DNA of 64,000 nucleotides from a virus, in the IMG/VR virus record IMGVR_UViG_3300023049_000543, positions 1 through 64,000 of that record; one strand, given 5' to 3'. Each line of letters begins with the position of its first letter. Position 1 is the stretch's first letter. Positions 1 through 64,000 of this stretch are shown piece after piece. The notes beneath the pieces are model-generated. The model did not search any database. It was not told the DNA's origin and worked only from the letters and a program-made list of their open reading frames with translations. The translations under genes and the position numbers were made by a program.

Positions 1-47
1 ATGGTGTTATATACCAGATCTTTATCGAGCTTAGACTTTTTAGGCAT
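1..47 (-). CDS. 5' end of a gene running off the left edge
   Basis: An ATG at 45-47 reads leftwards without a stop for 15 codons (MPKKSKLDKDLVYNT) to the window edge. An AGAG ribosome-binding motif lies a few bases upstream. The function cannot be told from so short a piece; it would continue the minus-strand series that begins at 2812. Confidence 0.45.
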   Translation of the reverse strand, partial: MPKKSKLDKDLVYNT

Positions 48-49
48 GT

Positions 50-115
50 TTAATCTCTATTGATGACAAGTCGGGACAATCCGTCGCAGATAGTCCTGAT
101 ACTAACAGAGATTAA
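50..115. other. Structured intergenic inverted repeat
   Basis: A perfect 9-base inverted repeat (TTAATCTCT at 50-58, AGAGATTAA at 107-115) encloses a second stem (TCGGGAC at 71-77 with GTCCTGA at 93-99, one G-U pair). The outer arms cover the stop codon of the upstream gene and the AGAG ribosome-binding motif of the gene starting at 47. There is no T-tract, so a simple terminator is unlikely; a translation-control or RNA-processing element is possible. The pairing is seen; the function is a guess. Confidence 0.4.
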
Positions 116-678
116 CGCGGGAAGTGCAAACCACCTGCACCGAAGATAATGCCCAAGTAGTCGAGTTTATCAACGTTATAATCAACGCTAGCAGGGAGTG
201 ATGCAGTCATTTCTGTATCAATGATCCCTTTAAGATCTTTGACGTCCTCAAGAACGTTAGGGTTAGGTGGTCCAATGTGTGGATAACCGCCCTGTGTGTC
301 GTACAAAACTCCGCCGCTATATACGGGCTTGGTGCTGTAGGGGTTCTTGATATCTCTGACAGAATGGAAGTGGCCCATTACGTAGATGTAGGGCTCGTTG
401 TTGCCGATTTGTGGCGTGTAGCTGAATGATCCGGTTAGGCCACTGATGAGTGAGCCTCGTCCGGTTGTTGCACTGGATGGTGACTCTGGCAGTTTGATGA
501 GTGCGTTGTCACGGAGTTGTTCGTAACCGGCTACTGCTAGTCGCCCCATTTCGCGGTAGATTGTGAGCCTTGGTGGTTCTGTGTTTACTCGGTTTGTGAC
601 TGGGTAAACGGTGATCCATACTTTGAAGGCACGCCATTCTTTCGGGTTTACTGCGGAGGTTTTGGGGCTAATTGCCAT
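112..678 (-). CDS. Hypothetical protein, 188 aa
   Basis: I do not recognise the family. The protein has no membrane segment or signal peptide and is rich in Gly, Pro and Tyr, with a beta-type appearance. It is the last complete gene of a minus-strand series of five (112-2812). A virion or accessory structural role fits the neighbourhood but is only inferred. The ATG lies 6 bases downstream of the preceding gene's stop. Confidence 0.75.
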   Translation of the reverse strand: MAISPKTSAVNPKEWRAFKVWITVYPVTNRVNTEPPRLTIYREMGRLAVAGYEQLRDNALIKLPESPSSATTGRGSLISGLTGSFSYTPQIGNNEPYIYVMGHFHSVRDIKNPYSTKPVYSGGVLYDTQGGYPHIGPPNPNVLEDVKDLKGIIDTEMTASLPASVDYNVDKLDYLGIIFGAGGLHFPR

Positions 679-684
679 AATCTT

Positions 685-1164
685 CTATTCCCAAACGATT
701 GGTGGGTAATCGTAATCAGCAAGAGCTATTGGATATTTGAATCCGGCATTCCTGCCTTCCACGAAATGGCCCATTTCGACTTCAAATGTTTTTTCGTTCA
801 CAAAGGCCACGTGAAGATTGCTGACGGTTTTCTTACCGTCCCAGATGGCCCATCCGAGGAGATGTATCTTACCGGTAGTGCCAACATTTTGAGTCAACAA
901 AGTACGTTGGCGATAAAATGGTGACATGCCGGGGATAAATGATTGCGAAGTTATTAACTTGCAACCATGAACCGTAACAAGTGATACCTTTCTCAGATTC
1001 AGACGAGGCAAATCACCAAAAGATCTTCCTTGACCTTTTGTATCATATTGATAAACCAAACGTTGGTTGCTGTAATGAGCAACCCACATCAGATTGTTGC
1101 CAAGATTAAGACGCGGGTCAGCAACAGGTGTTTGGTTAGCACCTATCAAAATACCATCAGCCAT
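685..1164 (-). CDS. Hypothetical protein, 159 aa
   Basis: Unrecognised protein without membrane segments. Alternating hydrophobic and polar stretches suggest a beta-rich fold. The start has the sequence ATGGCTGATGG and lies about 30 bases after the upstream gene, so it is probably cotranscribed with the genes on either side. Confidence 0.75.
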   Translation of the reverse strand: MADGILIGANQTPVADPRLNLGNNLMWVAHYSNQRLVYQYDTKGQGRSFGDLPRLNLRKVSLVTVHGCKLITSQSFIPGMSPFYRQRTLLTQNVGTTGKIHLLGWAIWDGKKTVSNLHVAFVNEKTFEVEMGHFVEGRNAGFKYPIALADYDYPPIVWE

Positions 1165-1195
1165 GGATTCCTCGATTCAAAAGAGTTTTGACTAT

Positions 1196-1603
1196 TTACT
1201 CTTTGAATGAAGGAAGAACCGGTTCACCATCTTCAAGAGCAAGAGGTTTGGGCTCGCTTGAATCGACGGAGAATTGTCCGTCTTCATCAAGAGTAATGCT
1301 GTTGAATTTTTTGCCGACCATCGCCGCAACAGTTGCTTTTTGCAATGAAACGCTTTGGTCAACAGCGACCCATTCGTCTTCATCATAAATGAAGTCTGGA
1401 TGAACCCATAGGCATTGGTTGAAGAGACCTGCTCCATCGCATGTCAATCTTTTCCCGATTTCTTCATCGAATTGAAGACCAATTCTTTTACCGGGATTAT
1501 CTGTTAGTACGATAATAGTACCAAGAAGAGGAGCTGATAAACCGCTGGAAACGCACCAGTATTTATCGCCGACTGTAAATGTTGTGTTTCCTGTACCGCT
1601 CAT
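1196..1603 (-). CDS. Hypothetical protein, 135 aa
   Basis: Unrecognised. The first half is beta-rich and Gly-containing; the second half is acidic and ends in a low-complexity tail. An AGAGG motif just upstream of the ATG at 1601-1603 supports the start. It is the middle gene of the 112-2812 minus-strand series. No catalytic motif is visible. Confidence 0.75.
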   Translation of the reverse strand: MSGTGNTTFTVGDKYWCVSSGLSAPLLGTIIVLTDNPGKRIGLQFDEEIGKRLTCDGAGLFNQCLWVHPDFIYDEDEWVAVDQSVSLQKATVAAMVGKKFNSITLDEDGQFSVDSSEPKPLALEDGEPVLPSFKE

Positions 1604-1652
1604 GAGAGAACCTCTATCTGAGATGATTTTGAATTGTGAATGGTCTTAGCGA

Positions 1653-2222
1653 TTAAGACTCATCAAAGGCCCAAGTGAAGGTTTCTTGGTTGGTCGGACC
1701 GGGCAAAGCAGTTTGGATAACTTGGAATTGATAAACAATAAAGTTACCCAAAGCACCCGTAGCCGCACCAATCGAACCGTTACCAATCGTCAGTGGAGCA
1801 CCCGCTGTGAAAGTAAACGGTGAAACTGCTGCCGTAATGGTCGCATGACCAGCAACTAATTCGTCACCAGTGGATGATGTACCAGTCGCTTGATCGTAGT
1901 TAGCTCTAATAAGACCGTTGGCTGGTGCACTTCCGTACACACAGGAAACACCAGTACCAAAGCCGTCTGCACCGTCAGTGTACCAACGGACGTTGTTGAT
2001 CGCAGTAGACGGAGCGACTGTTACTTCCAAACCGGTGGTGCACCAAAAACTGTAGTTGGTACCAGCACCAGGGGGAATTTGAATAGGGTCGGCTACACCA
2101 ACTGCACTAGCAGAAGCTAAGATCTGTGGTAGGTCGTTAGCGGTGACGACGGTGTTAGCCGTGATGGGTGTTGCCGTTGGACCGGCACCGGTGTATCGGT
2201 TAATTACTACTGATGCGGCCAT
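1653..2222 (-). CDS. Ala/Thr/Gly-rich hypothetical protein, possible virion component
   Basis: The protein is 189 aa, very rich in Ala, Thr and Gly, with few charged residues and many short beta-prone segments. This composition is common in phage head-decoration and tail proteins, but no family is recognised, so the virion role is inference. A GGAG ribosome-binding site precedes the ATG at 2222. A strong terminator (2335-2370) lies upstream, so the gene should have its own promoter or be read through from above. Confidence 0.75.
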   Translation of the reverse strand: MAASVVINRYTGAGPTATPITANTVVTANDLPQILASASAVGVADPIQIPPGAGTNYSFWCTTGLEVTVAPSTAINNVRWYTDGADGFGTGVSCVYGSAPANGLIRANYDQATGTSSTGDELVAGHATITAAVSPFTFTAGAPLTIGNGSIGAATGALGNFIVYQFQVIQTALPGPTNQETFTWAFDES

Positions 2223-2334
2223 TACGTATCTCCGTGGAATGTTCGGTTATTATAAATTTTGCTTGAATACAAAATGAGCCTCGCACAACTCCAAAGAATC
2301 ACACGAGGCCCATAAGACTCAAGCAACTGAATAC

Positions 2335-2370
2335 GAAAAAAGCCGGGTATCTTTCGACGCCCGGCTTTTC
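2335..2370 (-). terminator. Rho-independent terminator
   Basis: A GC-rich stem (AGCCGGG at 2341-2347, CCCGGCT at 2360-2366) with a 12-base loop is followed on the minus strand by TTTTTTC. It sits about 40 bases past the stop of the gene at 2408-2812 and should end its transcript. On the plus strand the stem is followed by TTTTCGTTTTTTCG, so it may work both ways. Confidence 0.85.
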
Positions 2371-2407
2371 GTTTTTTCGTTTTTTCTGACCGAACCAGAA
2401 ATCAAGC

Positions 2408-2812
2408 TTAGTTGTTGATATCTGGGGTGAGGTCGCGACCGTCTTGGTGAAGGTCGCCACTGAGACCAGTTTCGGTGTTCTGGATGAATTGGTCTTGACC
2501 AATCTTGAACGAGAAGCCAATGTTCGGCAGGTTGCCTTGAGCTTGTGCCAAGCTGACTTGATCTCGGAGACCAATGACAATTGGATAGCCCCGTACAGCT
2601 GTCGTGCGAGCTTCGCCCATGTAAGAGCTGAAGTCCGAAACGCTTGCATCACGAGTCTTGACTTCGACCAAGTCTTCACGACCTGGAATGCTCATGACCT
2701 GTGGGCGAAGACGCTTGGTCAGTGCAGCAATCGTTTCTTGACGATCAGCACGACGGTAGCTTCGGAGAGTTCGGAAGACTTTGATCTGAGTGTTTGCGGG
2801 TTGAGCCGACAT
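2408..2812 (-). CDS. Hypothetical protein, 134 aa
   Basis: Unrecognised soluble protein with a basic N-terminal third and a more acidic C-terminus ending in Asn-Asn. The start has a good ribosome-binding site (AAAGGAAA, about 8 bases before the ATG). The gene stands between a 99-base gap upstream and a terminator downstream, so it is probably a single-gene transcript, a pattern typical of abundant phage proteins. Confidence 0.75.
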   Translation of the reverse strand: MSAQPANTQIKVFRTLRSYRRADRQETIAALTKRLRPQVMSIPGREDLVEVKTRDASVSDFSSYMGEARTTAVRGYPIVIGLRDQVSLAQAQGNLPNIGFSFKIGQDQFIQNTETGLSGDLHQDGRDLTPDINN

Positions 2813-2911
2813 TTCTGTGTTTCCTTTGCAAAGGTAATTGAACTATTGTTTTTTGGTTGGTACCAACAACAGTATAATTTTGTGGGGCATAAGATATGAA
2901 ATCAAGGAGTA

Positions 2912-3886
2912 TCACACAAAAGTGTTACCAATCAATCTCATATCCGCGTCCACCATATCATGAACTAACTGTTCGAATGATATCTTTGGTTTCCACCCCA
3001 ATTCCTCATGGGCAAGTGAAGCATCACCAAGAAGAATCTCCACTTCCGCAGGCCGGAAGAACTTTGGATCAATCTTGACATATTTTTGATAATCCATACC
3101 CATACGACCAAAAGCAAGCTCAACAAACTCCCGAACCGTATGAGTCTCCCCCGAAGCGAACACAAAATCCTTCGCCTCATGATGCTGAAGCATCATCCAC
3201 ATCGCCTCAGCCATATCCGCCGCATGCGACCAATCCCGCTTAGTATCAAGATTCCCAAGCCTAAGCTCCGTCGCCTGATTATAATTAATCCTAGCCGCCG
3301 TATGCGTAATCTTCCGAGTCACAAACTCATGCCCACGACGCGGAGACTCATGATTAAAAATGATCCCACAACACGCGAACATGTCATAGGATTCCCTATA
3401 ATTGATCGTTGACCAATGAGCGAACAACTTCGCCACACCATAAGGAGAACGAGGATAAAAAGGAGTCGACTCCCTCTGAGGCGTCTCAACCACCTGACCA
3501 TAAAGCTCACTGCTCGAAGCCTGATAAAACTTGATCCGATGATTCACAAGCCGAATCGCCTCAAGCACCCGAAGACAACCAAGCCCCGTCACCTCAGCCG
3601 TCTGAATCGGACAATCCCAACTCACCTTCACAAAAGACTGAGCCGCCAGATTATAAACCTCATCAGGCTCAACAGCCTCAAGAACCCGAATAATCGACGA
3701 AAGATCAAGAAGATCAGCAGGATGCAAAGTCACCAAATCAAGAATATCATCGATCCGACTAGTATTAGGATTACTAGTCCGACGAACAATACCATGAACC
3801 TCGTAGCCCTTAGAAAGCAAGAACTCCGCAAGATAACTACCAGTCTGACCGGTAATCCCAGTGATTATAGCTTTAGGCTTAGTCAT
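2912..3886 (-). CDS. gmd: GDP-mannose 4,6-dehydratase
   Basis: Extended short-chain dehydrogenase that converts GDP-mannose to GDP-4-keto-6-deoxymannose, the precursor of fucose, rhamnose and related deoxysugars. Seen: the NADP-binding [10 protein letters not shown] motif at residues 9-18, the SSSE segment at 124-127, the catalytic YGVAK at 149-153 and the NHESPRRG segment at 178-185, all characteristic of Gmd. At 324 aa it is slightly shorter than bacterial Gmd (about 345-370) but looks complete. It overlaps the following glycosyltransferase by 4 bases. It probably feeds sugar decoration of the virion or host surface. Confidence 0.95.
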
Positions 3887-4620
3887 AACAACTCACAATT
3901 ATCCAAATGAACAGGCAAAGTAGGATCAATAGCAACAGAAGGAAAAGAAACCAAACTATCCAACGGCTTAAAATGTGCCTTCGCAATGCCCCTAAAATGA
4001 TGAAACAAAAAAGCATCCTTCACAACCACACCATCACCACTTGGAACAGCCAAATGCATATTCTTGAAAGAGCACTTGCGAGGATCAACCAAGCACTTTG
4101 AAACTATAATCTTCTTAGGATGATACCGCTTAATATCCCGGATCTTCCTAACAAGACTAGACCCAAAAACCACCTGATTAGACATGAAAACCGCCGTGCC
4201 AGGATGCTCTACCACAACATCGACCAAATTCCTGTTCGGAATCTCATCAACATCACAATGAACCACCCAATCCACCCCATCAGCAACAGACCTCACCAGC
4301 TCATCATTAACAAACTGAATCTGAGCCCTAGCTCTCTTCACATCTTCACCAGGACCAGAAGTCTCAACCTTCGACAAGCTGACTGGTAACAATTTAGAAA
4401 TCCTAGCGAGAACAGAATCCCACTTCCGATATAACTCAGAATCAGACAATTCTAAATTGTAAAACTTCGAATCAGGCTTCTTCCACCACACCTTATAGGA
4501 CGGAAAATGAGAACGAAGAGCAAGACTAGTAATGCCCTTAGCCATCATAATATCGACCCACTCTTCAAGCCGATTCACTTCTAATCTAGGTAAGGCAAAA
4601 AGCACGGCTCGAATTTCCAT
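3883..4620 (-). CDS. Glycosyltransferase, GT-A type (GT2/GT92-like)
   Basis: The 245-aa protein has the layout of a DxD glycosyltransferase of the Glyco_tranf_2_4 kind: an N-terminal beta-alpha region beginning straight at the first strand, and the metal-binding CDVDEIPN at residues 122-129. The C-terminal part has conserved Lys/His-rich segments (HHFRG near residue 212). The acceptor is unknown. It overlaps gmd by the 4-base ATGA junction, so the two are probably translationally coupled and act in one pathway. Confidence 0.8.
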
Positions 4621-4623
4621 GCA

Positions 4624-5178
4624 CTATTTACCAGCTTGCCAATCCTGTAAAAACTCGAACGGATAAGACAGCATGATCACGTTCAAGATCAAAGAGTCTC
4701 GGATAGACAAAAGCATTACCACTTCAATTATAACAAAAAGAGCAAAGCCCCATTTCCAATTCGTCCATTTACAGAGGTAATATCCCAACATGCAAGCCGC
4801 GATATCAGACATTGAATTGGCAATCGAATCACCATAATACCCAAGAGAGATATTAATAGCCCGATACCGGTCGATGATCAATGGAGTATTCTCAATGAAC
4901 TCCCAGAAAGCCTCTACGCCCAAAGCTATGAGCATTTTGGTTTCGGCAGACCAACGTGTAATCCAGACCATAGCGTAAAAGAAAACGACGCCGTGCAACA
5001 CGTGAGAGAACGTGTACCAATCCAGAAGGACTTGAGATTGGGATTCAGAGGCGTTATCGAAGGTCCATGGAATCAGAGTGCCAGTCTCGCACCACCAAAC
5101 TCGCCCAAGGATCTTAAGGGCTACGATAGCGACTAAAAGAATACCAACGATCCACGACCATTTTCTGGCGTTCGACAT
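4624..5178 (-). CDS. UPF0314/DUF2585 membrane protein
   Basis: The 184-aa protein has about four hydrophobic helices and follows the UPF0314 family closely: an N-terminal helix ending in GRVWWC, then LLDWYTFSHVLHG, a WEFIENTPLIIDRYRA stretch, SLGYYGDSIANS, and the C-terminal RDSLILNVIMLSYP. The family is known mainly from Rhizobiales and other alphaproteobacteria and has no settled function. Its presence in a phage suggests capture from such a host. It lies 4 bases before the glycosyltransferase gene in the same direction. Confidence 0.85.
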   Translation of the reverse strand: MSNARKWSWIVGILLVAIVALKILGRVWWCETGTLIPWTFDNASESQSQVLLDWYTFSHVLHGVVFFYAMVWITRWSAETKMLIALGVEAFWEFIENTPLIIDRYRAINISLGYYGDSIANSMSDIAACMLGYYLCKWTNWKWGFALFVIIEVVMLLSIRDSLILNVIMLSYPFEFLQDWQAGK

Positions 5179-5219
5179 AATGCAACTTGGGGCTATAAGG
5201 ACAGGTTACCTTTGCACCC

Positions 5220-5453
5220 TTATTTATCTCGATAGACCAAAGCACGCCGATTCATACCGCCACATAATGAACACACCTCCGTTTCGTCATCATCTTTAAT
5301 GACCAAACAACCACAATCGTGGCAATGGGCTACTTCAGATTCTGTTGCTACTGTAATACCGCATCTCTGACATGATCCCACTCCACGAACAACATTCGTG
5401 ACATGTTGGATTGACCACTTATGACCAAGTATATTGCAAAACCAACCGAACAT
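5220..5453 (-). CDS. Small zinc-ribbon protein, 77 aa
   Basis: Two CxxC pairs (CQRCG, CHDCG) and a third (CSLCG) are visible, which indicates one or two zinc ribbons. The frame is open further upstream, but the ATG at 5451-5453 lies directly after the stop of the cytidylyltransferase gene (5455-5457) and gives a natural start (MFGWFCNILGHKW). The zinc-ribbon role is unknown; related small proteins are frequent in large phages. Confidence 0.7.
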   Translation of the reverse strand: MFGWFCNILGHKWSIQHVTNVVRGVGSCQRCGITVATESEVAHCHDCGCLVIKDDDETEVCSLCGGMNRRALVYRDK

Positions 5454-5454
5454 G

Positions 5455-5910
5455 CTACGCCTTTTCCTTAAAAGTGTCTGCGATTTTCGTTTTAAGAGCC
5501 GTCGAAGATTGAACCTCGATGACGTCTTCGATAATAACCAATTCGCAAATATCGGCACCAATTACATCCTGCCCATAAATCTGAGGGGCATTCTTGTATA
5601 TGTAATCAGCGAAGCCACAAGCCAAAATCAAATCATCGAGCGACCGCAAGATGAACACAGCGTCAACGTGCCGGAGATCCGCGATCATTTGGGCTCGATG
5701 ATATTCCGGGATTGATGGAAATTGCCCCTTGTTCTTTTTGACGAGATCGTCCGAGTCCACGCCCACAATAAGAACGTCACAGTGAGCATGGCATCGTTTC
5801 AGATAATGAGAATGATAAAAGTGAAGAAGATCGAAGCAGCCAGAAGTTACACCGACTTTCTGTCCTTGATCAAGACCGATTCTACGGATCTCTTTGGGGT
5901 CAACTATCAT
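5455..5910 (-). CDS. Cytidylyltransferase-like protein (RfaE/TagD family)
   Basis: The 151-aa protein matches the nucleotidyltransferase fold of RfaE domain II and TagD: a GCFDLLHFYHSHYL start, in which the usual HxGH is HFYH at residues 30-33, and a C-terminal QSSTALKTKI corresponding to the ISST..(K/R)I signature. It would activate a sugar phosphate or glycerol phosphate as a CDP or ADP derivative. The change of the conserved Gly to Tyr in HxGH makes catalytic activity uncertain. It is in line with the sugar genes on both sides. Confidence 0.75.
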   Translation of the reverse strand: MIVDPKEIRRIGLDQGQKVGVTSGCFDLLHFYHSHYLKRCHAHCDVLIVGVDSDDLVKKNKGQFPSIPEYHRAQMIADLRHVDAVFILRSLDDLILACGFADYIYKNAPQIYGQDVIGADICELVIIEDVIEVQSSTALKTKIADTFKEKA

Positions 5911-5992
5911 CTAATTTCTCTTTCCAATTACCTATGAAAGCCTCGAAACAAAAGGATGGCACGAATTCAAAAAAGAAGGAAACACAACATGT

Positions 5993-6319
5993 ATGGAAAT
6001 AAGAGATAGTTTAAAACGCGATCTAGTTAGAGGTCTCATAGATGGTGACGGATGGATAACAATCGCGAGAAATGGAAGACCAACAATAGGATTTTGTGAT
6101 ATGCACTACGATGTGGTGAAATGGGTACAAGATTGGATTATACATAATATCCAGAATATTAATCAAACGAAGATTTATAATACCCCAGCGAAGCGGTTTA
6201 TGTATAATGGAGGCCAACAAGTCCCAAGGATATTAAAAGAAATATATCCGGAGGAATGTAGGGCATTAGATAGAAAGAATGGCCTTGCTAAACACTTAAT
6301 AGAAATAATTATAAATTAA
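5993..6319 (+). CDS. Single-motif LAGLIDADG homing endonuclease
   Basis: A 108-aa protein with one LAGLIDADG helix (LVRGLIDGDGWITI, residues 12-25) followed by the usual beta-strand and helix pattern and a C-terminal LDRKNGLA segment. Proteins with one motif act as homodimers. It runs opposite to its neighbours and its stop overlaps that of the ligase C-terminal gene by 4 bases. It is more AT-rich than the genes around it, as expected for a recently acquired element. It has no DNA-binding accessory domain and could be a fragment. Confidence 0.75.
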   Translation: MEIRDSLKRDLVRGLIDGDGWITIARNGRPTIGFCDMHYDVVKWVQDWIIHNIQNINQTKIYNTPAKRFMYNGGQQVPRILKEIYPEECRALDRKNGLAKHLIEIIIN

Positions 6320-7290
6320 TTATCCATAATCTCGAAAACTTCTTCGAATGCTGATTCACCATCAAGGATTTGAGGATCGGCTTCTCTAATCATCTTTTCC
6401 AATTCTTGGATTCCAATAATGGTTATTCCATATTGTTCGGCTTTTTTAGCTTTAGAAGTGCGTTCAGATTTATCACGTTGGACCAAGAAATCAAGCTTCT
6501 TGCTCACACCGCTCTTAACCTCACCGCCAAGCTTCTCAACAATGTCAGCATAGAGTCGGGTACCAGTAAAACAAAAAGTTCGTGTTTGGAAAGGCTTCGA
6601 GCCTGCATCCGATTCCTCAGCCTCGACCTTGGGCTCATGGACGCCGACGCCCATTTCCCGAAGCCGGAGAAGGTCAGCCTTCATAACACTCAATTGACAC
6701 TCGATCGAAATCAGAATGTTCTGTGGCAAATGCGGGTGACGGAGCAACTGGATCAGATTGCAACCCTTAGCACAAGAAATCCAATCATCGAAAGTCTCAA
6801 GCTGACCAAGATCACTAAGAGCACCCGTACGAGCGACTTCCATCATAATCTCCGCCCGATGCTCGCCCATCCCATCAATTCCAAGCGAGCCAACCAACTT
6901 CTGAATCGGAGCGTTCTTGGATTCTTGGATATTCGCAACGATCGTCTTTGCCCGCTTGGCTCCGACCACACCATTACCAATTGACAAGACTCGGACTTGA
7001 TCCTCAGTCAAGGTGTACAAATCAGGAATCGAGCTAACGAGCCCTGACTTGATAAGGCTGGCAATCAGATTCTCACCGATCCCGAGGATGCCCATGCCAC
7101 GCTTGGACGATCCGATGAATCCCTTGATCTTCTCGAATTGGATGCCAGGGCACTCGTAGTTGACGCAGTAGATATCGACTGATTTGCCCTTGACCAGATC
7201 CTTGTATTGGACCTGCTTATCACAAACGGGGCATCTGTGAGGCTTCTGCAAAGTCGCCGGGATTTCTTCTAAATCCATAATACAATTCAT
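6316..7290 (-). CDS. ligA: NAD-dependent DNA ligase, C-terminal half (zinc finger, HhH, BRCT)
   Basis: This is the second half of a LigA-type ligase: a four-cysteine zinc finger near the start (CPVC, then CVNYEC), a helix-hairpin-helix region around residues 70-190 with GIDGMGEHRAE, and a C-terminal BRCT domain (FCFTGTRLYADIVEKLGG). The adenylation and OB domains lie on a separate gene (8168-9364), with an antisense homing endonuclease gene between. Aligned in mind with E. coli LigA the two halves join with almost no loss between the OB fold and the zinc finger. Start may be ATG 7290 or ATG 7278. Confidence 0.9.
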   Translation of the reverse strand: MNCIMDLEEIPATLQKPHRCPVCDKQVQYKDLVKGKSVDIYCVNYECPGIQFEKIKGFIGSSKRGMGILGIGENLIASLIKSGLVSSIPDLYTLTEDQVRVLSIGNGVVGAKRAKTIVANIQESKNAPIQKLVGSLGIDGMGEHRAEIMMEVARTGALSDLGQLETFDDWISCAKGCNLIQLLRHPHLPQNILISIECQLSVMKADLLRLREMGVGVHEPKVEAEESDAGSKPFQTRTFCFTGTRLYADIVEKLGGEVKSGVSKKLDFLVQRDKSERTSKAKKAEQYGITIIGIQELEKMIREADPQILDGESAFEEVFEIMDN

Positions 7291-7375
7291 TTTTTAAATC
7301 TCATTCATTAAGGGAACAATGTCTATTGCTATGTTTCATGAGAGCAAACATATGTTAATAACACTAACAACAGAC

Positions 7376-7384
7376 ATTATAACA
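7376..7384 (-). promoter_or_regulatory. Candidate extended -10 promoter for ligase C-terminal half
   Basis: On the minus strand the sequence reads TGTTATAAT, a consensus -10 with the TGn extension, about 85 bases before the ligase C-half start. No good -35 is seen. The same nine bases stand before the ligase N-half gene (9403-9411). This would let the second half be transcribed on its own. Confidence 0.4.
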
Positions 7385-8184
7385 TGCAATCCAAAAAACA
7401 ACGACTGATTGATTATTATTTTAATCAGAAACTAAGCCAGTCTCAAACTGCCAATAAAATGGGGATCAGCAGGTCAAGAGTGGGACAATTGATCAAAGAA
7501 TATGGAATGTCTAGTAGGGAATACGCAGAAGCGTCTTCGAACACGAACAATCAAAAAACAATTGAATTTAATGACCACCAGAAAGATTTAATGTTTGGAA
7601 GTATGTTGGGAGATGCTGGGTATTATAAAACAACCATGAGATCGAATAAAACAAACAAAGAATTGGAGGTAATCAGGATGACTTTCGCACATTCTATTAA
7701 ACAGTATGAATATCTATTACACAAAAAAGAAATTATGGGTGGCACAAAAATTGGCGAAAGAATTAGTGGACACGGATCAATAATAAAACATTTTTCTGTG
7801 TGTCACACGCCAAGTTTGAAACCATATGTCGACTATTTTCTAGACGAGAATAATAAAAAATCGGTCAAAAGAAACTGGGTGGAGAAATTAAATTGGAGAT
7901 CTATAGCATATTGGTTCATGGATGATGGTGATCTTATTATAAGAAACAAGGGAAAGAATCCAGTAATAGGATTCCACACCGAATCGTTTAATCAACATGA
8001 ATTACGAATTCTCAGAGATAAACTATTAGAATTCGGGCTGACCACAAGTACAAGAATTTGCAATAAAGATCCAAATCAACTGAAAATAGTATCAAAACAT
8101 TATAAAGAAGTTGCTGGTTTTCTAGAAAAAATGAAAGAATTCATAATACCAACAATGGAATATAAAATTAGGTGGATTCTTTGA
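7384..8184 (+). CDS. LAGLIDADG homing endonuclease with N-terminal HTH, inside the split ligase
   Basis: The 266-aa protein starts with a helix-turn-helix (residues about 18-40, SQTANKMGISRSRVGQL) and carries two LAGLIDADG-type helices (MFGSMLGDAGYY at 70-81, AYWFMDDGDLI near 175-185), as in intron-type two-motif enzymes. It lies antisense between the two ligase halves and its 3' end overlaps the ligase N-half gene by 17 bases. It is visibly AT-rich. No ribosome-binding site is evident. It is the probable cause of the break in ligA; its target should be an uninterrupted ligA. Confidence 0.85.
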   Translation: MQSKKQRLIDYYFNQKLSQSQTANKMGISRSRVGQLIKEYGMSSREYAEASSNTNNQKTIEFNDHQKDLMFGSMLGDAGYYKTTMRSNKTNKELEVIRMTFAHSIKQYEYLLHKKEIMGGTKIGERISGHGSIIKHFSVCHTPSLKPYVDYFLDENNKKSVKRNWVEKLNWRSIAYWFMDDGDLIIRNKGKNPVIGFHTESFNQHELRILRDKLLEFGLTTSTRICNKDPNQLKIVSKHYKEVAGFLEKMKEFIIPTMEYKIRWIL

Positions 8185-9364
8185 TCAAATTATGATGTAG
8201 TTCTTGTGCGTGTTTAGTCCCAACGAACCCACAATTCTTGCAATTATACAATTGTGGTGATTTATCGACCACTTTTAATATACGAGGGATAATGTCTCCA
8301 GCCAAGATGATCTGTACCTTGTCACCAACACCGATCTTGAGGCGTTCGACTTCGTCGTAGTTGTAAACCAGGACGTTGCTGTTGACGATCCCGCCGATTT
8401 CAACGGGCTCGACAGTAAGAGTGGGCGTGATCTTGCCGGTCGAGCCCACGGTGACGGTGACGCCGGTTACGATGGTTTCGGCCTTTTTGCTGTTGAATTT
8501 GACAGCTTGATTGGACCGGAGCCGTAGCTTGTCGCACCCTTCGTTGATCAGGTCTTGCTGAGCAAAGTCGTTGACTTTGATTACGAGTCCGTCGATATCG
8601 AAAGGATAGTCGCGACCGACCATAGTGTCGATTTGCTGCGAGATACCATCTTCTGCCACAACTTGGTAATCGGGACATGTGAACCCTAAACCAGTCATGA
8701 TATCATACATACCCGAAACGCCAGGAAATTCCATGCATTGGACAAAACAATCAAAAGCATAGAAGTGGATCAGGCCCGCTCCGTAGGAGTCTTTGCGGAC
8801 GATGAGCCCGTTGCCGGTGTTGCGGGGGTTGCGGACACCTTCGAGTTCGGCTGATTTGATGTATTCGAGGAAGTCTTCACGGTGCATGACGGCTTCGCCT
8901 CGCACCGTAATGTTGATTTCCCTGCTAAGAGTAGTTGGGACGTTCTTGAAGAATCGGGCCTTGGCGGTGATGTCTTGGCCGACTGCTCCGTTGCCGCGTG
9001 TGAGGACTCTGACCAACTTTCCGCTTTCGTAGGTGAGAGCGAGGCTGGAGCCGTCGATTTTGGGCGTGATGTGGTAGAGGGAGTCGGTCAGAACGTGGCC
9101 ACGGTTTCGTTTGACGTAGCTTTCGAGTTCTTTGGGTTTGTTGGCGTCGATGTTGTCCAACGATCCCATTGGGAATTCGTGTTCGACTTTGTCGAGAGTG
9201 GGCTCTGAGCCGACGCCGGAGAGGCGTGGGTCTTTGTGGTCGAGCCGTTGGAGCATATTCAACACGGTGTCGAACACGTCGTCGGTGACGATTGAGACGC
9301 CTTTGTTGTAATAGGAGTCTGCGGCTTCGTCGATCTTTTGGCGTAGCTGTTCTAGCTGATTCAT
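8168..9364 (-). CDS. ligA: NAD-dependent DNA ligase, N-terminal half (adenylation and OB domains)
   Basis: The 398-aa product contains the Ia and adenylation domains with the active-site KIDGSSLAL (Lys near residue 102), the FPMGSLDN motif and the GLVIKVND motif, and the OB domain ending in AGDIIPRILKVVDKS. The last 25 residues (from NCKNCGFVG to the stop) do not resemble LigA and look like read-through into the inserted DNA. The zinc finger, HhH and BRCT domains are on 6316-7290. The ATG has AAGGAAA 6 bases upstream. Presumably the halves associate to seal Okazaki fragments. Confidence 0.9.
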   Translation of the reverse strand: MNQLEQLRQKIDEAADSYYNKGVSIVTDDVFDTVLNMLQRLDHKDPRLSGVGSEPTLDKVEHEFPMGSLDNIDANKPKELESYVKRNRGHVLTDSLYHITPKIDGSSLALTYESGKLVRVLTRGNGAVGQDITAKARFFKNVPTTLSREINITVRGEAVMHREDFLEYIKSAELEGVRNPRNTGNGLIVRKDSYGAGLIHFYAFDCFVQCMEFPGVSGMYDIMTGLGFTCPDYQVVAEDGISQQIDTMVGRDYPFDIDGLVIKVNDFAQQDLINEGCDKLRLRSNQAVKFNSKKAETIVTGVTVTVGSTGKITPTLTVEPVEIGGIVNSNVLVYNYDEVERLKIGVGDKVQIILAGDIIPRILKVVDKSPQLYNCKNCGFVGTKHAQELHHNLIKEST

Positions 9365-9402
9365 CGTATTTTCCTTGGTAAAAGCGGTTGGCCGACACCG
9401 GG

Positions 9403-9411
9403 ATTATAACA
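9403..9411 (-). promoter_or_regulatory. Candidate extended -10 promoter for ligase N-terminal half
   Basis: On the minus strand TGTTATAAT stands 39 bases before the ligase ATG, giving a leader of about 30 bases. The -35 region is poor, as often with extended -10 promoters. The rest of the gap 9365-9549 holds short imperfect inverted repeats (for example CACTCT and AGAGTG near 9420-9445) and the divergent start of the gene at 9550. Confidence 0.45.
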
Positions 9412-9549
9412 CCCGGAACTCACTCTAGTGTTTCAAGAGTGTGTTTTGAGTTAAACTATGCCGGTCAGGGTGCCCCTACGTACGACCCTGAACTTCCAAC
9501 CATGCCCTTACAATACGACGTGAATTGCTAAATAACTCGGAGAACAACA

Positions 9550-9747
9550 ATGACCAGAGCTACTAGTGATCTTTTATCGAATAGTAATCCCTTACAAAAA
9601 GTCGATAAAATCGAATGTCTGACGCTCGAAAACGATGAAACGCAAGAGCATTCGTTCGATTTACTTACCGGTGAGTTGGAATCAGAAAACCCAGAGAAAG
9701 CCGACCCGGTCTTAAACGCGATCATATCAATGCTAAAGACAAGATGA
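9550..9747 (+). CDS. Small acidic hypothetical protein, 65 aa
   Basis: Unrecognised, Glu/Leu-rich protein. A GGAG motif 8 bases before the ATG supports it as a real gene. It is divergent from the ligase N-half and its last bases overlap the end of the frame-restored cytidylyltransferase on the other strand. Confidence 0.55.
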   Translation: MTRATSDLLSNSNPLQKVDKIECLTLENDETQEHSFDLLTGELESENPEKADPVLNAIISMLKTR

Positions 9748-10162
9748 TCTGATCCTACGTTTCAACTCCGTAGAACTTATCCCGTTGGTGTAAGCGGTGT
9801 ACACCAACCGGATTCCATGTTCATCCAACCACTCTTGGCTGCATTTAAGCTGCCCCCAGATAATCCTTTTCTGCCCAATCATCACCGATGGCAATAATAT
9901 CTGGATTGACCCGAGCGATCGCTATCTTGCTATCGTAACCGCCAATATTGGGCACGACCAAATCGACATATCGGCATCCCAGCAACGATGACTTTCGTTC
10001 ACTGTAGTCCATGATTGGGTCGAACTTCTTGTAAGCTCGAATAAAATCATCAGTATTGAGCGATACAACCACTCGATCAGCAATCTTCTTGCATTCTTTC
10101 AAGAAGTTAACATGACCGTAATGAAAAAGATCGAACGTACCACCAGTGTATAAGATTTTCAT
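9733..10162 (-). CDS. Glycerol-3-phosphate cytidylyltransferase-like (TagD), frameshifted
   Basis: The uninterrupted frame (9845-10162, 105 aa) has the TagD hallmarks GGTFDLFHYGH (HxGH at residues 14-17), the Arg-containing SERKSSLLGCRYVD segment and GDDW near the end, then stops early. In the next frame the missing end follows at once: LVYTAYTNGISSTELKRRI, which fits the TagD C-terminal ISSTxxK(R)I motif, and stops at 9733-9735. The frames are joined by removing one base from the C5 run at 9853-9857. Restored length is about 142 aa, near TagD's 129. It is either a sequencing error or a true frameshift. Confidence 0.85.
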
Positions 10163-10779
10163 TGTCTACTACCATGCCTTTTATTGAATGAATGATTCAT
10201 CCGAATTACTGAGCCAACACTTTGAGTTATCGCTAGCCCCAAGATTCTCTCGTACGCCATGCTACCTCTTTTATCGACCGGCAAATTAGGCAGAGCGTTT
10301 ATGAGGTATGACAATTTACCATTGGGTATCAAGAAAGAATTGTGAGTTGCAAGACGAAAATCCTCTGAAATACGATGCTTGGAAACAACATCATGGTAGA
10401 TCGTATCTTCGGTTAATTCTATAGCCAAATCAGCAAGATCATCATACTTGAATCCTGTCATATTAAAGTAAGACATCACTTGGTCGCAACATAAAGTCTC
10501 AACTGGCAATCGATTTTGGGGGATTAAAGTATCCTGAATGCAGAGGTACGCATCATAATCCCCGTACAATTCGTAAGCAAGCTTCCAAGCACCGAGTTCA
10601 TAATTCTTGTTTTTGAGATAATGCACCGGCACGTCAACTGAACGATACACTTCAGTTGCGTCACTATCAGAATCGATGATTGCAATATCGGCATCAGGAT
10701 AAAATTGCTTAATGCCTTCTAGACAATCAATAAGATCCTTGGTCGGATTTCTAGAACAAATGACAGTTAAAAGATTCAA
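10159..10779 (-). CDS. Putative glycosyltransferase-like protein, 206 aa
   Basis: The N-terminus has a GT-A-like first strand and loop (LLTVICSRNPTKDLIDCL) and an AIIDSDSD turn near residue 35. The remainder is not recognised beyond this; specific sugar and acceptor are unknown. The start codon is a TTG that shares bases with the TGA stop of the gene before it (TTGA), and the 3' end overlaps the next gene by an ATGA junction, so the group 9733-11615 is tightly coupled. Confidence 0.65.
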   Translation of the reverse strand: MNLLTVICSRNPTKDLIDCLEGIKQFYPDADIAIIDSDSDATEVYRSVDVPVHYLKNKNYELGAWKLAYELYGDYDAYLCIQDTLIPQNRLPVETLCCDQVMSYFNMTGFKYDDLADLAIELTEDTIYHDVVSKHRISEDFRLATHNSFLIPNGKLSYLINALPNLPVDKRGSMAYERILGLAITQSVGSVIRMNHSFNKRHGSRQ

Positions 10780-11615
10780 TAGTTCATTTCCAATACACGT
10801 GATCTCAGTCGCAAGAATCTGTGTGGTCGAGGGCCGTACAACGTCAGGGCACCTTCTCCTTTAGGTCCGGACGAACTTTGATGGCTGAAAGATGCGGTGA
10901 GCTTAGGATCAGACTCCATGGCCAAACGAATGGCAATGATGCGTTCAAAGACATGAGGCGTCCAGAGTCCGCATTGCCCCAATTTCAGTTGAGTGACCAT
11001 CTGGCATAATTTATAGCCCAATCGGTCGAATACATCCCTGGAAGCCGCGAATTGATGTGAATAAATCATCACCGGGTCAGTATCCATGGCGAATTCCCAT
11101 GCTTCCGGATCAATATTCTTGATGAGATCCCAGATATCAACTATACCATCGAATTTCATCAATCTCCAAGGGTCGACACTAGCTCGATAGGCATCAGTGT
11201 CCTCAATAACCAATTCGTCATGCTTATCTGCATGGTAGCTTGGTACGGTGACGCCACAGGCGAATGACTCAAATTGTTCGAGGTAGTCTATGGTTTCCAC
11301 AACCCGGAATTTCGGCGTAATGTCAGTGTGCAAGACCATGATTGGGCTATCGTCGAATAGGGCATCTGCATGTTCCCACATCGTAAGGATGCAGCTGGTT
11401 TCGAACAATATGGAGTTGTAAGAAGCATAACCTGGGAAGAAGTCTGATTCGCACAGACCGTCCCTGTAAGCGTGTGTTAATCCACAATTAATATGGGTTA
11501 TATTGACCCGTCGAGATCGGAAGTCCTTCAAGCGAATTAGATTCAAGCTATTGGGATGGTGGAATATGACGACGTTCAAAGCTAAATCTCGGTTGATAAT
11601 AAGTAAAAGATCCAT
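10776..11615 (-). CDS. Putative glycosyltransferase-like protein, 279 aa
   Basis: The family is not clear. The sequence alternates hydrophobic strands and polar helices as in GT-A enzymes, with an LHTDITPKF segment (near residue 98) that could be the metal-binding acidic motif. The context, a coupled run of sugar genes, supports a role in glycan building. GTG at 11618 and ATG at 11615 are both possible starts; ATG is preferred. It is divergent from the frameshifted HNH gene 16 bases away. Confidence 0.6.
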   Translation of the reverse strand: MDLLLIINRDLALNVVIFHHPNSLNLIRLKDFRSRRVNITHINCGLTHAYRDGLCESDFFPGYASYNSILFETSCILTMWEHADALFDDSPIMVLHTDITPKFRVVETIDYLEQFESFACGVTVPSYHADKHDELVIEDTDAYRASVDPWRLMKFDGIVDIWDLIKNIDPEAWEFAMDTDPVMIYSHQFAASRDVFDRLGYKLCQMVTQLKLGQCGLWTPHVFERIIAIRLAMESDPKLTASFSHQSSSGPKGEGALTLYGPRPHRFLRLRSRVLEMNY

Positions 11616-11631
11616 CACCCCGGAAAATATT

Positions 11632-12089
11632 ATGCCTTACAAAGACCCCGAAGCTCGGAAAAGTTCGATGAAAAGAGAAAATCCGATCCTAAATTCATAG
11701 AACAGAGAAGATTTATCGCAGCTGCCAAATCCGTTGCAAACAAGGTTAAGGCCGTCTTATATAAAGGCGGGAAGTGTCAAAAATGTGACTACGACAGATG
11801 CTACGCGTCTCTTGACTTTCATCACAGAGATCCCACCCAAAAAGATGGAGTATGGAACAAGTTTAAGGGACGATCGTGGGCCAAAATCAAAAAAGAACTG
11901 GACAAATGTGACTTGCTTTGTGCGAATTGTCATCGAGAAGAACATTTCAATAAGGATGCCGCACAACACATGATTGACTATTTTAAAAACAGAGACATAA
12001 AATATGTTAAAAATGGAATTCTAGTTAATTATGACGAAGAGATAAATTATGTCAAAGAGATGCCGATCATGAATATTGAGAGTTCTTGA
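11632..12089 (+). pseudogene. HNH endonuclease, frameshifted
   Basis: The gene starts at ATG 11632 with MPYKDPEARK, the usual opening of phage HNH proteins. That frame stops at 11700. A second frame holds the rest: FDEKRKSDPKFIEQRR, then the HNH core with two CxxC pairs (CQKC, CANC), LDFHH and CHREEHF, ending at TGA 12087-12089. Inserting one A in the A4 run at 11659-11662 joins the two into about 152 aa. Homing endonuclease of the free-standing HNH class, inactive unless the shift is a sequencing error. It is AT-rich and opposite to its neighbours, and overlaps the 3' end of the next gene. Confidence 0.8.
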
Positions 12090-12882
12090 TTGTTACAGCA
12101 AATCGTGGGACGTCGATACGTTGATTGAATTGGTCTTTCATGCCGAATGGGATGTAGCTAACGATTCGACCGTCGTCCCATTGGCAGTATGGAGCACAGA
12201 GTTGAGTGAATCGCATACCCCATTTCTTATGAAGTTGTATTAGTCTGCCAAGGAAATTAGAATCTTGGTAAAGACTGGCGGAGTATTGTCCGCAATGCTG
12301 AATATCGAAGTCGGCGGCAGCCAATTGGTATCCAGTAGATCTAGCTTGGAGGCAGTAGTCAAGCCCGTAGAGATGGAAGCCTTGCCAGCTTGGGTCGAAG
12401 CGTAGGCCGGAGTTTCTGTCGATTAGCATGAAGACTTCGTCGACGCTTTGGACTAAGTGGAAGTCTTTAGAGCCAGACCAAGTCGGGTTGTTGTCTTGGT
12501 CGTAGATGTTTCCGACTGTGGCGTTTGGGATGTCATTGAGACCCCATTTGCCGAGCAGTTCTGGGTAAATTGTGTCTCGTATACCGGCAGCACCGACTAA
12601 TGCTACGTTGTCTGGGTAATTCTTTATTATTGATGCTAGTTTTTTGGATGAGGACGGTTTGAATTTTACGTCTTGATGCACGTATAATAGGAATCTGTCT
12701 TTGCATATTTCTAAAGCGATGTTGGCAGCTATAGACGCAGAATAGACATTCCCCTCATTATAGATAGGGATTATATTGATGTCCAAGCCTTCACGCAAAC
12801 ATGAAATAGATTCCAGCACGCAAGCTTGAAAAGCTTCAATATTGGACACACAACACGCCACTGTCAATCGAGGCTTACTCAT
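12067..12882 (-). CDS. Glycosyltransferase, GT2-like (Glyco_tranf_2_5 / StrF type)
   Basis: The protein opens with the strand TVACCVSN and carries YVHQDVKF (acidic nucleotide-sugar motif), LVGAAGIRD, and a conserved QGFHLYGLDYCLQA segment, matching the family of glycosyltransferases related to StrF. Donor and acceptor are unknown. The ATG at 12880-12882 shares its bases with the ATG of the divergent gene on the plus strand; a GTG at 12909 is a weaker alternative. Confidence 0.8.
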   Translation of the reverse strand: MSKPRLTVACCVSNIEAFQACVLESISCLREGLDINIIPIYNEGNVYSASIAANIALEICKDRFLLYVHQDVKFKPSSSKKLASIIKNYPDNVALVGAAGIRDTIYPELLGKWGLNDIPNATVGNIYDQDNNPTWSGSKDFHLVQSVDEVFMLIDRNSGLRFDPSWQGFHLYGLDYCLQARSTGYQLAAADFDIQHCGQYSASLYQDSNFLGRLIQLHKKWGMRFTQLCAPYCQWDDGRIVSYIPFGMKDQFNQRIDVPRFAVTIKNSQYS

Positions 12883-13108
12883 GGCTAACACCACACTCGT
12901 TCGAATCACAAATACAACTAGTCAAGTCGTTTCTGTTATGGTCAACGCGATTGATCCTCGGAAATCGAATCCGCAAAGCGCGATTCGTCCGCAAGAAGAC
13001 GGCTTGTACCAGATGACTTCCGGTAGCACAATGACAGTGGAGCTTCAGCGAATCAGTGTGGGTCAACTTGACAACCTGCAGAACTTGGGACAAATCACTT
13101 ACGCATAG
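12881..13108 (+). CDS. Small hypothetical protein, 75 aa
   Basis: Unrecognised 75-aa protein with a beta-type pattern (MANTTLVRITNTTSQVV). GAGG lies 9 bases before the ATG at 12881-12883. A TTG-started extension to 12842 is less likely. It overlaps the following glycosyltransferase gene by about 50 bases in another frame, which suggests coupling. It resembles the size and make-up of small phage structural proteins, but this is only an impression. Confidence 0.6.
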   Translation: MANTTLVRITNTTSQVVSVMVNAIDPRKSNPQSAIRPQEDGLYQMTSGSTMTVELQRISVGQLDNLQNLGQITYA

Positions 13109-13823
13109 CCCCGTCCCAATTGTCTTAACTAGTTATCACCGCCCGAAAACATTCGAGAGGTGTGTTACTAGTGTGGTTAGAGCTACACGCCAACCTATCT
13201 ACATCATCGACAACTCACAAGGTAAGATCGATGAACAACTTCGCTGGGCACAAGAAGATCTTGGAATAAAGATTATTCGCAACAGTGAGAATCTTGGCAA
13301 GCCGACCTCTATCAGAAGGCACTGGTCCAAAATCCCACAGGGTCAATGGTTCATCACCATGGACCCTGATGTGATTGTCCCTGAAAATGGGATCGATGAC
13401 CTAATCTACTGTGCCAATAGTATGTCAGAAGAAGGATACCAAATAGGTATCATATGCCCGGCCTTGGAGCAAAAAGGTAGAATATGGGCTAAGCAATTGG
13501 AAAAGAAGAATCTCGTGATGCACAATTGGAACGAGATGACAAGAATCAAGCAAGACGTTTATTTCAATTCATCCCTAGCCGGATGTTTAATGCTCGTCAA
13601 CAATCTATTCTACAACCACATTGGCGGATTCATAGGATGTAGGATGTATAACGATGACGACGGATGGTTGTGCAATGAATCCGTGAAGCATGGGCTCTTA
13701 AATCTTATCAACAGTAATGTGATATGTGAGCACGATTTGAGTGAAGAGACGTCGGGATATCGGACTTGGAAAGACCGGAATTCTACACTACAAATTGATC
13801 AGTTAGGATACTGGGATCAGTAA
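13056..13823 (+). CDS. Glycosyltransferase family 2
   Basis: GT-A core: the strand PVPIVLTSYHRPKTFERCV, YIIDNS, the ENLGKPTS loop and the DxD-like MDPDVIVP, then LAGCLMLVNN and a DDDGWLC segment that corresponds to the catalytic-base region of GT2. About 255 aa from a GTG at 13056; no ATG start is available before the fold begins, so a GTG or TTG start is used and the exact position is uncertain. It is one of the few plus-strand sugar genes and its end overlaps the convergent sulfotransferase by 41 bases. Confidence 0.85.
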   Translation: MWVNLTTCRTWDKSLTHSPVPIVLTSYHRPKTFERCVTSVVRATRQPIYIIDNSQGKIDEQLRWAQEDLGIKIIRNSENLGKPTSIRRHWSKIPQGQWFITMDPDVIVPENGIDDLIYCANSMSEEGYQIGIICPALEQKGRIWAKQLEKKNLVMHNWNEMTRIKQDVYFNSSLAGCLMLVNNLFYNHIGGFIGCRMYNDDDGWLCNESVKHGLLNLINSNVICEHDLSEETSGYRTWKDRNSTLQIDQLGYWDQ

Positions 13824-14415
13824 TCCCATCATAGAATTCATTGATTAACCACGATTCTTTTTCCAACAGCTGCTTTAAAATCTCCGGCTTATAGATAGCC
13901 ACGTCTTTTGCAGTTTGGCCGATTTTTCCAGACGTATTGGTCCGTGGAACATTGTTTATTTGTTCTCGTGTTACGTCGTAACCCATTTTGATGAGAAATC
14001 TGAACAATCCGTCAGTCAATTGTTCGTTTTTGATGATGTGCTCTACTCGTTGATTCCTTTTCTTGTATAGAAAAAGCTTGGTGAGACTTGTCAGACGACC
14101 GTTTGGATCGTAGTCCATCACATTCTGTACGAACTGGTTAAAGTCATTTGAGGCACATTCCCAGTCTATGGGGTGCAACGGCATCCAGCCTATTCTAATG
14201 CGATGGTACCAACGAGATTGATACCAAGTCACTGGGTGCCGGATACTGATAAGAGTCGGCAGATTGATGCCCCTCTTGGGCATCGCGAATGATGAAGCAT
14301 GGTGTTGGCAGACTTCTTCGCCAGTGATCCCAAGCTCTTGAATGACTCTTCGTATATGCTGTCCGCCAGTTTTCGGCAGATGAGCAAATACGAATTTATC
14401 AGTTACTAGGGACAT
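13783..14415 (-). CDS. Sulfotransferase family protein
   Basis: The N-terminal FAHLPKTGGQHIRRV is the 5'-phosphosulfate-binding loop of PAPS-dependent sulfotransferases, and LISIRHPVTWYQSRWYH (near residues 56-71) is the 3'-phosphate-binding motif. The length of 210 aa is near that of small bacterial sulfotransferases. It would transfer sulfate from PAPS to a carbohydrate made by the neighbouring glycosyltransferases. It overlaps the upstream glycosyltransferase by 17 bases. Confidence 0.85.
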   Translation of the reverse strand: MSLVTDKFVFAHLPKTGGQHIRRVIQELGITGEEVCQHHASSFAMPKRGINLPTLISIRHPVTWYQSRWYHRIRIGWMPLHPIDWECASNDFNQFVQNVMDYDPNGRLTSLTKLFLYKKRNQRVEHIIKNEQLTDGLFRFLIKMGYDVTREQINNVPRTNTSGKIGQTAKDVAIYKPEILKQLLEKESWLINEFYDGITDPSILTDQFVV

Positions 14416-15373
14416 TTGCTACTAGATCCGTTGCTTCTTTATGCCATCCTAACGCATTAAACAGCGTAGCTAGGCGATGGTGGTAAGTATGGTTGTTCAT
14501 AACCTGCTTGTGGATTCGATCTGCCAATTCGATCCGTTCATCTGTCTTCACCATGTAATGCAAATGGATACCAGCGTATTCTTCGGGATTTCTAGCCATT
14601 GGCAAATCTGGAAGAAGCTGATGCAGAGTAGGAACTGGATCATGGATCGGCAAACAACCGCAAGCGGCTACCTTCCAAACACGTTCTGGCAAGTCAAATC
14701 CCCATTTCTGAGTATGTGGCTCTGAAATGCATGGGCCGATTTGAGCCCGGTTGAACGTTGGTATGACTTTGTCTTCGGGAAGTATACCGTGGCTTAACCC
14801 GTCTTGCCACTCTCCCCAACCGTGGATTTCGACTTTGTAATTGTAAGGAGCGACGTGCCTGATCATTGGAATGAGGTATGCGTCAATGCTTTTGGCTTTG
14901 TAGGCCCAACGACCACCAATATAAGCGGCTGCGAGGGCACGATGTTCTGGTGGAGCTGTTCGCTTGAAGATCGTAGCATCAGCCCCGGTGGGCATTGGGC
15001 ACCATGGGATTCCAAGCTTTTCTTTCCAGTATTGCCAATACACTCGGTCTTCTTCGAATCCGTAACCAAAGACGAGAGACGGGTTCATATCTCGAATATA
15101 TTGGATCGAATCGGCTGATTCATTGATGGCCCCGCAATCCATTGGTCCGTAAGGATTGACGTGCATTGCGAATTTGCAGCTTGGGTCTTTGGGAACGGGC
15201 TGTCGGTGTCCTGATGATCCGATATAAAGATCGGGCGAGAACACTTTCCATGACTCAATCAGTCCGTCCCAACGTTGCACTTTATGCCCAGCAGAACGAA
15301 GAGTGTTAGCCCAGCTATCGGTAATGTAGCCAAAAGCACCACCTGGTCGATGAACCAACATTATTCTTTTCAT
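14399..15373 (-). CDS. Glycosyltransferase, GT-B type (Glyco_trans_1_2 / CgeB-like)
   Basis: The C-terminal part holds LPERVWKVAACGCLPIHD, the conserved UDP-sugar-binding region of the Glyco_trans_1_2/CgeB group, in which a Cys/Gly-rich loop is followed by Pro and an acidic residue. The N-terminus begins with a Rossmann strand (MKRIMLVHRPGG). At 324 aa it fits a GT-B enzyme. It is coupled to the downstream sulfotransferase gene and follows the large bifunctional glycosyltransferase. Confidence 0.8.
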   Translation of the reverse strand: MKRIMLVHRPGGAFGYITDSWANTLRSAGHKVQRWDGLIESWKVFSPDLYIGSSGHRQPVPKDPSCKFAMHVNPYGPMDCGAINESADSIQYIRDMNPSLVFGYGFEEDRVYWQYWKEKLGIPWCPMPTGADATIFKRTAPPEHRALAAAYIGGRWAYKAKSIDAYLIPMIRHVAPYNYKVEIHGWGEWQDGLSHGILPEDKVIPTFNRAQIGPCISEPHTQKWGFDLPERVWKVAACGCLPIHDPVPTLHQLLPDLPMARNPEEYAGIHLHYMVKTDERIELADRIHKQVMNNHTYHHRLATLFNALGWHKEATDLVANVPSN

Positions 15374-15399
15374 GATTTACCCGATTTTTAGATTGTTCT

Positions 15400-17568
15400 C
15401 TAACTCAGGTATTTACCGTAACCTAGAGAGTGCAACTGTTTGTGTTGTAAACGAACACGTTGCTCGATTGTCATTTTATTCAATCGAGCTGCGATCGATT
15501 TATTGTCATTATGATGGTCGTTCCAATTAACAACACGACCATGCCATAAATGGACTAGGTCGAATTCGGTCGAACAGAGCCATGATGATGTGCTTCCGAT
15601 TCTGGTGTAGAAATCGCAGTCTTCGCAGCCATAGCCCCAGAAATCTTCGTTGAATGCACCGCGTTCCCAGAAAGTAGACATCCGGCATGCGAGTGAGCCG
15701 CCTTCGAAGTAGCCAACGATGCGTTCGAATTGCACATCATCAGGGACGTACCCTACTCGGTTCACGCGATTCGTGGACTCCATGTTGAGGTAAATGACAC
15801 GCCCGCAAATGTGGACTGATTCGTGTGATTGGAGTAAGTCGTAAGTCCGTCTAGTGTAATCGACGCGAGATAACATATCAGCGTCATGAAGAATGACTGA
15901 ATCAGCGGTACACTTTGTAACAGCACGGTTGAATGCTTTGGACTTGTTGAATAGGTCGTTGCCTTCGCCGCCTACGAACAAATAGTGGACCGATGGATAA
16001 TCATCCCCATTTAGTCGTTGTTCTGAGTCTTGCTCAACTAGCCATATGTCGATTTCGGGAAAAGATTGGCCGATTACTCCTTTGACTACGGATTTGATAC
16101 TGTCTTGTCGTCCTTGGTCACCAGCGTCTCTACATGGGATGACGTATGAGATCTTTGGGACTACGGATTGCTCGCATGGGGGATGATAGGTTCTTGGGAT
16201 TCGTTTTTCGAAGAGTGATTTATTACGAACGTAGTGTTCTGTTTTGCTGTCGACTGATGTTGCTTCAGCGTGGATTCTGACGTATTCAGTGCTGCCTACT
16301 AAATCGTAAAACCCTGCGGGTTGCAGATTGAATTCTAATGGTCTCATTGACCAATCGACGTGTTCCATGCCATAAAATTGATATTGTGCGTCGAAGTAGC
16401 CGATCTTTTTGAGGCAGTGGTTCGACATGTACAACATGGCACCATGTGGTTTATCGGGCACATAGTTCATGCGGATGTTTCTAAATTTCTTTTCTTCCCC
16501 TAATTTGGCACCGTAAACGTTGGGTTGTCTGTAGCAGAAATGGTGGAAGCCCGATGCTTTTGCTCCACGAACGTAGAATTCGATCCATCCGGGTTGCAAG
16601 AATTCAATGTCGTCGTTGCATATGAACATGTGCTCGAATCGAGACATGCATCGTAGTAATCGGTTGGAATTACTGGAGATTCCGACGTTTTCGGAGTTTT
16701 TGATTACTACTATGCGGGAATCGGTTGCGATCTGAGAGAGGATAGTGAGTGTCTGTTTGCTGGTACTCGCATCATCTGAAATGAATAAAGTAGTCGTGTT
16801 CAGATCAACTGTTCTTTTGATCGATTCGACGAGTCGCAGCAGCGATTTGCCGCGATTATACGAGAGTATGCCGATTGCGATACCGTTGCTGATTCGGTAT
16901 GGTGCTTTGGCGTTGTTTTCTTTGTAGATCTGAGTCGCATCGCCCGATACGATCTTTCCGACTAACTGTTTTTCAGTTTTCTTGCGACCTTTGTAGATCC
17001 CGCCAGGGCGATGTTTGTGGATGGTGGGACGTTTGTCATGGACAACGGGCTGGCGACGTATACCTTTGTTGGTCGGGACGACTTCTACTGCTTCGGAGTT
17101 GCTTGTGGGCTTTGTGTGGACTCTTGGGGCCTTGGTAGGCGTTGTTTTGGGTGTTGAGGTTGGTGTTTGCTTGACCGATGGTTGAGGTACATCGGGAGTC
17201 TTGATTGGAGTGGTTTTGGGTGTTGAGGTTGGTGTTTGCTTGACCGATGGTTGAGGTACATCGGGAGTCTTGATTGGAGTGGTTTTGTGTGCGTTGATTC
17301 TTTGTTGGATATCGTTCTGTCGTTGAACTCGTGGCTTAGAACCCAGTTTGAGGTGATTCACTGGGGTATTAATAGAACTGTTGGTTCTAGGAACAATTAC
17401 ATTGGATGGAGTGCTGGATTCATCTACTCGTTCAATATATCCACGAGCTGTGTATCTCTCGTAATATTCATCCAGATGTTTTCGTGCTTTGCCTTTTAGT
17501 CGAATCCGTTCCCCTGCGGGACCCATTAATTCAACTGTGTGCGGCCACGGGTTGATGTATTCTGGCAT
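15400..17568 (-). CDS. Two-domain glycosyltransferase with Pro/Thr-rich linker
   Basis: A 722-aa protein. Residues 1-50 form a small unknown domain, residues 60-200 a low-complexity Pro/Thr/Lys linker with a 23-residue unit repeated twice, residues about 225-450 a first GT2 domain (GIAIGILSYNRGKSL, LFISDDAS, ENVGISSNSN, CNDDIEF) and residues about 475-720 a second GT2 domain (SYVIPCRDAGDQ, LHDADM, and GYGCEDCDFYTRI, the Glyco_transf_7C motif of galactosyl- and chondroitin-type enzymes). Two catalytic domains in one chain suggest a polymerase of an alternating disaccharide. The ATG overlaps the preceding gene by 38 bases. Confidence 0.85.
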   Translation of the reverse strand: MPEYINPWPHTVELMGPAGERIRLKGKARKHLDEYYERYTARGYIERVDESSTPSNVIVPRTNSSINTPVNHLKLGSKPRVQRQNDIQQRINAHKTTPIKTPDVPQPSVKQTPTSTPKTTPIKTPDVPQPSVKQTPTSTPKTTPTKAPRVHTKPTSNSEAVEVVPTNKGIRRQPVVHDKRPTIHKHRPGGIYKGRKKTEKQLVGKIVSGDATQIYKENNAKAPYRISNGIAIGILSYNRGKSLLRLVESIKRTVDLNTTTLFISDDASTSKQTLTILSQIATDSRIVVIKNSENVGISSNSNRLLRCMSRFEHMFICNDDIEFLQPGWIEFYVRGAKASGFHHFCYRQPNVYGAKLGEEKKFRNIRMNYVPDKPHGAMLYMSNHCLKKIGYFDAQYQFYGMEHVDWSMRPLEFNLQPAGFYDLVGSTEYVRIHAEATSVDSKTEHYVRNKSLFEKRIPRTYHPPCEQSVVPKISYVIPCRDAGDQGRQDSIKSVVKGVIGQSFPEIDIWLVEQDSEQRLNGDDYPSVHYLFVGGEGNDLFNKSKAFNRAVTKCTADSVILHDADMLSRVDYTRRTYDLLQSHESVHICGRVIYLNMESTNRVNRVGYVPDDVQFERIVGYFEGGSLACRMSTFWERGAFNEDFWGYGCEDCDFYTRIGSTSSWLCSTEFDLVHLWHGRVVNWNDHHNDNKSIAARLNKMTIEQRVRLQHKQLHSLGYGKYLS
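17144..17287. repeat. 69-bp tandem repeat, two copies
   Basis: Two near-perfect copies of a 69-base unit (17144-17212 and 17213-17281, with six further bases) lie inside the linker-coding part of the glycosyltransferase gene and keep the frame. They encode a Pro/Thr/Lys-rich unit containing PDVPQPSVKQTPTSTPK. Slippage here would change linker length without touching the catalytic domains. Confidence 0.9.
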
Positions 17569-18079
17569 AAAGTGGCCTTGATGTATCGCCGTTGATGAAC
17601 GTTTTGTTCGACGGTTTGAGAATTAATTCTTCATGTTGATTTGACATTTCATCAATTGAAGACTGGTCCAATGCTCCTTTACCCAATAGTTTTTGGGTGG
17701 AAAAATGGCCTTTTAACAATTGATCCAACATTCCAGGACTAATAAATTGCCCCTTCGGCTCCACGAAGTCAACTACGTTTAGATCTGCGTCGAAGAACAT
17801 TTGGTACTTATTGATTCCTGAAGTGGAGGCAATAGGTATGAAACCTTCATTGAGAGACAATGCCTTCATATGCAATTCTTCTAGGTTGGTAATAATATTA
17901 CCACCCCAATCCGCGATCTGTAAAGTTACATCTACATTTTCACCCAATAGGGCAAAAATCGACAAGCCCGGTTTGTAGGGTTTAATGAAAAAGACATTCT
18001 GACCGTACAAAGGTGAACCCGGTGCCAGATCCGAGATCTCGGGGGCTTTATACAAACCAGATTGGGAGACTGTGCTCAT
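17531..18079 (-). CDS. Hypothetical protein, 182 aa
   Basis: Unrecognised soluble protein with a beta-rich first half and a helical, charged second half. It overlaps the genes on both sides (38 bases downstream, 32 upstream) on the same strand, so it is cotranslated with them. Nothing visible links it to sugar chemistry. Confidence 0.7.
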   Translation of the reverse strand: MSTVSQSGLYKAPEISDLAPGSPLYGQNVFFIKPYKPGLSIFALLGENVDVTLQIADWGGNIITNLEELHMKALSLNEGFIPIASTSGINKYQMFFDADLNVVDFVEPKGQFISPGMLDQLLKGHFSTQKLLGKGALDQSSIDEMSNQHEELILKPSNKTFINGDTSRPLYARIHQPVAAHS

Positions 18080-18347
18080 GTGAATGCCTTATGATTGTGA
18101 ATCTGCCACCTCTTGAATTACGAAGTTCTTCAAGGTTCAGTTTCTGTATTGATTTGCCGATCCCGTCTGTACGCACCAATAATGCAGGAAGCCCCGCGAT
18201 CATGAAAGTGCAATCACTCGGTTGACGATAATCTATGAGAAATCCGTGCCACGTGCTAAACCACTTCGACCAAACAAGATAATCGCCGTAGAGTGGAACG
18301 TATGTGAGGATTGATTGAGTATGACATGCTGGTTTGATATCGTTCAT
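18048..18347 (-). CDS. Hypothetical protein, 99 aa
   Basis: Unrecognised 99-aa protein with Trp- and Tyr-rich strands (LYGDYLVWSKWFSTWHG) and an ending rich in Arg and His. It sits 8 bases after the stop of the membrane-protein gene and overlaps the next gene. Real by position and absence of a better frame. Confidence 0.65.
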   Translation of the reverse strand: MNDIKPACHTQSILTYVPLYGDYLVWSKWFSTWHGFLIDYRQPSDCTFMIAGLPALLVRTDGIGKSIQKLNLEELRNSRGGRFTIIRHSHEHSLPIWFV

Positions 18348-18355
18348 CAGTGAGC

Positions 18356-19207
18356 TTAATCATTGTCCGCCATGGTCAACCGGTCCGCAATCGGATCATA
18401 AAAGTAAGTAGAGTCGCCCACGACCCATTTAATACGGTCACCATCTCGTTCGCCGCCCGTGCACTTCTTAATGAATGAATTGACGGCTGAATTTTCACCT
18501 ATCCTGAGTGGTATAATACTCTCACCTTCATTGATTGGTATAGACGAAGGTGGAGCTTCTTCTTGATCTGCACCAAGAATAGCATCCTTAATGATTTCCA
18601 TGTAAGGTGGATGGTCGGTCGAGGTATTAACATGGAATTCTTGTTCACCCACGTTGAGACTCACTACTCGACCAGATCCAGGCTTACGTTCTTTGAGAAC
18701 TTTGATGATTCGTTTCACATCAGCGAGAGAGCTGATGATAGTAACTTCTTCAGATCCTCGTCGAAATTCACGTTCACGTGCCTGACTTAGCAGGGCTTCG
18801 GGGTTATATTCGTTCATTTCTTGTCCGAAACTGACCAATGGTGACACAAGTTCGATAGCTGTAACTCTACCGCGATGCAGCAGCTTGTACGAAGTATTTA
18901 GCCAATTGGTGGTCCTCTGAAGTGCAAACAGAATAATAGGCAGCAATAACCAATTGGTAGCCCAAGATAATAGCAATGCACCTGGGATAGAGTAAATGAC
19001 ACTCATGCATTGCCCACAGGTGATCCACTTATACAGAGTCCAGTTGTACCACACTGGATTCTCTGCGTACCTGGGAGTGATTCTAGAATGAATCAGGGCG
19101 TGACTGATATCTGAGTCTTTTACTAACTCAATTATAGCTTCGGTCGCTAGAGCGACGAAAAAGAATGCTATTACTGGATAATATGGCGACAAGAGAAATT
19201 CGTGCAT
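18356..19207 (-). CDS. Membrane protein of unknown function
   Basis: Starting from the ATG at 19205-19207, the protein (about 283 aa) has an N-terminal hydrophobic helix (VIAFFFVALATEAII) and a helical hairpin (YSIPGALLLSWATNWLL, then PIILFAL) after a TCGQCMS motif that recalls DUF1360-like phage membrane proteins. The last 150 residues are soluble and charged. A GTG at 19267 would extend it but would overlap the upstream gene by 97 bases. Function is unknown; an inner-membrane role is inferred. Confidence 0.7.
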   Translation of the reverse strand: MHEFLLSPYYPVIAFFFVALATEAIIELVKDSDISHALIHSRITPRYAENPVWYNWTLYKWITCGQCMSVIYSIPGALLLSWATNWLLLPIILFALQRTTNWLNTSYKLLHRGRVTAIELVSPLVSFGQEMNEYNPEALLSQAREREFRRGSEEVTIISSLADVKRIIKVLKERKPGSGRVVSLNVGEQEFHVNTSTDHPPYMEIIKDAILGADQEEAPPSSIPINEGESIIPLRIGENSAVNSFIKKCTGGERDGDRIKWVVGDSTYFYDPIADRLTMADND

Positions 19208-19458
19208 TGTTTCCGGGGCCTTCCGCCAACACGGGTCATCATAACTGTATGCTGGCAGAGGGGGCACTTCTCAGCGTCGGGCCGTCTAACAGCTCGTGGG
19301 ACCGACGTACGTTCGCCTGTCTTTTGATTATTTACAAAGACACGCATAGTGGAAGACGGTTTTAGATTCACGGCCTGTGGAGATACTGCCTGATTATTAG
19401 CAGTCTGAGGGGTAATTTGAACGCGAAGAGGTCTTTTACTTCCACCGCAACAAGCCAT
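19171..19458 (-). CDS. Small zinc-ribbon protein, 95 aa
   Basis: A basic N-terminal region, a Ser/Gln-rich centre and a C-terminal zinc ribbon with CPLC and CTNFSC pairs. Proteins of this kind in phages often bind nucleic acid, but nothing more specific can be said. It overlaps the next gene by 37 bases. Confidence 0.7.
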   Translation of the reverse strand: MACCGGSKRPLRVQITPQTANNQAVSPQAVNLKPSSTMRVFVNNQKTGERTSVPRAVRRPDAEKCPLCQHTVMMTRVGGRPRKQCTNFSCRHIIQ

Positions 19459-19512
19459 AACTTCACCTAGATGGAAAAATGCTGTTTTATCATTCTTATC
19501 TTTGTAAGAAGA

Positions 19513-19956
19513 TCATTTCACGATCTTAGAACGATAAAGATTTGTCCGATCTTTACTATTGGTGCAAGCCTCAATCTCGGACTCTGTCGCACCAACGCTC
19601 TCAAGTATAGCCACTTGATCAGGTTTCTTGCCTCTCCCGAAGCGTTTCGTTAGCTGCCGGGTACCAACAGGATGTAGAGGACCTTGGTCACGTTCGAGAT
19701 AGTCCGCCATAGCACGTAGAACTGTCGGAAGGTCCCATTTACCGTGGATACATCGAGACTTATGGAAGTTCTCGATCTTTCCAAGTAGAGCGTTGCCTTC
19801 AGAAGACACAACTGCACGAATCCTACCGGATTTATGATCATGATCGACGACAGGAATTAATTCCTCATGGCCCAGAATTGGGCAATGTGGTGGAATATTC
19901 TCTTCTCGCCATTGGGCCAGACGCGATTGTGGTACGTAATCGTCGTACTGGGCCAT
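19513..19956 (-). CDS. Recombination endonuclease VII (T4 gp49-like)
   Basis: The 147-aa protein has the endonuclease VII core LIPVVDHDHKSGRIRAV (residues 33-49), in which the DHDH supplies the His-Me finger active site, followed by NALLGKIEN. Endonuclease VII resolves branched DNA during packaging and recombination. Unusual: the second zinc CxxC of T4 gp49 is missing (SSEGN in its place) and the first is only C-P-I-L-G-H, so the structural zinc may be lost or bound differently. It is followed 1 base later by the next gene's start region. Confidence 0.8.
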   Translation of the reverse strand: MAQYDDYVPQSRLAQWREENIPPHCPILGHEELIPVVDHDHKSGRIRAVVSSEGNALLGKIENFHKSRCIHGKWDLPTVLRAMADYLERDQGPLHPVGTRQLTKRFGRGKKPDQVAILESVGATESEIEACTNSKDRTNLYRSKIVK

Positions 19957-19957
19957 A

Positions 19958-20209
19958 TTAGTTCTCTGTCACGATCATTGTGTTGAGAACTGAAACTGGT
20001 GAAAAACCAGCCAGATCCTCTAACGCGAGATAATCCTCGATGTTAGGTGAGTTCACAGAACTCGGGATCAACGGATCTGGGATAACCCGCATATCTGTCT
20101 CGGCAGCAAGAGCTACTTGCTGGATAGTGGTGGCGGGATCGTTTTTGTCAACGACGTTACCGTTGGAGTCGATAAGCGTTGGTTTGACGTAAACTGTGTG
20201 GACTGCCAT
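19958..20209 (-). CDS. Hypothetical protein, 83 aa
   Basis: Unrecognised small acidic protein with an N-terminal beta hairpin (VHTVYVKPTLIDSNGN). It lies between the exonuclease and endonuclease VII genes with only 1-2 bases between stops and starts, so it belongs to the same operon. Confidence 0.7.
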   Translation of the reverse strand: MAVHTVYVKPTLIDSNGNVVDKNDPATTIQQVALAAETDMRVIPDPLIPSSVNSPNIEDYLALEDLAGFSPVSVLNTMIVTEN

Positions 20210-20211
20210 AA

Positions 20212-21015
20212 TTATTCCTCATTAGAAACTGACCAATCTAGCTCGTGCAAGGCCGGATACATATTATATTGGCCTAAAATGCCTCTCGCAGCATTGAGAT
20301 CGAATTTAGTTTCCTCTTGGATACCATTCAGAACGGTATACTGAGCCCGCATCTGATATGGACAAAGGGATAAATCCACAATGTTGATATTGAACAAGAA
20401 GGTGCGGGGATCAGCAGAAACGAATTCATGCAATTTATTTGGACATTGAAGCATCTTTTCAGCTCTTACTGGCCCGATTCCCCTATAGCCTTCAATATTG
20501 TCCGATTTGTCTCCCATTAAGCACTTTTGCAGAACCGGGTTGCAGAGAGGCTTCTCGTAGAAATCCCCTGCTGGTTTGAGCTGCCGAGCATTCAGGAATC
20601 TGAACGGGATCTGCAATAAATCGTGGTCAGATGAGAGGACCACGAGGTCAGTAGGATGGAACAACGCGGCGAAAGCGTAAACAAGGTCGTCAGCTTCGAG
20701 CTTGTCACAGTAGTATTGGCGGAAGCCTAGGACTGGTATCACTTTTTTCAACACTTGTAAGTTGATACCGATTGCTTCGCCAATTTCGGGGTCGCTTTCT
20801 TTGCGGTTGGCTTTGTATGGTGGATATAGTTTTCTACGCCAAGTCTCATTTCTTGGACAGTCCCAGAAGATATGAAAAGAGGTGGCATTCGCCGTTCTAA
20901 TCGACTTCTGTATGATACGAAAGAAAACCTCTACCGGACTGTCCTTCGATCTAACGAAGATAGCCCGGTAGAGGATGTTCTTACCATCTATTAACAGATG
21001 GGTTCCTGGCAACAT
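20212..21015 (-). CDS. 5'-3' exonuclease / flap endonuclease (T4 RNase H-like)
   Basis: PIN-like nuclease that removes RNA primers from Okazaki fragments. Seen: the first acidic strand HLLIDGKNILYRA, the YKANRK segment, KLEADDLVYA, VVLSSDHDLLQ and GDKSDNIEGYRGIGPVRAEKML, the metal-binding and helix-3-turn signatures of the family. At 267 aa from the ATG at 21015 (2 bases after the SSB stop) it is the length of phage exonucleases. A TTG at 21036 is an alternative start. It works with the SSB and polymerase genes next to it. Confidence 0.92.
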   Translation of the reverse strand: MLPGTHLLIDGKNILYRAIFVRSKDSPVEVFFRIIQKSIRTANATSFHIFWDCPRNETWRRKLYPPYKANRKESDPEIGEAIGINLQVLKKVIPVLGFRQYYCDKLEADDLVYAFAALFHPTDLVVLSSDHDLLQIPFRFLNARQLKPAGDFYEKPLCNPVLQKCLMGDKSDNIEGYRGIGPVRAEKMLQCPNKLHEFVSADPRTFLFNINIVDLSLCPYQMRAQYTVLNGIQEETKFDLNAARGILGQYNMYPALHELDWSVSNEE

Positions 21016-21016
21016 G

Positions 21017-22129
21017 CTAATTTGAGAATCCCTCAAGCATACTTTCGATTTCGTTCATCACGTCGTCTCCGCCTCCAGTTGGAGGCTGGACTGTCTCAGC
21101 TGGTGCCGCGACAGGAGCCGGGGCAGCTTGGACCACTTCAGCTGGTGCAGCTGGTGCAGCTGGTGCAGCTGGTGCAGCTGGTGCCGCGACCGGAGCAGCC
21201 TGAACAGGTGCCGCAACAGGTGCCGCAACAGCCGGTTGCGCCGGAACGGGAGCCACAACAGCAGCCACGGGAGCCGCAACAGCTGGTTGTGCCGGAACGG
21301 GAGCTACAGTAGCCGCAGCCGGGGCAGCAGCCATTGGAGCAGCCGGGGTCCCGAATCCATCATCTTCAACACCGTTGATCAAGTTCTGAGCAACCTTGTT
21401 GAGAGATTCAATATTCGGAAAATCGACCTTGGTAGTGAGATCGAACCGCGAGGACAGAATTTGCTGAATACCAGCAGCATCAGACATTGCGGTCGGAGTT
21501 CCACCATTAGCCAAGAAACCCGAAGACTCATAGGTGTTGTTCTGTCCCTTGACTCTACAAGAAAGCTGAAACATGAACGCCGCGTTCTCATCAAAGAACG
21601 CCCCATAAGCTTGCGGATCAAGCGAATCGCCAGGACCGGTTCGTTCAAGAGCCTCCACCCAAATGTCGAAACACGTACGTGGAGCCTTGTAGAACATGAC
21701 ACGGCCTTCCAAATCGGAGCCATTACCTTGTCCGACAGGGAAGTAAATGTTGACGACTTTGTAGTCGGCTGGCATCCATTCACGACCAATCGCACTCTTT
21801 GCAGCACGGTCATCAGCAGCTTCTTTCATGAGATCGAAGCCGTGTTGACACACTGGACATGTGCCGCCATCGCAAACCCGAGGGCATGGCTGTGGCGGCT
21901 TGCAAACACCGAAGTGAATACCATAAGGCAAGAAGAACGTATCCAAGCTATGGGAAGCCGGGGTTCCACGCAGCGGATCATTTTCTTGGTAGGGCGGAAG
22001 GATATAGAAACGGTACTTCAATTCCTTTCCAGCATCAGCTTTCGCGGGTCGGAACTCATCCGGATCGCTACGGCGACCAGATTTGAGTGCATTGACTTTT
22101 TTCCGCATGGCATCGAGATCATAACTCAT
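21017..22129 (-). CDS. Single-stranded DNA-binding protein, gp32-like
   Basis: The 370-aa protein follows the T4 gp32 plan: a short basic N-terminal cooperativity segment (MRKKVNALKSGRR), an OB-fold core with embedded zinc motif (Cys at residues 76, 82, 86, 91 and 94), and an acidic C-terminal tail (DDVMNEIESMLEGFSN) for binding partners. Between core and tail is an Ala/Pro-rich linker of about 85 residues, far longer than in T4, coded by DNA repeats. It coats ssDNA at the fork and in recombination, next to exonuclease and UvsY-like genes. Confidence 0.9.
   Translation of the reverse strand: MSYDLDAMRKKVNALKSGRRSDPDEFRPAKADAGKELKYRFYILPPYQENDPLRGTPASHSLDTFFLPYGIHFGVCKPPQPCPRVCDGGTCPVCQHGFDLMKEAADDRAAKSAIGREWMPADYKVVNIYFPVGQGNGSDLEGRVMFYKAPRTCFDIWVEALERTGPGDSLDPQAYGAFFDENAAFMFQLSCRVKGQNNTYESSGFLANGGTPTAMSDAAGIQQILSSRFDLTTKVDFPNIESLNKVAQNLINGVEDDGFGTPAAPMAAAPAAATVAPVPAQPAVAAPVAAVVAPVPAQPAVAAPVAAPVQAAPVAAPAAPAAPAAPAAPAEVVQAAPAPVAAPAETVQPPTGGGDDVMNEIESMLEGFSN
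21141..21185. repeat. 9-bp tandem repeat in SSB linker
   Basis: Five in-frame copies of GCTGGTGCA (the last one ending CC) encode Ala-Pro-Ala steps of the SSB linker. Two longer degenerate copies of a further unit lie at about 21230-21305. These are coding repeats open to slippage. Confidence 0.85.
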
Positions 22130-22135
22130 AACTCA

Positions 22136-22714
22136 TTAACTCCCAGAACTTTCAGAACGTTTCAAACTAGTAAGTGTACGGCCCAAATCAGCCTTCATAC
22201 GAATCGCTTCAATCATGTAGAACATCTTGCTCGCAACCATATGGGATTGAGCATGTTGAAGTTCTGCACGGTTAACACGTTCGTCCTTCTCTACCAGTGT
22301 TTTGATGGCGTCTTGGGCCAGACGGACACCATCTTTCGCAGCGGCATCTAATATCTGTTCATGAGCGGTGGCCCTTGCGGTTTTCACCATTCTTTCCAGA
22401 ATATTAGTACGGTACTTGGCTTCTGCATAAACAGCCGACCAGAACGCTAATTCTGAGGAAATGTCGGCCAATTGATGCTCAACCGTATCGTAGTCGAGTG
22501 ACACATTCGCTAAAAGATCAACACGAATGGTCTTATTTCGTTTCTCTAATTGATTGTTCTGGCACTGAGGGCACGCAATCAAATTAGGATCAAAGACAAC
22601 ATTACACTGAGCACAGAAATGCTCGAACATCGAAGGAAGAGTCACTTCGAATTTGAATATCTGCGAATCAATAAGATCCTGCGGAACACTCTTTATAAAG
22701 GGTAATTTGCTCAT
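22136..22714 (-). CDS. Zinc-ribbon plus helical protein, possible UvsY-like recombination mediator
   Basis: The first 60 residues hold a zinc ribbon (CAQCNVV, CPQCQNN). The rest is helical, with a Trp-containing segment (ISSELAFWSAVYAEAKYRT) and a long amphipathic C-terminal helix. This arrangement, beside the gp32-like gene, recalls phage UvsY-type mediators that load recombinase onto SSB-coated DNA. The resemblance is in pattern only; the zinc ribbon is not part of T4 UvsY. The start ATG at 22714 has no strong competitor. Confidence 0.6.
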   Translation of the reverse strand: MSKLPFIKSVPQDLIDSQIFKFEVTLPSMFEHFCAQCNVVFDPNLIACPQCQNNQLEKRNKTIRVDLLANVSLDYDTVEHQLADISSELAFWSAVYAEAKYRTNILERMVKTARATAHEQILDAAAKDGVRLAQDAIKTLVEKDERVNRAELQHAQSHMVASKMFYMIEAIRMKADLGRTLTSLKRSESSGS

Positions 22715-22753
22715 ATTAAATCCAACACATCAAAAACTCATTGCTCAGTACAT

Positions 22754-23938
22754 TTATATTTGCTTGGAACGAACGACAGATATCTCTTTCCACTGCTTCC
22801 AGCGGTTCCCCATCGACACCTTGTAAGGGAACACAAGATCCTGCGTAAAAATCCCATCAAACGGACGATAAAAAATCTCACCAACCTTCTCAACCACATG
22901 GCCCAAAATCTTCTTATCCTTAGGCAAAGAAAGGACCACACCATCATGGATGTCTGTAATTAAGTAGTTCGGAAACATCCGACGAACATTCCATAACACA
23001 TTCTGCATCGCAGCAGCAACACTACCCTGCAAAATAGCATTAAAAACAGAACGCTCCGTACGATCTTGCTTCAAACGAAACTGACGACCAACAATATTAG
23101 CAGAATACTTATCCTCACGAAGCTTCATCAACGTACCCTGCAACCAATTACACAACTTCGGAAACTCACCCCTAATCACCTCATCAGAATAATCCAAACT
23201 ATTAATCGTCTTCAACAACAACAGCTTAGCATCATCCCGAGCCTGACTACCACACCCAGTCAACCGCTTAGACAAATAAGTATAGGGGTCAGAATCGAAG
23301 AAAGAACTATTAAGAGCATCATCACCCGAAAACAATGAAGCGATCCGAAAGTCAGCACAAATCCAGTCAAAATGCAACTGCACTGACTCGTACGGCATCA
23401 TAGGCTGATAAATCGCATCAGCATTAGACCAACCTTGAACATTAAAACCAGTACACTTCGATCGGCCAGAATAAGTGTCCCAAGACCAATGTGGTTCCAT
23501 CTTGGTGTAATTCAACATCAAACCAGTGCGTTCCATTCCAACGTAAACGCTTTGTGCTTTGGCTAAGATGTTCTGATATGGACGATTAGGAACAGCCTTG
23601 ACCAACTCGACGATCTTTTCACAAAGGATCTTATCCTTACTAGAATCGCCGGTTGATTTGATGGAACTGTAAGCATAGTCGCGAGCCTGCGTCCCGCCAT
23701 GCAGCTCTTCCATATTGAAAGCTCGGAGCAGATCACCCATATTCGGGGACCGAAGATCACCTTGAGCGGCCCACGACAATAGTTCGTGTGCTCCATCAAA
23801 GCGTTTAAAGGTCTCAGCGAGACTCTTGCCTCCGCCCTGCCTGAAAATCTCGAAAGCGACAGTCTTCTGCTCGTTTTGGAAATGAAACCAAGCTGGGCGA
23901 CCTTTATTGTCGATAGTCGCCACAGCGTAAGTTGTCAT
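22754..23938 (-). CDS. Reduced family A DNA polymerase-like protein
   Basis: The 394-aa protein keeps parts of the PolA polymerase domain: VGMERTGLMLN (thumb), motif A around DWICADFRIASLFSGD (Asp196), RSVFNAILQGSVAAAMQ (residues 296-312) and motif C TDIHDGVVLSLP (His331-Asp332). Motif B is altered: Arg234 and Lys238 are placed as in RxxxK, but the following Phe and Tyr-Gly are absent. There is no 3'-5' exonuclease domain. It may be a specialised polymerase or a non-catalytic accessory protein beside the main DnaE. The ATG overlaps the upstream stop (ATGA). Confidence 0.75.
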   Translation of the reverse strand: MTTYAVATIDNKGRPAWFHFQNEQKTVAFEIFRQGGGKSLAETFKRFDGAHELLSWAAQGDLRSPNMGDLLRAFNMEELHGGTQARDYAYSSIKSTGDSSKDKILCEKIVELVKAVPNRPYQNILAKAQSVYVGMERTGLMLNYTKMEPHWSWDTYSGRSKCTGFNVQGWSNADAIYQPMMPYESVQLHFDWICADFRIASLFSGDDALNSSFFDSDPYTYLSKRLTGCGSQARDDAKLLLLKTINSLDYSDEVIRGEFPKLCNWLQGTLMKLREDKYSANIVGRQFRLKQDRTERSVFNAILQGSVAAAMQNVLWNVRRMFPNYLITDIHDGVVLSLPKDKKILGHVVEKVGEIFYRPFDGIFTQDLVFPYKVSMGNRWKQWKEISVVRSKQI

Positions 23939-24384
23939 TTTTCACCAGATTTCGGTACGTCAGATGGTTTAAAAGGCTCAGAGGCAGTTTTCTGAGTGAA
24001 ATACTTGGTGTTAGGATCGTGTTTGCCCTGGTCCTTCAACCCACGACGAACATGTTCGACTTCGCCTGGGACCCTGTGCTTAGAATACGGGTCTTGATTA
24101 TCTAGGTGATAGACATGCATGTCACGTTTCGAACCAGCCTTATCTTTCCATCCATATCCGCGTATGTAACTGGAAATGTTTACACCAACGAATGTCTTGT
24201 CACAATCTCCACTATTACATCGTGGACAAAGAACCGCCTCTTTTAATTGTTCTTCCGATGGATTCATCGTATGGAACGTCTCGAACAAGAGCTTCTCGCC
24301 ATATTCTTCTTCGGACATGGCATCGGCTTCTGCCTCAGTGTAATTTGAGGAGCAAGCATTGCATTGGTAGACGTAAACTGGCAT
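23935..24384 (-). CDS. FmdB-like zinc-ribbon protein
   Basis: It opens with MPVYVYQCNACSSNYTE, the start of FmdB-type regulatory zinc ribbons, and has a second pair CPRC further on, separated by an acidic insert. The C-terminal half is polar and unstructured-looking. Role unknown. The stop overlaps the polymerase-like gene by an ATGA junction. Confidence 0.7.
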   Translation of the reverse strand: MPVYVYQCNACSSNYTEAEADAMSEEEYGEKLLFETFHTMNPSEEQLKEAVLCPRCNSGDCDKTFVGVNISSYIRGYGWKDKAGSKRDMHVYHLDNQDPYSKHRVPGEVEHVRRGLKDQGKHDPNTKYFTQKTASEPFKPSDVPKSGEK

Positions 24385-24393
24385 AATAAATCT

Positions 24394-24561
24394 TCAAGGT
24401 AGAATTATAGTTGGCGGCGGCGGATCATCTCTTAAAGTGACCATTCCTTCGCCATGACATTGTTTACAGCAACCCATGACGAAAGACACAGCTGACGAAC
24501 AGGAGCATTCTGGTGTATGCCCCGATCCGCCACAAATACCACACCAGTCCTTATGAATCAC
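24394..24561 (-). CDS. DnaJ-type zinc-finger microprotein, 55 aa
   Basis: A short protein started by GTG at 24559-24561, overlapping the end of the co-chaperonin gene by 11 bases. It contains CGICGGSG and CKQCHGEG, the CxxCxGxG units of the DnaJ zinc domain. The frame is open further upstream but that part lies inside the co-chaperonin gene. Position suggests a chaperone-linked role, which is an inference. Confidence 0.6.
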   Translation of the reverse strand: MIHKDWCGICGGSGHTPECSCSSAVSFVMGCCKQCHGEGMVTLRDDPPPPTIILP

Positions 24562-25015
24562 ACGAGCCGCAGTCGGGCTCGCAGGACGGCTTGCAGACGA
24601 CGTTGACTTTTGGTCCAGTCGTTGCCTTGTAGAAGATGTTTTTCTCTGTGAAGAGTTGGACAAGTCGTCCCTCATAAGCTGGGCCTTGTTCCTCGACGTT
24701 AACGATACCACCACCCTTCGGGTTGATGATAACATTTTGTCCGAGCTTGAACGAATTGACACACTGGGTTCCAACACCGACGATAACGCCAACATTAGAG
24801 AATCCACTTGCACCGGGCAAGGCGATTTGGGATTCACGCGGAGTGAGCATCACAGCGACGTAATCATTAAAGACTTCGACAGCTGGGAGGGTTGTCTGAT
24901 CTGGAACAGAATCAACGACGTTGTGAGACTTTTCGAGGGAAGTATCAGGACCGATCTTACGAGCGGTACCAGCGGATTCAGCAGCTTCGAGAGTAGCGGA
25001 TTTTGGCAGAGCCAT
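24551..25015 (-). CDS. GroES/gp31-like co-chaperonin
   Basis: From the ATG at 25013-25015 the protein has 154 aa. After a 45-residue polar leader it shows the GroES barrel pattern: VFNDYVAVMLTPRES (first strand with the RV-type opening), a short mobile-loop region, NVGVIVGVGT, FKLGQNVIINPKGG and the closing strand FTEKNIFYKA. Phage versions such as T4 gp31 replace host GroES in folding the capsid protein. The N-terminal leader and a Cys-rich tail (CKPSCEPDCGSC) are unusual for GroES. Confidence 0.75.
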   Translation of the reverse strand: MALPKSATLEAAESAGTARKIGPDTSLEKSHNVVDSVPDQTTLPAVEVFNDYVAVMLTPRESQIALPGASGFSNVGVIVGVGTQCVNSFKLGQNVIINPKGGGIVNVEEQGPAYEGRLVQLFTEKNIFYKATTGPKVNVVCKPSCEPDCGSCDS

Positions 25016-25016
25016 G

Positions 25017-25211
25017 TTATTCCTTTTTGGACTTAGACTTGGTAGGAGCGTTTTTGTATGTAACCTTGCATTTTCTGCTAGGAACCACAACATTATCTCC
25101 GACCGTGATTTTATGACCGGAGCCGTCTCTATCTACAGTGAAAGTCCCACGTTTAATAGTATCAGTGATCGTCTCGGACGCATCGACTTCGATTTGGATG
25201 ATTGTTTTCAT
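25017..25211 (-). CDS. Small hypothetical protein, 64 aa
   Basis: Unrecognised protein with an acidic beta-type first half and a Lys/Ser tail (PTKSKSKKE). It fits exactly between the helicase C-piece (stop 25213) and the co-chaperonin start (25015), so it is part of the same transcript. Confidence 0.65.
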   Translation of the reverse strand: MKTIIQIEVDASETITDTIKRGTFTVDRDGSGHKITVGDNVVVPSRKCKVTYKNAPTKSKSKKE

Positions 25212-25212
25212 A

Positions 25213-26349
25213 TTACGTATTAATCTCTCGAACTTTCATGGTAGTGTAATTGATCTCGCAAGTAACGGTCTTGTGTTTAGGACCATTCCGATTCTTAGCA
25301 ATAAAGAAACGAAAACGTGGAGGACTTGATTCACGTTCCTCGGGAGTCTGGTTGATGGTGATAATATAGTCCATTGAGAACTGCTTGGCATAAGACTCTG
25401 CCGCGTCCTTCAATGTAATAGCTTCGCCAGTAGATCCCGCTGACCTATTCGTCTGCGTAGCCGTGAATACTAACACATTTTCATTTTTAGCAAAGCCCCG
25501 AACCTCATTAGCAACAGCTTTTTGCCGACTGTAATCATCACGATTAGCATACTTATTTCTACTAACCATCAAGTCGAGATAATCGATAATAACAACGTCC
25601 GGATGCCAACCATGAGACCGACGAAGGTTATCTAGCAAGTGATACAAATGGTCAACACTACATTGCTCAGGCGGCAATTCAGAAATGAAAATCTTGCCAT
25701 CATAAGTCGTCTTCAACGAATTAATCTTGCTCGTTATTTCATCCTGGCGACTGACTAATTTGTCCATCGGGATATCTTCACCAAGAACGCCAAGACACCG
25801 CATCGAAGTCTTAATGTAATCAAGCTCAAACGTCACCAACAAAACATCCTGCCCAACCCTACCACCAGGACCGGGGCCCTGCCAAGACGTAATGGCATTA
25901 TTACACAGAACAATCGAATTATGGCTAACCAAACCAGAAGTATAATACCAATGCGGATCAGATATGGTAATATCATAAAAATCTTCCTCGGGACCATCAT
26001 CAATATAATAGCCACCAGGAGAATAGTAATTTCCATGCCGTAGATGTTCACAATGGAAACCAACTAAAACATCATTAGTACAATCTATTTGATCAGCACG
26101 GGCTGCCGTTAATTTTCCATCCCTTATGATCTGTAAAACATGCCCAGGATCACAAGAAAATTTATCAGCTCGAAGAGAGAAAATCTTAGAAGGCCCGCGT
26201 TTCATGAACGCAAAATCAAGAACTTTAGTCCAGCCAGATGGGGTCAACACATGGTGAATAGCATCAGGATTCTCTTCTAAATCATCTTTAATGATTGATA
26301 ATGGAACTTCTTGAAGTCTATTCGTCGGTTTAATTGATCTAATTTTCAT
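25213..26349 (-). CDS. dnaB: Replicative DNA helicase (DnaB/gp41 type), C-terminal piece with split intein C-half
   Basis: Residues 1-144 are the C-half of a split intein and residues 145-378 the C-extein. The extein starts with the Ser of Walker A (SIVLCNNAI) and includes DVVIIDYLDLM (Walker B), FTATQTNR (the sensor Gln of hexameric helicases) and FFIAKNRNG (arginine-finger region). Protein trans-splicing with the product of 27374-28234 would restore GTNVGK-S and give a 5'-3' fork helicase of about 446 aa. The start ATGAAAATTA overlaps the stop of the 59-aa gene before it (ATGA). Confidence 0.9.
   Translation of the reverse strand: MKIRSIKPTNRLQEVPLSIIKDDLEENPDAIHHVLTPSGWTKVLDFAFMKRGPSKIFSLRADKFSCDPGHVLQIIRDGKLTAARADQIDCTNDVLVGFHCEHLRHGNYYSPGGYYIDDGPEEDFYDITISDPHWYYTSGLVSHNSIVLCNNAITSWQGPGPGGRVGQDVLLVTFELDYIKTSMRCLGVLGEDIPMDKLVSRQDEITSKINSLKTTYDGKIFISELPPEQCSVDHLYHLLDNLRRSHGWHPDVVIIDYLDLMVSRNKYANRDDYSRQKAVANEVRGFAKNENVLVFTATQTNRSAGSTGEAITLKDAAESYAKQFSMDYIITINQTPEERESSPPRFRFFIAKNRNGPKHKTVTCEINYTTMKVREINT
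25918..26349 (-). mobile_element. Split intein C-half in DnaB helicase (144 aa)
   Basis: It ends with the intein motifs F and G: EEDFYDITISDPHWYYTS and GLVSHN, with Ser as the first extein residue. It is much longer than usual C-halves (35-45 aa). It contains VLTPSGWTKVL and CDPGHVLQI, which look like the region up to and including block B that normally lies in the N-half. The split point is therefore upstream of block B, an early and uncommon position. Confidence 0.85.
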
Positions 26350-26525
26350 CTGTTTTCAAATTCCATGTGATTTTCAATGGCCGATTGTACAGGTTCACCC
26401 ACAGAAACCACTTGCGGCTTTCGTTTTTCATGAGGACGAAAACCTTCTGCTTTATATTCATGCTGAAGACGCAAATCAAGCCATTTGGCGTCCTCTAAAT
26501 CAAGTTCGATTATTATTTTCGACAT
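26346..26525 (-). CDS. Small hypothetical protein, 59 aa
   Basis: An ATG at 26523-26525 opens a 59-codon frame (MSKIIIELDLEDAKWLDLRL at the start) that ends in TGA sharing bases with the ATG of the helicase C-piece. It begins inside the 3' end of the endonuclease gene. The protein has an N-terminal strand and an amphipathic helix with DLEDAKWLDLRL. Its exact ATGA fit argues for a real gene; the function is unknown. Confidence 0.65.
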   Translation of the reverse strand: MSKIIIELDLEDAKWLDLRLQHEYKAEGFRPHEKRKPQVVSVGEPVQSAIENHMEFENR

Positions 26526-27447
26526 CTTCTATAATCCCTTTGAGTCTTAAAAAAGCTTCCTTTGGTGTTTTCATAATCTCTGATTCCCAGAACACGTGAA
26601 CAACATATCCAAGAGCTTCGAGATCGTTTTTCCTAATCTCATCTTTTTCTTTTTTGTTCATTCGTCCGTCATTACAAACAAAACGATCTGAATGCCAATA
26701 ATCACCATAAACCTCTATTACAATATTATCAAATAAACAAAAATCTACACAATACTTGTCTATCAGAAACTCGAATTCAAAATCGAATTCGAAAGAATAC
26801 AACATGCCCCACATAGCAAGTTCTGGTTTAGTGACAATTTTAGATTGTAGAGATCTAGTTCTGGCAGACACTCTTTTAGTCTTATCAGTATGACCTCTTC
26901 CATGAAAACCATTATTAGAACCACATGACTTTTTACTTAATTCCTTTTTTATTTCCGATTTTGGTTTGCCGGTTCTTTTTTGAATCGATTTAATAGAAGC
27001 CGGGTTTCTAGCCCCAGAATTACATTCTCTCAACAACTTTTTCAATTCATCGGTAGAATACCTCTCAGCAATCCCTTTCTGACGAGAGCTTAAAGCGATA
27101 ATAGCATCATCAACTTCCATCCCCTGATATAGATAGAACTCTATACATGATGGATTTCGGAGTCTGTTGATGCTACTACATTCTCTAGCAAAACAAGAAT
27201 AAGCAAAATCCCTTCTGTGAAGGTTGACATCTCGGCCGCAACCACAACAACATTTTGGGACTTGAAAATAATCTTTCAAATAATCCCCAAAATCCCCACC
27301 ACGCTCAGAATTGCGTCTCTTAATACCATGTACATCATGTAAGTGTGTCATGAGCTTATTCGGATGAGATCCGTCACACTTCCAATCGCATATCTGACAA
27401 TTCCAAATCCCAGGAATCATCGACAGATGGTAAATCTCCGATCTCAT
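26500..27447 (-). CDS. Vsr-like homing endonuclease in the DnaB fracture
   Basis: A zinc motif (WNCQICDW with a later HLHDVH) and a CCCGCG cluster are followed by a Vsr-type nuclease domain of the EDxHD kind: VTKPELAMWGML, YCVDFCLF, IVIEVYGDYWHSDRF, then DLEALGYVVHVFWESEI. This is the endonuclease family described with split-intein fractured genes. The frame is open to an ATG at 27549, but that part lies in the intein N-half; ATG 27447 or 27420 is more likely. It is AT-rich and lies between the two helicase pieces on the same strand. Confidence 0.85.
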   Translation of the reverse strand: MRSEIYHLSMIPGIWNCQICDWKCDGSHPNKLMTHLHDVHGIKRRNSERGGDFGDYLKDYFQVPKCCCGCGRDVNLHRRDFAYSCFARECSSINRLRNPSCIEFYLYQGMEVDDAIIALSSRQKGIAERYSTDELKKLLRECNSGARNPASIKSIQKRTGKPKSEIKKELSKKSCGSNNGFHGRGHTDKTKRVSARTRSLQSKIVTKPELAMWGMLYSFEFDFEFEFLIDKYCVDFCLFDNIVIEVYGDYWHSDRFVCNDGRMNKKEKDEIRKNDLEALGYVVHVFWESEIMKTPKEAFLRLKGIIEDVENNNRT

Positions 27448-28234
27448 CCTCTTCGGTAAGATCTTTAACTTTAACTGCTCCGCGTGCAGTTTGAACTTTT
27501 CTAAATCCTGCAAGTTGTCGAACCGTACCATCTTCCATCTCCAATTCATAAAGCTGTGAATTTTCTTTATTTACAATCGAAGTTGATAAAGAATGGCATT
27601 TACCGACGTTTGTTCCCGCCAGCCAACAAACGACTTCCTTCGGACCGGGACCGCCATCATTAAGAAACTTATCAAGACTTCGGAAACCAGAGGTACGATG
27701 CTCAATAGCAGACGGGCTGAACAATAATTCATAATTATCCAGAAGCCACAAACCCTGGACCTGCAGATCAGTAATCCGATTAGCCTCTTCGACGATCTTC
27801 TCGATCTCATCAAAATCCCCGTTCTGATAAGCAAGCATCGCCTCGTCTGAATAGATCAAGCCGAAAGCCCTCTTCCGAGCCCATTCGACCATCTTCTCTT
27901 TCAGAATGGGAACATCACGCGGGTTCGATTTCTGATCGATAAGTTCCAGAACCGATTCATATGGGTCATCCTCAGTCATATGCTGAAGGATGAAATCACG
28001 AAGCAGGCCCCGAGTCGGGACGATTTGATGCTTCTCAATGTGATTAAGAATGATAGCGATTACGTATCGTGCTTCAACCGCTTCAAAAAGATCTGGCGTT
28101 AAGAATCGTCCGATCGAAAGAAATAGATCCGGGTGATCAAGGGCAAGGGGGATCAGAGCCTTCTCAACGTACTTGCCAAATTCGCTCTCAGCCTCGTTAT
28201 TTTGAGTGAGAAATTTGGAAGTATCTTCGTACAT
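27374..28234 (-). CDS. dnaB: Replicative DNA helicase (DnaB/gp41 type), N-terminal piece with split intein N-half
   Basis: From the ATG at 28232-28234 (with CAGGA upstream) residues 1-212 are the N-extein: the helical DnaB N-domain, the linker, and TSGFRSLDKFLNDGGPGP leading to WLAGTNVGK, the Walker A motif up to its Lys. Then the intein N-half starts with Cys and runs to the stop. The other half is on 25213-26349. The start directly follows the stop of the gene before (28236). Confidence 0.9.
   Translation of the reverse strand: MYEDTSKFLTQNNEAESEFGKYVEKALIPLALDHPDLFLSIGRFLTPDLFEAVEARYVIAIILNHIEKHQIVPTRGLLRDFILQHMTEDDPYESVLELIDQKSNPRDVPILKEKMVEWARKRAFGLIYSDEAMLAYQNGDFDEIEKIVEEANRITDLQVQGLWLLDNYELLFSPSAIEHRTSGFRSLDKFLNDGGPGPKEVVCWLAGTNVGKCHSLSTSIVNKENSQLYELEMEDGTVRQLAGFRKVQTARGAVKVKDLTEEDEIGDLPSVDDSWDLELSDMRLEV
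27377..27598 (-). mobile_element. Split intein N-half in DnaB helicase (74 aa)
   Basis: It begins CHSLSTSIVNKENS (block A, Cys1) directly after Walker A Lys, then YELEMEDGTVRQLAGF and VKVKDLTEEDEI. There is no clear TxxH block B; that motif is in the C-half. Inference: the intein is split between blocks A and B. Total size of both halves is 218 aa, so it has no endonuclease domain of its own. Confidence 0.8.
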
Positions 28235-28235
28235 A

Positions 28236-28592
28236 TTATGGTCCTGAAGTGCCGCTCGTACCTGATGTAGGATCAACGCAATGCGTAGCGATCCTATTTT
28301 GAATTGCAGCTAGTTGATTTTGATGATACTGTTCTGCCAACGCAAGAGCATCACAGATCTGAATAAATTCGCATTCTTCGAAAGTGATAATTGCCCCATT
28401 TGTCAGACTCCGACGCTCCCCATAATGGGGAGCATGCGTTGGCAAATTGGGCCTAATTAGAATGGTATAAACCCACCCATTATTTCCACGGGTAACACCC
28501 GCAATCGTATGAGCTTCTAAGAATCCGACTGAGGCGGATTCTCGGAGGTAGACGGTTGTTCCTCGTTCGTAGAGGGGAGCGTCGTAGGGCAT
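28236..28592 (-). CDS. Hypothetical protein, 118 aa
   Basis: Unrecognised. The first 70 residues have a small beta-barrel pattern (TTVYLRESASVGFLEAHTI), the middle is helical and the end is a Thr/Ser/Gly-rich tail. It overlaps the end of recA by 76 bases and precedes the helicase N-piece by one base, so it is likely coupled to both. Confidence 0.65.
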   Translation of the reverse strand: MPYDAPLYERGTTVYLRESASVGFLEAHTIAGVTRGNNGWVYTILIRPNLPTHAPHYGERRSLTNGAIITFEECEFIQICDALALAEQYHQNQLAAIQNRIATHCVDPTSGTSGTSGP

Positions 28593-30733
28593 GAGTCTGT
28601 TCCAGTGATTACATGATTGTAAATTCTCTGAAATAGATTTGGGTCTGTCGCCAATATAGCAGCAGAAGCCGCCATACCATTGCCAAGAGATTCCCCATCA
28701 TATTTGATATGACTCCCAGAGACAGTAACAATTTTCTTATCTTTCGCTACCGTCAACAAGCTGGAATATGGGTCGACACCATAAATTGGGTATTCAGGCA
28801 GACCAAACGTGATATTGAATTCAGCAACAGTAAAAGGCGGTGCGATCTTATTCTTCTTGAATGTCACCTTGGTGGTATTACCAACAATGGTATCACCAAC
28901 CTTGAAAGAGCCTGTCCGACGAATGTCCATTCGAATAGACGAATAGAATTTCAATGCCCTCCCACCGGGGGTTGTCTCAGGAGAGTTATGCACAACAACA
29001 CCAACTTGATTACCACCAGCCATGTAATTATGATTCCCTTCTACAGAAATATCATACTTTCCCTTCTGCTTCATTTGTCGTTTGCTAGCTGGTCGAATAT
29101 CAACAATCTCAACACCGCAAGATCTGAAAGCCCTTTTTCGACTAAGATTTAATGTTTTGTAAAACCCGCGACGACAAACAGGTAATTTTCTGTCCATACA
29201 TTCTGGGACAAAGCAAGCGATCTTAGAAGCAATATTTTCGCTGATGTCCACGTCAAATGTGACTCTGCCACCACGAGACATGTAGTGGAATAAGCCTAAT
29301 TCATCAAGTGCTCGACTAATTTGATCAAGCTTCTCACCATCACCAGCGAATCGTTTGATAGATAATTGATAACGTTTACGTTCGTAAACAGCATCATCCA
29401 TCATCCAAATAGCAAAACCAAGCCATGAAAAATTGTCAAGCAAAATCATTGGGTCGCGATTTGGATAATCACGCTTAACTTCAGCAAATTCAGGATACTC
29501 TATTGAAGAATAAAAGACGCCAGAATTACATTTATAATCAGCCATCTTAAGACCAGCAGCAGAAAGAATTTCAGCCTTCCAATTCATATAATGAGTATCA
29601 ATATTATCTCGAATCTTCAGAGCAGCTCCTAATCTCTTCTTATTTTTGGAGATATGAGAGTCACCGGACAACACTCCAGTAAGGAATTGACCAAGAGTGC
29701 CATTTGGGTGACCGTCTTCATCAAACACAAAACAATCTTGTTTTGTGGTAAGATGATCACCCACACTCAAAGAATCCATTTGAACGAATTCATTATCACA
29801 CAATACTTCGTGACTTGGAGTCACAGTGATTTGCATGGTACCGTTTTTCGTACCAGTACCACGCAATGAAACGTGAAGATAGTCGTCAGATATTTCTACA
29901 TCACCATTGTGGTGCCAGTCGACGATTTTCTTTGGTTCGAATTCCTTGGTCTCGATGTTGTAAGACCATACCTCACCTTCAACCTTTTCATCATAAACTT
30001 GACGAATCGGCAATACTCTGCCATCTACAAATGGGATTAAAGTGTCGGCATGAAGGCAGCCGAACATGACGCCGATCTTCTCTCGGATCTGATTAACACA
30101 CAATAGAGTGCATTTACTGGCTGAAACAGGGCCATTGATTTTAGCAAAGGCACGACTGTTCATTCGAGCATTAGCACCAATTTGGTTGTTACCCTCAAGA
30201 GTGCCTTCGATTTCGTCTTTCGTGATCATGGCAGCGATAGAGTCGATGATCACCAATTCTACCTTGCCGGATTTGACAAGCAATTCGACAATATCGTACG
30301 CTTGCTCACCATTACTCGGCTGAGAGAAGATCAATTCTTCGACGTTCAAACCGATCGCCGAAGCCCAAGTGGGATCAAAAGCGTGCTCGACGTCGACAAA
30401 AGCCACACGTCCTGGTCGTTGCCCAGTCACTTTGCCAGAGTCGTCTTTGACGTCAAAAAGAGTGTTCTGAAATGCTGCACCGATTTTGAGGCACGTGGTA
30501 GTCTTTCCGCTCGACTCAGGCCCATAGATCTCGATGATCCTGCCTCTCGGGATTCCGCCGCATCCGATCGCCTCGTCGATACCGACGACACCGGTTGGAA
30601 CGGAATCTACTGGGACAATAGCGTTGTCTCCAGCGAATCGTACGGCTTCGACACCATACTTAGATATGAAGTGTGCTCTCAGCTCAGTCAGATCTTCAAT
30701 TGCTGTGCTCTTCGTTTTAACTTTCACCATCAT
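28517..30733 (-). CDS. recA: RecA/UvsX-type recombinase with internal intein
   Basis: The extein is a bacterial-type RecA of about 380 aa: PTGVVGIDEAIGCGGIPRGR, Walker A GPESSGKT, Walker B LVIIDSIAA, loop L1 area EGNNQIGANARMNSRA and loop L2 FG-SPETTPGGRALKFYSS. A 358-aa intein is inserted in L2 between Gly and Ser. The C-terminal tail is Ser/Pro/Glu-rich. The first good start is ATG 30733 with AAGGTGAG upstream; a GTG at 30739 also exists. It acts in recombination-dependent replication with gp32- and gp46/47-like proteins of this window. Confidence 0.95.
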   Translation of the reverse strand: MMVKVKTKSTAIEDLTELRAHFISKYGVEAVRFAGDNAIVPVDSVPTGVVGIDEAIGCGGIPRGRIIEIYGPESSGKTTTCLKIGAAFQNTLFDVKDDSGKVTGQRPGRVAFVDVEHAFDPTWASAIGLNVEELIFSQPSNGEQAYDIVELLVKSGKVELVIIDSIAAMITKDEIEGTLEGNNQIGANARMNSRAFAKINGPVSASKCTLLCVNQIREKIGVMFGCLHADTLIPFVDGRVLPIRQVYDEKVEGEVWSYNIETKEFEPKKIVDWHHNGDVEISDDYLHVSLRGTGTKNGTMQITVTPSHEVLCDNEFVQMDSLSVGDHLTTKQDCFVFDEDGHPNGTLGQFLTGVLSGDSHISKNKKRLGAALKIRDNIDTHYMNWKAEILSAAGLKMADYKCNSGVFYSSIEYPEFAEVKRDYPNRDPMILLDNFSWLGFAIWMMDDAVYERKRYQLSIKRFAGDGEKLDQISRALDELGLFHYMSRGGRVTFDVDISENIASKIACFVPECMDRKLPVCRRGFYKTLNLSRKRAFRSCGVEIVDIRPASKRQMKQKGKYDISVEGNHNYMAGGNQVGVVVHNSPETTPGGRALKFYSSIRMDIRRTGSFKVGDTIVGNTTKVTFKKNKIAPPFTVAEFNITFGLPEYPIYGVDPYSSLLTVAKDKKIVTVSGSHIKYDGESLGNGMAASAAILATDPNLFQRIYNHVITGTDSCPTTLPSTNEEQPSTSENPPQSDS
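28985..30058 (-). mobile_element. Contiguous LAGLIDADG intein in RecA (358 aa)
   Basis: Starts with Cys1 (CLHADTLIPF, block A), block B around TVTPSHEVL, two LAGLIDADG helices (LTGVLSGDSHI, WLGFAIWMMDDAVY), block F YDISVEGNHNYMAGG and block G VGVVVHN followed by Ser. All residues for splicing are present. The insertion site is the DNA-binding loop L2, so the recombinase should be inactive until splicing. Confidence 0.93.
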
Positions 30734-30968
30734 TCTCACCTTGGTTATCAGAATTAATAGCCGGTTTCACTTCCGTAGTGAACTGGCCTACTACCTTTAC
30801 GGCAGATGGTTTAACACGTAGAATACGGGCACCTCGTGACAACACAAGGAATTCGTCGTGGCTAGATACAACAGACCATCGGCCACTTGAATCAAACCCA
30901 CCTTTCTGCCCAAGAACACCAGTGGTATCAATAATAATTACAATGTCGAAAGCACGGATATTCTTCAT
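30717..30968 (-). CDS. Hypothetical protein, 83 aa
   Basis: A beta-rich protein (IVIIIDTTGVLGQKGGFD, FLVLSRGARILRV) with an acidic tail. It overlaps the start of recA by 17 bases and is divergent from the gene at 31013, so the 44-base gap 30969-31012 may hold promoters for both. Function not recognised. Confidence 0.65.
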   Translation of the reverse strand: MKNIRAFDIVIIIDTTGVLGQKGGFDSSGRWSVVSSHDEFLVLSRGARILRVKPSAVKVVGQFTTEVKPAINSDNQGENDGES

Positions 30969-31012
30969 TTCAAAAATAATCTTGAACCAAAAGTGGATGG
31001 GAAACTAAACTT

Positions 31013-31531
31013 ATGAATAACCAAGACAAATCAATCGTCGAAGAGATCCGAGCTTATTTAGGTCTCGACGCCCATGACAGGGGCGATGAGCAACGATTAG
31101 CTTTGGGTTCGCAACATATCCGCGAATACATCGACGACGCCTATCGTCTGAAAGTCGGTAAACTATCCCACTTCGATTCAATCGTCACTGCATTCAGTAA
31201 AACACATCACTCAATGTATATTGACGACCCCGCATTCGTCACCACCTTCAAAAAGGAAATGACAGCACGGGGCCTACCAAAACCACAAATCGAAGAAGCA
31301 CTCGATGCGGTCGACGCCGTTCTCGACAAAGTCGTCAAAGAATTTGGTTCAAAGCAAGAAAAAGACGGCGGAACCCACCCGAAATTCGACGACATCAAAG
31401 AAGTCAGTCAACCCGGACAACCCGATAATGGTGGATTAGTCAAGCCACGAGACGGGCACAAGCAAGAGAATAATATCGACAGCGACCTGCCAATCAACCG
31501 TGACAAAGCCCCTAAAACGGCAGAAGCCTGA
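31013..31531 (+). CDS. Hypothetical protein, 172 aa
   Basis: Unrecognised. The first 110 residues are predicted helical and include EALDAVDAVLDKVVKEFG; the remainder is polar and disordered-looking (Gly, Pro, Lys, Asp). No cysteine motif or membrane segment. It converges with the gene ending at 31541. Confidence 0.7.
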   Translation: MNNQDKSIVEEIRAYLGLDAHDRGDEQRLALGSQHIREYIDDAYRLKVGKLSHFDSIVTAFSKTHHSMYIDDPAFVTTFKKEMTARGLPKPQIEEALDAVDAVLDKVVKEFGSKQEKDGGTHPKFDDIKEVSQPGQPDNGGLVKPRDGHKQENNIDSDLPINRDKAPKTAEA

Positions 31532-31540
31532 ACTAGAGGG

Positions 31541-32326
31541 TTAACGGCGTACAGTAACTTCCCCAGCCCCATTGCATTTGGGACACTTCTGACCACTCAC
31601 CTGACCGGTAGGAGTCCCATCCTTCATACATAATTTACATGGGCTAAATTGGACTGAATAACCGTCACCAAATGATTGGTCGACAGCTCCATTATTCTTC
31701 CCATCTCGCTTCATTCTCTCCCAATTATCATTGAAAGCCTTCTCGCTATTAGTATCAATAGCGATAATGGTTTCACCAGTCTCATCCACAGTACGTTCTG
31801 GTAACTCAAACTGACGACCAGTCGGAGACTGAACACGCTGCTTGACCTGAACCTTCTCACCGGGTTTAACAGATTCAACAATCGGAGTCCGAGCTGGTGC
31901 AGGGGTCGAAACGGCGACAGCTTGAACCGGAGCACCCTCCGAAGCACCCTCCGAGGCTTCCTCTTGGTCTTCCTCGTCTTCGCCGTTACGTGATGGTATT
32001 TGCTGCATCCTCATCGTTACAGGACCAGGAGAGGCCACAGGAGCCGCTGGAACGGGTTGAGCCGCTGGGATAGGTCCATTATCCGTAGGTCCACCAATGG
32101 TCATCATACCGCCTTTGGCGATCGCTTCCTCTAAATCGAAGCCGAAAGTCTCAGCCAATTCTTCTGCTTGAGTGACCAATTTGACCACCGCATCCCTTAC
32201 TTCAGCGAGTGATCGACCCAACTCGTCATCGCAAATAGCAACAGTAATCGGGCCAAGACTACATTGAACAGTCACAGAAGTATTAAGTTCTTCAGTCGTC
32301 TTGCTAAACAAGCATTTTTTAGCCAT
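31541..32326 (-). CDS. Hypothetical protein with C-terminal zinc motif, 261 aa
   Basis: The protein has an N-terminal 80-residue domain, an acidic and Ala/Pro-rich middle (EDEEDQEEASEGASEG) and a C-terminal zinc motif (CKLCMKDG, CPKCNGAGEV) of DnaJ-like CxxCxGxG type. ATG 32326 is preferred over an upstream alternative start at 32350. It is divergent from the gene at 32338 with 11 bases between. Role unknown. Confidence 0.7.
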   Translation of the reverse strand: MAKKCLFSKTTEELNTSVTVQCSLGPITVAICDDELGRSLAEVRDAVVKLVTQAEELAETFGFDLEEAIAKGGMMTIGGPTDNGPIPAAQPVPAAPVASPGPVTMRMQQIPSRNGEDEEDQEEASEGASEGAPVQAVAVSTPAPARTPIVESVKPGEKVQVKQRVQSPTGRQFELPERTVDETGETIIAIDTNSEKAFNDNWERMKRDGKNNGAVDQSFGDGYSVQFSPCKLCMKDGTPTGQVSGQKCPKCNGAGEVTVRR

Positions 32327-32337
32327 CGTAGGAACCC

Positions 32338-32727
32338 ATGTCAAAAGCAATTATTGTCAAAATTGATCTCGCAACGCCGCCCGAAGAATACATCAAACGT
32401 CACTTGGGCAAGCAGTCTGAAGAAACCAAGGCGGCAATCGAAAAAGTAGTCCAAGAGAAAAAACTCGTCCAAAATGCCAAGGATTCTCTGAAAGAAAAAA
32501 CACGCCAGAAAACCACAGCATTAAACAACCTATTTACTCAAATCCACGCACAGGGCGAAACTGGTATGCCCAAGCAAGAAGTCATCGACGCCATGATGGA
32601 AATGGAAGCCGTCAAAAGCTCGTCCGGAGCGACTTTGAAGCTCAAGAAAATGGTGGCCACCGAATTAGTCGGATATGAGCTAAAAGTGACCAAGACGCAT
32701 TATTTCATCGTCAAAGCCGAAAACTGA
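32338..32727 (+). CDS. Hypothetical protein, 129 aa
   Basis: Lys-rich helical protein, with a long charged helix around residues 25-60 and a winged-helix-like C-terminal part (QEVIDAMMEMEAVKSSSGAT, KMVATELVGYELKV). AGGAA precedes the ATG. A DNA-binding role is possible but not shown. It overlaps the convergent kdsB gene by 28 bases. Confidence 0.65.
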   Translation: MSKAIIVKIDLATPPEEYIKRHLGKQSEETKAAIEKVVQEKKLVQNAKDSLKEKTRQKTTALNNLFTQIHAQGETGMPKQEVIDAMMEMEAVKSSSGATLKLKKMVATELVGYELKVTKTHYFIVKAEN

Positions 32728-33419
32728 GCGTAATCCCTAGGGACGTCAATAGTCCTCAATCTTTGCAAGACGGTATGGACCTTAATCTCCATACCGTCCA
32801 TCATCCATTGAATCTGCTCTAAATTTTCAGTATGGGTATAATAACCAATTGACCCATTAAATTTCTTAGGAATTCCCTGCGGGAAGATATAAACACCAAT
32901 GTGCTTATAAAACTTCGATCCATTATAGGGAATACAAGACCGACTGAAGTACAAAGCTTTGCCACCTGCAGCAAAGACAACTTTGACAGTATTCGGGTCA
33001 TCTGGATCATCATACTTATCATCTGACAAGAATGAATATGCCAAAGTATGAATCGGAAACGAGGTGTCAGTAACCAAACCGGCCAAAATACCATTCAGCA
33101 ACATCGGATCTAAATCAGGACAGTCAGCCTGAATGATAATAAACGGATCGTTGATATTATTCTTCATCAGATAGCGATGAACCCGATCAGATCCAGAATG
33201 TCCAAGAGTAGAATCAACGATCCGGACTTTAGTAAAGTCCACCTTACTCACAGCTTCTACTATCCTGGGATCATCCGTGAGAACAACCACTTCGCTAATA
33301 TAATCACACTTGGCGGCATTCTCAACAACATGATTAATCAGCGGTTTCCCACCAATCTCTATCAGGACCTTCCCAGGGAAACGAGAAGAATCATATCGAG
33401 CAGGTATAAACGCAATCAT
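32700..33419 (-). CDS. kdsB: 3-deoxy-manno-octulosonate cytidylyltransferase (CMP-KDO synthetase)
   Basis: It makes CMP-KDO from CTP and KDO for lipopolysaccharide or capsule synthesis. Seen: FIPARYDSSRFPGKVL at the N-terminus (CTP-binding loop), VVVLTDDPRIVEAV, HSGSDRVHR, IIQADCPDLDP and KHIGVYIF, all in KdsB order. At 239 aa it has the usual length. Related CMP-sugar synthetases for other sugars cannot be fully excluded. It overlaps the upstream gene by an ATGA junction. Confidence 0.85.
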   Translation of the reverse strand: MIAFIPARYDSSRFPGKVLIEIGGKPLINHVVENAAKCDYISEVVVLTDDPRIVEAVSKVDFTKVRIVDSTLGHSGSDRVHRYLMKNNINDPFIIIQADCPDLDPMLLNGILAGLVTDTSFPIHTLAYSFLSDDKYDDPDDPNTVKVVFAAGGKALYFSRSCIPYNGSKFYKHIGVYIFPQGIPKKFNGSIGYYTHTENLEQIQWMMDGMEIKVHTVLQRLRTIDVPRDYAQFSALTMK

Positions 33420-34345
33420 ACTATTGATCCATCAGCGATTTTTAATAAGCGGTGCAAACAACTGGAAACGTCCATAGCAGAATCCCATTGAGCAGACATA
33501 CCCAATGGGACGATACCATACGACTTGAGCCAATGCACATCTGAAATAGCACCAGCTGGCAAACAGCCAGGATAGAAAAACCCAGAGATCAAATCAAAAT
33601 CATCAACATAGGGCGTCAAATAAAGCCCCGGATTGTCGATCCGATCCAAGAAGTAGAAAATGTACTTGTTTTCGCTAACCTGTGCGGTCTTATAAAATTG
33701 AATCTGAGGATCGACGACATAAACCTGATTGAACCCCTCATAATTCAGCGTGCTCGACTCTAGAAGAATCACACTAATATCGATACTATGCAAATTAGAC
33801 TGATAATTCGTCAATTCGCACAAATCATCGAGCGGGATAGTAGAAATACAATTATCGAACTCAATCACATGCCCATCATTAAACTCGATCCTATGAGGCT
33901 CGATAGACTTAATAGACGAGATGTTGCGAGAACTTTGCAATTCCTGATAGTACCGCTGGTATAATGCAGCATAGAGCTGATTCACTCTGGTCCCGTATAC
34001 ATCGAACTCCATCCGGTGCGGATAAACGAGTTCTAAATGTCCAGGGATTTGGAAGCCATAGGTCTTGGCCAACCAAAACGAGCAATGCTCTTTGTCAAAG
34101 CCGCGAACTAACTGCCCCTCGTGCGACCAGCAGCATTTATAGGGGTGTCGTTTGATGTCGATGTTCAAAGCCTTGAGTTGATTCTCTAAAGGCTTCAGTA
34201 GATCACTAGCATAAATGAAGTTGTCAGCCGATGCCGGATTGACTCCATAAAATCGACTAGGCCCGGCACTGATCATTTCATAATCGGAGCCTAAAATATG
34301 ACGAGCCAAAAAAGCATTAAGGCCGGAGCCTAATATTACATTCAT
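33416..34345 (-). CDS. Putative FAD/NAD-binding protein, UGM-like
   Basis: The N-terminus MNVILGSGLNAFLARHIL is a Rossmann GxGxxxxxA dinucleotide-binding motif, and the rest has the pattern of flavoprotein amine-oxidase or UDP-galactopyranose-mutase-like proteins (for example FDNCISTIPLDDLCELT, which resembles the FD..I.t.P strand of that group). The coupling to kdsB supports a sugar-related role. The identification is moderate. Confidence 0.55.
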   Translation of the reverse strand: MNVILGSGLNAFLARHILGSDYEMISAGPSRFYGVNPASADNFIYASDLLKPLENQLKALNIDIKRHPYKCCWSHEGQLVRGFDKEHCSFWLAKTYGFQIPGHLELVYPHRMEFDVYGTRVNQLYAALYQRYYQELQSSRNISSIKSIEPHRIEFNDGHVIEFDNCISTIPLDDLCELTNYQSNLHSIDISVILLESSTLNYEGFNQVYVVDPQIQFYKTAQVSENKYIFYFLDRIDNPGLYLTPYVDDFDLISGFFYPGCLPAGAISDVHWLKSYGIVPLGMSAQWDSAMDVSSCLHRLLKIADGSIV

Positions 34346-34941
34346 TATTCGCCGTCAGGGTCAAAGTCAGTTGGTATAGCATCTGGGGTGTTTTCTAGCA
34401 GCTCGCCCATCGCATCAAACACATCCCCACCACGAAAATCGATTCTATCTTCCTCAGGCTTCTTGACCTTCTTCCATTGATCACGACGGCGAATAAATTG
34501 CCCAAGGCCCTCGCTGCGTCTTTCGACCATTGGATCTTCGATTTCCTCGATCAACATTGGCTTCTCGTCATTGTCTTCATCAATAAACATTGCATCAATA
34601 TTGCTCAATGCCGTTGGGTTGATGTCGAACAATACTAGAGAACTAGTAGAAATCGGATCTCTGAACGGAAATTCATGTTCGATGACTTCCGGAACATAGA
34701 CGTAAGGAAAGCACTTTTCGCAGTACGTCGGTATGGGGACATTCAAATCGTCGGAAGGCTTTATTAGCTGTTCGATCAGACTGCCGCATTCCGGACATGT
34801 AGTCACAGCCATGGTGGGACGAATCAATTCGCCATTTTGACGAATATAATCCTTATTATAATCATCATCGAATTGCACTGGGCGTAGAATGAGCGATTGA
34901 CCATTCAATACGCCTTCAAGGATAGCAAAAGGATTCGACAT
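34345..34941 (-). CDS. Zinc-ribbon hypothetical protein, 198 aa
   Basis: A CPECG...CEKC zinc ribbon lies in the first third; the rest is acidic. The ATG at 34939-34941 shares its T with the TAA stop of the gene before (TAATG), and its own stop does the same with the next gene, so it is tightly coupled. Function unknown. Confidence 0.7.
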   Translation of the reverse strand: MSNPFAILEGVLNGQSLILRPVQFDDDYNKDYIRQNGELIRPTMAVTTCPECGSLIEQLIKPSDDLNVPIPTYCEKCFPYVYVPEVIEHEFPFRDPISTSSLVLFDINPTALSNIDAMFIDEDNDEKPMLIEEIEDPMVERRSEGLGQFIRRRDQWKKVKKPEEDRIDFRGGDVFDAMGELLENTPDAIPTDFDPDGE

Positions 34942-35396
34942 TATGATTCTGTCTCCCAAGAGCTTGCACCCGGAGGCACAGGCTTCGGTTCGAACTCGGG
35001 CTTGAATTGTGGGTGTATCAAAAACGAGAGATAATTTGGGTCGGTCGCCACCGCTTTCGTTTCCAAATCGACCTCAACAGCGGTGACAAACACCAAAAAA
35101 GCCGGACCATTCACAATTGGTTCGCCAGATATCTCACAATCTGCTCGGCCTCTGCGTTTTTTCTGCTGAAGTATAACATTCGTACCAATGACTTTCTGGG
35201 CGAATTTGCCATGACAATTGCCACACAAATCAAGAGATCCTATAGCAGCTTTGCGATTTGCTTTAAGAACGGAAGGCCCCATACCATTGATGATATTGAC
35301 ACTACAGAGATCGTAACTGTAGTATCTGAACTTCGATTTCAATTTCATGTGGCAAAGATCACACGATATTCCATCTTTAGTCGTAAGCTGGGCCAT
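34941..35396 (-). CDS. Zinc-binding hypothetical protein, 151 aa
   Basis: Two cysteine pairs (CDLCHMKL and CGNCHGKF) suggest a treble-clef or ribbon fold. The start overlaps the stop of the DnaE C-piece (TAATG), so it is coupled to the polymerase gene. No further identification. Confidence 0.7.
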   Translation of the reverse strand: MAQLTTKDGISCDLCHMKLKSKFRYYSYDLCSVNIINGMGPSVLKANRKAAIGSLDLCGNCHGKFAQKVIGTNVILQQKKRRGRADCEISGEPIVNGPAFLVFVTAVEVDLETKAVATDPNYLSFLIHPQFKPEFEPKPVPPGASSWETES

Positions 35397-36595
35397 TAAT
35401 CTTTCCGATTCAACGGGATTATCACATTATTACGCAACATCGTAAAGGACTTGCGTTTCGGCTGATAAGTCACCGGAATCATACAAGCAACACCCTTCCT
35501 CAGGACCGATGGGTTAATCTTCTCTAGATTGTCGCTCCAGATGAAAACTGTCGTGGTTTCACGACCATCAGTAACATTCAATCGACAATAAGGATCACCC
35601 TTCTGAGTGCTACCTCTATGTACTTCATTGATAATGCATTCGAGGAAAGCAGCCTGCTGAGTCATGAAATCCTCAATACAACCCTGGATATCCCGATTAG
35701 CCCGAGTATCATACATCAAAAGCGGATTGGATAGATGATAACCCAAATACTCTTCTTCATAATCAATGATTTCCGAGATCTTGTAATCGTCGAACAATTC
35801 ATTGAAAGTCTTCAAATCGTGCTTATCTTCTGGCATCCATTCAGTCACCCGCTTCGGATAATTAGCTTCCTTCTTGCGAGGGAATAAATCACGATAGGCG
35901 TCAACCTGACGATCACGTTCATTCTCGATCTCGGAAGGCGACCAACCAACATGCTCAATCAGAGTCGGATACAACTCACGACGTTCAGCAGTCTTCATCT
36001 TCTTATACTTATAAACATAATAATGCCACAAAGCCCGGCGATTCTCATGATCCGGAACCTTCTCGAAAGCCCCAAGACGAATCAAACGCTCAACAAGAGT
36101 CTTACCAGCATTCGTACGTTCGATAAAGTCATCAAGCGATTCAAAAGGCCCCTCGACCTCAGTGATGGCACGATCTGATTCACCGATGCCCTTAATCGAA
36201 AGCATACCGACCGAAACAACATTGCCAATCACGCTAAAATTAGGGCTCAGATTGTTCACATCAACAGGGATGATCTCAAACTTCTCGTAGCCCTCTTTCG
36301 GAGGTCGTCCGAGCTTGGTGATCTCAGTAGGGTGCCAACCTTCTGCACGGGCCACGGAGATATAACGGGGAGCCTTCTTTGGGTCACACGTACTCAGAAC
36401 CGACGCGATCCACTCTGGGAAGAAGTGAGCCTTGAACCATGTGCAGCGATACGCGATAATAGCAGCGTACGCAACGCCGTGACTATTTTTGTGAATAACG
36501 GAACTATTGCCGGTCAAATAGTTGTGGTGTTTTGATTGCATCTCTGGCGAATAAGTTCTTTTAACACCCAAAGAAGTCAACGATTTAATTTTCAT
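35396..36595 (-). CDS. dnaE: DNA polymerase III alpha (DnaE), C-terminal piece with split intein C-half
   Basis: Residues 1-37 are a split-intein C-half; the extein starts SHGVAYAAIIAYRCTWFKAHF, the standard DnaE sequence after FNK. Then come the helix-hairpin region (LSIKGIGESDRAI, with DDFIERTNAGKTLVERLIRLGAFE) and a C-terminal OB-type domain (CRLNVTDGRETTTVFIW). Joined to 38072-40078 by trans-splicing it completes the catalytic chain. The ATG shares bases with the stop of the endonuclease gene (ATGA). Confidence 0.92.
   Translation of the reverse strand: MKIKSLTSLGVKRTYSPEMQSKHHNYLTGNSSVIHKNSHGVAYAAIIAYRCTWFKAHFFPEWIASVLSTCDPKKAPRYISVARAEGWHPTEITKLGRPPKEGYEKFEIIPVDVNNLSPNFSVIGNVVSVGMLSIKGIGESDRAITEVEGPFESLDDFIERTNAGKTLVERLIRLGAFEKVPDHENRRALWHYYVYKYKKMKTAERRELYPTLIEHVGWSPSEIENERDRQVDAYRDLFPRKKEANYPKRVTEWMPEDKHDLKTFNELFDDYKISEIIDYEEEYLGYHLSNPLLMYDTRANRDIQGCIEDFMTQQAAFLECIINEVHRGSTQKGDPYCRLNVTDGRETTTVFIWSDNLEKINPSVLRKGVACMIPVTYQPKRKSFTMLRNNVIIPLNRKD
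36485..36595 (-). mobile_element. Split intein C-half in DnaE, FNK/SH site (37 aa)
   Basis: Block F-like KRTYSPEMQSKHHNYLTG and block G SSVIHKN end in Asn with Ser as first extein residue. A length of 37 aa is canonical for a C-half. Its penultimate residue is Lys instead of His, a departure also seen in some active split inteins. Confidence 0.85.
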
Positions 36596-38121
36596 ATTTT
36601 CAACCCATATTTCAAATTACCAGAATCCCACAATCTACGATAGCCGTTTGCGAACATATTTTCTGACTCAGTGAGATCAGGATCAAAATGATCTAGTTTC
36701 TCAGAAAGTTTATGCTTTTGAAATGACCTTCTGTTATACAATTTATTAGATCTCCAATATCTATAACCAGGATTCGTGATACCATTAAATGTCATCCCAA
36801 ATTTAGAATAACACGTATCTTGAGTAGTAAAAGATCGATCGACAAATGTTTCGATACAAGTCGGTTTGTCGAATTTAATAAAGCTTTTCATGAGTTTGGA
36901 AAAACCGCCAATAACGGTATGTCCAATAATATTTGCAAATCTGGAGATGGAATAATTTACATCATTTCTGGTTAGAGATAAAACAGAAACAATTTTACCA
37001 TCATTCTCTAGAGCATACGCCACATGCGGCATAACTCCACAATGATAATGATTATCATCAAAAAATCTTTTAGCCTGCAAATTGTCCATCTTGATAATAG
37101 AGCATTTTCTTGCGTAGATCCTAGATGATAAACCCAAAGAATTTTTTATCATCGAATCTGCTACGATTCTTCGTTTAGAATAATCAAGATCAACAAACTG
37201 CAACAACTTAAAACCTCTTCTATAAGCCATGGCAGATTTCATAGAATGATAGTTTCTGTGATATGTCGATTCTTTAATATTGAATGAATGAAAATAAGCA
37301 CCATGATATTCTATACCAACATTAGCATCAGGTAGCCAGATATCCAATTCCAAACCATTTAAAATAGATCGGTTAGATCTTTCTATTTTACCATCATAAA
37401 CAGAAGCGATCCAATCAGCCAGTTCATTCTCTGGAATAGAAGTCAATTTCTCAGTGTTGCATTTAGGACAGCCATTTTTCTGTCTAACATGCCCAGTTGG
37501 GCTAGTTTCAAAATCACCGTGTTTAGGACATACGACTATCACTTTTGTTCGCTGATTTATATATATCGTTTTTGAATAATCATATTTATTACCATGGGTC
37601 GCAACACACCTTCCGATGAATTCTTCCTGGTTTAAAGTTCGTGGGTCATCTGATGGACTATCATAATAATCGGACCTAGCTTTAGTCACTCTGTCGACAT
37701 AATCTTGATCTGTGCGAAATTTTTCCTTGATCGCCTTTGACATTTTCTCCTTGAAGTCTTCAGAAACAGAAAGCCTTTCATGATTGATCACCATTTTCTC
37801 ACGATAAGAAGGATCTTTCCATCTTTCTTTGGCTGTTTCAGATCTTTTTGAAAAACTGGAAGACTTCGACGCAACAATAGACTGTCTCTCTTTAAAAGAG
37901 TCCAAAGAACGAAAACATTTCGGACAATGATAACAATTAACGTGTTTAGATTGATTATTAACCTTCCTAACATGATCATAAAAATTCGTATCTGAATTCT
38001 CATTGCAAGAATAACACGACACAATAACTCTATGCTTCAGCTTTGGTTTAACATGACCTGGATCGACCAATCTAAGGCGTGGTGATCTCCAATCCTTTGG
38101 CAACAATTTCTCTAACTTCAT
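36592..38121 (-). CDS. Vsr-like homing endonuclease with DUF723 repeat, in the DnaE fracture
   Basis: The protein (about 509 aa) has N-terminal zinc pairs (CYSCNE, CPKC), a basic helical stretch, one DUF723-type module (HGNKYDYSKTIYINQ, VVCPKHGDFE, GCPKC), a Vsr-type nuclease (LELDIWLPDANVGIEYHGAY then FHSF) and a C-terminal alpha/beta domain (SRFANIIGHTVIGGFSKLMK) shared with 44964-46400. It lies on the same strand between the two DnaE pieces. Possible ATG starts are 38133 and 38121. It is AT-rich. Confidence 0.88.
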   Translation of the reverse strand: MKLEKLLPKDWRSPRLRLVDPGHVKPKLKHRVIVSCYSCNENSDTNFYDHVRKVNNQSKHVNCYHCPKCFRSLDSFKERQSIVASKSSSFSKRSETAKERWKDPSYREKMVINHERLSVSEDFKEKMSKAIKEKFRTDQDYVDRVTKARSDYYDSPSDDPRTLNQEEFIGRCVATHGNKYDYSKTIYINQRTKVIVVCPKHGDFETSPTGHVRQKNGCPKCNTEKLTSIPENELADWIASVYDGKIERSNRSILNGLELDIWLPDANVGIEYHGAYFHSFNIKESTYHRNYHSMKSAMAYRRGFKLLQFVDLDYSKRRIVADSMIKNSLGLSSRIYARKCSIIKMDNLQAKRFFDDNHYHCGVMPHVAYALENDGKIVSVLSLTRNDVNYSISRFANIIGHTVIGGFSKLMKSFIKFDKPTCIETFVDRSFTTQDTCYSKFGMTFNGITNPGYRYWRSNKLYNRRSFQKHKLSEKLDHFDPDLTESENMFANGYRRLWDSGNLKYGLKI

Positions 38122-40078
38122 GATACAGGCCATCCTCACATAAAAATTTATGGTCTAAAGTCACGTCTTCGCAAGAACCGTCTTCGAACTCTACTCTAAA
38201 GATTTCTTGTTCACCAGAATAACTAATATCCACACAATGATCTATGAACAAATCTTGTCCATCATATGACCAAAGACTTGGTAATTGATTATGTTCAAGA
38301 AAATCACTTGTCACGGGGGGAGAGTCACACCATTCTTGAACAGTCATCTCTAATCCAGTAACAACACATTTCAATTTTGTGTCGTATGACAAACATTTAT
38401 TAAAAGCGTAGCGGCCGAAAGCCTCAAGCTTGCCCCAATATTCCTCAGCAAAATCGGATCCAAGTGTCTTCGAAGCACCCCTCATCCACTTTTCTTTGAT
38501 AGCTGGGAGCTTGTGGACCTTCTTCTTCGCAATGTCCTTCCGACTCATCTGAGCCTCGGTGGCCGAAAAACCACCCAGACGTTGCCAAAGAGCCGTCAAC
38601 TGTTCCTGATAAGTACAAACACCATAAGTCTTCTCAAGGATCTCGAACATAATCGGGTTGCGAGCCTTAAGCTCGCCCTTCCACGATTGAGTTGGATCAT
38701 CACGATTAGCCAAAACAGTAGGAATCGACTGCATCGGGCCAGGGTGCCCGAGAGCATTCAACAATGTCAACTGGTGCGGATCACTGACACCCTCACCCTC
38801 AGATGCGTCAGCCAAAATCGACTTGGCCAATGACGTATCGAACTGGAAAATCGTGTCCGTCCGTTGGGTGTTGATGAGCTTATAAGTCGCTTTATCATCA
38901 TAGCGAATCTCGTGCTCGTTCCCATCCAAGTCATAAAACTTGCCACAATAACCAGCCTCGGGATCGACATCATCAAGACCCGAAAGTTCATAGCAACCGC
39001 CATATCCCTCGATCTCTTGTGGGATACCAAAAGTAATCCCGCGATTCGCCTTGATCATATAACAACAGTTATAAATGTACTCCAAGGTCTTAAGACCAAG
39101 AATGTCCCATTTAATATATCCGCATTTGGATAACTGTTGATCCCCGCCCTCAGACCACATCGAAACCCAAGGGCCATCAACCTTATTCTTACCAAGCGGG
39201 ATGTTGCCAAGAAGCTTGGTGCTGGCGATGATTAGAGCACCCGCATTCATGCCCATGTTGCGAATTCGACCGACCATTTTAGCCGCATAGCCAATAGCAG
39301 CCGGGAAACGACGAGCAAAATCAGCTAAAGGCTCGCTCTCTTTCAACAGACGTTCGAGAGTCGGAGCGTCAGTTAGTTCACTACCACATTTCGGACATTG
39401 ATAACGAGCGTGGCGATTGCCACACTCACGCATTTTGCCACTCTCATCTGTGACGTTGCCCTTACAAGTAGCCAGACCACCGGGTTTGAGGCTATCAAGA
39501 TCATCGGGGAGATTAGAAGTCAGCTTTTCAGCTTCGTTCCTATGCATCAATCCTAAAGCGGTTGCTGCGTCTTGGATCGCCATCTTGAATTTGTATGTCT
39601 GCCATGTGCCGACACTACACACTTGAAGATCGCCTAATCCGTTCCCATCACCATAACGCCTGATGGCGTAGTCTTTGATCGGATCGCGGGCCGCTGGGAG
39701 ACAGTCAATGTCAATATCTGGGACGTCGTTGTCTTTTTGGAAGTCATGGGGTGGGCTACCATGCTTCTCGACGTATGCGGCGACATCGTCGTAGCTTGTG
39801 CTGATTAGGCATTCCGAGCCTCGTTGAGACATGGGATCGACGGGTTCGGTCAGCATCCCGAGAACCCATGGTATCAGCAGATTGTTGGGGTTCGAGTCGA
39901 ATTTGGCTTCGGTGTTGAGATACTCGATCCAGAGGCCATTTAAACCTTGCTTGTTCAGTTCGTACAACTCGAACTCAACACGATCCTTGTATTGTTCTGG
40001 TAAGTGGTCGGCTGCTTGCTTTACAGACTCTTCGAACTCTTCCCAGGTTTCAATCTTGTTTAGCAGCGTTGTACTCAT
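38072..40078 (-). CDS. dnaE: DNA polymerase III alpha (DnaE), palm/fingers piece with split intein N-half
   Basis: Contains the catalytic DVPDIDIDC and the third acidic site in IKWDILGLKTLEYI, so the metal-binding aspartates of DnaE are all here. A zinc insert (CGNRHARYQCPKCG), then FQFDTSLAKSILADASEGEG, YQEQL, and EAFGRYAFNK, where the intein N-half begins. The first 100 residues precede the catalytic motif and contain NLLIPWVLGMLTEPVDP, which looks like the LVAYLLG..DP segment also present on 41006-41341. Start ATG 40078 overlaps the upstream gene by 29 bases. Confidence 0.92.
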   Translation of the reverse strand: MSTTLLNKIETWEEFEESVKQAADHLPEQYKDRVEFELYELNKQGLNGLWIEYLNTEAKFDSNPNNLLIPWVLGMLTEPVDPMSQRGSECLISTSYDDVAAYVEKHGSPPHDFQKDNDVPDIDIDCLPAARDPIKDYAIRRYGDGNGLGDLQVCSVGTWQTYKFKMAIQDAATALGLMHRNEAEKLTSNLPDDLDSLKPGGLATCKGNVTDESGKMRECGNRHARYQCPKCGSELTDAPTLERLLKESEPLADFARRFPAAIGYAAKMVGRIRNMGMNAGALIIASTKLLGNIPLGKNKVDGPWVSMWSEGGDQQLSKCGYIKWDILGLKTLEYIYNCCYMIKANRGITFGIPQEIEGYGGCYELSGLDDVDPEAGYCGKFYDLDGNEHEIRYDDKATYKLINTQRTDTIFQFDTSLAKSILADASEGEGVSDPHQLTLLNALGHPGPMQSIPTVLANRDDPTQSWKGELKARNPIMFEILEKTYGVCTYQEQLTALWQRLGGFSATEAQMSRKDIAKKKVHKLPAIKEKWMRGASKTLGSDFAEEYWGKLEAFGRYAFNKCLSYDTKLKCVVTGLEMTVQEWCDSPPVTSDFLEHNQLPSLWSYDGQDLFIDHCVDISYSGEQEIFRVEFEDGSCEDVTLDHKFLCEDGLYHEVREIVAKGLEITTP
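38075..38395 (-). mobile_element. Split intein N-half in DnaE, FNK/SH site (107 aa)
   Basis: Block A CLSYDTKLKCVVTG, and block B RVEFEDGSCEDVTLDHKFL with the conserved D-H. Length and order match the cyanobacterial DnaE split intein, but the insertion point is three residues further on (after FNK and not before CFNK). Confidence 0.9.
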
Positions 40079-41009
40079 CCAGTTTTTCCGGGTGCTTTTG
40101 TTTGACGTGATTGGTAACACCGAAGGCTTTCTTCATCGTTTTGTCACAGTAAGGACAGGAGAAACCTTCAGTCGGTTTCTCTATCACTTCTGGTGCTTCC
40201 TCTTCGGAACCACGGGGATCAGCGTTTGGTACTTCCGTGGTGGCATCCGTCTCGGAGTCGTCTTCAAGGAATTGTGGTGGCACATCATTGTCGACCACTA
40301 AATCCTCAACGTCAACGACGGCATCGGATGATTTGATGAAGTTCCGGAGCGAGACTGGAAGTAACACCCATGGGCCTTCTGCGACGATGTGTTTTCCTTG
40401 TATTGTATACGAGCTGTAATACAAGAGCAGATTATGGTCGTTCGATTGGGAAACGATCTCTTGCAGATGCTTCTTAGAGAAAGCCTTGCGAAATCCGACG
40501 ATTTTGGATGGTGGTTCGACTAAGGCGAAAACGAATTTTTCGTAGTCGAGGTCATTGAGTGACTTGCCGATATCAGCAGCGACATTCCCGCTGTCATCTT
40601 GATTGTAGAACACAGAAGGGGGCAGATTTTTCACAATGATTTCATCCACAATAGCACGTTCGTCAGAAGCAGCCAAAAGAGACGATTCAGCTGATAACAA
40701 TTTCTCGATCACCAAGTCTGGTGCACCATATTCAACACGCTTGAATTTGTCACGCCACTCACCAAGCACCTTCTCAGTACAAGATGACTCATCCGGGCTG
40801 ACCAATATCAATTCGTGTCGGAAATTACCTATTGTGGCAGCTAAAGCCAATAATTCACCGCGACCGGCAGACGGGCAAATCTCAGCAGAACCAAACCAAC
40901 GTGCCATGTAAAGCATGGAGTAGTCTCCATCTTTCATCTCACGTTGGACTTGGAGAGAGCAATAAAGTTGTCGGTCAATTATTGAGTCGTCGTACTGAAT
41001 TCTGATCAT
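40050..41009 (-). CDS. Hypothetical protein with C-terminal C2H2-like zinc finger, 319 aa
   Basis: The ATG at 41007-41009 overlaps the TGA stop of the short DnaE piece (ATGA). The body is alpha/beta without a recognised family; the C-terminus after an acidic linker (EEEAPEVIEKPTEG) is FSCPYCDKTMKKAFGVTNHV, a C2H2-type finger. It stands exactly between the two chains of DnaE, so a polymerase-associated role is suggested by position only. Confidence 0.7.
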   Translation of the reverse strand: MIRIQYDDSIIDRQLYCSLQVQREMKDGDYSMLYMARWFGSAEICPSAGRGELLALAATIGNFRHELILVSPDESSCTEKVLGEWRDKFKRVEYGAPDLVIEKLLSAESSLLAASDERAIVDEIIVKNLPPSVFYNQDDSGNVAADIGKSLNDLDYEKFVFALVEPPSKIVGFRKAFSKKHLQEIVSQSNDHNLLLYYSSYTIQGKHIVAEGPWVLLPVSLRNFIKSSDAVVDVEDLVVDNDVPPQFLEDDSETDATTEVPNADPRGSEEEAPEVIEKPTEGFSCPYCDKTMKKAFGVTNHVKQKHPEKLDEYNAAKQD

Positions 41010-41341
41010 GTTGATGAAACCGGTTTTGGCATGGATGCATTGAGACGGTATCCACCACGGGCTTCTGCAAGGAACCGGTCGAATGACAGGTCCCATTTCA
41101 GAGGATCGATCGAGGATAAACCGAGTAAGTAACAAACAAGACTACCACCAGCCGAATTAGAGCTAAATACCCCATTCAGTTGGTAACAATTTGTATTGCT
41201 GATTTGAATATCGTAAACCTTGCCATCATAATGTGACTTGGTTATCTTTTTGATTTTTCTTCTCTTTATAGAACCTTCTGTAACCAATTTCTGCAATTCG
41301 GCGATGTTCTGGATCTGAGAAGGTAATAGATTCTTGTTCAT
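41006..41341 (-). CDS. dnaE: DNA polymerase III alpha (DnaE), short piece after split intein C-half
   Basis: After the intein C-half the extein reads SAGGSLVCYLLGLSSIDPLK and WDLSFDRFL, the DnaE segment that follows GPRG, then ends NASMPKPVSST. In an unbroken DnaE the next residues would be MPDIDID, which are absent; the catalytic aspartates are on 38072-40078. So the chain made by trans-splicing here stops inside the palm. Start uncertain: ATG 41341 is chosen, GTG 41377 and a TTG at 41287 are possible. Confidence 0.85.
   Translation of the reverse strand: MNKNLLPSQIQNIAELQKLVTEGSIKRRKIKKITKSHYDGKVYDIQISNTNCYQLNGVFSSNSAGGSLVCYLLGLSSIDPLKWDLSFDRFLAEARGGYRLNASMPKPVSST
41156..41341 (-). mobile_element. 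Split intein C-half in DnaE, GPRG/S site
   Basis: Block F GKVYDIQISNTNCYQLNG and block G VFSSN end in Asn followed by Ser. The functional part is probably the last 40 residues; the residues before overlap the endonuclease gene. The penultimate residue is Ser, not His. Confidence 0.82.
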
Positions 41342-42239
41342 AAATTTTCTTAATTTGTTTCCACATATTAGTCCCACCGAGACCGGACAAAATCCCCTCA
41401 GCCAACAAAAGGTCTACATCATATAACACGTACTCATCTGCTACGCCAGTTTCTTGAATGTATCGAATAGCAGCTTCTCGCTTCTCGGTAATATTGTTTT
41501 TATAATAACCCTTTATTTCTGCTATTACTCTTTTTCCACTTGGATAAACAAGATAAAAGTCTGGGTGATAAAAATGAGACCCATAAGCTATAGCGTTTTC
41601 GCATCTTCTTATTACATCACATTCTTCCTTGATACGCGAAATGAATATTAATTCAAATCCGCTATCGAACCTAATATTATGGCCGTTTATGAGAATAGAA
41701 CCATAAACCGACCTGCTTCGTCTTCTGTGTTTTGCTGAATATTCAACATCAGTTTGCATTAATCTATTGTGTTCTTCGAAAGATTTTAAACACTTGGACC
41801 TATAGTCGGGATTTTCCCACAACTTGATGCTTCTTTCTTTATGGTCACTCAAAACATCTTCTGAAGTGTTGATCAGCCTTTGTAAGCATATGTAGCATAA
41901 TTTGGAAAATCTGTGGTTTTTCCTCACCAAAATCTTAGACCATTCTGTTTGACAATTTTCGCCACAAGTTTCACATTCATATGAGACAAGAATTTTGGAA
42001 TTAACATCTTTTAAATACTTGATCGCAACATCAAAATCGATATCCCATTTAAAAACATCAGAATGAAAATTTTCTGGAAGAACATCAAAAAGATTTGGTG
42101 CTTTCTGCAATTTAATCAGACAATCTCGACAATAGTTCTTATTCTTATGATGTTTACGATATCGCAAATTGTGAGTTGTAGTAGAATGATGTTTCCCACA
42201 TCCAATACAATCAAATTCAACTCTTATGTATTTCATCAT
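41226..42239 (-). CDS. PD-(D/E)XK-type homing endonuclease in the DnaE fracture
   Basis: Two zinc modules at the N-terminus (CIGCGKHH with CRDC; CETCGENC with CYIC) precede a basic region and a nuclease core of the PD-(D/E)XK kind: FDSGFELIFISR (Glu), FYHPDFYLVYPSG (Pro-Asp) and VIAEIKGYYK (ExK). It is not of the Vsr type of the other fracture endonucleases. It starts inside the end of the intein N-half gene and ends over the start of the C-half gene, on the same strand. AT-rich. Confidence 0.82.
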   Translation of the reverse strand: MMKYIRVEFDCIGCGKHHSTTTHNLRYRKHHKNKNYCRDCLIKLQKAPNLFDVLPENFHSDVFKWDIDFDVAIKYLKDVNSKILVSYECETCGENCQTEWSKILVRKNHRFSKLCYICLQRLINTSEDVLSDHKERSIKLWENPDYRSKCLKSFEEHNRLMQTDVEYSAKHRRRSRSVYGSILINGHNIRFDSGFELIFISRIKEECDVIRRCENAIAYGSHFYHPDFYLVYPSGKRVIAEIKGYYKNNITEKREAAIRYIQETGVADEYVLYDVDLLLAEGILSGLGGTNMWKQIKKIYEQESITFSDPEHRRIAEIGYRRFYKEKKNQKDNQVTL

Positions 42240-44940
42240 GGTTGTCTATTAGGTCCGAGCGTGTATCAATGATTTCATCTGTATCTTTGATTTCACTCGC
42301 TTTCAACAACACAACGATTTCGTCTCTAATGACATATAATTTATGATCGGAAGTCACGGTGACACTATCATAACCATAGTCTATTGTTATCAATTCTTCC
42401 GAAACATCATAAATGAATTTGTTTTCGACTGTTTGTGGGTTATCAAATCCATCTAAGACGTCATCGCCAACTTCTATATCAAGAATAGCTTTCGAACTTC
42501 CGTCTCCCATTACCACTTTTTCAGTCGGAATAGAACAGCCCCGTGGACCAAAGATCCATCCCTGCGACTTTCCATACATAATCAGATCCTGAGTAATCAA
42601 GAAATAACTAGCAAAGCCTTTGGAAATAAAACGAGTCAGCTCGATAGTAGCTTGTTGGACGTAAGTGACCTCACGACCATCGATCACGAACTTGCGATCG
42701 ACCTTATCAAGACCTTTCATTCTCAACGCTTTCATCACAATCTCAGTCAGCTTCGTAGCATCATCAGTGATACGCGGAAACTTTGGATTGCTATCCAACT
42801 CAATGTAATCACACTTATCAACAATCTCAAGAGTAGCATCACACATAGCCTCGAAAGCACTAGATGACACCTTCTCACAGTAGCGGTTCGACGCATAATA
42901 AGACCAAAGCTCAGCCCTGGTCTTAAAATATTGCTCGCTACTATTCACATGGAACAAATCAGGAGAATCAACAGTCGTCCCCTGAGCCGTAGCCATCATG
43001 ATCTTCTGAATCTCGAAGTCCTTACGCTGAATGTAATGAGAATTGCCAGATGACAGACCGACCAAGAAGGAATGATCATCTTCGACTTGTATACACCACA
43101 CTTCTTTTAAATCAGATTTAACGACTTTAAATGGATTTTTAATCCAAACTCCATGGTGATCTTGATGATGTTTAGATCTAACTTTAGAAGCGTCAAAATA
43201 CTCGCCCAACCCAATCGCAAAGATACCAGCTTTACCGATAGAACCAGTATAACCCTCCCTATGTCTTGTTGATATCCTACGACCGTCTTTTTTCTTGATT
43301 ATAGCATCTTTAGCGGGTCGTAGCTGCGGAGTAACCCCGACACCAAGACAAGCAAAAGCGTGCATTAAATCAGTGAAAAGTTGGAAGGATGTAGTAAAAA
43401 AACTGCGACGAGAAATACAACCATCACCTTCAACGTAACCTCGTATTAAAACCGACAACTGACGAGATGATAACTTAGTCCAAAATTGCGGTAATTTCTT
43501 AGCATAAACAGAAAATCCACAACAATTAGCGAACAATTTGGAAAAACCAGAAGAACAGATTCTAATTGATCTGCCTTTATCAGATACTTTAGAGATATCA
43601 CTTGGAGAAAAACCAAATTGGGTAAAATATTCTTGTATCCGACTGAAACGATCAAGTTCCAAATCATTACCAGCAAATCCGAGCCTGTAGTCCTTATCGG
43701 TATGACCTTCAGCAATGTAAATGCCGAACAACCATAATAATTCATCAGTCAATTCTATGACATTTGGTATCGGATTTATCGATTTGCCGCCAAATGGGTA
43801 AATCAACCCATCCCTTACTTTACATCTAGGGTCGTCAATATAATCACTAATAGTCAATTCTTTTAAATCGTCATCAGGAAGAATGGGAGCGGCTACGTGT
43901 ATAAAATCATCGGGACTAATATCACGAATCTCTTTCATTCCAATCAAACCGGTTTCATGGCATTTAGAATACAATCTATGATTTTCAGTGCATACCATCA
44001 CTTGGCTACCCAGAAAACCATATAATTCTTCTCTATCTCTAACCTTTCTCTTACCAATACACTGTACTTCTCTAAGACGATTTTTATGTGTCCAAACATA
44101 CTCACCAGGGCGAATGTCGCACAGCCTCTTAGAACCATTGATAGTCTGAACAGTAACCTCAGGATTCCAACAATCATTCGCAAGAACAGTCTTCAATCCA
44201 AAATAATCTGCCAAGCCTACTAGATCCCAAAAGACCTCGTAGTCATCCTCAATCCCTGGCATTTGCAATTCGATATAGTAATCCTCACCGAATGCATCCT
44301 TAAACTTCTTCACCCACGTCGCAGCAGCCTGGAAACGCTCCTTACGAGTAGTCTCAACAATGAGATTATCCTCTTTGTCTCGAAGTTCCTTATACCGAAG
44401 CTCATGAGCCACGGGACCATTAAGGCACCCGCTAAGAATAATCAGACCCTCTCGGTGTTTGCAAAGCTTATCGAACCAAATACGGTTCATTTTACGACTA
44501 CCAGCCCCGAAGAGCCCATCATCATAAGCTTCCGTAGTCAATTTGAGCAAGTTATGTAAACCCACCTCATTTTTACACAATACAGTAAGGTGACGATTGC
44601 GGTTGATTCTAGTGGCGAGTGCGAAATTCTCAGCACGCCAAGCCTGACTCTTGAGCTTTATGCCTTGTTCGACCAACGACTGTCTTTGGGGTTCATAATC
44701 ATTAAAATAAATCTCGCAGCCAAATATACTTTTCAGACCGTGTTTTTTGAATTCAAAATGAAAATCTGGAACAGATCCCATATGACCATGTTCAGTGATG
44801 GCCATGCCGGGCCATCCATTATCGACACATTTTTCGGCGTATTCTTCGATAGTCGCTACACCATCAAGTGCCGAATAAATCGAATGACAATGAAGGTGGG
44901 CAAATCCCGAAGATCCGGTATATTCGCTAGGTTCAGGCAT
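42217..44940 (-). CDS. dnaE: DNA polymerase III alpha (DnaE), N-terminal piece with PHP domain, one full intein and one split intein N-half
   Basis: The ATG at 44938-44940 gives MPEPSEY followed by the PHP domain: HLHCHSIYSALDG, AITEHGHMGS, FGCEIYF, LSGCLNG and ANDSHY. Most PHP metal ligands are present, so a proofreading exonuclease is possible. A 377-aa intein separates AND from SHY. After the intein the polymerase continues to GWIFGPRG, where the N-half of a split intein starts and runs to the stop. The extein continues on 41006-41341. It is divergent from an endonuclease gene 23 bases away. Confidence 0.93.
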   Translation of the reverse strand: MPEPSEYTGSSGFAHLHCHSIYSALDGVATIEEYAEKCVDNGWPGMAITEHGHMGSVPDFHFEFKKHGLKSIFGCEIYFNDYEPQRQSLVEQGIKLKSQAWRAENFALATRINRNRHLTVLCKNEVGLHNLLKLTTEAYDDGLFGAGSRKMNRIWFDKLCKHREGLIILSGCLNGPVAHELRYKELRDKEDNLIVETTRKERFQAAATWVKKFKDAFGEDYYIELQMPGIEDDYEVFWDLVGLADYFGLKTVLANDCWNPEVTVQTINGSKRLCDIRPGEYVWTHKNRLREVQCIGKRKVRDREELYGFLGSQVMVCTENHRLYSKCHETGLIGMKEIRDISPDDFIHVAAPILPDDDLKELTISDYIDDPRCKVRDGLIYPFGGKSINPIPNVIELTDELLWLFGIYIAEGHTDKDYRLGFAGNDLELDRFSRIQEYFTQFGFSPSDISKVSDKGRSIRICSSGFSKLFANCCGFSVYAKKLPQFWTKLSSRQLSVLIRGYVEGDGCISRRSFFTTSFQLFTDLMHAFACLGVGVTPQLRPAKDAIIKKKDGRRISTRHREGYTGSIGKAGIFAIGLGEYFDASKVRSKHHQDHHGVWIKNPFKVVKSDLKEVWCIQVEDDHSFLVGLSSGNSHYIQRKDFEIQKIMMATAQGTTVDSPDLFHVNSSEQYFKTRAELWSYYASNRYCEKVSSSAFEAMCDATLEIVDKCDYIELDSNPKFPRITDDATKLTEIVMKALRMKGLDKVDRKFVIDGREVTYVQQATIELTRFISKGFASYFLITQDLIMYGKSQGWIFGPRGCSIPTEKVVMGDGSSKAILDIEVGDDVLDGFDNPQTVENKFIYDVSEELITIDYGYDSVTVTSDHKLYVIRDEIVVLLKASEIKDTDEIIDTRSDLIDNHDEIHKS
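42220..42537 (-). mobile_element. Split intein N-half in DnaE, GPRG/S site (106 aa)
   Basis: Block A CSIPTEKVVMGDGSSKAILD, then DIEVGDDVLDGFDN and block B TIDYGYDSVTVTSDHKLYV with T-x-x-H type residues. The size is canonical for an N-half. Its partner is encoded on 41006-41341. Confidence 0.9.
43042..44172 (-). mobile_element. Contiguous LAGLIDADG intein in DnaE PHP domain (377 aa)
   Basis: Starts CWNPEVTVQTINGSKRL (block A), block B around MVCTENHRLYS, LAGLIDADG helices LLWLFGIYIAEGHT and VLIRGYVEGDGCIS, block F EVWCIQVEDDHSFLVG and the end SSGN before Ser. The penultimate residue is Gly, not His. The insertion separates the Asp and His ligands of the last PHP motif. Confidence 0.92.
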
Positions 44941-44963
44941 CGAAAATCCAAAGAGTTGAAGTA

Positions 44964-46400
44964 ATGGCAAGAAGAAGAACACAAGAAGAATTTATTGAAC
45001 AAAGCTTAAAGAAACATGGCGAAAAATATGATTATAACAAATCTAATTATATAAATGAATATACTAAAATAATAATAATATGCCGAGAGCATGGCGAATT
45101 TGAGCAAAAACCGTCAATCCACTTAAAGGGACATGGGTGCAGAAAATGCCGATATGAAAAATTAGCAGCCAATATGGGTGGTGGATTAACCGGTTTTATT
45201 AAGAAAGCTTCTAAAATTCATGATAATAAATACGATTATTCAAAAGTTGAATATTCGACATCACAGAAGAAAGTGGTTATCATATGTCCAGAACATGGTG
45301 AATTCGAACAATTACCGTATAATCATATTAATAAGTGTGCTGGTTGTTTGAAGTGTTCGACCGCTTACCAACCCACAAATAAAGAATTTATAAACAAACT
45401 TGTTTATAAATTCGGAGAAAGGCATGATTATTCTAAAACTATATATACATCATCGAAAGACAGAATTACTGTAATATGTCCAGAGCATGGTGAATTTCAA
45501 ATTAGAGCTGAATCTTATGTAAGATCTGGATCTTGCCCTAGATGCTGCTCGTCTAACGAACAATTGGTGATCCACGATTTTGTTACCAGCTTCGAACCAA
45601 CGGCAAAATCGAATGATAGGGAAGCCATACGCCCTTTAGAATTAGATGTCTATATTCCAAGCAAAAAACTTGGAATAGAATATAATGGAAATTATTGGCA
45701 TTCATTTAACAGAAATGAAACAACAGAAGAGAGAAAGAGGCACCAAACAAAATTCGAGAAATGCGAAAAATCTGGTATAAGATTATTTCAAATAAACACC
45801 ACGGAATATGAAGACAAATTCGAAATAGTCCAATCTATGATCAGACACAGATTAGGATTATCAAAAAAGGTCGGTGCCAGAAAAACAATGGTCAAAGAAA
45901 TATCTAACAAAGAAGCGGGAATTTTTTTAGACCGCTGTCATATTAGTGGCCACAGAAATGCATCTAAAAATTATGGATTGATTCTTGACGACAAATTGAT
46001 CGCCACAACCACATTTAGTAAATATAAAATAGGTTGGGAAATAATAAGATACGCCAACGAGTTAAACATAACCGTGGTAGGCGGTTTTTCTAGATTACTA
46101 AAATCATTTATAATCGACAATCGACCGAAAACAATCATGACGTTTGCTGATCTAAGATATGGAAGTGGAAATGTTTATAAAGAATCTGGCTTCGAGTTAG
46201 TGAAACGAACGAAACCAGGATATGTCTATCTTGACTCTAATGCAAGATATATGGGGTCTAGGATAAAATTCCAAAAACATAAACTTGAAAAAATTTTAGA
46301 AGTCTTTCATACAGAACTAACGGAATCTGAAAACATGTTTCTCAACGGTTATAGAAGAATGTGGGATGCTGGGCATAATCAGTTTATTTTGAATCTCTAA
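44964..46400 (+). CDS. Free-standing Vsr-like homing endonuclease with three DUF723 modules
   Basis: Three copies of a roughly 60-residue module (each with HG-KYDYSK, ICPEHGEFEQ and GCxKC elements at about 8-60, 77-132 and 140-195) are followed by a Vsr-type nuclease (LELDVYIPSKKLGIEYNG, NYWHSF) and a C-terminal alpha/beta domain (IIRYANELNITVVGGFSRLL) like that of 36592-38121. AAAGAG precedes the ATG. It is opposite in direction to its neighbours, directly upstream of dnaE, and overlaps the next gene by 17 bases. AT-rich. Confidence 0.88.
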   Translation: MARRRTQEEFIEQSLKKHGEKYDYNKSNYINEYTKIIIICREHGEFEQKPSIHLKGHGCRKCRYEKLAANMGGGLTGFIKKASKIHDNKYDYSKVEYSTSQKKVVIICPEHGEFEQLPYNHINKCAGCLKCSTAYQPTNKEFINKLVYKFGERHDYSKTIYTSSKDRITVICPEHGEFQIRAESYVRSGSCPRCCSSNEQLVIHDFVTSFEPTAKSNDREAIRPLELDVYIPSKKLGIEYNGNYWHSFNRNETTEERKRHQTKFEKCEKSGIRLFQINTTEYEDKFEIVQSMIRHRLGLSKKVGARKTMVKEISNKEAGIFLDRCHISGHRNASKNYGLILDDKLIATTTFSKYKIGWEIIRYANELNITVVGGFSRLLKSFIIDNRPKTIMTFADLRYGSGNVYKESGFELVKRTKPGYVYLDSNARYMGSRIKFQKHKLEKILEVFHTELTESENMFLNGYRRMWDAGHNQFILNL

Positions 46401-47022
46401 AGCTTATGACTTTGTTGATATTTTGGATTAACGACGGAACGTCCGAGTCCTCAATCTCTAACACATCGAGAAGTTCATTAAAAGGATCAAATGTGACAGA
46501 CTCCATTTCCTGAATAATAAGATAAATCTTATCACTATATTCCTTATCCCCAACATACTTAGCCCTAGGTTGGTACCTATCAAGTGTCATGCGAGAAGCA
46601 CGGGCTGACCTCTCTCGAATCAATGGATTAGCCACTATTTTGGCTACAAACTCTTTTATCTTGTCGAATGGACGCAGTTCGACCCAAAACAGTTGCACAA
46701 ATCTTTCAGCTGTCTCTGGGTCAGATAAGGATTTAATCAACCTCTTAACGAAGTCTTTGAAATACCGTTTCGATTTCGAAGAATAACCAGCATTGTAGCC
46801 ATTCTCATAAGCCAAAGAACAAGCTTTGAGAGTAGAAAGAGAAGCTTCGCCCCTAGTTGCTTCCGGAAGCCAATATTCAGGAGCAATTATGTTGAGTTGT
46901 TTGAATTCGGAATCGAAGATTTTAATGTCCCAGATATCGAAAATATCAAGATAATAAACCGAGTTACCTATCTTGATAACAACCACTTTATCTTTTGAAC
47001 ACAGAAATTCAAACTTCGCCAT
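46384..47022 (-). CDS. Hypothetical protein, 212 aa
   Basis: Unrecognised alpha/beta protein with an N-terminal beta hairpin (DKVVVIKIGNSVYYLDIFDI) and a helical body. The ATG shares its T with the stop of the actin-like gene (TAATG), so the two are coupled. A role with the filament is possible by position only. Confidence 0.7.
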   Translation of the reverse strand: MAKFEFLCSKDKVVVIKIGNSVYYLDIFDIWDIKIFDSEFKQLNIIAPEYWLPEATRGEASLSTLKACSLAYENGYNAGYSSKSKRYFKDFVKRLIKSLSDPETAERFVQLFWVELRPFDKIKEFVAKIVANPLIRERSARASRMTLDRYQPRAKYVGDKEYSDKIYLIIQEMESVTFDPFNELLDVLEIEDSDVPSLIQNINKVISFRDSK

Positions 47023-48308
47023 TAGAACATTTCAGCAGCTTTCAAGCATCCTCGTGCCACAGTGAAGAGTGGACTTTTGCAAAGGATGACTTTATTAATC
47101 TCGAATGGCACTTCGAGTTCTTTGATCAATTTGATGCATCGATCATTGAATCCGGCAGGGCTGGCGGTGCCTCCTGCCATGTAGAGGTTGACACCTTCTT
47201 CGATTCTGGCTTCATTCTCGTTCTCTTTGAATCCTTCGATGATACCGGTAAGAACATTATTAATGAGAATATCATAATGTAACACAATATCCATGCCAAG
47301 CCGGTCATCAGGCTCTTTGCCGGGAGTGAGATTAACAGACATTTTACGTTTCGACACAGTAGTCGGAGTCTCTTTGGATTTCTTCCGGCTATCGGCATTG
47401 AATCCATGTCGTTGTGCTGTTTCATAATCAATCCAATCTCCGGAACCAACCCAGCAAAAGCTGAATATTTCTAGACCGTACTTGACATAGCTGACAGTAA
47501 CGGTACCAGCACCCCAACTAATACCAATCCCCGTGCCATCGTCTGAGGAATCCAACACAATCGCGTGTGATTCCTTGATCGTATGCCGTTCGATATTGGA
47601 CTTAGTTTCATAACTATCCAAGATGACATTGACTACACGAGTATGGTAATCCAGATTGATATCTTTATTAATCGCTTTGGCGGTCGTACAGTAACACAGC
47701 TTGACACCATCACCGAATTTGCCGATGTCGTCTTCAGCCGTCTGCAACAAGCCAGTGACAATCGTTGAGAGGATCGTCATAGCTTCTTCGTCAGCCGCAA
47801 CACCGCCCTCAGCCATGGGACGCCGAAGATAATCGTTTTTGGCATAAGCGAATTCTTCTGCGTCTTTGCCGAGAATGATTGCTTGACCGTCTAGCTCGAT
47901 CCAACGTGCCGGGCGTTTGGTCCCGTCAGATCTGACCTTGTTGGGATCATCGAGCATATTCTTCAAGAATGGAGTGACACGCTCGAAAGGCCAATAACCG
48001 TTAACCTCACTGAGGTAGCCGATTTCGCCGTTCTCTTCCTTAAAGGCAAGAACGATATTACGGGTTCCGAGGTCGAGTCCTAAGTATTCCATTTTCATTC
48101 TCTTTGTTCTACAAATTTCGCCAAGCCGAAACACCCTTGGTTTCTTGGCAACCTTATTTACTACCGAAGCAATGCGGGTATGCCCACGAACGATATCGAT
48201 CTTGGACAGTGCGGGCTTGGTAGGTTTAGGAGCAAGAGGGGTATCAGCGATGACAGGGATTGGACGCTTTACAGTGTCCGACAATATTCTATTAGGTTCA
48301 CTCGCCAC
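47022..48308 (-). CDS. Actin-like ATPase (ParM/MreB/Alp fold)
   Basis: Actin-fold signatures are in order: phosphate-1 LGLDLGTRNIVLAF, phosphate-2 GIGISWGAGTVTVSYV and the adenosine motif LYMAGGTASPAGF. Such proteins form filaments that segregate plasmids or position phage DNA. The frame is open from a GTG at 48308 (AAGG upstream), giving a 72-residue Pro/Lys-rich leader; an ATG at 48092 with AAGAG upstream begins exactly at the fold (MEYLGLDLGT) and may be the true start. Coupled to the genes on both sides. Confidence 0.85.
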   Translation of the reverse strand: MASEPNRILSDTVKRPIPVIADTPLAPKPTKPALSKIDIVRGHTRIASVVNKVAKKPRVFRLGEICRTKRMKMEYLGLDLGTRNIVLAFKEENGEIGYLSEVNGYWPFERVTPFLKNMLDDPNKVRSDGTKRPARWIELDGQAIILGKDAEEFAYAKNDYLRRPMAEGGVAADEEAMTILSTIVTGLLQTAEDDIGKFGDGVKLCYCTTAKAINKDINLDYHTRVVNVILDSYETKSNIERHTIKESHAIVLDSSDDGTGIGISWGAGTVTVSYVKYGLEIFSFCWVGSGDWIDYETAQRHGFNADSRKKSKETPTTVSKRKMSVNLTPGKEPDDRLGMDIVLHYDILINNVLTGIIEGFKENENEARIEEGVNLYMAGGTASPAGFNDRCIKLIKELEVPFEINKVILCKSPLFTVARGCLKAAEMF

Positions 48309-48564
48309 TCTTTGCCCTTGAACCGAAGCTAGTCTTGGGTGCTTTCTTCATCATCGAAGCAGGATCGGGTAATGGAACTTCCTGTTTCTTACCGTAGCCA
48401 TTTTCCTCTCTTGTTGGAAAATCCAACGTCTCCACATTGCCCTTATAGACTGTGGGAGTCTTGGGTGCTTCAACATTAATATTGATGACGGATTCCTTCT
48501 TCGAAAACACCCATGCCCAATAATTTGCTGAAACAAGAAAAAGGATCATCCAGACAATTGACAT
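48298..48564 (-). CDS. Small single-pass membrane protein, 88 aa
   Basis: One N-terminal hydrophobic helix (IVWMILFLVSANYWAWVF) followed by a polar, Pro/Lys-rich tail. It may be a membrane anchor; the position directly before the actin-like gene allows a filament-anchoring role, which is an inference. It overlaps both neighbours by 10-20 bases. Confidence 0.7.
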   Translation of the reverse strand: MSIVWMILFLVSANYWAWVFSKKESVININVEAPKTPTVYKGNVETLDFPTREENGYGKKQEVPLPDPASMMKKAPKTSFGSRAKSGE

Positions 48565-49679
48565 ACATCACCCAAGATCTTGAAGGAAATACCACGATCA
48601 GTGCAATGCTCTATGATCCTAGTCATAAAAGTCTGACGTTTAATGGATTCAGAATTATCGCCAGCTGCGACCAAAGTACTGAACACACTATTAGAATTGA
48701 CCAGGATAGACTTTGGAGAGCACGACACCAAGATCTCAATGGCAGTCAGCATATTATTGGAAGAGACAGAAAAGGGCGGTGCGAAATTGATATTCGACGT
48801 GAACTGCTTAACTGCGAACGTCCCAACCGGACCCAAAGACGGAGTGAACAAAGGTCCAGGACTAGTATGGTCAGGCAAGACTATCTGTGCGAATGTTCGA
48901 GACATATCGAATTCCGTGATCATCGCACCCGGCAAAGCGAAATAAAAATCCGCGTCGATATCGGGGTCCAAAGCAAAAGTCAAATAATTATACTGACAAA
49001 ATTGATAATCATTCGAATAAGAGTCAGTCAGCAATACATCATTACCACGGACCTTATCAAAAAGTTTAATAAACCCGTCGCGGTTTGAATTGTGAACTCC
49101 GGTCATTGAACCACGAGATTGTGTAACAACGATCTCGTCTTTTTCAGTAGACAACAAGTAGTCTAAAGATTGGCGTGAATAATTCGACGACAATGAAGCC
49201 CTAACTGTTGGCAACGTTTCTCGGAATTTAACAGATGCGAGCCACCCTTCCAAGACTGAAACATCATATGACTTAGGGTGCAGCAGTAAACTCAATTCTA
49301 AAAACAAGTCGGTGATGTTAGTACACCGATGCAATAATCGTGCCAACGTGCCCTTATGAGCTATTAAACCGAACGGGATAAAATCCGGCTTAACATCGAC
49401 ATTCGTCAAAACCGGTTGAGTCTTCAAATTAGCTTGGAGAGCAACGTGGTTAATCTTCTTGCCGAATGGGTTCTGGATTTTAGAACTAAATGGCAAGATC
49501 TGAGGAACATACATTGCTTTCACATTTGTAGTATCAAAATCAGCCGGTGGTTCCAAGCACTGATACGACAAGTCTGCAATCATTACCCATTCTGTTGGAG
49601 ATTTCCGGACTTTATCAAAGAGCCCAGAAATAGACAATCCATCAGAAAACTTGATACGATGTAATTCTTGATATTTCAT
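48546..49679 (-). CDS. Hypothetical protein, 377 aa
   Basis: Unrecognised soluble protein. It starts with a beta strand and helix unit (KYQELHRIKFSDGLSISGLF), and the C-terminal part (SISFKILGDVC-like strands) is mixed alpha/beta. No nucleotide-binding motif, cysteine cluster or repeat is visible. It lies between the fibre-like gene and the small membrane-protein gene. Confidence 0.7.
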   Translation of the reverse strand: MKYQELHRIKFSDGLSISGLFDKVRKSPTEWVMIADLSYQCLEPPADFDTTNVKAMYVPQILPFSSKIQNPFGKKINHVALQANLKTQPVLTNVDVKPDFIPFGLIAHKGTLARLLHRCTNITDLFLELSLLLHPKSYDVSVLEGWLASVKFRETLPTVRASLSSNYSRQSLDYLLSTEKDEIVVTQSRGSMTGVHNSNRDGFIKLFDKVRGNDVLLTDSYSNDYQFCQYNYLTFALDPDIDADFYFALPGAMITEFDMSRTFAQIVLPDHTSPGPLFTPSLGPVGTFAVKQFTSNINFAPPFSVSSNNMLTAIEILVSCSPKSILVNSNSVFSTLVAAGDNSESIKRQTFMTRIIEHCTDRGISFKILGDVCQLSG

Positions 49680-49707
49680 AGATTAATAATACAGTGTGGA
49701 TTCACAC

Positions 49708-51216
49708 TCAACATTCGCCGGATTCCGGAAAGATAAAGTAATCATCCTGACAACACTCATCACCAGTTGGCTCTTTAGGACGAACCAACTCGTAAGGATA
49801 TCTACCGGGTCGAACGCCCTCTGGGCCATACCATTTGAGATCTTCTGAACATGCTGCAGCATCAGTCCCAGAAATCCAATCGAATTCATGTTTTTCAAAT
49901 GAACGGCGAGTGAAGCATCCGTCTTGAGGTTCCCATTGTTGTAGATCTGGGTCCTCGACTTCTACTTCAGGAAATGCATTAGACAAAGGCGTCGTCTTTT
50001 TTATAGCTGTCGCTACACGTTCCACAGCAACATACCGGCCTTCAACTATAGGCCGAGTAGTGGTAGTACCAGCCAAAATATCAGTCGTAATCAACTGAAA
50101 AGCATCTTGAGAAACCAAACGAGTATAATTGACATAAAAAGTGTCATTCTCGCAGTCCAACCGAAAATGAGTCAAAGTCCCATCAGGACGAACATTCGAA
50201 TCATCTGGGAATTCACAAGGCTCAGTCCGGATAAAACCGTCCGGAATATCACCACGATCACCAGTGGGACCACGTTGACGGGCTTTCCAAACAGTTTCTT
50301 CGGGCCAACCACCGGAAATTTCGAATTTGAGAAGTCCGATATTTTGATCAAATTCGATCACAATATCATCTGGATTAGCCCCGATGCCATTGACCACTAT
50401 TTCAAAAGAGCCATCTACTGGATTAATATCCAACTGGAAAATGACATTAGGCACAAGATTCAAGGAATTCGTCACAGTTTGTGACAATGCGATATTTGGA
50501 CCAGTCGTAAGACCTAGAGACTGGTCAATTATTTGCTGGCGTAAACGTGAGAAAACCGTTTTCTCTTCATCAGCAGCAAAAGGGCTGTCAATCACATCAA
50601 TCCAATATACCAACTGGTCCCCGAACGAAAACGAACCAGGGATTTCATAAAACCCGAAAAACCTAAGGCTAATAGGTGTGATTGTAGGATGATTAAAATA
50701 CGTCCCAATCGGAATAGGAACATAAGCTTGGCCGGTAACGACATCATTAACCTTAAAAGGATAATATGTCGCCTCATTTGGGGCCGGAATACCAACCTCA
50801 CCATCAGGACCTTGCTCGCCCTGGGGGCCTCGATCGCCAATACAGAGATATCGGTAGTAATAAGCGACGAGCTTTTGTTCGTTGACGTCGATATTGATTT
50901 CGCCATTACCACGATAGCGAATATCGATTAGCCCGTCAGGACTGTAGAAATAATAGTAATATGCGTCAGTGCCAGGAGCGATCTTGAAAACGGAAACATC
51001 AAGACCTTGAAGAGAATCCTGCAGCGTAACGAGCTTGTTATAAATTACCGGTGTGATCAACCCATCCTGGACAGGCGATGCAAGAGGAATCAACTCATTC
51101 AGCTCATTCTGCACCCAACGAATAGATCCGCTTTGATACCGCCACTCAATTCCATTTGTGTCGACAAACAGTTGACCGTTTATCGGATTACGAGGGAATT
51201 TAGTGACAGCTGCCAT
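49708..51216 (-). CDS. Fibre-like structural protein with collagen-type motifs
   Basis: The 502-aa protein has two short Gly-X-Y stretches (GDRGPQGEQGPDGEVG near residue 128, GPTGDRGD near 325), a Tyr-rich YYYYFYSPDG region and long beta-rich segments, as in phage tail-fibre or head-fibre proteins. Near the C-terminus are several Cys residues (DECCQDDYFIF). The ATG overlaps the stop of the Mre11 gene (ATGA). A virion surface role is inferred. Confidence 0.7.
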   Translation of the reverse strand: MAAVTKFPRNPINGQLFVDTNGIEWRYQSGSIRWVQNELNELIPLASPVQDGLITPVIYNKLVTLQDSLQGLDVSVFKIAPGTDAYYYYFYSPDGLIDIRYRGNGEINIDVNEQKLVAYYYRYLCIGDRGPQGEQGPDGEVGIPAPNEATYYPFKVNDVVTGQAYVPIPIGTYFNHPTITPISLRFFGFYEIPGSFSFGDQLVYWIDVIDSPFAADEEKTVFSRLRQQIIDQSLGLTTGPNIALSQTVTNSLNLVPNVIFQLDINPVDGSFEIVVNGIGANPDDIVIEFDQNIGLLKFEISGGWPEETVWKARQRGPTGDRGDIPDGFIRTEPCEFPDDSNVRPDGTLTHFRLDCENDTFYVNYTRLVSQDAFQLITTDILAGTTTTRPIVEGRYVAVERVATAIKKTTPLSNAFPEVEVEDPDLQQWEPQDGCFTRRSFEKHEFDWISGTDAAACSEDLKWYGPEGVRPGRYPYELVRPKEPTGDECCQDDYFIFPESGEC

Positions 51217-52319
51217 CAATCTACGCCTATGTTATCAACTGTGTACAGTGAATCGCCTTCATGGATAATCTCACTGTTTAGCTGCTCCATTAAAGACTTA
51301 TTATATTTATCTGCGTGTTTATCACGATCAAAATATCGGCTAAAGAGATCTTGAACTTGCATCCTGGACGGAGCACCATGACCCCTATTAACTTCGGGCT
51401 CAAGGGAATCTTTCAGTCGAAGGAATCTGACGACCTTTGCTCCCTTATCCAACAATTCTTTCCGGTATTGAGTCGTCAAATCATCAGGGAGATACTGCTC
51501 CGCAATAATCCGAAAATGATTCCCCATCACATCATGTTCCGATAAACCAGCCACATCATCAAGACCAATCGTTAACATATGAGGGGGAATCATCTGGCCA
51601 GGATTATCAGTGTACATCAGAGGACGCAAATCCACGAAGCTATGCTTCCCGGTGTCACAATCGTATTCAACAAAACCATGGGGCACAACACCCTCATCGA
51701 ATGAGAAAGGAATCGGCGACCCCACATAGTGAGTCTTCACGCCAGCCCGATGATAACAATGAAAATGTCCGGTGAAGACCTGACCAGCCGCTCGGTGGTC
51801 GAAATTAATGGCCTTTTGTTCTTGGAATAAGAAGCAAAGGTTGTACGAGGCCCCGATACATCCAATGTGAGTGAGTAAAACGTCGCTTTGGCGACATTCC
51901 TTGTCGATCTCGTCGACGACGTCCATATAAGCCTTGTCGACGGCGATGAACGGGATCATCCAAAATCGACGGTCAAATAACTCGACGCGATGAATGTCTT
52001 CCAGCACGTGACAGACGTCCGCTAACGGTCGGAGTGATGTGATTTTCCAGTTGTGCTTGTAGTACATGTCATGATTGCCTGGAAAGACATACCATTCTTG
52101 ATCGTATTCTCTTTTCGTAGCCGCGAGAAACTCATAAACGACGTGCATCACTTCAACGTTAATTGACTCACGATCATGGAAGAGATCACCCAAAACAAAA
52201 ACGTGTTTAATACCGTTCTTCTGGGCGTAACTCCGAATCGATTTCGCTGCCATCAAAATGTCTTTGGTCCGACCGTGAAGACCAAAATGAAAATCTGCCG
52301 TTAAAAGGACTTTGCTCAT
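51216..52319 (-). CDS. SbcD/Mre11-type nuclease subunit (gp47-like)
   Basis: Calcineurin-like phosphoesterase motifs: LLTADFHFGLHG, VLGDLFHDRE, PGNHDMYY, LLTHIG and GHFHCYH, in the order of Mre11/SbcD. At 367 aa it has the usual phage length. With the Rad50/SbcC-like protein at 57651-59462 it should form the complex that processes DNA ends for recombination-dependent replication. The partner gene is 5 kb away on the other strand, separated by the helicase and its endonuclease. Its start codon overlaps the divergent helicase start in a CATG. Confidence 0.92.
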   Translation of the reverse strand: MSKVLLTADFHFGLHGRTKDILMAAKSIRSYAQKNGIKHVFVLGDLFHDRESINVEVMHVVYEFLAATKREYDQEWYVFPGNHDMYYKHNWKITSLRPLADVCHVLEDIHRVELFDRRFWMIPFIAVDKAYMDVVDEIDKECRQSDVLLTHIGCIGASYNLCFLFQEQKAINFDHRAAGQVFTGHFHCYHRAGVKTHYVGSPIPFSFDEGVVPHGFVEYDCDTGKHSFVDLRPLMYTDNPGQMIPPHMLTIGLDDVAGLSEHDVMGNHFRIIAEQYLPDDLTTQYRKELLDKGAKVVRFLRLKDSLEPEVNRGHGAPSRMQVQDLFSRYFDRDKHADKYNKSLMEQLNSEIIHEGDSLYTVDNIGVD

Positions 52320-55152
52320 GTCTGAAACAATTCCAGCTCAAGTAATTGATGAAAATCTGATCGATGCCTGTTTCCCAATGGAAACCTATCGACCACAACA
52401 AAAAGAAGTAATACAAGGAATAGTTCGTTCAATCAACGCAGGCTACAAGTACATCATTGCCGAATGCCCAACCGGAAGCGGCAAAAGCCCAATCGCTGTG
52501 GCAATCGGAGCCCTAGCAGGAACCGAACGTGCTTACTACATCACGAACACAAAACATCTGCAGGACCAAATCGAAGCAGACTTCCCAAACGTTGTTACGC
52601 TCAAAGGCCGCAATGCCTATCCTTGCACCGCATACCAGAACTTCCAGGCTCGACTCTACACGATCCTGGGAAAAGACCGGTACACCCAACAAGCAGGTCA
52701 AGAACTCAGCTGCGACGAAGGATACTGCAAAACCAACACCGGCAAAGCCAGCTGCAGCATGTGCCTCCCAAGCCAAGAGGACAAAGACTCAGGCCGAGTC
52801 CAACTGCCACAGGACATGAACTACAGCTTCTGCCCATACTACGAAAAACTCTACGGCGGGATCAACGCCCAAACCTGCTCGATGAACTTCAACAACTTCA
52901 TCCTGCACCTGAACGCCGGGCACCGATTCTCCAAACGCAAAATCCTCATTATCGACGAATGTTTTCATGCACACACATTCATCGAAACAGAAATTGGAAG
53001 AATTCCAATTGGAAAAATAGTAAACCAAAATCTGCAAGTAAGGGTAAAAAGCTGGAATTTCGAAGAAGAAAAATTCGAATATAAACGAGTCACCAGATGG
53101 CTAAAAAGAGATGAAAACCAGACATTCAGAGTTCTGGCTGGCAACAGAATAATGTATCCCACTATGGACCATAAGATTTATACCCCAAATGGTTTAAAAA
53201 AGTTGTCTGATTTAAGGATCGGAGACCAAGTCATGGTAAATCAAAATCAGATCACAGATGACCAAGAACAATTGGTCTTAGGGTCCTTGTTGGGTGACGC
53301 ATCACTTGATATTGTCGAATCAAAAAGAATTTCGAAAAAACATGTCAATAAAGGCAATAGAGCAAGAATAAGTTTTCGACATGGGCCGAAACAATATGAA
53401 TACTTGCTTTGGAAACATTCTTTATTAAAAGGACACGTCGGAAATAAACCCAAACTAGAAAAATCGAAAGGTTTTGGAAAAACAACAGCCAGATTCCAAA
53501 CAAATTGCGGGTTTTATGATACGATCATGCCGACAATATTAGACGGTCGTAAAACACCAAAAGATTCATGGTTGAATAAAATCGGACTACTCGGTCTGGC
53601 AGTGTGGTACATGGATGATGGTGGAAAATCGAATGAGACGTGCAGATTTCACACTCAAGGATTTGATTATTCAGAAGTGGTTACATTAAGAAATTGGTTA
53701 ACAACCAAATGGGATCTTGCAGCCAGCGTGCACGAAGAGAAAAAAGAAGATGGGAGAATCTATTTCTATATCTCATTAAACAGACAATCATCAAGAAGGC
53801 TAATGTGGATTATATCAAAATTTGTGCCAACACATATGAGATATAAATTACTTGAATTCAAAAAATGCAATCAAGACGGGGTTTTAGACAAGTCCATTGA
53901 GAACGATTCATGGCCTCAATACAACGACCAAATAGAAAATCAAGATGTAAAAGAAACGACATTTCAACCGATCATCTCGATCGATCAGTATAAATATGAT
54001 TACACCTATGACTTAGAAGTAGAGGATAATCATAATTATGTTGCAGGAAACACTGTTGTTTCTAATTGCCACAACACCGAAGCCAAGCTGCTTGATTATC
54101 TCGAATGTACAGTGAGCAGCCGACACATCGAAACCAAAATCCCAGAACTCACCAACCCGATGCAATACGTCACATGGTTGCAACAGATCGGGGCGTTGCA
54201 ATATCTCAAGGACAAAATCGAAACAGCTCGGGAAAGCCAAAATCTCCGGATGATGACGACTTATGAGGGACTGTTCAAGAAGTACATCAATATGATGATC
54301 GAGGTCAAGGAAGATCCAACAGGGTGGGTTGTCGAGTATGAGAACGACAAGAAAACGGACACAACCAAAGCAACCCTCAAGCCGATTTTCGCTCACCGGG
54401 CTGCGAAGAACTTTCTATTCAAGTTCGCTGATCACATCGTCTTCTTGAGTGCGACGATTCTCAATGCCAAGACTTTCGCACGGAATCTCGGAATCCAAGA
54501 GGGAGAATACGCCGCTATGCGTATCCCCTCACAATTCCCAATCGCCAACCGTCCAATCACAACCGATTTCGCCGGTCGATTCACTGGCGGCAAGGCCAAA
54601 ATGGGGCAGTGGATCGGTGACATGTCTAATAAGGTAGTCGATATCGCACTACGTTATAAGGAGCATCGTGGGATCATCCACACTCACTCATTCGGCATCC
54701 AACGAGCCCTTATCGAGAAGCTTCCACCGGTAGTGAGCAATCGATTGATCCAACAATTCGATTTTCAGACCAAAACCGAAATGATCGAAGCCCATGCGAA
54801 ACGTCCGGGCTCTATTATCATCGCACCGGCCATGCATGAAGGTGTTGACTTGAAGGATGATCTGAGCCGATTCCAGATCCTTTGCAAGGTGCCTTTCGCC
54901 AATTTCTACGAGAACAAGCAACTCGAAGCTCGTATGGAGCTTGATTCAGAATACTACGACTACATCACCATACTCAAAATTATACAAAGCGTAGGGCGCA
55001 GTGTTAGAAGTATGACAGATTGGGCAGATACTTTTATTATTGACGAGTCTTTTGACCGAATTTATCGGAATAATCAAAATTCTTTTCCATTGTGGTTCAA
55101 AGAAGCCGTAACCAAGGAGATACCAAATGTCCGCAAAAAGGAAAAGATTTAA
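52318..55152 (+). CDS. DinG/XPD-like superfamily 2 helicase with internal intein
   Basis: Walker A ECPTGSGKSP, a set of cysteines between Walker A and B (YPC, SCDEGYC, CSMC, FCPYY) that fits the 4Fe-4S domain of DinG/XPD, Walker B LIIDE-CHN, and the C-terminal motifs IIAPAMHEGVDLKDD and QSVGRSVRS. A 369-aa intein interrupts the DECH box. The spliced enzyme is about 575 aa. AAAGGA lies 8 bases before the ATG at 52318. The last 36 residues are a second version of the tail whose older form lies at 56637-56735. Confidence 0.9.
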   Translation: MSETIPAQVIDENLIDACFPMETYRPQQKEVIQGIVRSINAGYKYIIAECPTGSGKSPIAVAIGALAGTERAYYITNTKHLQDQIEADFPNVVTLKGRNAYPCTAYQNFQARLYTILGKDRYTQQAGQELSCDEGYCKTNTGKASCSMCLPSQEDKDSGRVQLPQDMNYSFCPYYEKLYGGINAQTCSMNFNNFILHLNAGHRFSKRKILIIDECFHAHTFIETEIGRIPIGKIVNQNLQVRVKSWNFEEEKFEYKRVTRWLKRDENQTFRVLAGNRIMYPTMDHKIYTPNGLKKLSDLRIGDQVMVNQNQITDDQEQLVLGSLLGDASLDIVESKRISKKHVNKGNRARISFRHGPKQYEYLLWKHSLLKGHVGNKPKLEKSKGFGKTTARFQTNCGFYDTIMPTILDGRKTPKDSWLNKIGLLGLAVWYMDDGGKSNETCRFHTQGFDYSEVVTLRNWLTTKWDLAASVHEEKKEDGRIYFYISLNRQSSRRLMWIISKFVPTHMRYKLLEFKKCNQDGVLDKSIENDSWPQYNDQIENQDVKETTFQPIISIDQYKYDYTYDLEVEDNHNYVAGNTVVSNCHNTEAKLLDYLECTVSSRHIETKIPELTNPMQYVTWLQQIGALQYLKDKIETARESQNLRMMTTYEGLFKKYINMMIEVKEDPTGWVVEYENDKKTDTTKATLKPIFAHRAAKNFLFKFADHIVFLSATILNAKTFARNLGIQEGEYAAMRIPSQFPIANRPITTDFAGRFTGGKAKMGQWIGDMSNKVVDIALRYKEHRGIIHTHSFGIQRALIEKLPPVVSNRLIQQFDFQTKTEMIEAHAKRPGSIIIAPAMHEGVDLKDDLSRFQILCKVPFANFYENKQLEARMELDSEYYDYITILKIIQSVGRSVRSMTDWADTFIIDESFDRIYRNNQNSFPLWFKEAVTKEIPNVRKKEKI
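52960..54066 (+). mobile_element. Contiguous LAGLIDADG intein in the helicase DECH box (369 aa)
   Basis: Starts CFHAHTFIETEIGRIPIGKI (block A), block B YPTMDHKIYTPNG, LAGLIDADG helices VLGSLLGDASLDI and LGLAVWYMDDGGKS, block F YDLEVEDNHNYVAG and end VVSN before Cys. Cys+1 is the Cys of DECH. It is more AT-rich than the flanking extein. Confidence 0.93.
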
Positions 55153-56638
55153 TTGCCATAAATGCGGAAAATCATCAGAAAAAACCGTTCCCAATTTTTA
55201 CAAACAACTTAAAATCTACGGTTGTTCATATTGCACAGATTGTGCTATAAAGATAAGGAATTCTAATAACTCAAAAAGAGAAAAAGAAAGAAATAAATCG
55301 AAGATAAAGAATAAAGATCTTGTTGGGGCAATATGTGAGAAATGCGGGCAAACCAGATCGATTCAATATAGATTAGCAAAACAATCTAAACTATGCTACT
55401 CTTGTGCGGCCAAAGAATCACATAGATCACATCGCGATTCATATTCAATAGGACAAGACAAACTAAAAAACAATAATAATTTCAAAAAACTAGTATCAAA
55501 TGGTATAATGGCGGCTTCAACGCCAGAACAAAGATCAGAGAACGCAAGAAAATCTGCTGAATATTGGAATAATCCAGAAATTAAAGAATGCATCTTAAAA
55601 AGACGCATGGAGCCCGAATACCGCAAAACCATGAGGGAAATTTGGGATAGACCGGGATATAGAAAAGCGGCCTCAAAAAGAGCCAAAGAACACTTTAAAA
55701 AGTTGTGGCAAAACGAAGAATTCCGAAACAAAATGGCAATAGCAAGAAGCAAAATGCCTAGGGAATCAAGCCAACAAAAGATTCTTTCGAATATACTCGA
55801 TGATCTTAATATAGAACATTTCGAGGAATACCCAATAGGACCTTGGTGTTTTGATTCATTCATCCCAGAACATAACTTATTAATAGAAGTACAGGGAGAA
55901 TATTGGCACTCACTACCAAAGGCTATTAGAAACGATAGATCGAAGAGAACATATATTACTAATTATACCGACTACGATGTGTTGTATTTATATGAAAGAG
56001 ACTTTTATTCCAACAACACTGTCCTGAATAAATTATTAAGTAAATTCGGCATATCTTCTGTAGATGAAAAAAAATTTGATTTTTCAAATGTATCAATAAA
56101 AGTAGAAGAAAATAAGACCATTTCAGAATTTTTATATTCATATCATTATCTCGGGACAATAACACACAGTAACAATATTTGTTTTTATCTCAATGATGAA
56201 TTAATAGCGGTTGGGTGTATAGGGCCATGTTCAAGAAATGAAACGCCAAAAAGACACGGCTTAACCAACAATGAATGTCGAGAATTAAGAAGATTTTGTA
56301 TAAAACCTGGATATCATAAGAAAAATTTCGCTAGCTGGTGTTTGAGTAGAATAAGGTCAGAACACAAAGAATCAAGACCAAAAACAAAAAGAATTTATAG
56401 TTTCGCCGATAGCACCATGGGGCACAATGGCACAATCTATAAAGCGGATAACTGGATATATGATGGTGACACTCAGCCATCATATTATTATATCAGTAAT
56501 AATGGTTGGGTTATGCACAAGAAAAGCCTGTATAATATGGCCATAAAAATGGGTTTAAAAGAAAAAGAGTATGCAGAATTACATGGATACGCAAAGCAAC
56601 ATACAGATAATAAATCAAGGTTTTATAAAGACATCTGA
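55127..56638 (+). CDS. Vsr-like homing endonuclease inserted at the helicase 3' end
   Basis: Zinc pairs at the N-terminus (CHKCGKSS, CTDC, CEKCGQTR, CYSC), a long basic helical region, a Vsr-type nuclease (CFDSFIPEHNLLIEVQGEYW, HSLPKA) and a C-terminal domain with LRRFCIKPGYHKKNFASWCL and FADSTMGHNGTIYKADNW, which resembles Mom-like GNAT proteins of phages. AAGGAG 7 bases before the ATG is a strong ribosome-binding site. The first 26 bases overlap the recoded helicase tail. AT-rich. Confidence 0.87.
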   Translation: MSAKRKRFNCHKCGKSSEKTVPNFYKQLKIYGCSYCTDCAIKIRNSNNSKREKERNKSKIKNKDLVGAICEKCGQTRSIQYRLAKQSKLCYSCAAKESHRSHRDSYSIGQDKLKNNNNFKKLVSNGIMAASTPEQRSENARKSAEYWNNPEIKECILKRRMEPEYRKTMREIWDRPGYRKAASKRAKEHFKKLWQNEEFRNKMAIARSKMPRESSQQKILSNILDDLNIEHFEEYPIGPWCFDSFIPEHNLLIEVQGEYWHSLPKAIRNDRSKRTYITNYTDYDVLYLYERDFYSNNTVLNKLLSKFGISSVDEKKFDFSNVSIKVEENKTISEFLYSYHYLGTITHSNNICFYLNDELIAVGCIGPCSRNETPKRHGLTNNECRELRRFCIKPGYHKKNFASWCLSRIRSEHKESRPKTKRIYSFADSTMGHNGTIYKADNWIYDGDTQPSYYYISNNGWVMHKKSLYNMAIKMGLKEKEYAELHGYAKQHTDNKSRFYKDI

Positions 56639-56735
56639 GTCTTTTGATCGAGTCTACCGCAATAATCAAAGCTCGTTCCCTCAGTGGTTCAAAGAAGCTG
56701 TTACCGACAAAATCCCAGATGCTAAGAGATTTTAA
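56637..56735 (+). pseudogene. Remnant of the original helicase 3' end
   Basis: Thirty-two codons and a stop (ESFDRVYRNNQSSFPQWF at the start) repeat the helicase tail at 55045-55152 with 22 of the first 27 residues identical and many silent differences. Both copies begin with the same 11 bases GAGTCTTTTGA. The remnant follows the endonuclease stop directly and has no start of its own. It looks like the pre-insertion end of the helicase gene. Confidence 0.85.
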
Positions 56736-57634
56736 GTCACATGGGGTTTGTAAATCCAACCATTCATGTTCAAGAAGGGCCTCAAATGGAATTCATTAGG
56801 GTTACGTTTTGATATCAGATCCTTAGCTTTTTCACCTACCAGTAAATCCTTAATCTTTGGTATAAGAGCATCTAGATTGACATTCAGGATAGCATCTCCA
56901 AAGATAACCACACTATCAAGATTTTTTAAGTTTTCACATTTTCCCTTGAATAATTTGACATTATCAAATCTATCTACTATATTGTGATTCTCTGTGACGA
57001 TAATGTTAAGTATACCAGGCTGATTTATAAGAGACAATAGAAAATTGGGGTTTATTTTTCCTATAATTAATACCCTTTTGTTTCCCCGAGAATTTAATAA
57101 AAGTGGAATATCATAAATATCGGACACTCTATGATATAAACATACGATCGAATGTTTTGCTAGGTGTTTCCACGCAGTATTGTTCTGCATAAGATCATTT
57201 TTATATTTCTTCCAGATGGTCGAGATAGGTTCCAGATCCAAAACATCATCAATTCTGGAGAATAAGTTCGAATACTTATTCCCAATAGCTAGACTTCCAT
57301 TTGTCTGGATTCCGCATTTATTACACATTGAAAGTTTTATCACATGAAGGTTACAAATAAATTGGCTTAGGACTAAAGCCTGTGCTTTACATGTCTTATC
57401 GCCGTGATCAACATAGGTATCAACGATAGAGTTTACCCATCTGTCTGATGTGTTTTTAATAATATAGCCGATTTCGTATTTAACAATCTTATCAAATGCT
57501 TCGAAATTCTGGGAAACATTAATATTCCTTCTTAATTTGATAATTAAGATTATCAAATCCGCAAACCACTTTGGCTCGTTTTCAGGAATATTACCAATCT
57601 CCAAATCAATTCTTTTAGACAATCCGAATCCCAT
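56732..57634 (-). CDS. Hypothetical protein, 300 aa, AT-rich
   Basis: Unrecognised. It is Ile/Asn/Lys-rich, with a CNKCG pair and a Rossmann-like C-terminal half (KRVLIIGKINPNFLLSLI, LNIIVTENHN, DSVVIFGDAILNV). This half recalls GT-D-type or DUF1792-like proteins, but the match is weak. It runs against its neighbours and its stop overlaps the helicase remnant. Its base composition is like the endonuclease genes, not like gp46/gp47, which suggests recent arrival. Confidence 0.65.
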   Translation of the reverse strand: MGFGLSKRIDLEIGNIPENEPKWFADLIILIIKLRRNINVSQNFEAFDKIVKYEIGYIIKNTSDRWVNSIVDTYVDHGDKTCKAQALVLSQFICNLHVIKLSMCNKCGIQTNGSLAIGNKYSNLFSRIDDVLDLEPISTIWKKYKNDLMQNNTAWKHLAKHSIVCLYHRVSDIYDIPLLLNSRGNKRVLIIGKINPNFLLSLINQPGILNIIVTENHNIVDRFDNVKLFKGKCENLKNLDSVVIFGDAILNVNLDALIPKIKDLLVGEKAKDLISKRNPNEFHLRPFLNMNGWIYKPHVT

Positions 57635-57650
57635 AAATAGGTCCTAGTGC

Positions 57651-59462
57651 ATGTTAGAAATAGCTAAATTCTCGTGGTCGAACTTTTTAAGTTTCGGTGA
57701 TTACGTATCAACCGTTGACTTGACCAATTTGAAAGAGTGCTTCATAACCGGGACCATTGAAGACGAAAACGGCAATCTGCTCGATGGACGATCCAACGGA
57801 GCCGGTAAGAGTAATGTCATTTCGGCCCTTCAATGGACGCTTTTTGGTCGCACCACTCACTCAGCCAACCCCGGCAATAAAATCAGAAACTGGGGCAGTA
57901 AAGCGGATACGTGGGGCAAGGTGGTCCTCGAAAACGGCGATAACATCCTCAGAACATGCACAGCAGATGGAACCACGGAAGTCACCTTCTATCACGCTGG
58001 AGAAGAAACGTGTGCAACAGCCGACACACTTGGCACGCTCAAAGCACAACAAGCCAAGCTGAACCAAGCATTCAAGCTCGATTGGGATATCTTCTCCAAA
58101 AGCGTTTTCTTTTCATGCTTCGACAAGCCCTGGTTACAAATGAGTGACCAGAAGCGGAAAGAGGTTTTAGAAAAGCTGCTCAAGTTGGATAGATTGGGAT
58201 ATTACGCCAAGAGTGCTCAAGCGAGAGCCGGTGCTGATACCAGAGATCTTGAGACACAAAAGACTGAAATCAGCAGCAGAATCCGATTCTTAACCGATCT
58301 AAAGACACAGACAGAAGCCCAAAAGAATGCTGCAGACCAATTTGAAGTCAACCGCACTAATCGTATCAACGCCAAAATCCAACAAAAGAACGACACACAG
58401 GTCCAGCTTGACCAATGCCAAGTATACGATATTGAATTAGTACGTGGGTGCTGGGAGCGATATAATGTTCTCAAGGCCCAAATGACCGAGAAGATCAACG
58501 CAATCCAGACTAACAGGACCAAGACGGCGAATAGCTATAATTATTCTATGCGGCGGGTGGCGGATCTTCAACGAGAGATCATGGCGTGGGAGAGCAAGAA
58601 AGGTACTACGTGTGCGTCTTGCGGTCAGCCGGTTGCCGATGGTCATGTTCATGAGCAAACGACGCCGAAGAGCGAAGAAAAGGCTTCCTTGGAGTCAACG
58701 TTGCCTGATCAAGCTGGTCAGATCGAAGCGATGGATGCGATGATCGCCAAGGTTCAAAAGGTAATGGTCGAACAAGCACCAAAGATCGAACTGAGCGTTG
58801 TAGAAGCAAACGAACGGTATCGGGTGAGCCTCCAGCATCAGATTCAAGGCTTTGATGCCGAGATTGTTCGGATTCAAGAAGAGGTCGCTCCGAACGTCCA
58901 GGCGATGGATGAACTCAAGTCATCGTTGGGTCGGATTAAGCAGGAGATCGGCGAATGTCAGAAGAAGGTCGGAATTCTCGAAGAGAGAATCATCCACCTT
59001 GAGTACATCCGCAAGGCTTATAGCGATCGATCGAAAGTCAAGAGGGATATTGTCGGACAGCATATTCCCCTAATCAATGAAAGACTTCGGTATTACTTGG
59101 ATGTAATGGAGCTTGAAGTCAAAGTACAATTGACTGATAGTCTTGGAGTAGAGAGTAATTATTGGGGGTACGATTTTCAGAGTAATGGTGAGAAACGTCG
59201 TACTGATGTGGCGATGATGCTAGCTACTTATGACCTCCATGAGCAATTGTATGGGCGTCAGTGCAATATGCTTGTTCTTGATGAGGTTGATGGTCAAATG
59301 GATCGTCAGGGGATCAACGCACTGATACATATTATTAAGAATGATTTGGTCAATCGTGCCGGATCGGTTTTTATCATTTCGCACAATAATACAATGCAGA
59401 GTGTATTCGGAAGCGAAATTAAAGTACGCAAGCGTGCTAAGTTGTCATACCTAGAGTCATAA
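57651..59462 (+). CDS. SbcC/Rad50-type ATPase (gp46-like)
   Basis: Walker A GRSNGAGKSN at residues 46-55, long coiled-coil regions around 190-300 and 345-440 separated by the zinc hook CASCGQPV (near residue 322), and Walker B MLVLDEVDGQMD near 540 with the His-switch VFIISHN. The signature region is YDFQSNGEKRRTDVAMML. At 603 aa it is the size of T4 gp46. It pairs with the Mre11-like protein at 51216-52319. Confidence 0.93.
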   Translation: MLEIAKFSWSNFLSFGDYVSTVDLTNLKECFITGTIEDENGNLLDGRSNGAGKSNVISALQWTLFGRTTHSANPGNKIRNWGSKADTWGKVVLENGDNILRTCTADGTTEVTFYHAGEETCATADTLGTLKAQQAKLNQAFKLDWDIFSKSVFFSCFDKPWLQMSDQKRKEVLEKLLKLDRLGYYAKSAQARAGADTRDLETQKTEISSRIRFLTDLKTQTEAQKNAADQFEVNRTNRINAKIQQKNDTQVQLDQCQVYDIELVRGCWERYNVLKAQMTEKINAIQTNRTKTANSYNYSMRRVADLQREIMAWESKKGTTCASCGQPVADGHVHEQTTPKSEEKASLESTLPDQAGQIEAMDAMIAKVQKVMVEQAPKIELSVVEANERYRVSLQHQIQGFDAEIVRIQEEVAPNVQAMDELKSSLGRIKQEIGECQKKVGILEERIIHLEYIRKAYSDRSKVKRDIVGQHIPLINERLRYYLDVMELEVKVQLTDSLGVESNYWGYDFQSNGEKRRTDVAMMLATYDLHEQLYGRQCNMLVLDEVDGQMDRQGINALIHIIKNDLVNRAGSVFIISHNNTMQSVFGSEIKVRKRAKLSYLES

Positions 59463-59466
59463 TTTC

Positions 59467-59994
59467 ATGCCAGTTGATCTAGATAATCTCAGAAGAGCCG
59501 CGAACTGCCATAAAGTACAGAAGAACCTGATTCATTATTTTATCGGCAAGGTCGGCAAAGAAAGTATGGGTAGGATTGTTGATCCTAGCCAATTGGCCGA
59601 TATAACTGTGCAGATTCCACAGCTTCACACGAAGTTGGAAATTGTGCCGAACGCTAAGGATTTAAAAATCCAAGATGACCACCTATCATTAGAGTGGAAT
59701 CTATTCGTTCTGGGCACGAAGAGAATGTTCCTGGGGCGTACGGCCCACCAGGATATTATGGCGGCACTCCATACTGTTAAGATGGGTGAACCTGTGAATA
59801 GGGTTCATGGTATCGAGTATGGGGTAAACCCGAAGCAGATTATTGCTTTTATTATTCGGGTGTTGAGTAAGCACGAAGATGGCTACGTTCCTTGGGTGGC
59901 ACCTGAACGTAGTATCGATCAGGTACTCAACTTCGGAATGTTGGGGACAGGATATAGTCACTCAGCCGGTATGGCTGGTGACATTTATCGCTAA
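59467..59994 (+). CDS. Hypothetical protein, 175 aa
   Basis: Unrecognised alpha/beta protein that follows gp46 by 4 bases in the same direction, so it is probably cotranscribed. The sequence contains RTAHQDIMAALHTVKMGEP and GYSHSAGMAGDIYR at the end, without known motifs. The stop overlaps that of the convergent gene. Confidence 0.7.
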   Translation: MPVDLDNLRRAANCHKVQKNLIHYFIGKVGKESMGRIVDPSQLADITVQIPQLHTKLEIVPNAKDLKIQDDHLSLEWNLFVLGTKRMFLGRTAHQDIMAALHTVKMGEPVNRVHGIEYGVNPKQIIAFIIRVLSKHEDGYVPWVAPERSIDQVLNFGMLGTGYSHSAGMAGDIYR

Positions 59995-61163
59995 TAGTCG
60001 CCTTTGACCATCGCTAGTGTCAAAGCTTCGACCTGGACACGGACGGTGGTCAATTCCTTCTTGGACAGCCCGAGCATTGACTCAATGTTCTTGAGTGACA
60101 CTTTGGCGTCTCCGAATTCTTGCAGGTATCGGTCGTACCAGTACCCTTCGCCGCTCTTGATTTGGCGATAGGCTCGGCAGTTTTCGGTTGGGAGTCGTGC
60201 GTCGACCGTTGCGAGGAAGTCATCTGAGATGATCTTAGCAACGTGGTCTTGCTCGGCTTCGTTTGGAACCTCGATTGGGCTTGGCATGTCTGGTCCCCGT
60301 TGGCTGGGGGTGAGCATCGTGACGTGGACTTTTTCGGTCACGCTTTGGGTGATGCTCTTGCAGTCTGGTCCACGTTGGATGGTGATGCCAGATGGGTCGA
60401 GGGAGATGACCACTCCGTTTTCTTGTGCTTCTTGTCGGATTGCGGAGATTTGTCCGATGATCCGGCTTGGGCATGCCTGGACGTCGAAGTAGACGCTTGC
60501 GGCTTGTTCGCTACCTTTGTCGGTGTTGACTTTCTGGTGGCTGATTTTGGAGCTGTTGAGTAGGCTTTCGACGGATCTTACGATCTGTTTGTCGGCGTAA
60601 TCGGTCACGGTATTCGTCCTCGTAGTGGTGGTGATAGGATTTTCCCGTAATTGTTGACGAGTGGCATTAGACAATTGTTGACTAAACCACCGAGACATTT
60701 GTGTCTCGTCTTGGATTACGGAGTCAGGGTCAGGGTGGCGTTCGCCTACAACAATGGCTCGGATCGGAGATTCACCGTCATCGCCTGTGCAACCGCAGTT
60801 CTTGCAGGGATTATCACGGCTTCGAATTTCCGATAGAGAACCAGTCTTGTTCTTGTAAGTCCGTGATCCGCACTGGGTGCATTCGAACTCGTATTTCTTG
60901 TGGTAATAGAGCATCACGACGCCACGCCAGATGATGACGTAATAGTCTTGCTCGGCGGCTTCCTTGTCTCGGTAGTCACCCCCAATGGTGGTACTCATAT
61001 CTCTAATGTACCTCCGCTTGTGTTTTTCCATTTCGGGGTGGTTTACAACCAACGCCACCATTTCATTTGCCCGGTCCTGCTCTTCAGCAGTCAAGTTGGC
61101 CATCGTTTCATTAGCTAGGCTACCTCGCAGGTAAAGCTCTGGCAGTTGAGTAATAATACTCAT
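59991..61163 (-). CDS. Zinc-finger protein with sigma-like elements, 390 aa
   Basis: Residues 65-95 (DKEAAEQDYYVIIWRGVVML) recall sigma region 2, then a four-cysteine zinc finger (CTQCG, CKNCGC), a polar middle, and a C-terminal helix-turn-helix-like end (SLKNIESMLGLSKKELTTVR). The set suggests a transcription or packaging-related DNA-binding protein. It is divergent from the gp55-like gene with 16 bases between, so the two could share control. The sigma comparison is weak and should be treated as a lead. Confidence 0.65.
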   Translation of the reverse strand: MSIITQLPELYLRGSLANETMANLTAEEQDRANEMVALVVNHPEMEKHKRRYIRDMSTTIGGDYRDKEAAEQDYYVIIWRGVVMLYYHKKYEFECTQCGSRTYKNKTGSLSEIRSRDNPCKNCGCTGDDGESPIRAIVVGERHPDPDSVIQDETQMSRWFSQQLSNATRQQLRENPITTTTRTNTVTDYADKQIVRSVESLLNSSKISHQKVNTDKGSEQAASVYFDVQACPSRIIGQISAIRQEAQENGVVISLDPSGITIQRGPDCKSITQSVTEKVHVTMLTPSQRGPDMPSPIEVPNEAEQDHVAKIISDDFLATVDARLPTENCRAYRQIKSGEGYWYDRYLQEFGDAKVSLKNIESMLGLSKKELTTVRVQVEALTLAMVKGDY

Positions 61164-61179
61164 AATAGGAAAATCCTAC

Positions 61180-61839
61180 ATGGCACGTTATTGTGACAGT
61201 AAAGAGTTAGAACGATTTTGGTTCGAATGGGCAATGGCATCCAGCACACCCGATTTCGAACCGTTACGACAGGTAGGAGCGATCTACAGCCGTGTTAAAC
61301 CCGACCAGATTGTAACACAGAAGACTCAAACGTGCAAGAATCCCTGGCTTCCTCTGAAAGAGCATTTTTTGGTCCTCTTTGACCCCGTACATGTTACAAG
61401 CGAGGCGGGTGACGTTAATTTCGACCTCGAAAGAATACAAGTCAGGGTAGCCGACAGGGTAACACATCAGAGATTACTTGACGATGGTTACTACCTGGAG
61501 CCGACCGAGTCTTACGCCTGGGAAAGGCTGTTCCTTGAGGTCAAAAAGATGTGTGAAGGAATATCCAGAAAATTCTCTGTCGAACCTGATTCAAGGATGG
61601 AAATCGAACAGGAAGGTCTGGTTATGGTCATCGATAAAATACGGAACAAGAAAATTCAGTATGAGCCAGGCTTGGCTCCCGTCTTTAATTTTCTGACGAC
61701 AACAATCCATCGCTGTATATACAACCACCTGAGGAAGTCGACACGCTATTCGAAGCAGATGCATGAACTGCGTGAGAGGATGGACAAGGGTCACCTTGAT
61801 GTTTCTATGAGAAGTTACAAGCCTATTTCAGGAGTTTGA
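61180..61839 (+). CDS. RNA polymerase sigma factor, T4 gp55-like
   Basis: The C-terminal 110 residues follow the sigma region 2 layout of gp55 family late sigma factors: AWERLFLEVKKMCEGISRKF, EIEQEGLVMVIDKIR and FNFLTTTIHRCIYNHLRKST. The first 100 residues have no recognised domain. gp55-type proteins direct late transcription from simple -10 promoters. AGGAAA lies 7 bases before the ATG. It is followed at once by the 84-aa gene (coupled). Confidence 0.82.
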   Translation: MARYCDSKELERFWFEWAMASSTPDFEPLRQVGAIYSRVKPDQIVTQKTQTCKNPWLPLKEHFLVLFDPVHVTSEAGDVNFDLERIQVRVADRVTHQRLLDDGYYLEPTESYAWERLFLEVKKMCEGISRKFSVEPDSRMEIEQEGLVMVIDKIRNKKIQYEPGLAPVFNFLTTTIHRCIYNHLRKSTRYSKQMHELRERMDKGHLDVSMRSYKPISGV

Positions 61840-61840
61840 A

Positions 61841-62095
61841 ATGAGCAGAGTTAGCGATTTGTTGGATGATGCAGATGAATTCATCATCATTACCATGAAG
61901 AAAAATAATGATGCCCAATTAGATGTGGGCGTCATTATGGGTTGTGACCCCGGTGGTCCAATGCTTGACGTCCTAGACAATGTTGTTAAGGACGCTAAAG
62001 ATGCAGCGAGCAGTTACAGCAAGCGTGCTGAGACGGACAGCGATCAAACCGAAAGTGACGGTAATTCAAAAACCGGTTACGCAAGCAGCGTCTAA
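61841..62095 (+). CDS. Small acidic protein, 84 aa
   Basis: Asp-rich protein (SDLLDDADEFIIITMKKNND) with a disordered Ser/Asp/Lys tail. AGGAG 6 bases before the ATG is a good ribosome-binding site and the gene starts next to the sigma stop. A helper of the sigma factor (as gp33 is in T4) is conceivable from position and charge alone. It overlaps the following gene by 95 bases. Confidence 0.65.
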   Translation: MSRVSDLLDDADEFIIITMKKNNDAQLDVGVIMGCDPGGPMLDVLDNVVKDAKDAASSYSKRAETDSDQTESDGNSKTGYASSV

Positions 62096-63008
62096 TAAAC
62101 AGATCCTTCAGCGTACTACTCAAGTACGTCACCAACCGATTCCACCACGGACCCAAGTACAACCAATTCCACCAAGCGAAGCGGCCCCGGTGGTCGCTCG
62201 AAGAAACCAATCGGTTAACACGGTCCGAGACCGAATCAACAGGACACGGCGGGAATTAGTCCCCCAAGCTCCTAGACGAAAAGTCCCACCCAAAGTCACC
62301 TATCTCAGTGCTGACCTAACGGTCGATCAGATCGAAAAAGTCAAAGCACTCAAGGGATCAGCCCAAGGCCGATACCTGGTGATTTTGGGTAACGGGCCAT
62401 CTTTAGAGCAAGTCGATACTAACCGCTTAGCACAGTACGACAATATCAAGCTCTGTACGATCAACGTCCCAGACAAACGATGCTGGCCAACACCATACTG
62501 GGCCTTCTATGATCGATCACAATATCATCGTCACAAAGAATTATACAAGGGCTTTGCAGGAACCGTCTTCAATAGCACCGGCATCAAAGAAGGCAACGTA
62601 GGAAGCATCAAGTTCAAACACAACCCCGGACTAGGTTGGAGTAGAGATATTTCTAGGGGAGTATATGTCGGCATGTCGAGTGTCTACGCCACCCTTCAAA
62701 TCGCTGTGTACATGCAATTCAACCGGATATACGTCGTCGGTTGCGATATGAGCGAAAGCATGGACCTAGGCAAGACCCATTTTTACGGGATAAACCCAGA
62801 CGTCAAGCCAGAGGAACGCAAAAAGCGTTTTGTCAAGGAAGCGAATTGGTATGATAGGATGACGGAAGTTTTAAAAGAAGACGAGAAACAAAAAATCGTG
62901 TTTTGTAGTAAGGGTGTAAATAAGTGGCCATTCATGAGTCACTTTACTACTGTGAGGCCAGATCAAGCCACACAATTTATCATCCAGGATACGGGTTATG
63001 CCAGCTAA
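62001..63008 (+). CDS. GNGPSL-motif protein (DUF115 / GT42-like)
   Basis: After a 110-residue basic, Pro/Gln-rich leader comes RYLVILGNGPSLEQVDTNRL, the loop typical of DUF115 and of GT42 sialyltransferase-like proteins, with IYVVGCDMSES further on. Such proteins transfer or bind nucleotide sugars. Start ATG 62001 with AAGGA 8 bases upstream; the leader overlaps the previous gene in another frame. The long leader is unusual for the family. Confidence 0.72.
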   Translation: MQRAVTASVLRRTAIKPKVTVIQKPVTQAASNKQILQRTTQVRHQPIPPRTQVQPIPPSEAAPVVARRNQSVNTVRDRINRTRRELVPQAPRRKVPPKVTYLSADLTVDQIEKVKALKGSAQGRYLVILGNGPSLEQVDTNRLAQYDNIKLCTINVPDKRCWPTPYWAFYDRSQYHRHKELYKGFAGTVFNSTGIKEGNVGSIKFKHNPGLGWSRDISRGVYVGMSSVYATLQIAVYMQFNRIYVVGCDMSESMDLGKTHFYGINPDVKPEERKKRFVKEANWYDRMTEVLKEDEKQKIVFCSKGVNKWPFMSHFTTVRPDQATQFIIQDTGYAS

Positions 63009-63405
63009 GTTCTATGTCGCGACCACTCTTTCTAATGCAGATCAGGCCAAAATAGCAATTAATCGACTGAGTGACTTTGGTCATGAAGTCAGCTACGATT
63101 GGACGACCCATGGTTTCGCACCAGTCGAAGTCAGGAAAGAGATCGCAGCCAAGGAATTGCAAGGCGTTATTGATGCGGATGTTTTATTCGTTATCTGGCC
63201 CGGTGGTGGCGGAACCCATATTGAGATGGGTGTCGCGATATCTCTAAACAAGCCGATCATCTTTGTTGCTCCAGAGAGTCTTGAAAGAGAAGTATCATTT
63301 TACCAACTCGACAATGTATTGAGAATGAGTGAAATGAGCAAGGCCATCGAGGTCGCCCACAAGCATCTATCCCAATACGAAGGACAATTAGCAGATTATG
63401 AGTGA
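62998..63405 (+). CDS. Nucleoside 2-deoxyribosyltransferase-like protein
   Basis: The 135-aa protein has the family pattern FYVATTLSNADQAKIAINRL, ADVLFVIWPGGGGTHIEMGVAI and KPIIFVAPES, where the Glu of THIEMG is the likely nucleophile. It may exchange or hydrolyse deoxynucleosides or act as a nucleotide hydrolase, as phage homologues do. It overlaps the genes before and after by 8-11 bases. Confidence 0.82.
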   Translation: MPAKFYVATTLSNADQAKIAINRLSDFGHEVSYDWTTHGFAPVEVRKEIAAKELQGVIDADVLFVIWPGGGGTHIEMGVAISLNKPIIFVAPESLEREVSFYQLDNVLRMSEMSKAIEVAHKHLSQYEGQLADYE

Positions 63406-64000
63406 CATCAAATGGGGTTCATTGATTATTCAATGCAACGACGCACAATCTATCCGACCAGCTTCTGAGCTTGCTCACAAACAAAGAGTCGGCAATGTAA
63501 TCGTCCCGCCCGAGAGCATCGAGCAAAGCATCATGGGACGCAGCATGATGAAGGCGAAATACCATCTCCTGACAACAATCAAGAACCCAAGCCAACGGGC
63601 TCCAGGCTCTGACAAATTCATCAACATCAACGCAGATGTTTTTGACGTCGAAGGATTCGAAATCGTTCCAATGAAAACGGATAACCCGCAAGTCTTGCTC
63701 AAAGACTTGCGGATGTGCTCTGACTTTCTGAAAAACAACCTCAACCAACAAGTAACTATTGGTTGGAACCTTTCAGGTCACGGTCTCAAGGACAAAGAGA
63801 CCCTGCAGCTTTTAGATTCAATCGCCAAGGGCTACAGACCAGATTATATCCGGTTTGATGAATCCCAAGGGCTGATCTGCACAATCGCGAAAAAGATTTG
63901 TGCGACGAAAATGGCTCTTCCATTCAATGCTGACGTTGAATCTGACTGGAAAATCATCGAAGCTTCGGAAGCCCTCAAGCTTGCGAAACAACCAGCATAA
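63398..64000 (+). CDS. Hypothetical protein, 200 aa
   Basis: Unrecognised alpha/beta protein, complete, ending with the TAA at the window edge. It has SGHGLKDKETLQLLDSIAKG and a closing helix, without known motifs. The start ATGAGTGA overlaps the previous stop, so it belongs to the same operon. Confidence 0.7.
   Translation: MSDIKWGSLIIQCNDAQSIRPASELAHKQRVGNVIVPPESIEQSIMGRSMMKAKYHLLTTIKNPSQRAPGSDKFININADVFDVEGFEIVPMKTDNPQVLLKDLRMCSDFLKNNLNQQVTIGWNLSGHGLKDKETLQLLDSIAKGYRPDYIRFDESQGLICTIAKKICATKMALPFNADVESDWKIIEASEALKLAKQPA

Follow-up and report, generated by a model that had tools for sequence, protein, structure and literature searches.

The stretch of DNA analysed here (the window, 64,000 nucleotides of an 83,956-base virus record) carries an NAD+-dependent DNA ligase encoded in two pieces on the minus strand. 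LigN (8168..9364, 398 aa, residues 1–370 forming the ligase portion) comprises the Ia region, the adenylation domain with its KxDG lysine (K102-I-D-G) and the OB fold, and LigC (6316..7290, 324 aa, ligase portion 10–324) comprises the C4 zinc finger, with all four cysteines in place (C20, C23, C42, C47), followed by HhH and BRCT domains, so that the sequence features by which a LigA is recognised, including the catalytic-motif and zinc residues, are retained across the two halves. Between them, on the plus strand, lies HEG1 (7384..8184), a free-standing, I-SceI-like LAGLIDADG endonuclease gene with an N-terminal HTH, and a second, single-motif LAGLIDADG ORF of 108 aa, HEG2 (5993..6319, plus strand), has a stop codon that overlaps that of LigC. 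A preliminary description of this DNA had proposed a ligase split between OB fold and zinc finger by an antisense LAGLIDADG gene, and its gene boundaries proved right and its domain assignments were confirmed by Pfam (DNA_ligase_aden, 1.6e-35, and DNA_ligase_OB, 1.1e-18, for LigN; BRCT, 1.5e-8, for LigC, together with a DNA_ligase_ZBD match at 0.001, under the Pfam cut-off). A phmmer search against the PDB likewise aligned LigN to E. coli LigA as far as residue 391 and LigC from residue 404 onwards, the latter also matching 1DGS and 2OWO over the zinc finger, HhH and BRCT. Single-chain AlphaFold predictions of the halves, based on shallow alignments, gave unusable models (mean pLDDT 38 and 32).

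The split arrangement recurs in two further contigs, L002 (100% identity) and L003 (99.7%), over 3.7 kb, and a third, L004, stops inside the endonuclease gene and covers one junction; the three come from three metagenome sets, and both ORFs are intact in every contig that covers them. Profile searches for wider relatives led back to these loci in viral contigs and gave none in bacterial genomes. All sources are metagenomic contigs, which might raise the suspicion of an assembly chimera, yet the same arrangement in two other metagenome sets, with one junction in the third, makes a chimera scarcely conceivable: since separate metagenomes agree, the arrangement is not an assembly error.

The inserted DNA and its endonuclease genes

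A related locus (L005/L006) encodes a single intact ligase of 683 aa, about 70% identical to both halves, and provides the intact ligA for comparison that the preliminary description had sought. Its linker between OB fold and zinc finger reads VVDK-ASPPTVITAPKT-CPSC and spans 12 residues, and the window halves, when joined (VVDK-SP from LigN, IPATLQKPHR-CPVC from LigC), also leave 12 linker residues. With linkers of equal length nothing is missing, and judged from these alignments the joint is exact and no ligase residues are lost, which bears out the earlier impression of halves meeting almost without missing residues. Measured against the intact gene, the inserted DNA extends from 7264 to 8254 (about 991 bp) and is AT-rich, with a GC content of 27–36% as opposed to 48–53% in the ligase bodies. 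The figure of about 870 bases given previously therefore holds as the distance between the two ORFs but not as the size of the insert, which also supplies 9 codons at the start of LigC and 28 at the end of LigN.

The resulting LigN tail (QLYNCKNCGFVGTKHAQELHHNLIKEST and a stop codon, 8168..8254, minus strand) overlaps the 3' end of HEG1 and is missing in the intact relative L006. It reads YNCKNCG...ELHHN, a zinc-finger-like pattern, and scores highest (pLDDT about 58) in a model that is otherwise poor. The tail may be what is left of a gene inserted earlier; sequence and Pfam searches returned no significant relatives, and its identification as the remnant of an HNH or zinc-finger gene is unsupported (best E-value 2, to a Mycobacterium phage HNH protein; Pfam E-value 0.01). 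Repeats flanking the insert are limited to short matches. Within it, a perfect 13-nt inverted repeat (TTGATCAAAGAAT) occupies 7489–7501, inside HEG1, and 8176–8188, at the HEG1 3' end.

HEG1 matches LAGLIDADG_2 (3.5e-19) in addition to its N-terminal HTH and contains both LAGLIDADG-type motifs. Its nearest relative within the genome is the endonuclease of the helicase intein (32% identity over 164 aa), a kinship indicating that this lineage harbours related endonucleases. HEG2, which had escaped the preliminary description, is about 30% identical to Staphylococcus phage endonucleases, some of them annotated as intron-encoded, and no HEG2-like ORF is among those listed downstream of ligA in L006.

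Other genes of this genome are also interrupted. LAGLIDADG_2 inteins reside in RecA (28517–30739, minus strand) and in the helicase (52312–55152, plus strand), and the DNA polymerase III alpha gene (35396–44982, minus strand) is divided into four or more pieces. A TnsA/DUF790-like endonuclease ORF (41226–42239) separates piece 1, which carries an intein N part at its end, from piece 2, which opens with an intein C part. Similarly, an ORF at 36592–38139 separates piece 3, whose end reads as an intein N part (CLSYDTKL...), from the piece at 35396–36595, which opens with a C part (...VIHKN|S). Judged by sequence, both loci resemble fractured genes with split inteins. A further break, between 41006–41377 and 38072–40120 (minus strand), shows no visible intein and is common to the relative G001 (the contig of L006; 13242–15398), where the gene occupies separate frames of 871 and 1397 aa. 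Because the relative shares it, this break looks older than those associated with inteins. Elsewhere, an ORF at 47022–48308 (minus strand) gives a strong match to Volactin (PF25216, 3.9e-38), an actin-like family known from haloarchaea and unexpected beside a bacterial-type RecA, and a 503-aa ORF at 55127–56638 (plus strand) has a Mom-family DNA modification domain at its C-terminal end (5.5e-20).

Expression signals and sequence variation

Each ligase half is preceded by the same nine bases, TGTTATAAT, a candidate extended −10 promoter located at 9403..9411 (minus strand), 39 nt upstream of the LigN ATG, and at 7376..7384 (minus strand), 86 nt upstream of that of LigC. The latter copy lies within the insert and touches the HEG1 start codon. 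That this shared motif is real, as previously proposed, is reinforced by its enrichment upstream of genes: the window contains four copies against 0.71 expected (4727, 7376, 9403 and 45031, minus strand), and all four stand 39–107 nt upstream of a same-strand ORF start. As the 150-nt zones upstream of ORFs make up 6.7% of both strands, the chance of such placement is 0.067^4, or about 2e-5 (an estimate made after the motif had been seen), so that coincidence is unlikely; TGG, TGA and TGC variants of the motif show no such placement. TGTTATAAT thus appears, on its distribution, to act as a promoter motif in this phage. Invading endonucleases in T4-type phages can introduce promoters (PMC2988022). 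At the level of translation, LigN has an AAGGA Shine-Dalgarno sequence ahead of its ATG, and no Shine-Dalgarno-like 4-mer, of the kind present at 18 of the 57 ORFs here, was recognised for LigC.

Over 13 kb the window differs from L003 at 24 positions, ten of which, all transitions, fall within LigN (8294–9335). Among the split contigs the LigN differences divide equally into five synonymous and five non-synonymous, and LigC shows a single, non-synonymous one; L004 has the same LigN differences and, in addition, an in-frame 9-bp duplication in LigN. The cluster may represent either a recombination tract or relaxed selection. Compared with L006, pN is 0.20 and 0.22 for the two halves with synonymous sites near saturation, suggesting that both are about equally constrained, although this divergence mostly predates the split so that low pN says little about the period following it. 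Ratios of dN/dS suffer from the saturation of synonymous sites against L006 and from the small number of differences among the split contigs, whose polymorphisms are too few to prove selection on the split form. In the same region, a cytidylyltransferase-like ORF (9845–10162, minus strand) measures 105 aa in the window and 142 aa in L003, owing to a frame shift by a one-base difference at 9853 that is either a real variant or a sequencing error.

Origin of the split and possible alternatives

We propose that ligA was invaded, at the linker between OB fold and zinc finger, by a free-standing LAGLIDADG homing endonuclease gene lying antisense to it, whose entry would have led to fission of ligA into two genes. 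Each half would be transcribed from its own TGTTATAAT promoter, that of LigC having arrived with the insert, and the two, translated separately, would come together on nicked DNA as a non-covalent, working NAD+ ligase, with no need for splicing, in the manner of T5-type LigA/LigB. To this reading as a whole we assign a probability of roughly 0.6. It is supported directly by the intact allele in the relative, by the exact joint, by the recurrence of the insertion in independent contigs, and by the fact that both halves are open and possess all their domains. Separate promoters, separate translation, non-covalent assembly and ligase function are what we infer beyond this. A working two-subunit enzyme is plausible by analogy, since T5-type phages have exactly the same division and a two-chain PDB structure exists; the pol III alpha gene, already carried in two ORFs in the relative too, also counts in its favour.

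The exact joint, with no residue lost, would also be expected if the insert were a self-splicing intron (of group I, for instance) carrying an antisense endonuclease gene, in which case a joined mRNA would yield one full-length LigA. A hairpin with an 8-pair outer stem (CCACAATT/AATTGTGG) at the 5' boundary of the insert and the occurrence of HEG2-like endonucleases in phage introns lean the same way. However, this hairpin is not clearly more stable than shuffled sequences (z −1.3) and lacks the U-G pair of a P1 helix, only about 190 nt of the insert fall outside the endonuclease ORF, and Rfam identified no introns in the window, in 5600–9600 (E-values up to 5) or in 7230–8300 (E-values up to 10), a search whose sensitivity to an intron with an antisense ORF inside is uncontrolled. 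We regard an intron as very unlikely. Joining of the halves at the protein level by a split intein, for which the split-intein-like fragments of pol III alpha in the same genome might speak, can practically be dismissed. LigN ends 28 residues past the joint, LigC has only 9 residues before it and an in-frame TAA two codons upstream of its ATG, and these stops, closing both frames, leave no room for intein halves. Nor did Pfam give a Hint or intein match for LigN or LigC, in agreement with the earlier statement that intein residues are absent from the ligA split.

A more serious contender, though a less likely one than the preferred reading, is a recent disruption of the ligase by the endonuclease, with halves that are poorly expressed or fail to associate, another ligase (e.g., that of the host) sufficing, and the ORFs being intact only because the event is young. 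The near-identity of the split contigs (99.7–100%) implies that the ORFs have had little time for decay, variation in the region is highest in LigN, where half of the ten differences (from a total of 24) are non-synonymous, a pattern that would fit relaxed selection, and the LigN duplication in L004 and the missing LigC Shine-Dalgarno sequence count likewise against a two-subunit enzyme. Yet the ORFs of both halves are intact wherever covered and the sole indel is in frame, the linker was cut at no cost in residues, the promoter motif precedes LigC, and the same division works in T5-type phages. Moreover, this (possibly incomplete) virus record yielded no ATP-dependent DNA ligase.

The two halves would also serve as a natural experiment on the degree of tethering that an OB fold and a zinc/HhH module require to act jointly on DNA.

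Comparison with known split genes

Fractured genes with split inteins were reportedly described by Dassa et al. in 2009; as at ligA here, an endonuclease gene interrupts a phage gene of DNA metabolism. Loci of this type seem to exist in the same genome's pol III alpha gene; ligA differs in that no intein halves flank its break and that its endonuclease is antisense and of the LAGLIDADG family.

A likeness is also offered by nrdA-a/nrdA-b of Aeromonas phage Aeh1, a ribonucleotide reductase gene split by the mobE homing endonuclease without an intron and still functional (PMC3653736). In both cases a free-standing endonuclease gene splits a gene of DNA metabolism without a self-splicing intron, and the hallmarks of such genes in pieces are found here: an endonuclease gene between the halves, an intact gene in a relative, and neither intron nor intein detected. 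The host genes differ, MobE is an HNH enzyme unlike the antisense LAGLIDADG endonuclease of the window, and function was demonstrated for Aeh1, whereas the window split is known from sequence.

The strongest support for a working enzyme comes from outside this locus and was likewise absent from the preliminary description: it is the two-gene NAD ligase LigA/LigB of T5-type phages, split at the OB/zinc joint with adenylation domain and OB fold in one protein and zinc finger, HhH and BRCT in the other. The LigA of Vibrio phage VCPH stops inside the OB fold (profile position 70 of 79), its LigB begins at the zinc finger, and the two chains of PDB 9HU3/9I5I follow suit, A reaching approximately the end point of VCPH LigA and B beginning at the zinc finger. 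For phage Stitch, the A and B ligase subunits are described as needed to seal the nicked genome (PMC4319617). Such a break at the same linker implies that the joint can tolerate it, and the precedent makes the two-subunit idea less novel than previously supposed. Unlike the window locus, VCPH has no endonuclease gene between LigA and LigB (one 80-aa ORF is found there), and T5-type proteins are distant in sequence: annotated phage records are all less than 60% identical to the window ligase, the best among the matches listed being about 33%. Given this distance and an intact nearest relative, the window split is, on sequence grounds, an event independent of the T5-type one, a case of convergence and not descent; the pair may work like T5-type subunits but would not be a member of that group. 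We give somewhat less than even odds to the tentative proposal that, in an unrelated phage lineage, a selfish LAGLIDADG gene independently re-created the T5-type two-subunit NAD ligase and also supplied the promoter of the new subunit; if so, the locus would show how ligases of two subunits come about. No explanation for the origin of the T5-type two-gene ligase was found in the literature examined. With an intact sister lineage, an exact joint and the intruder still in place, the window locus makes an origin by endonuclease insertion directly testable.
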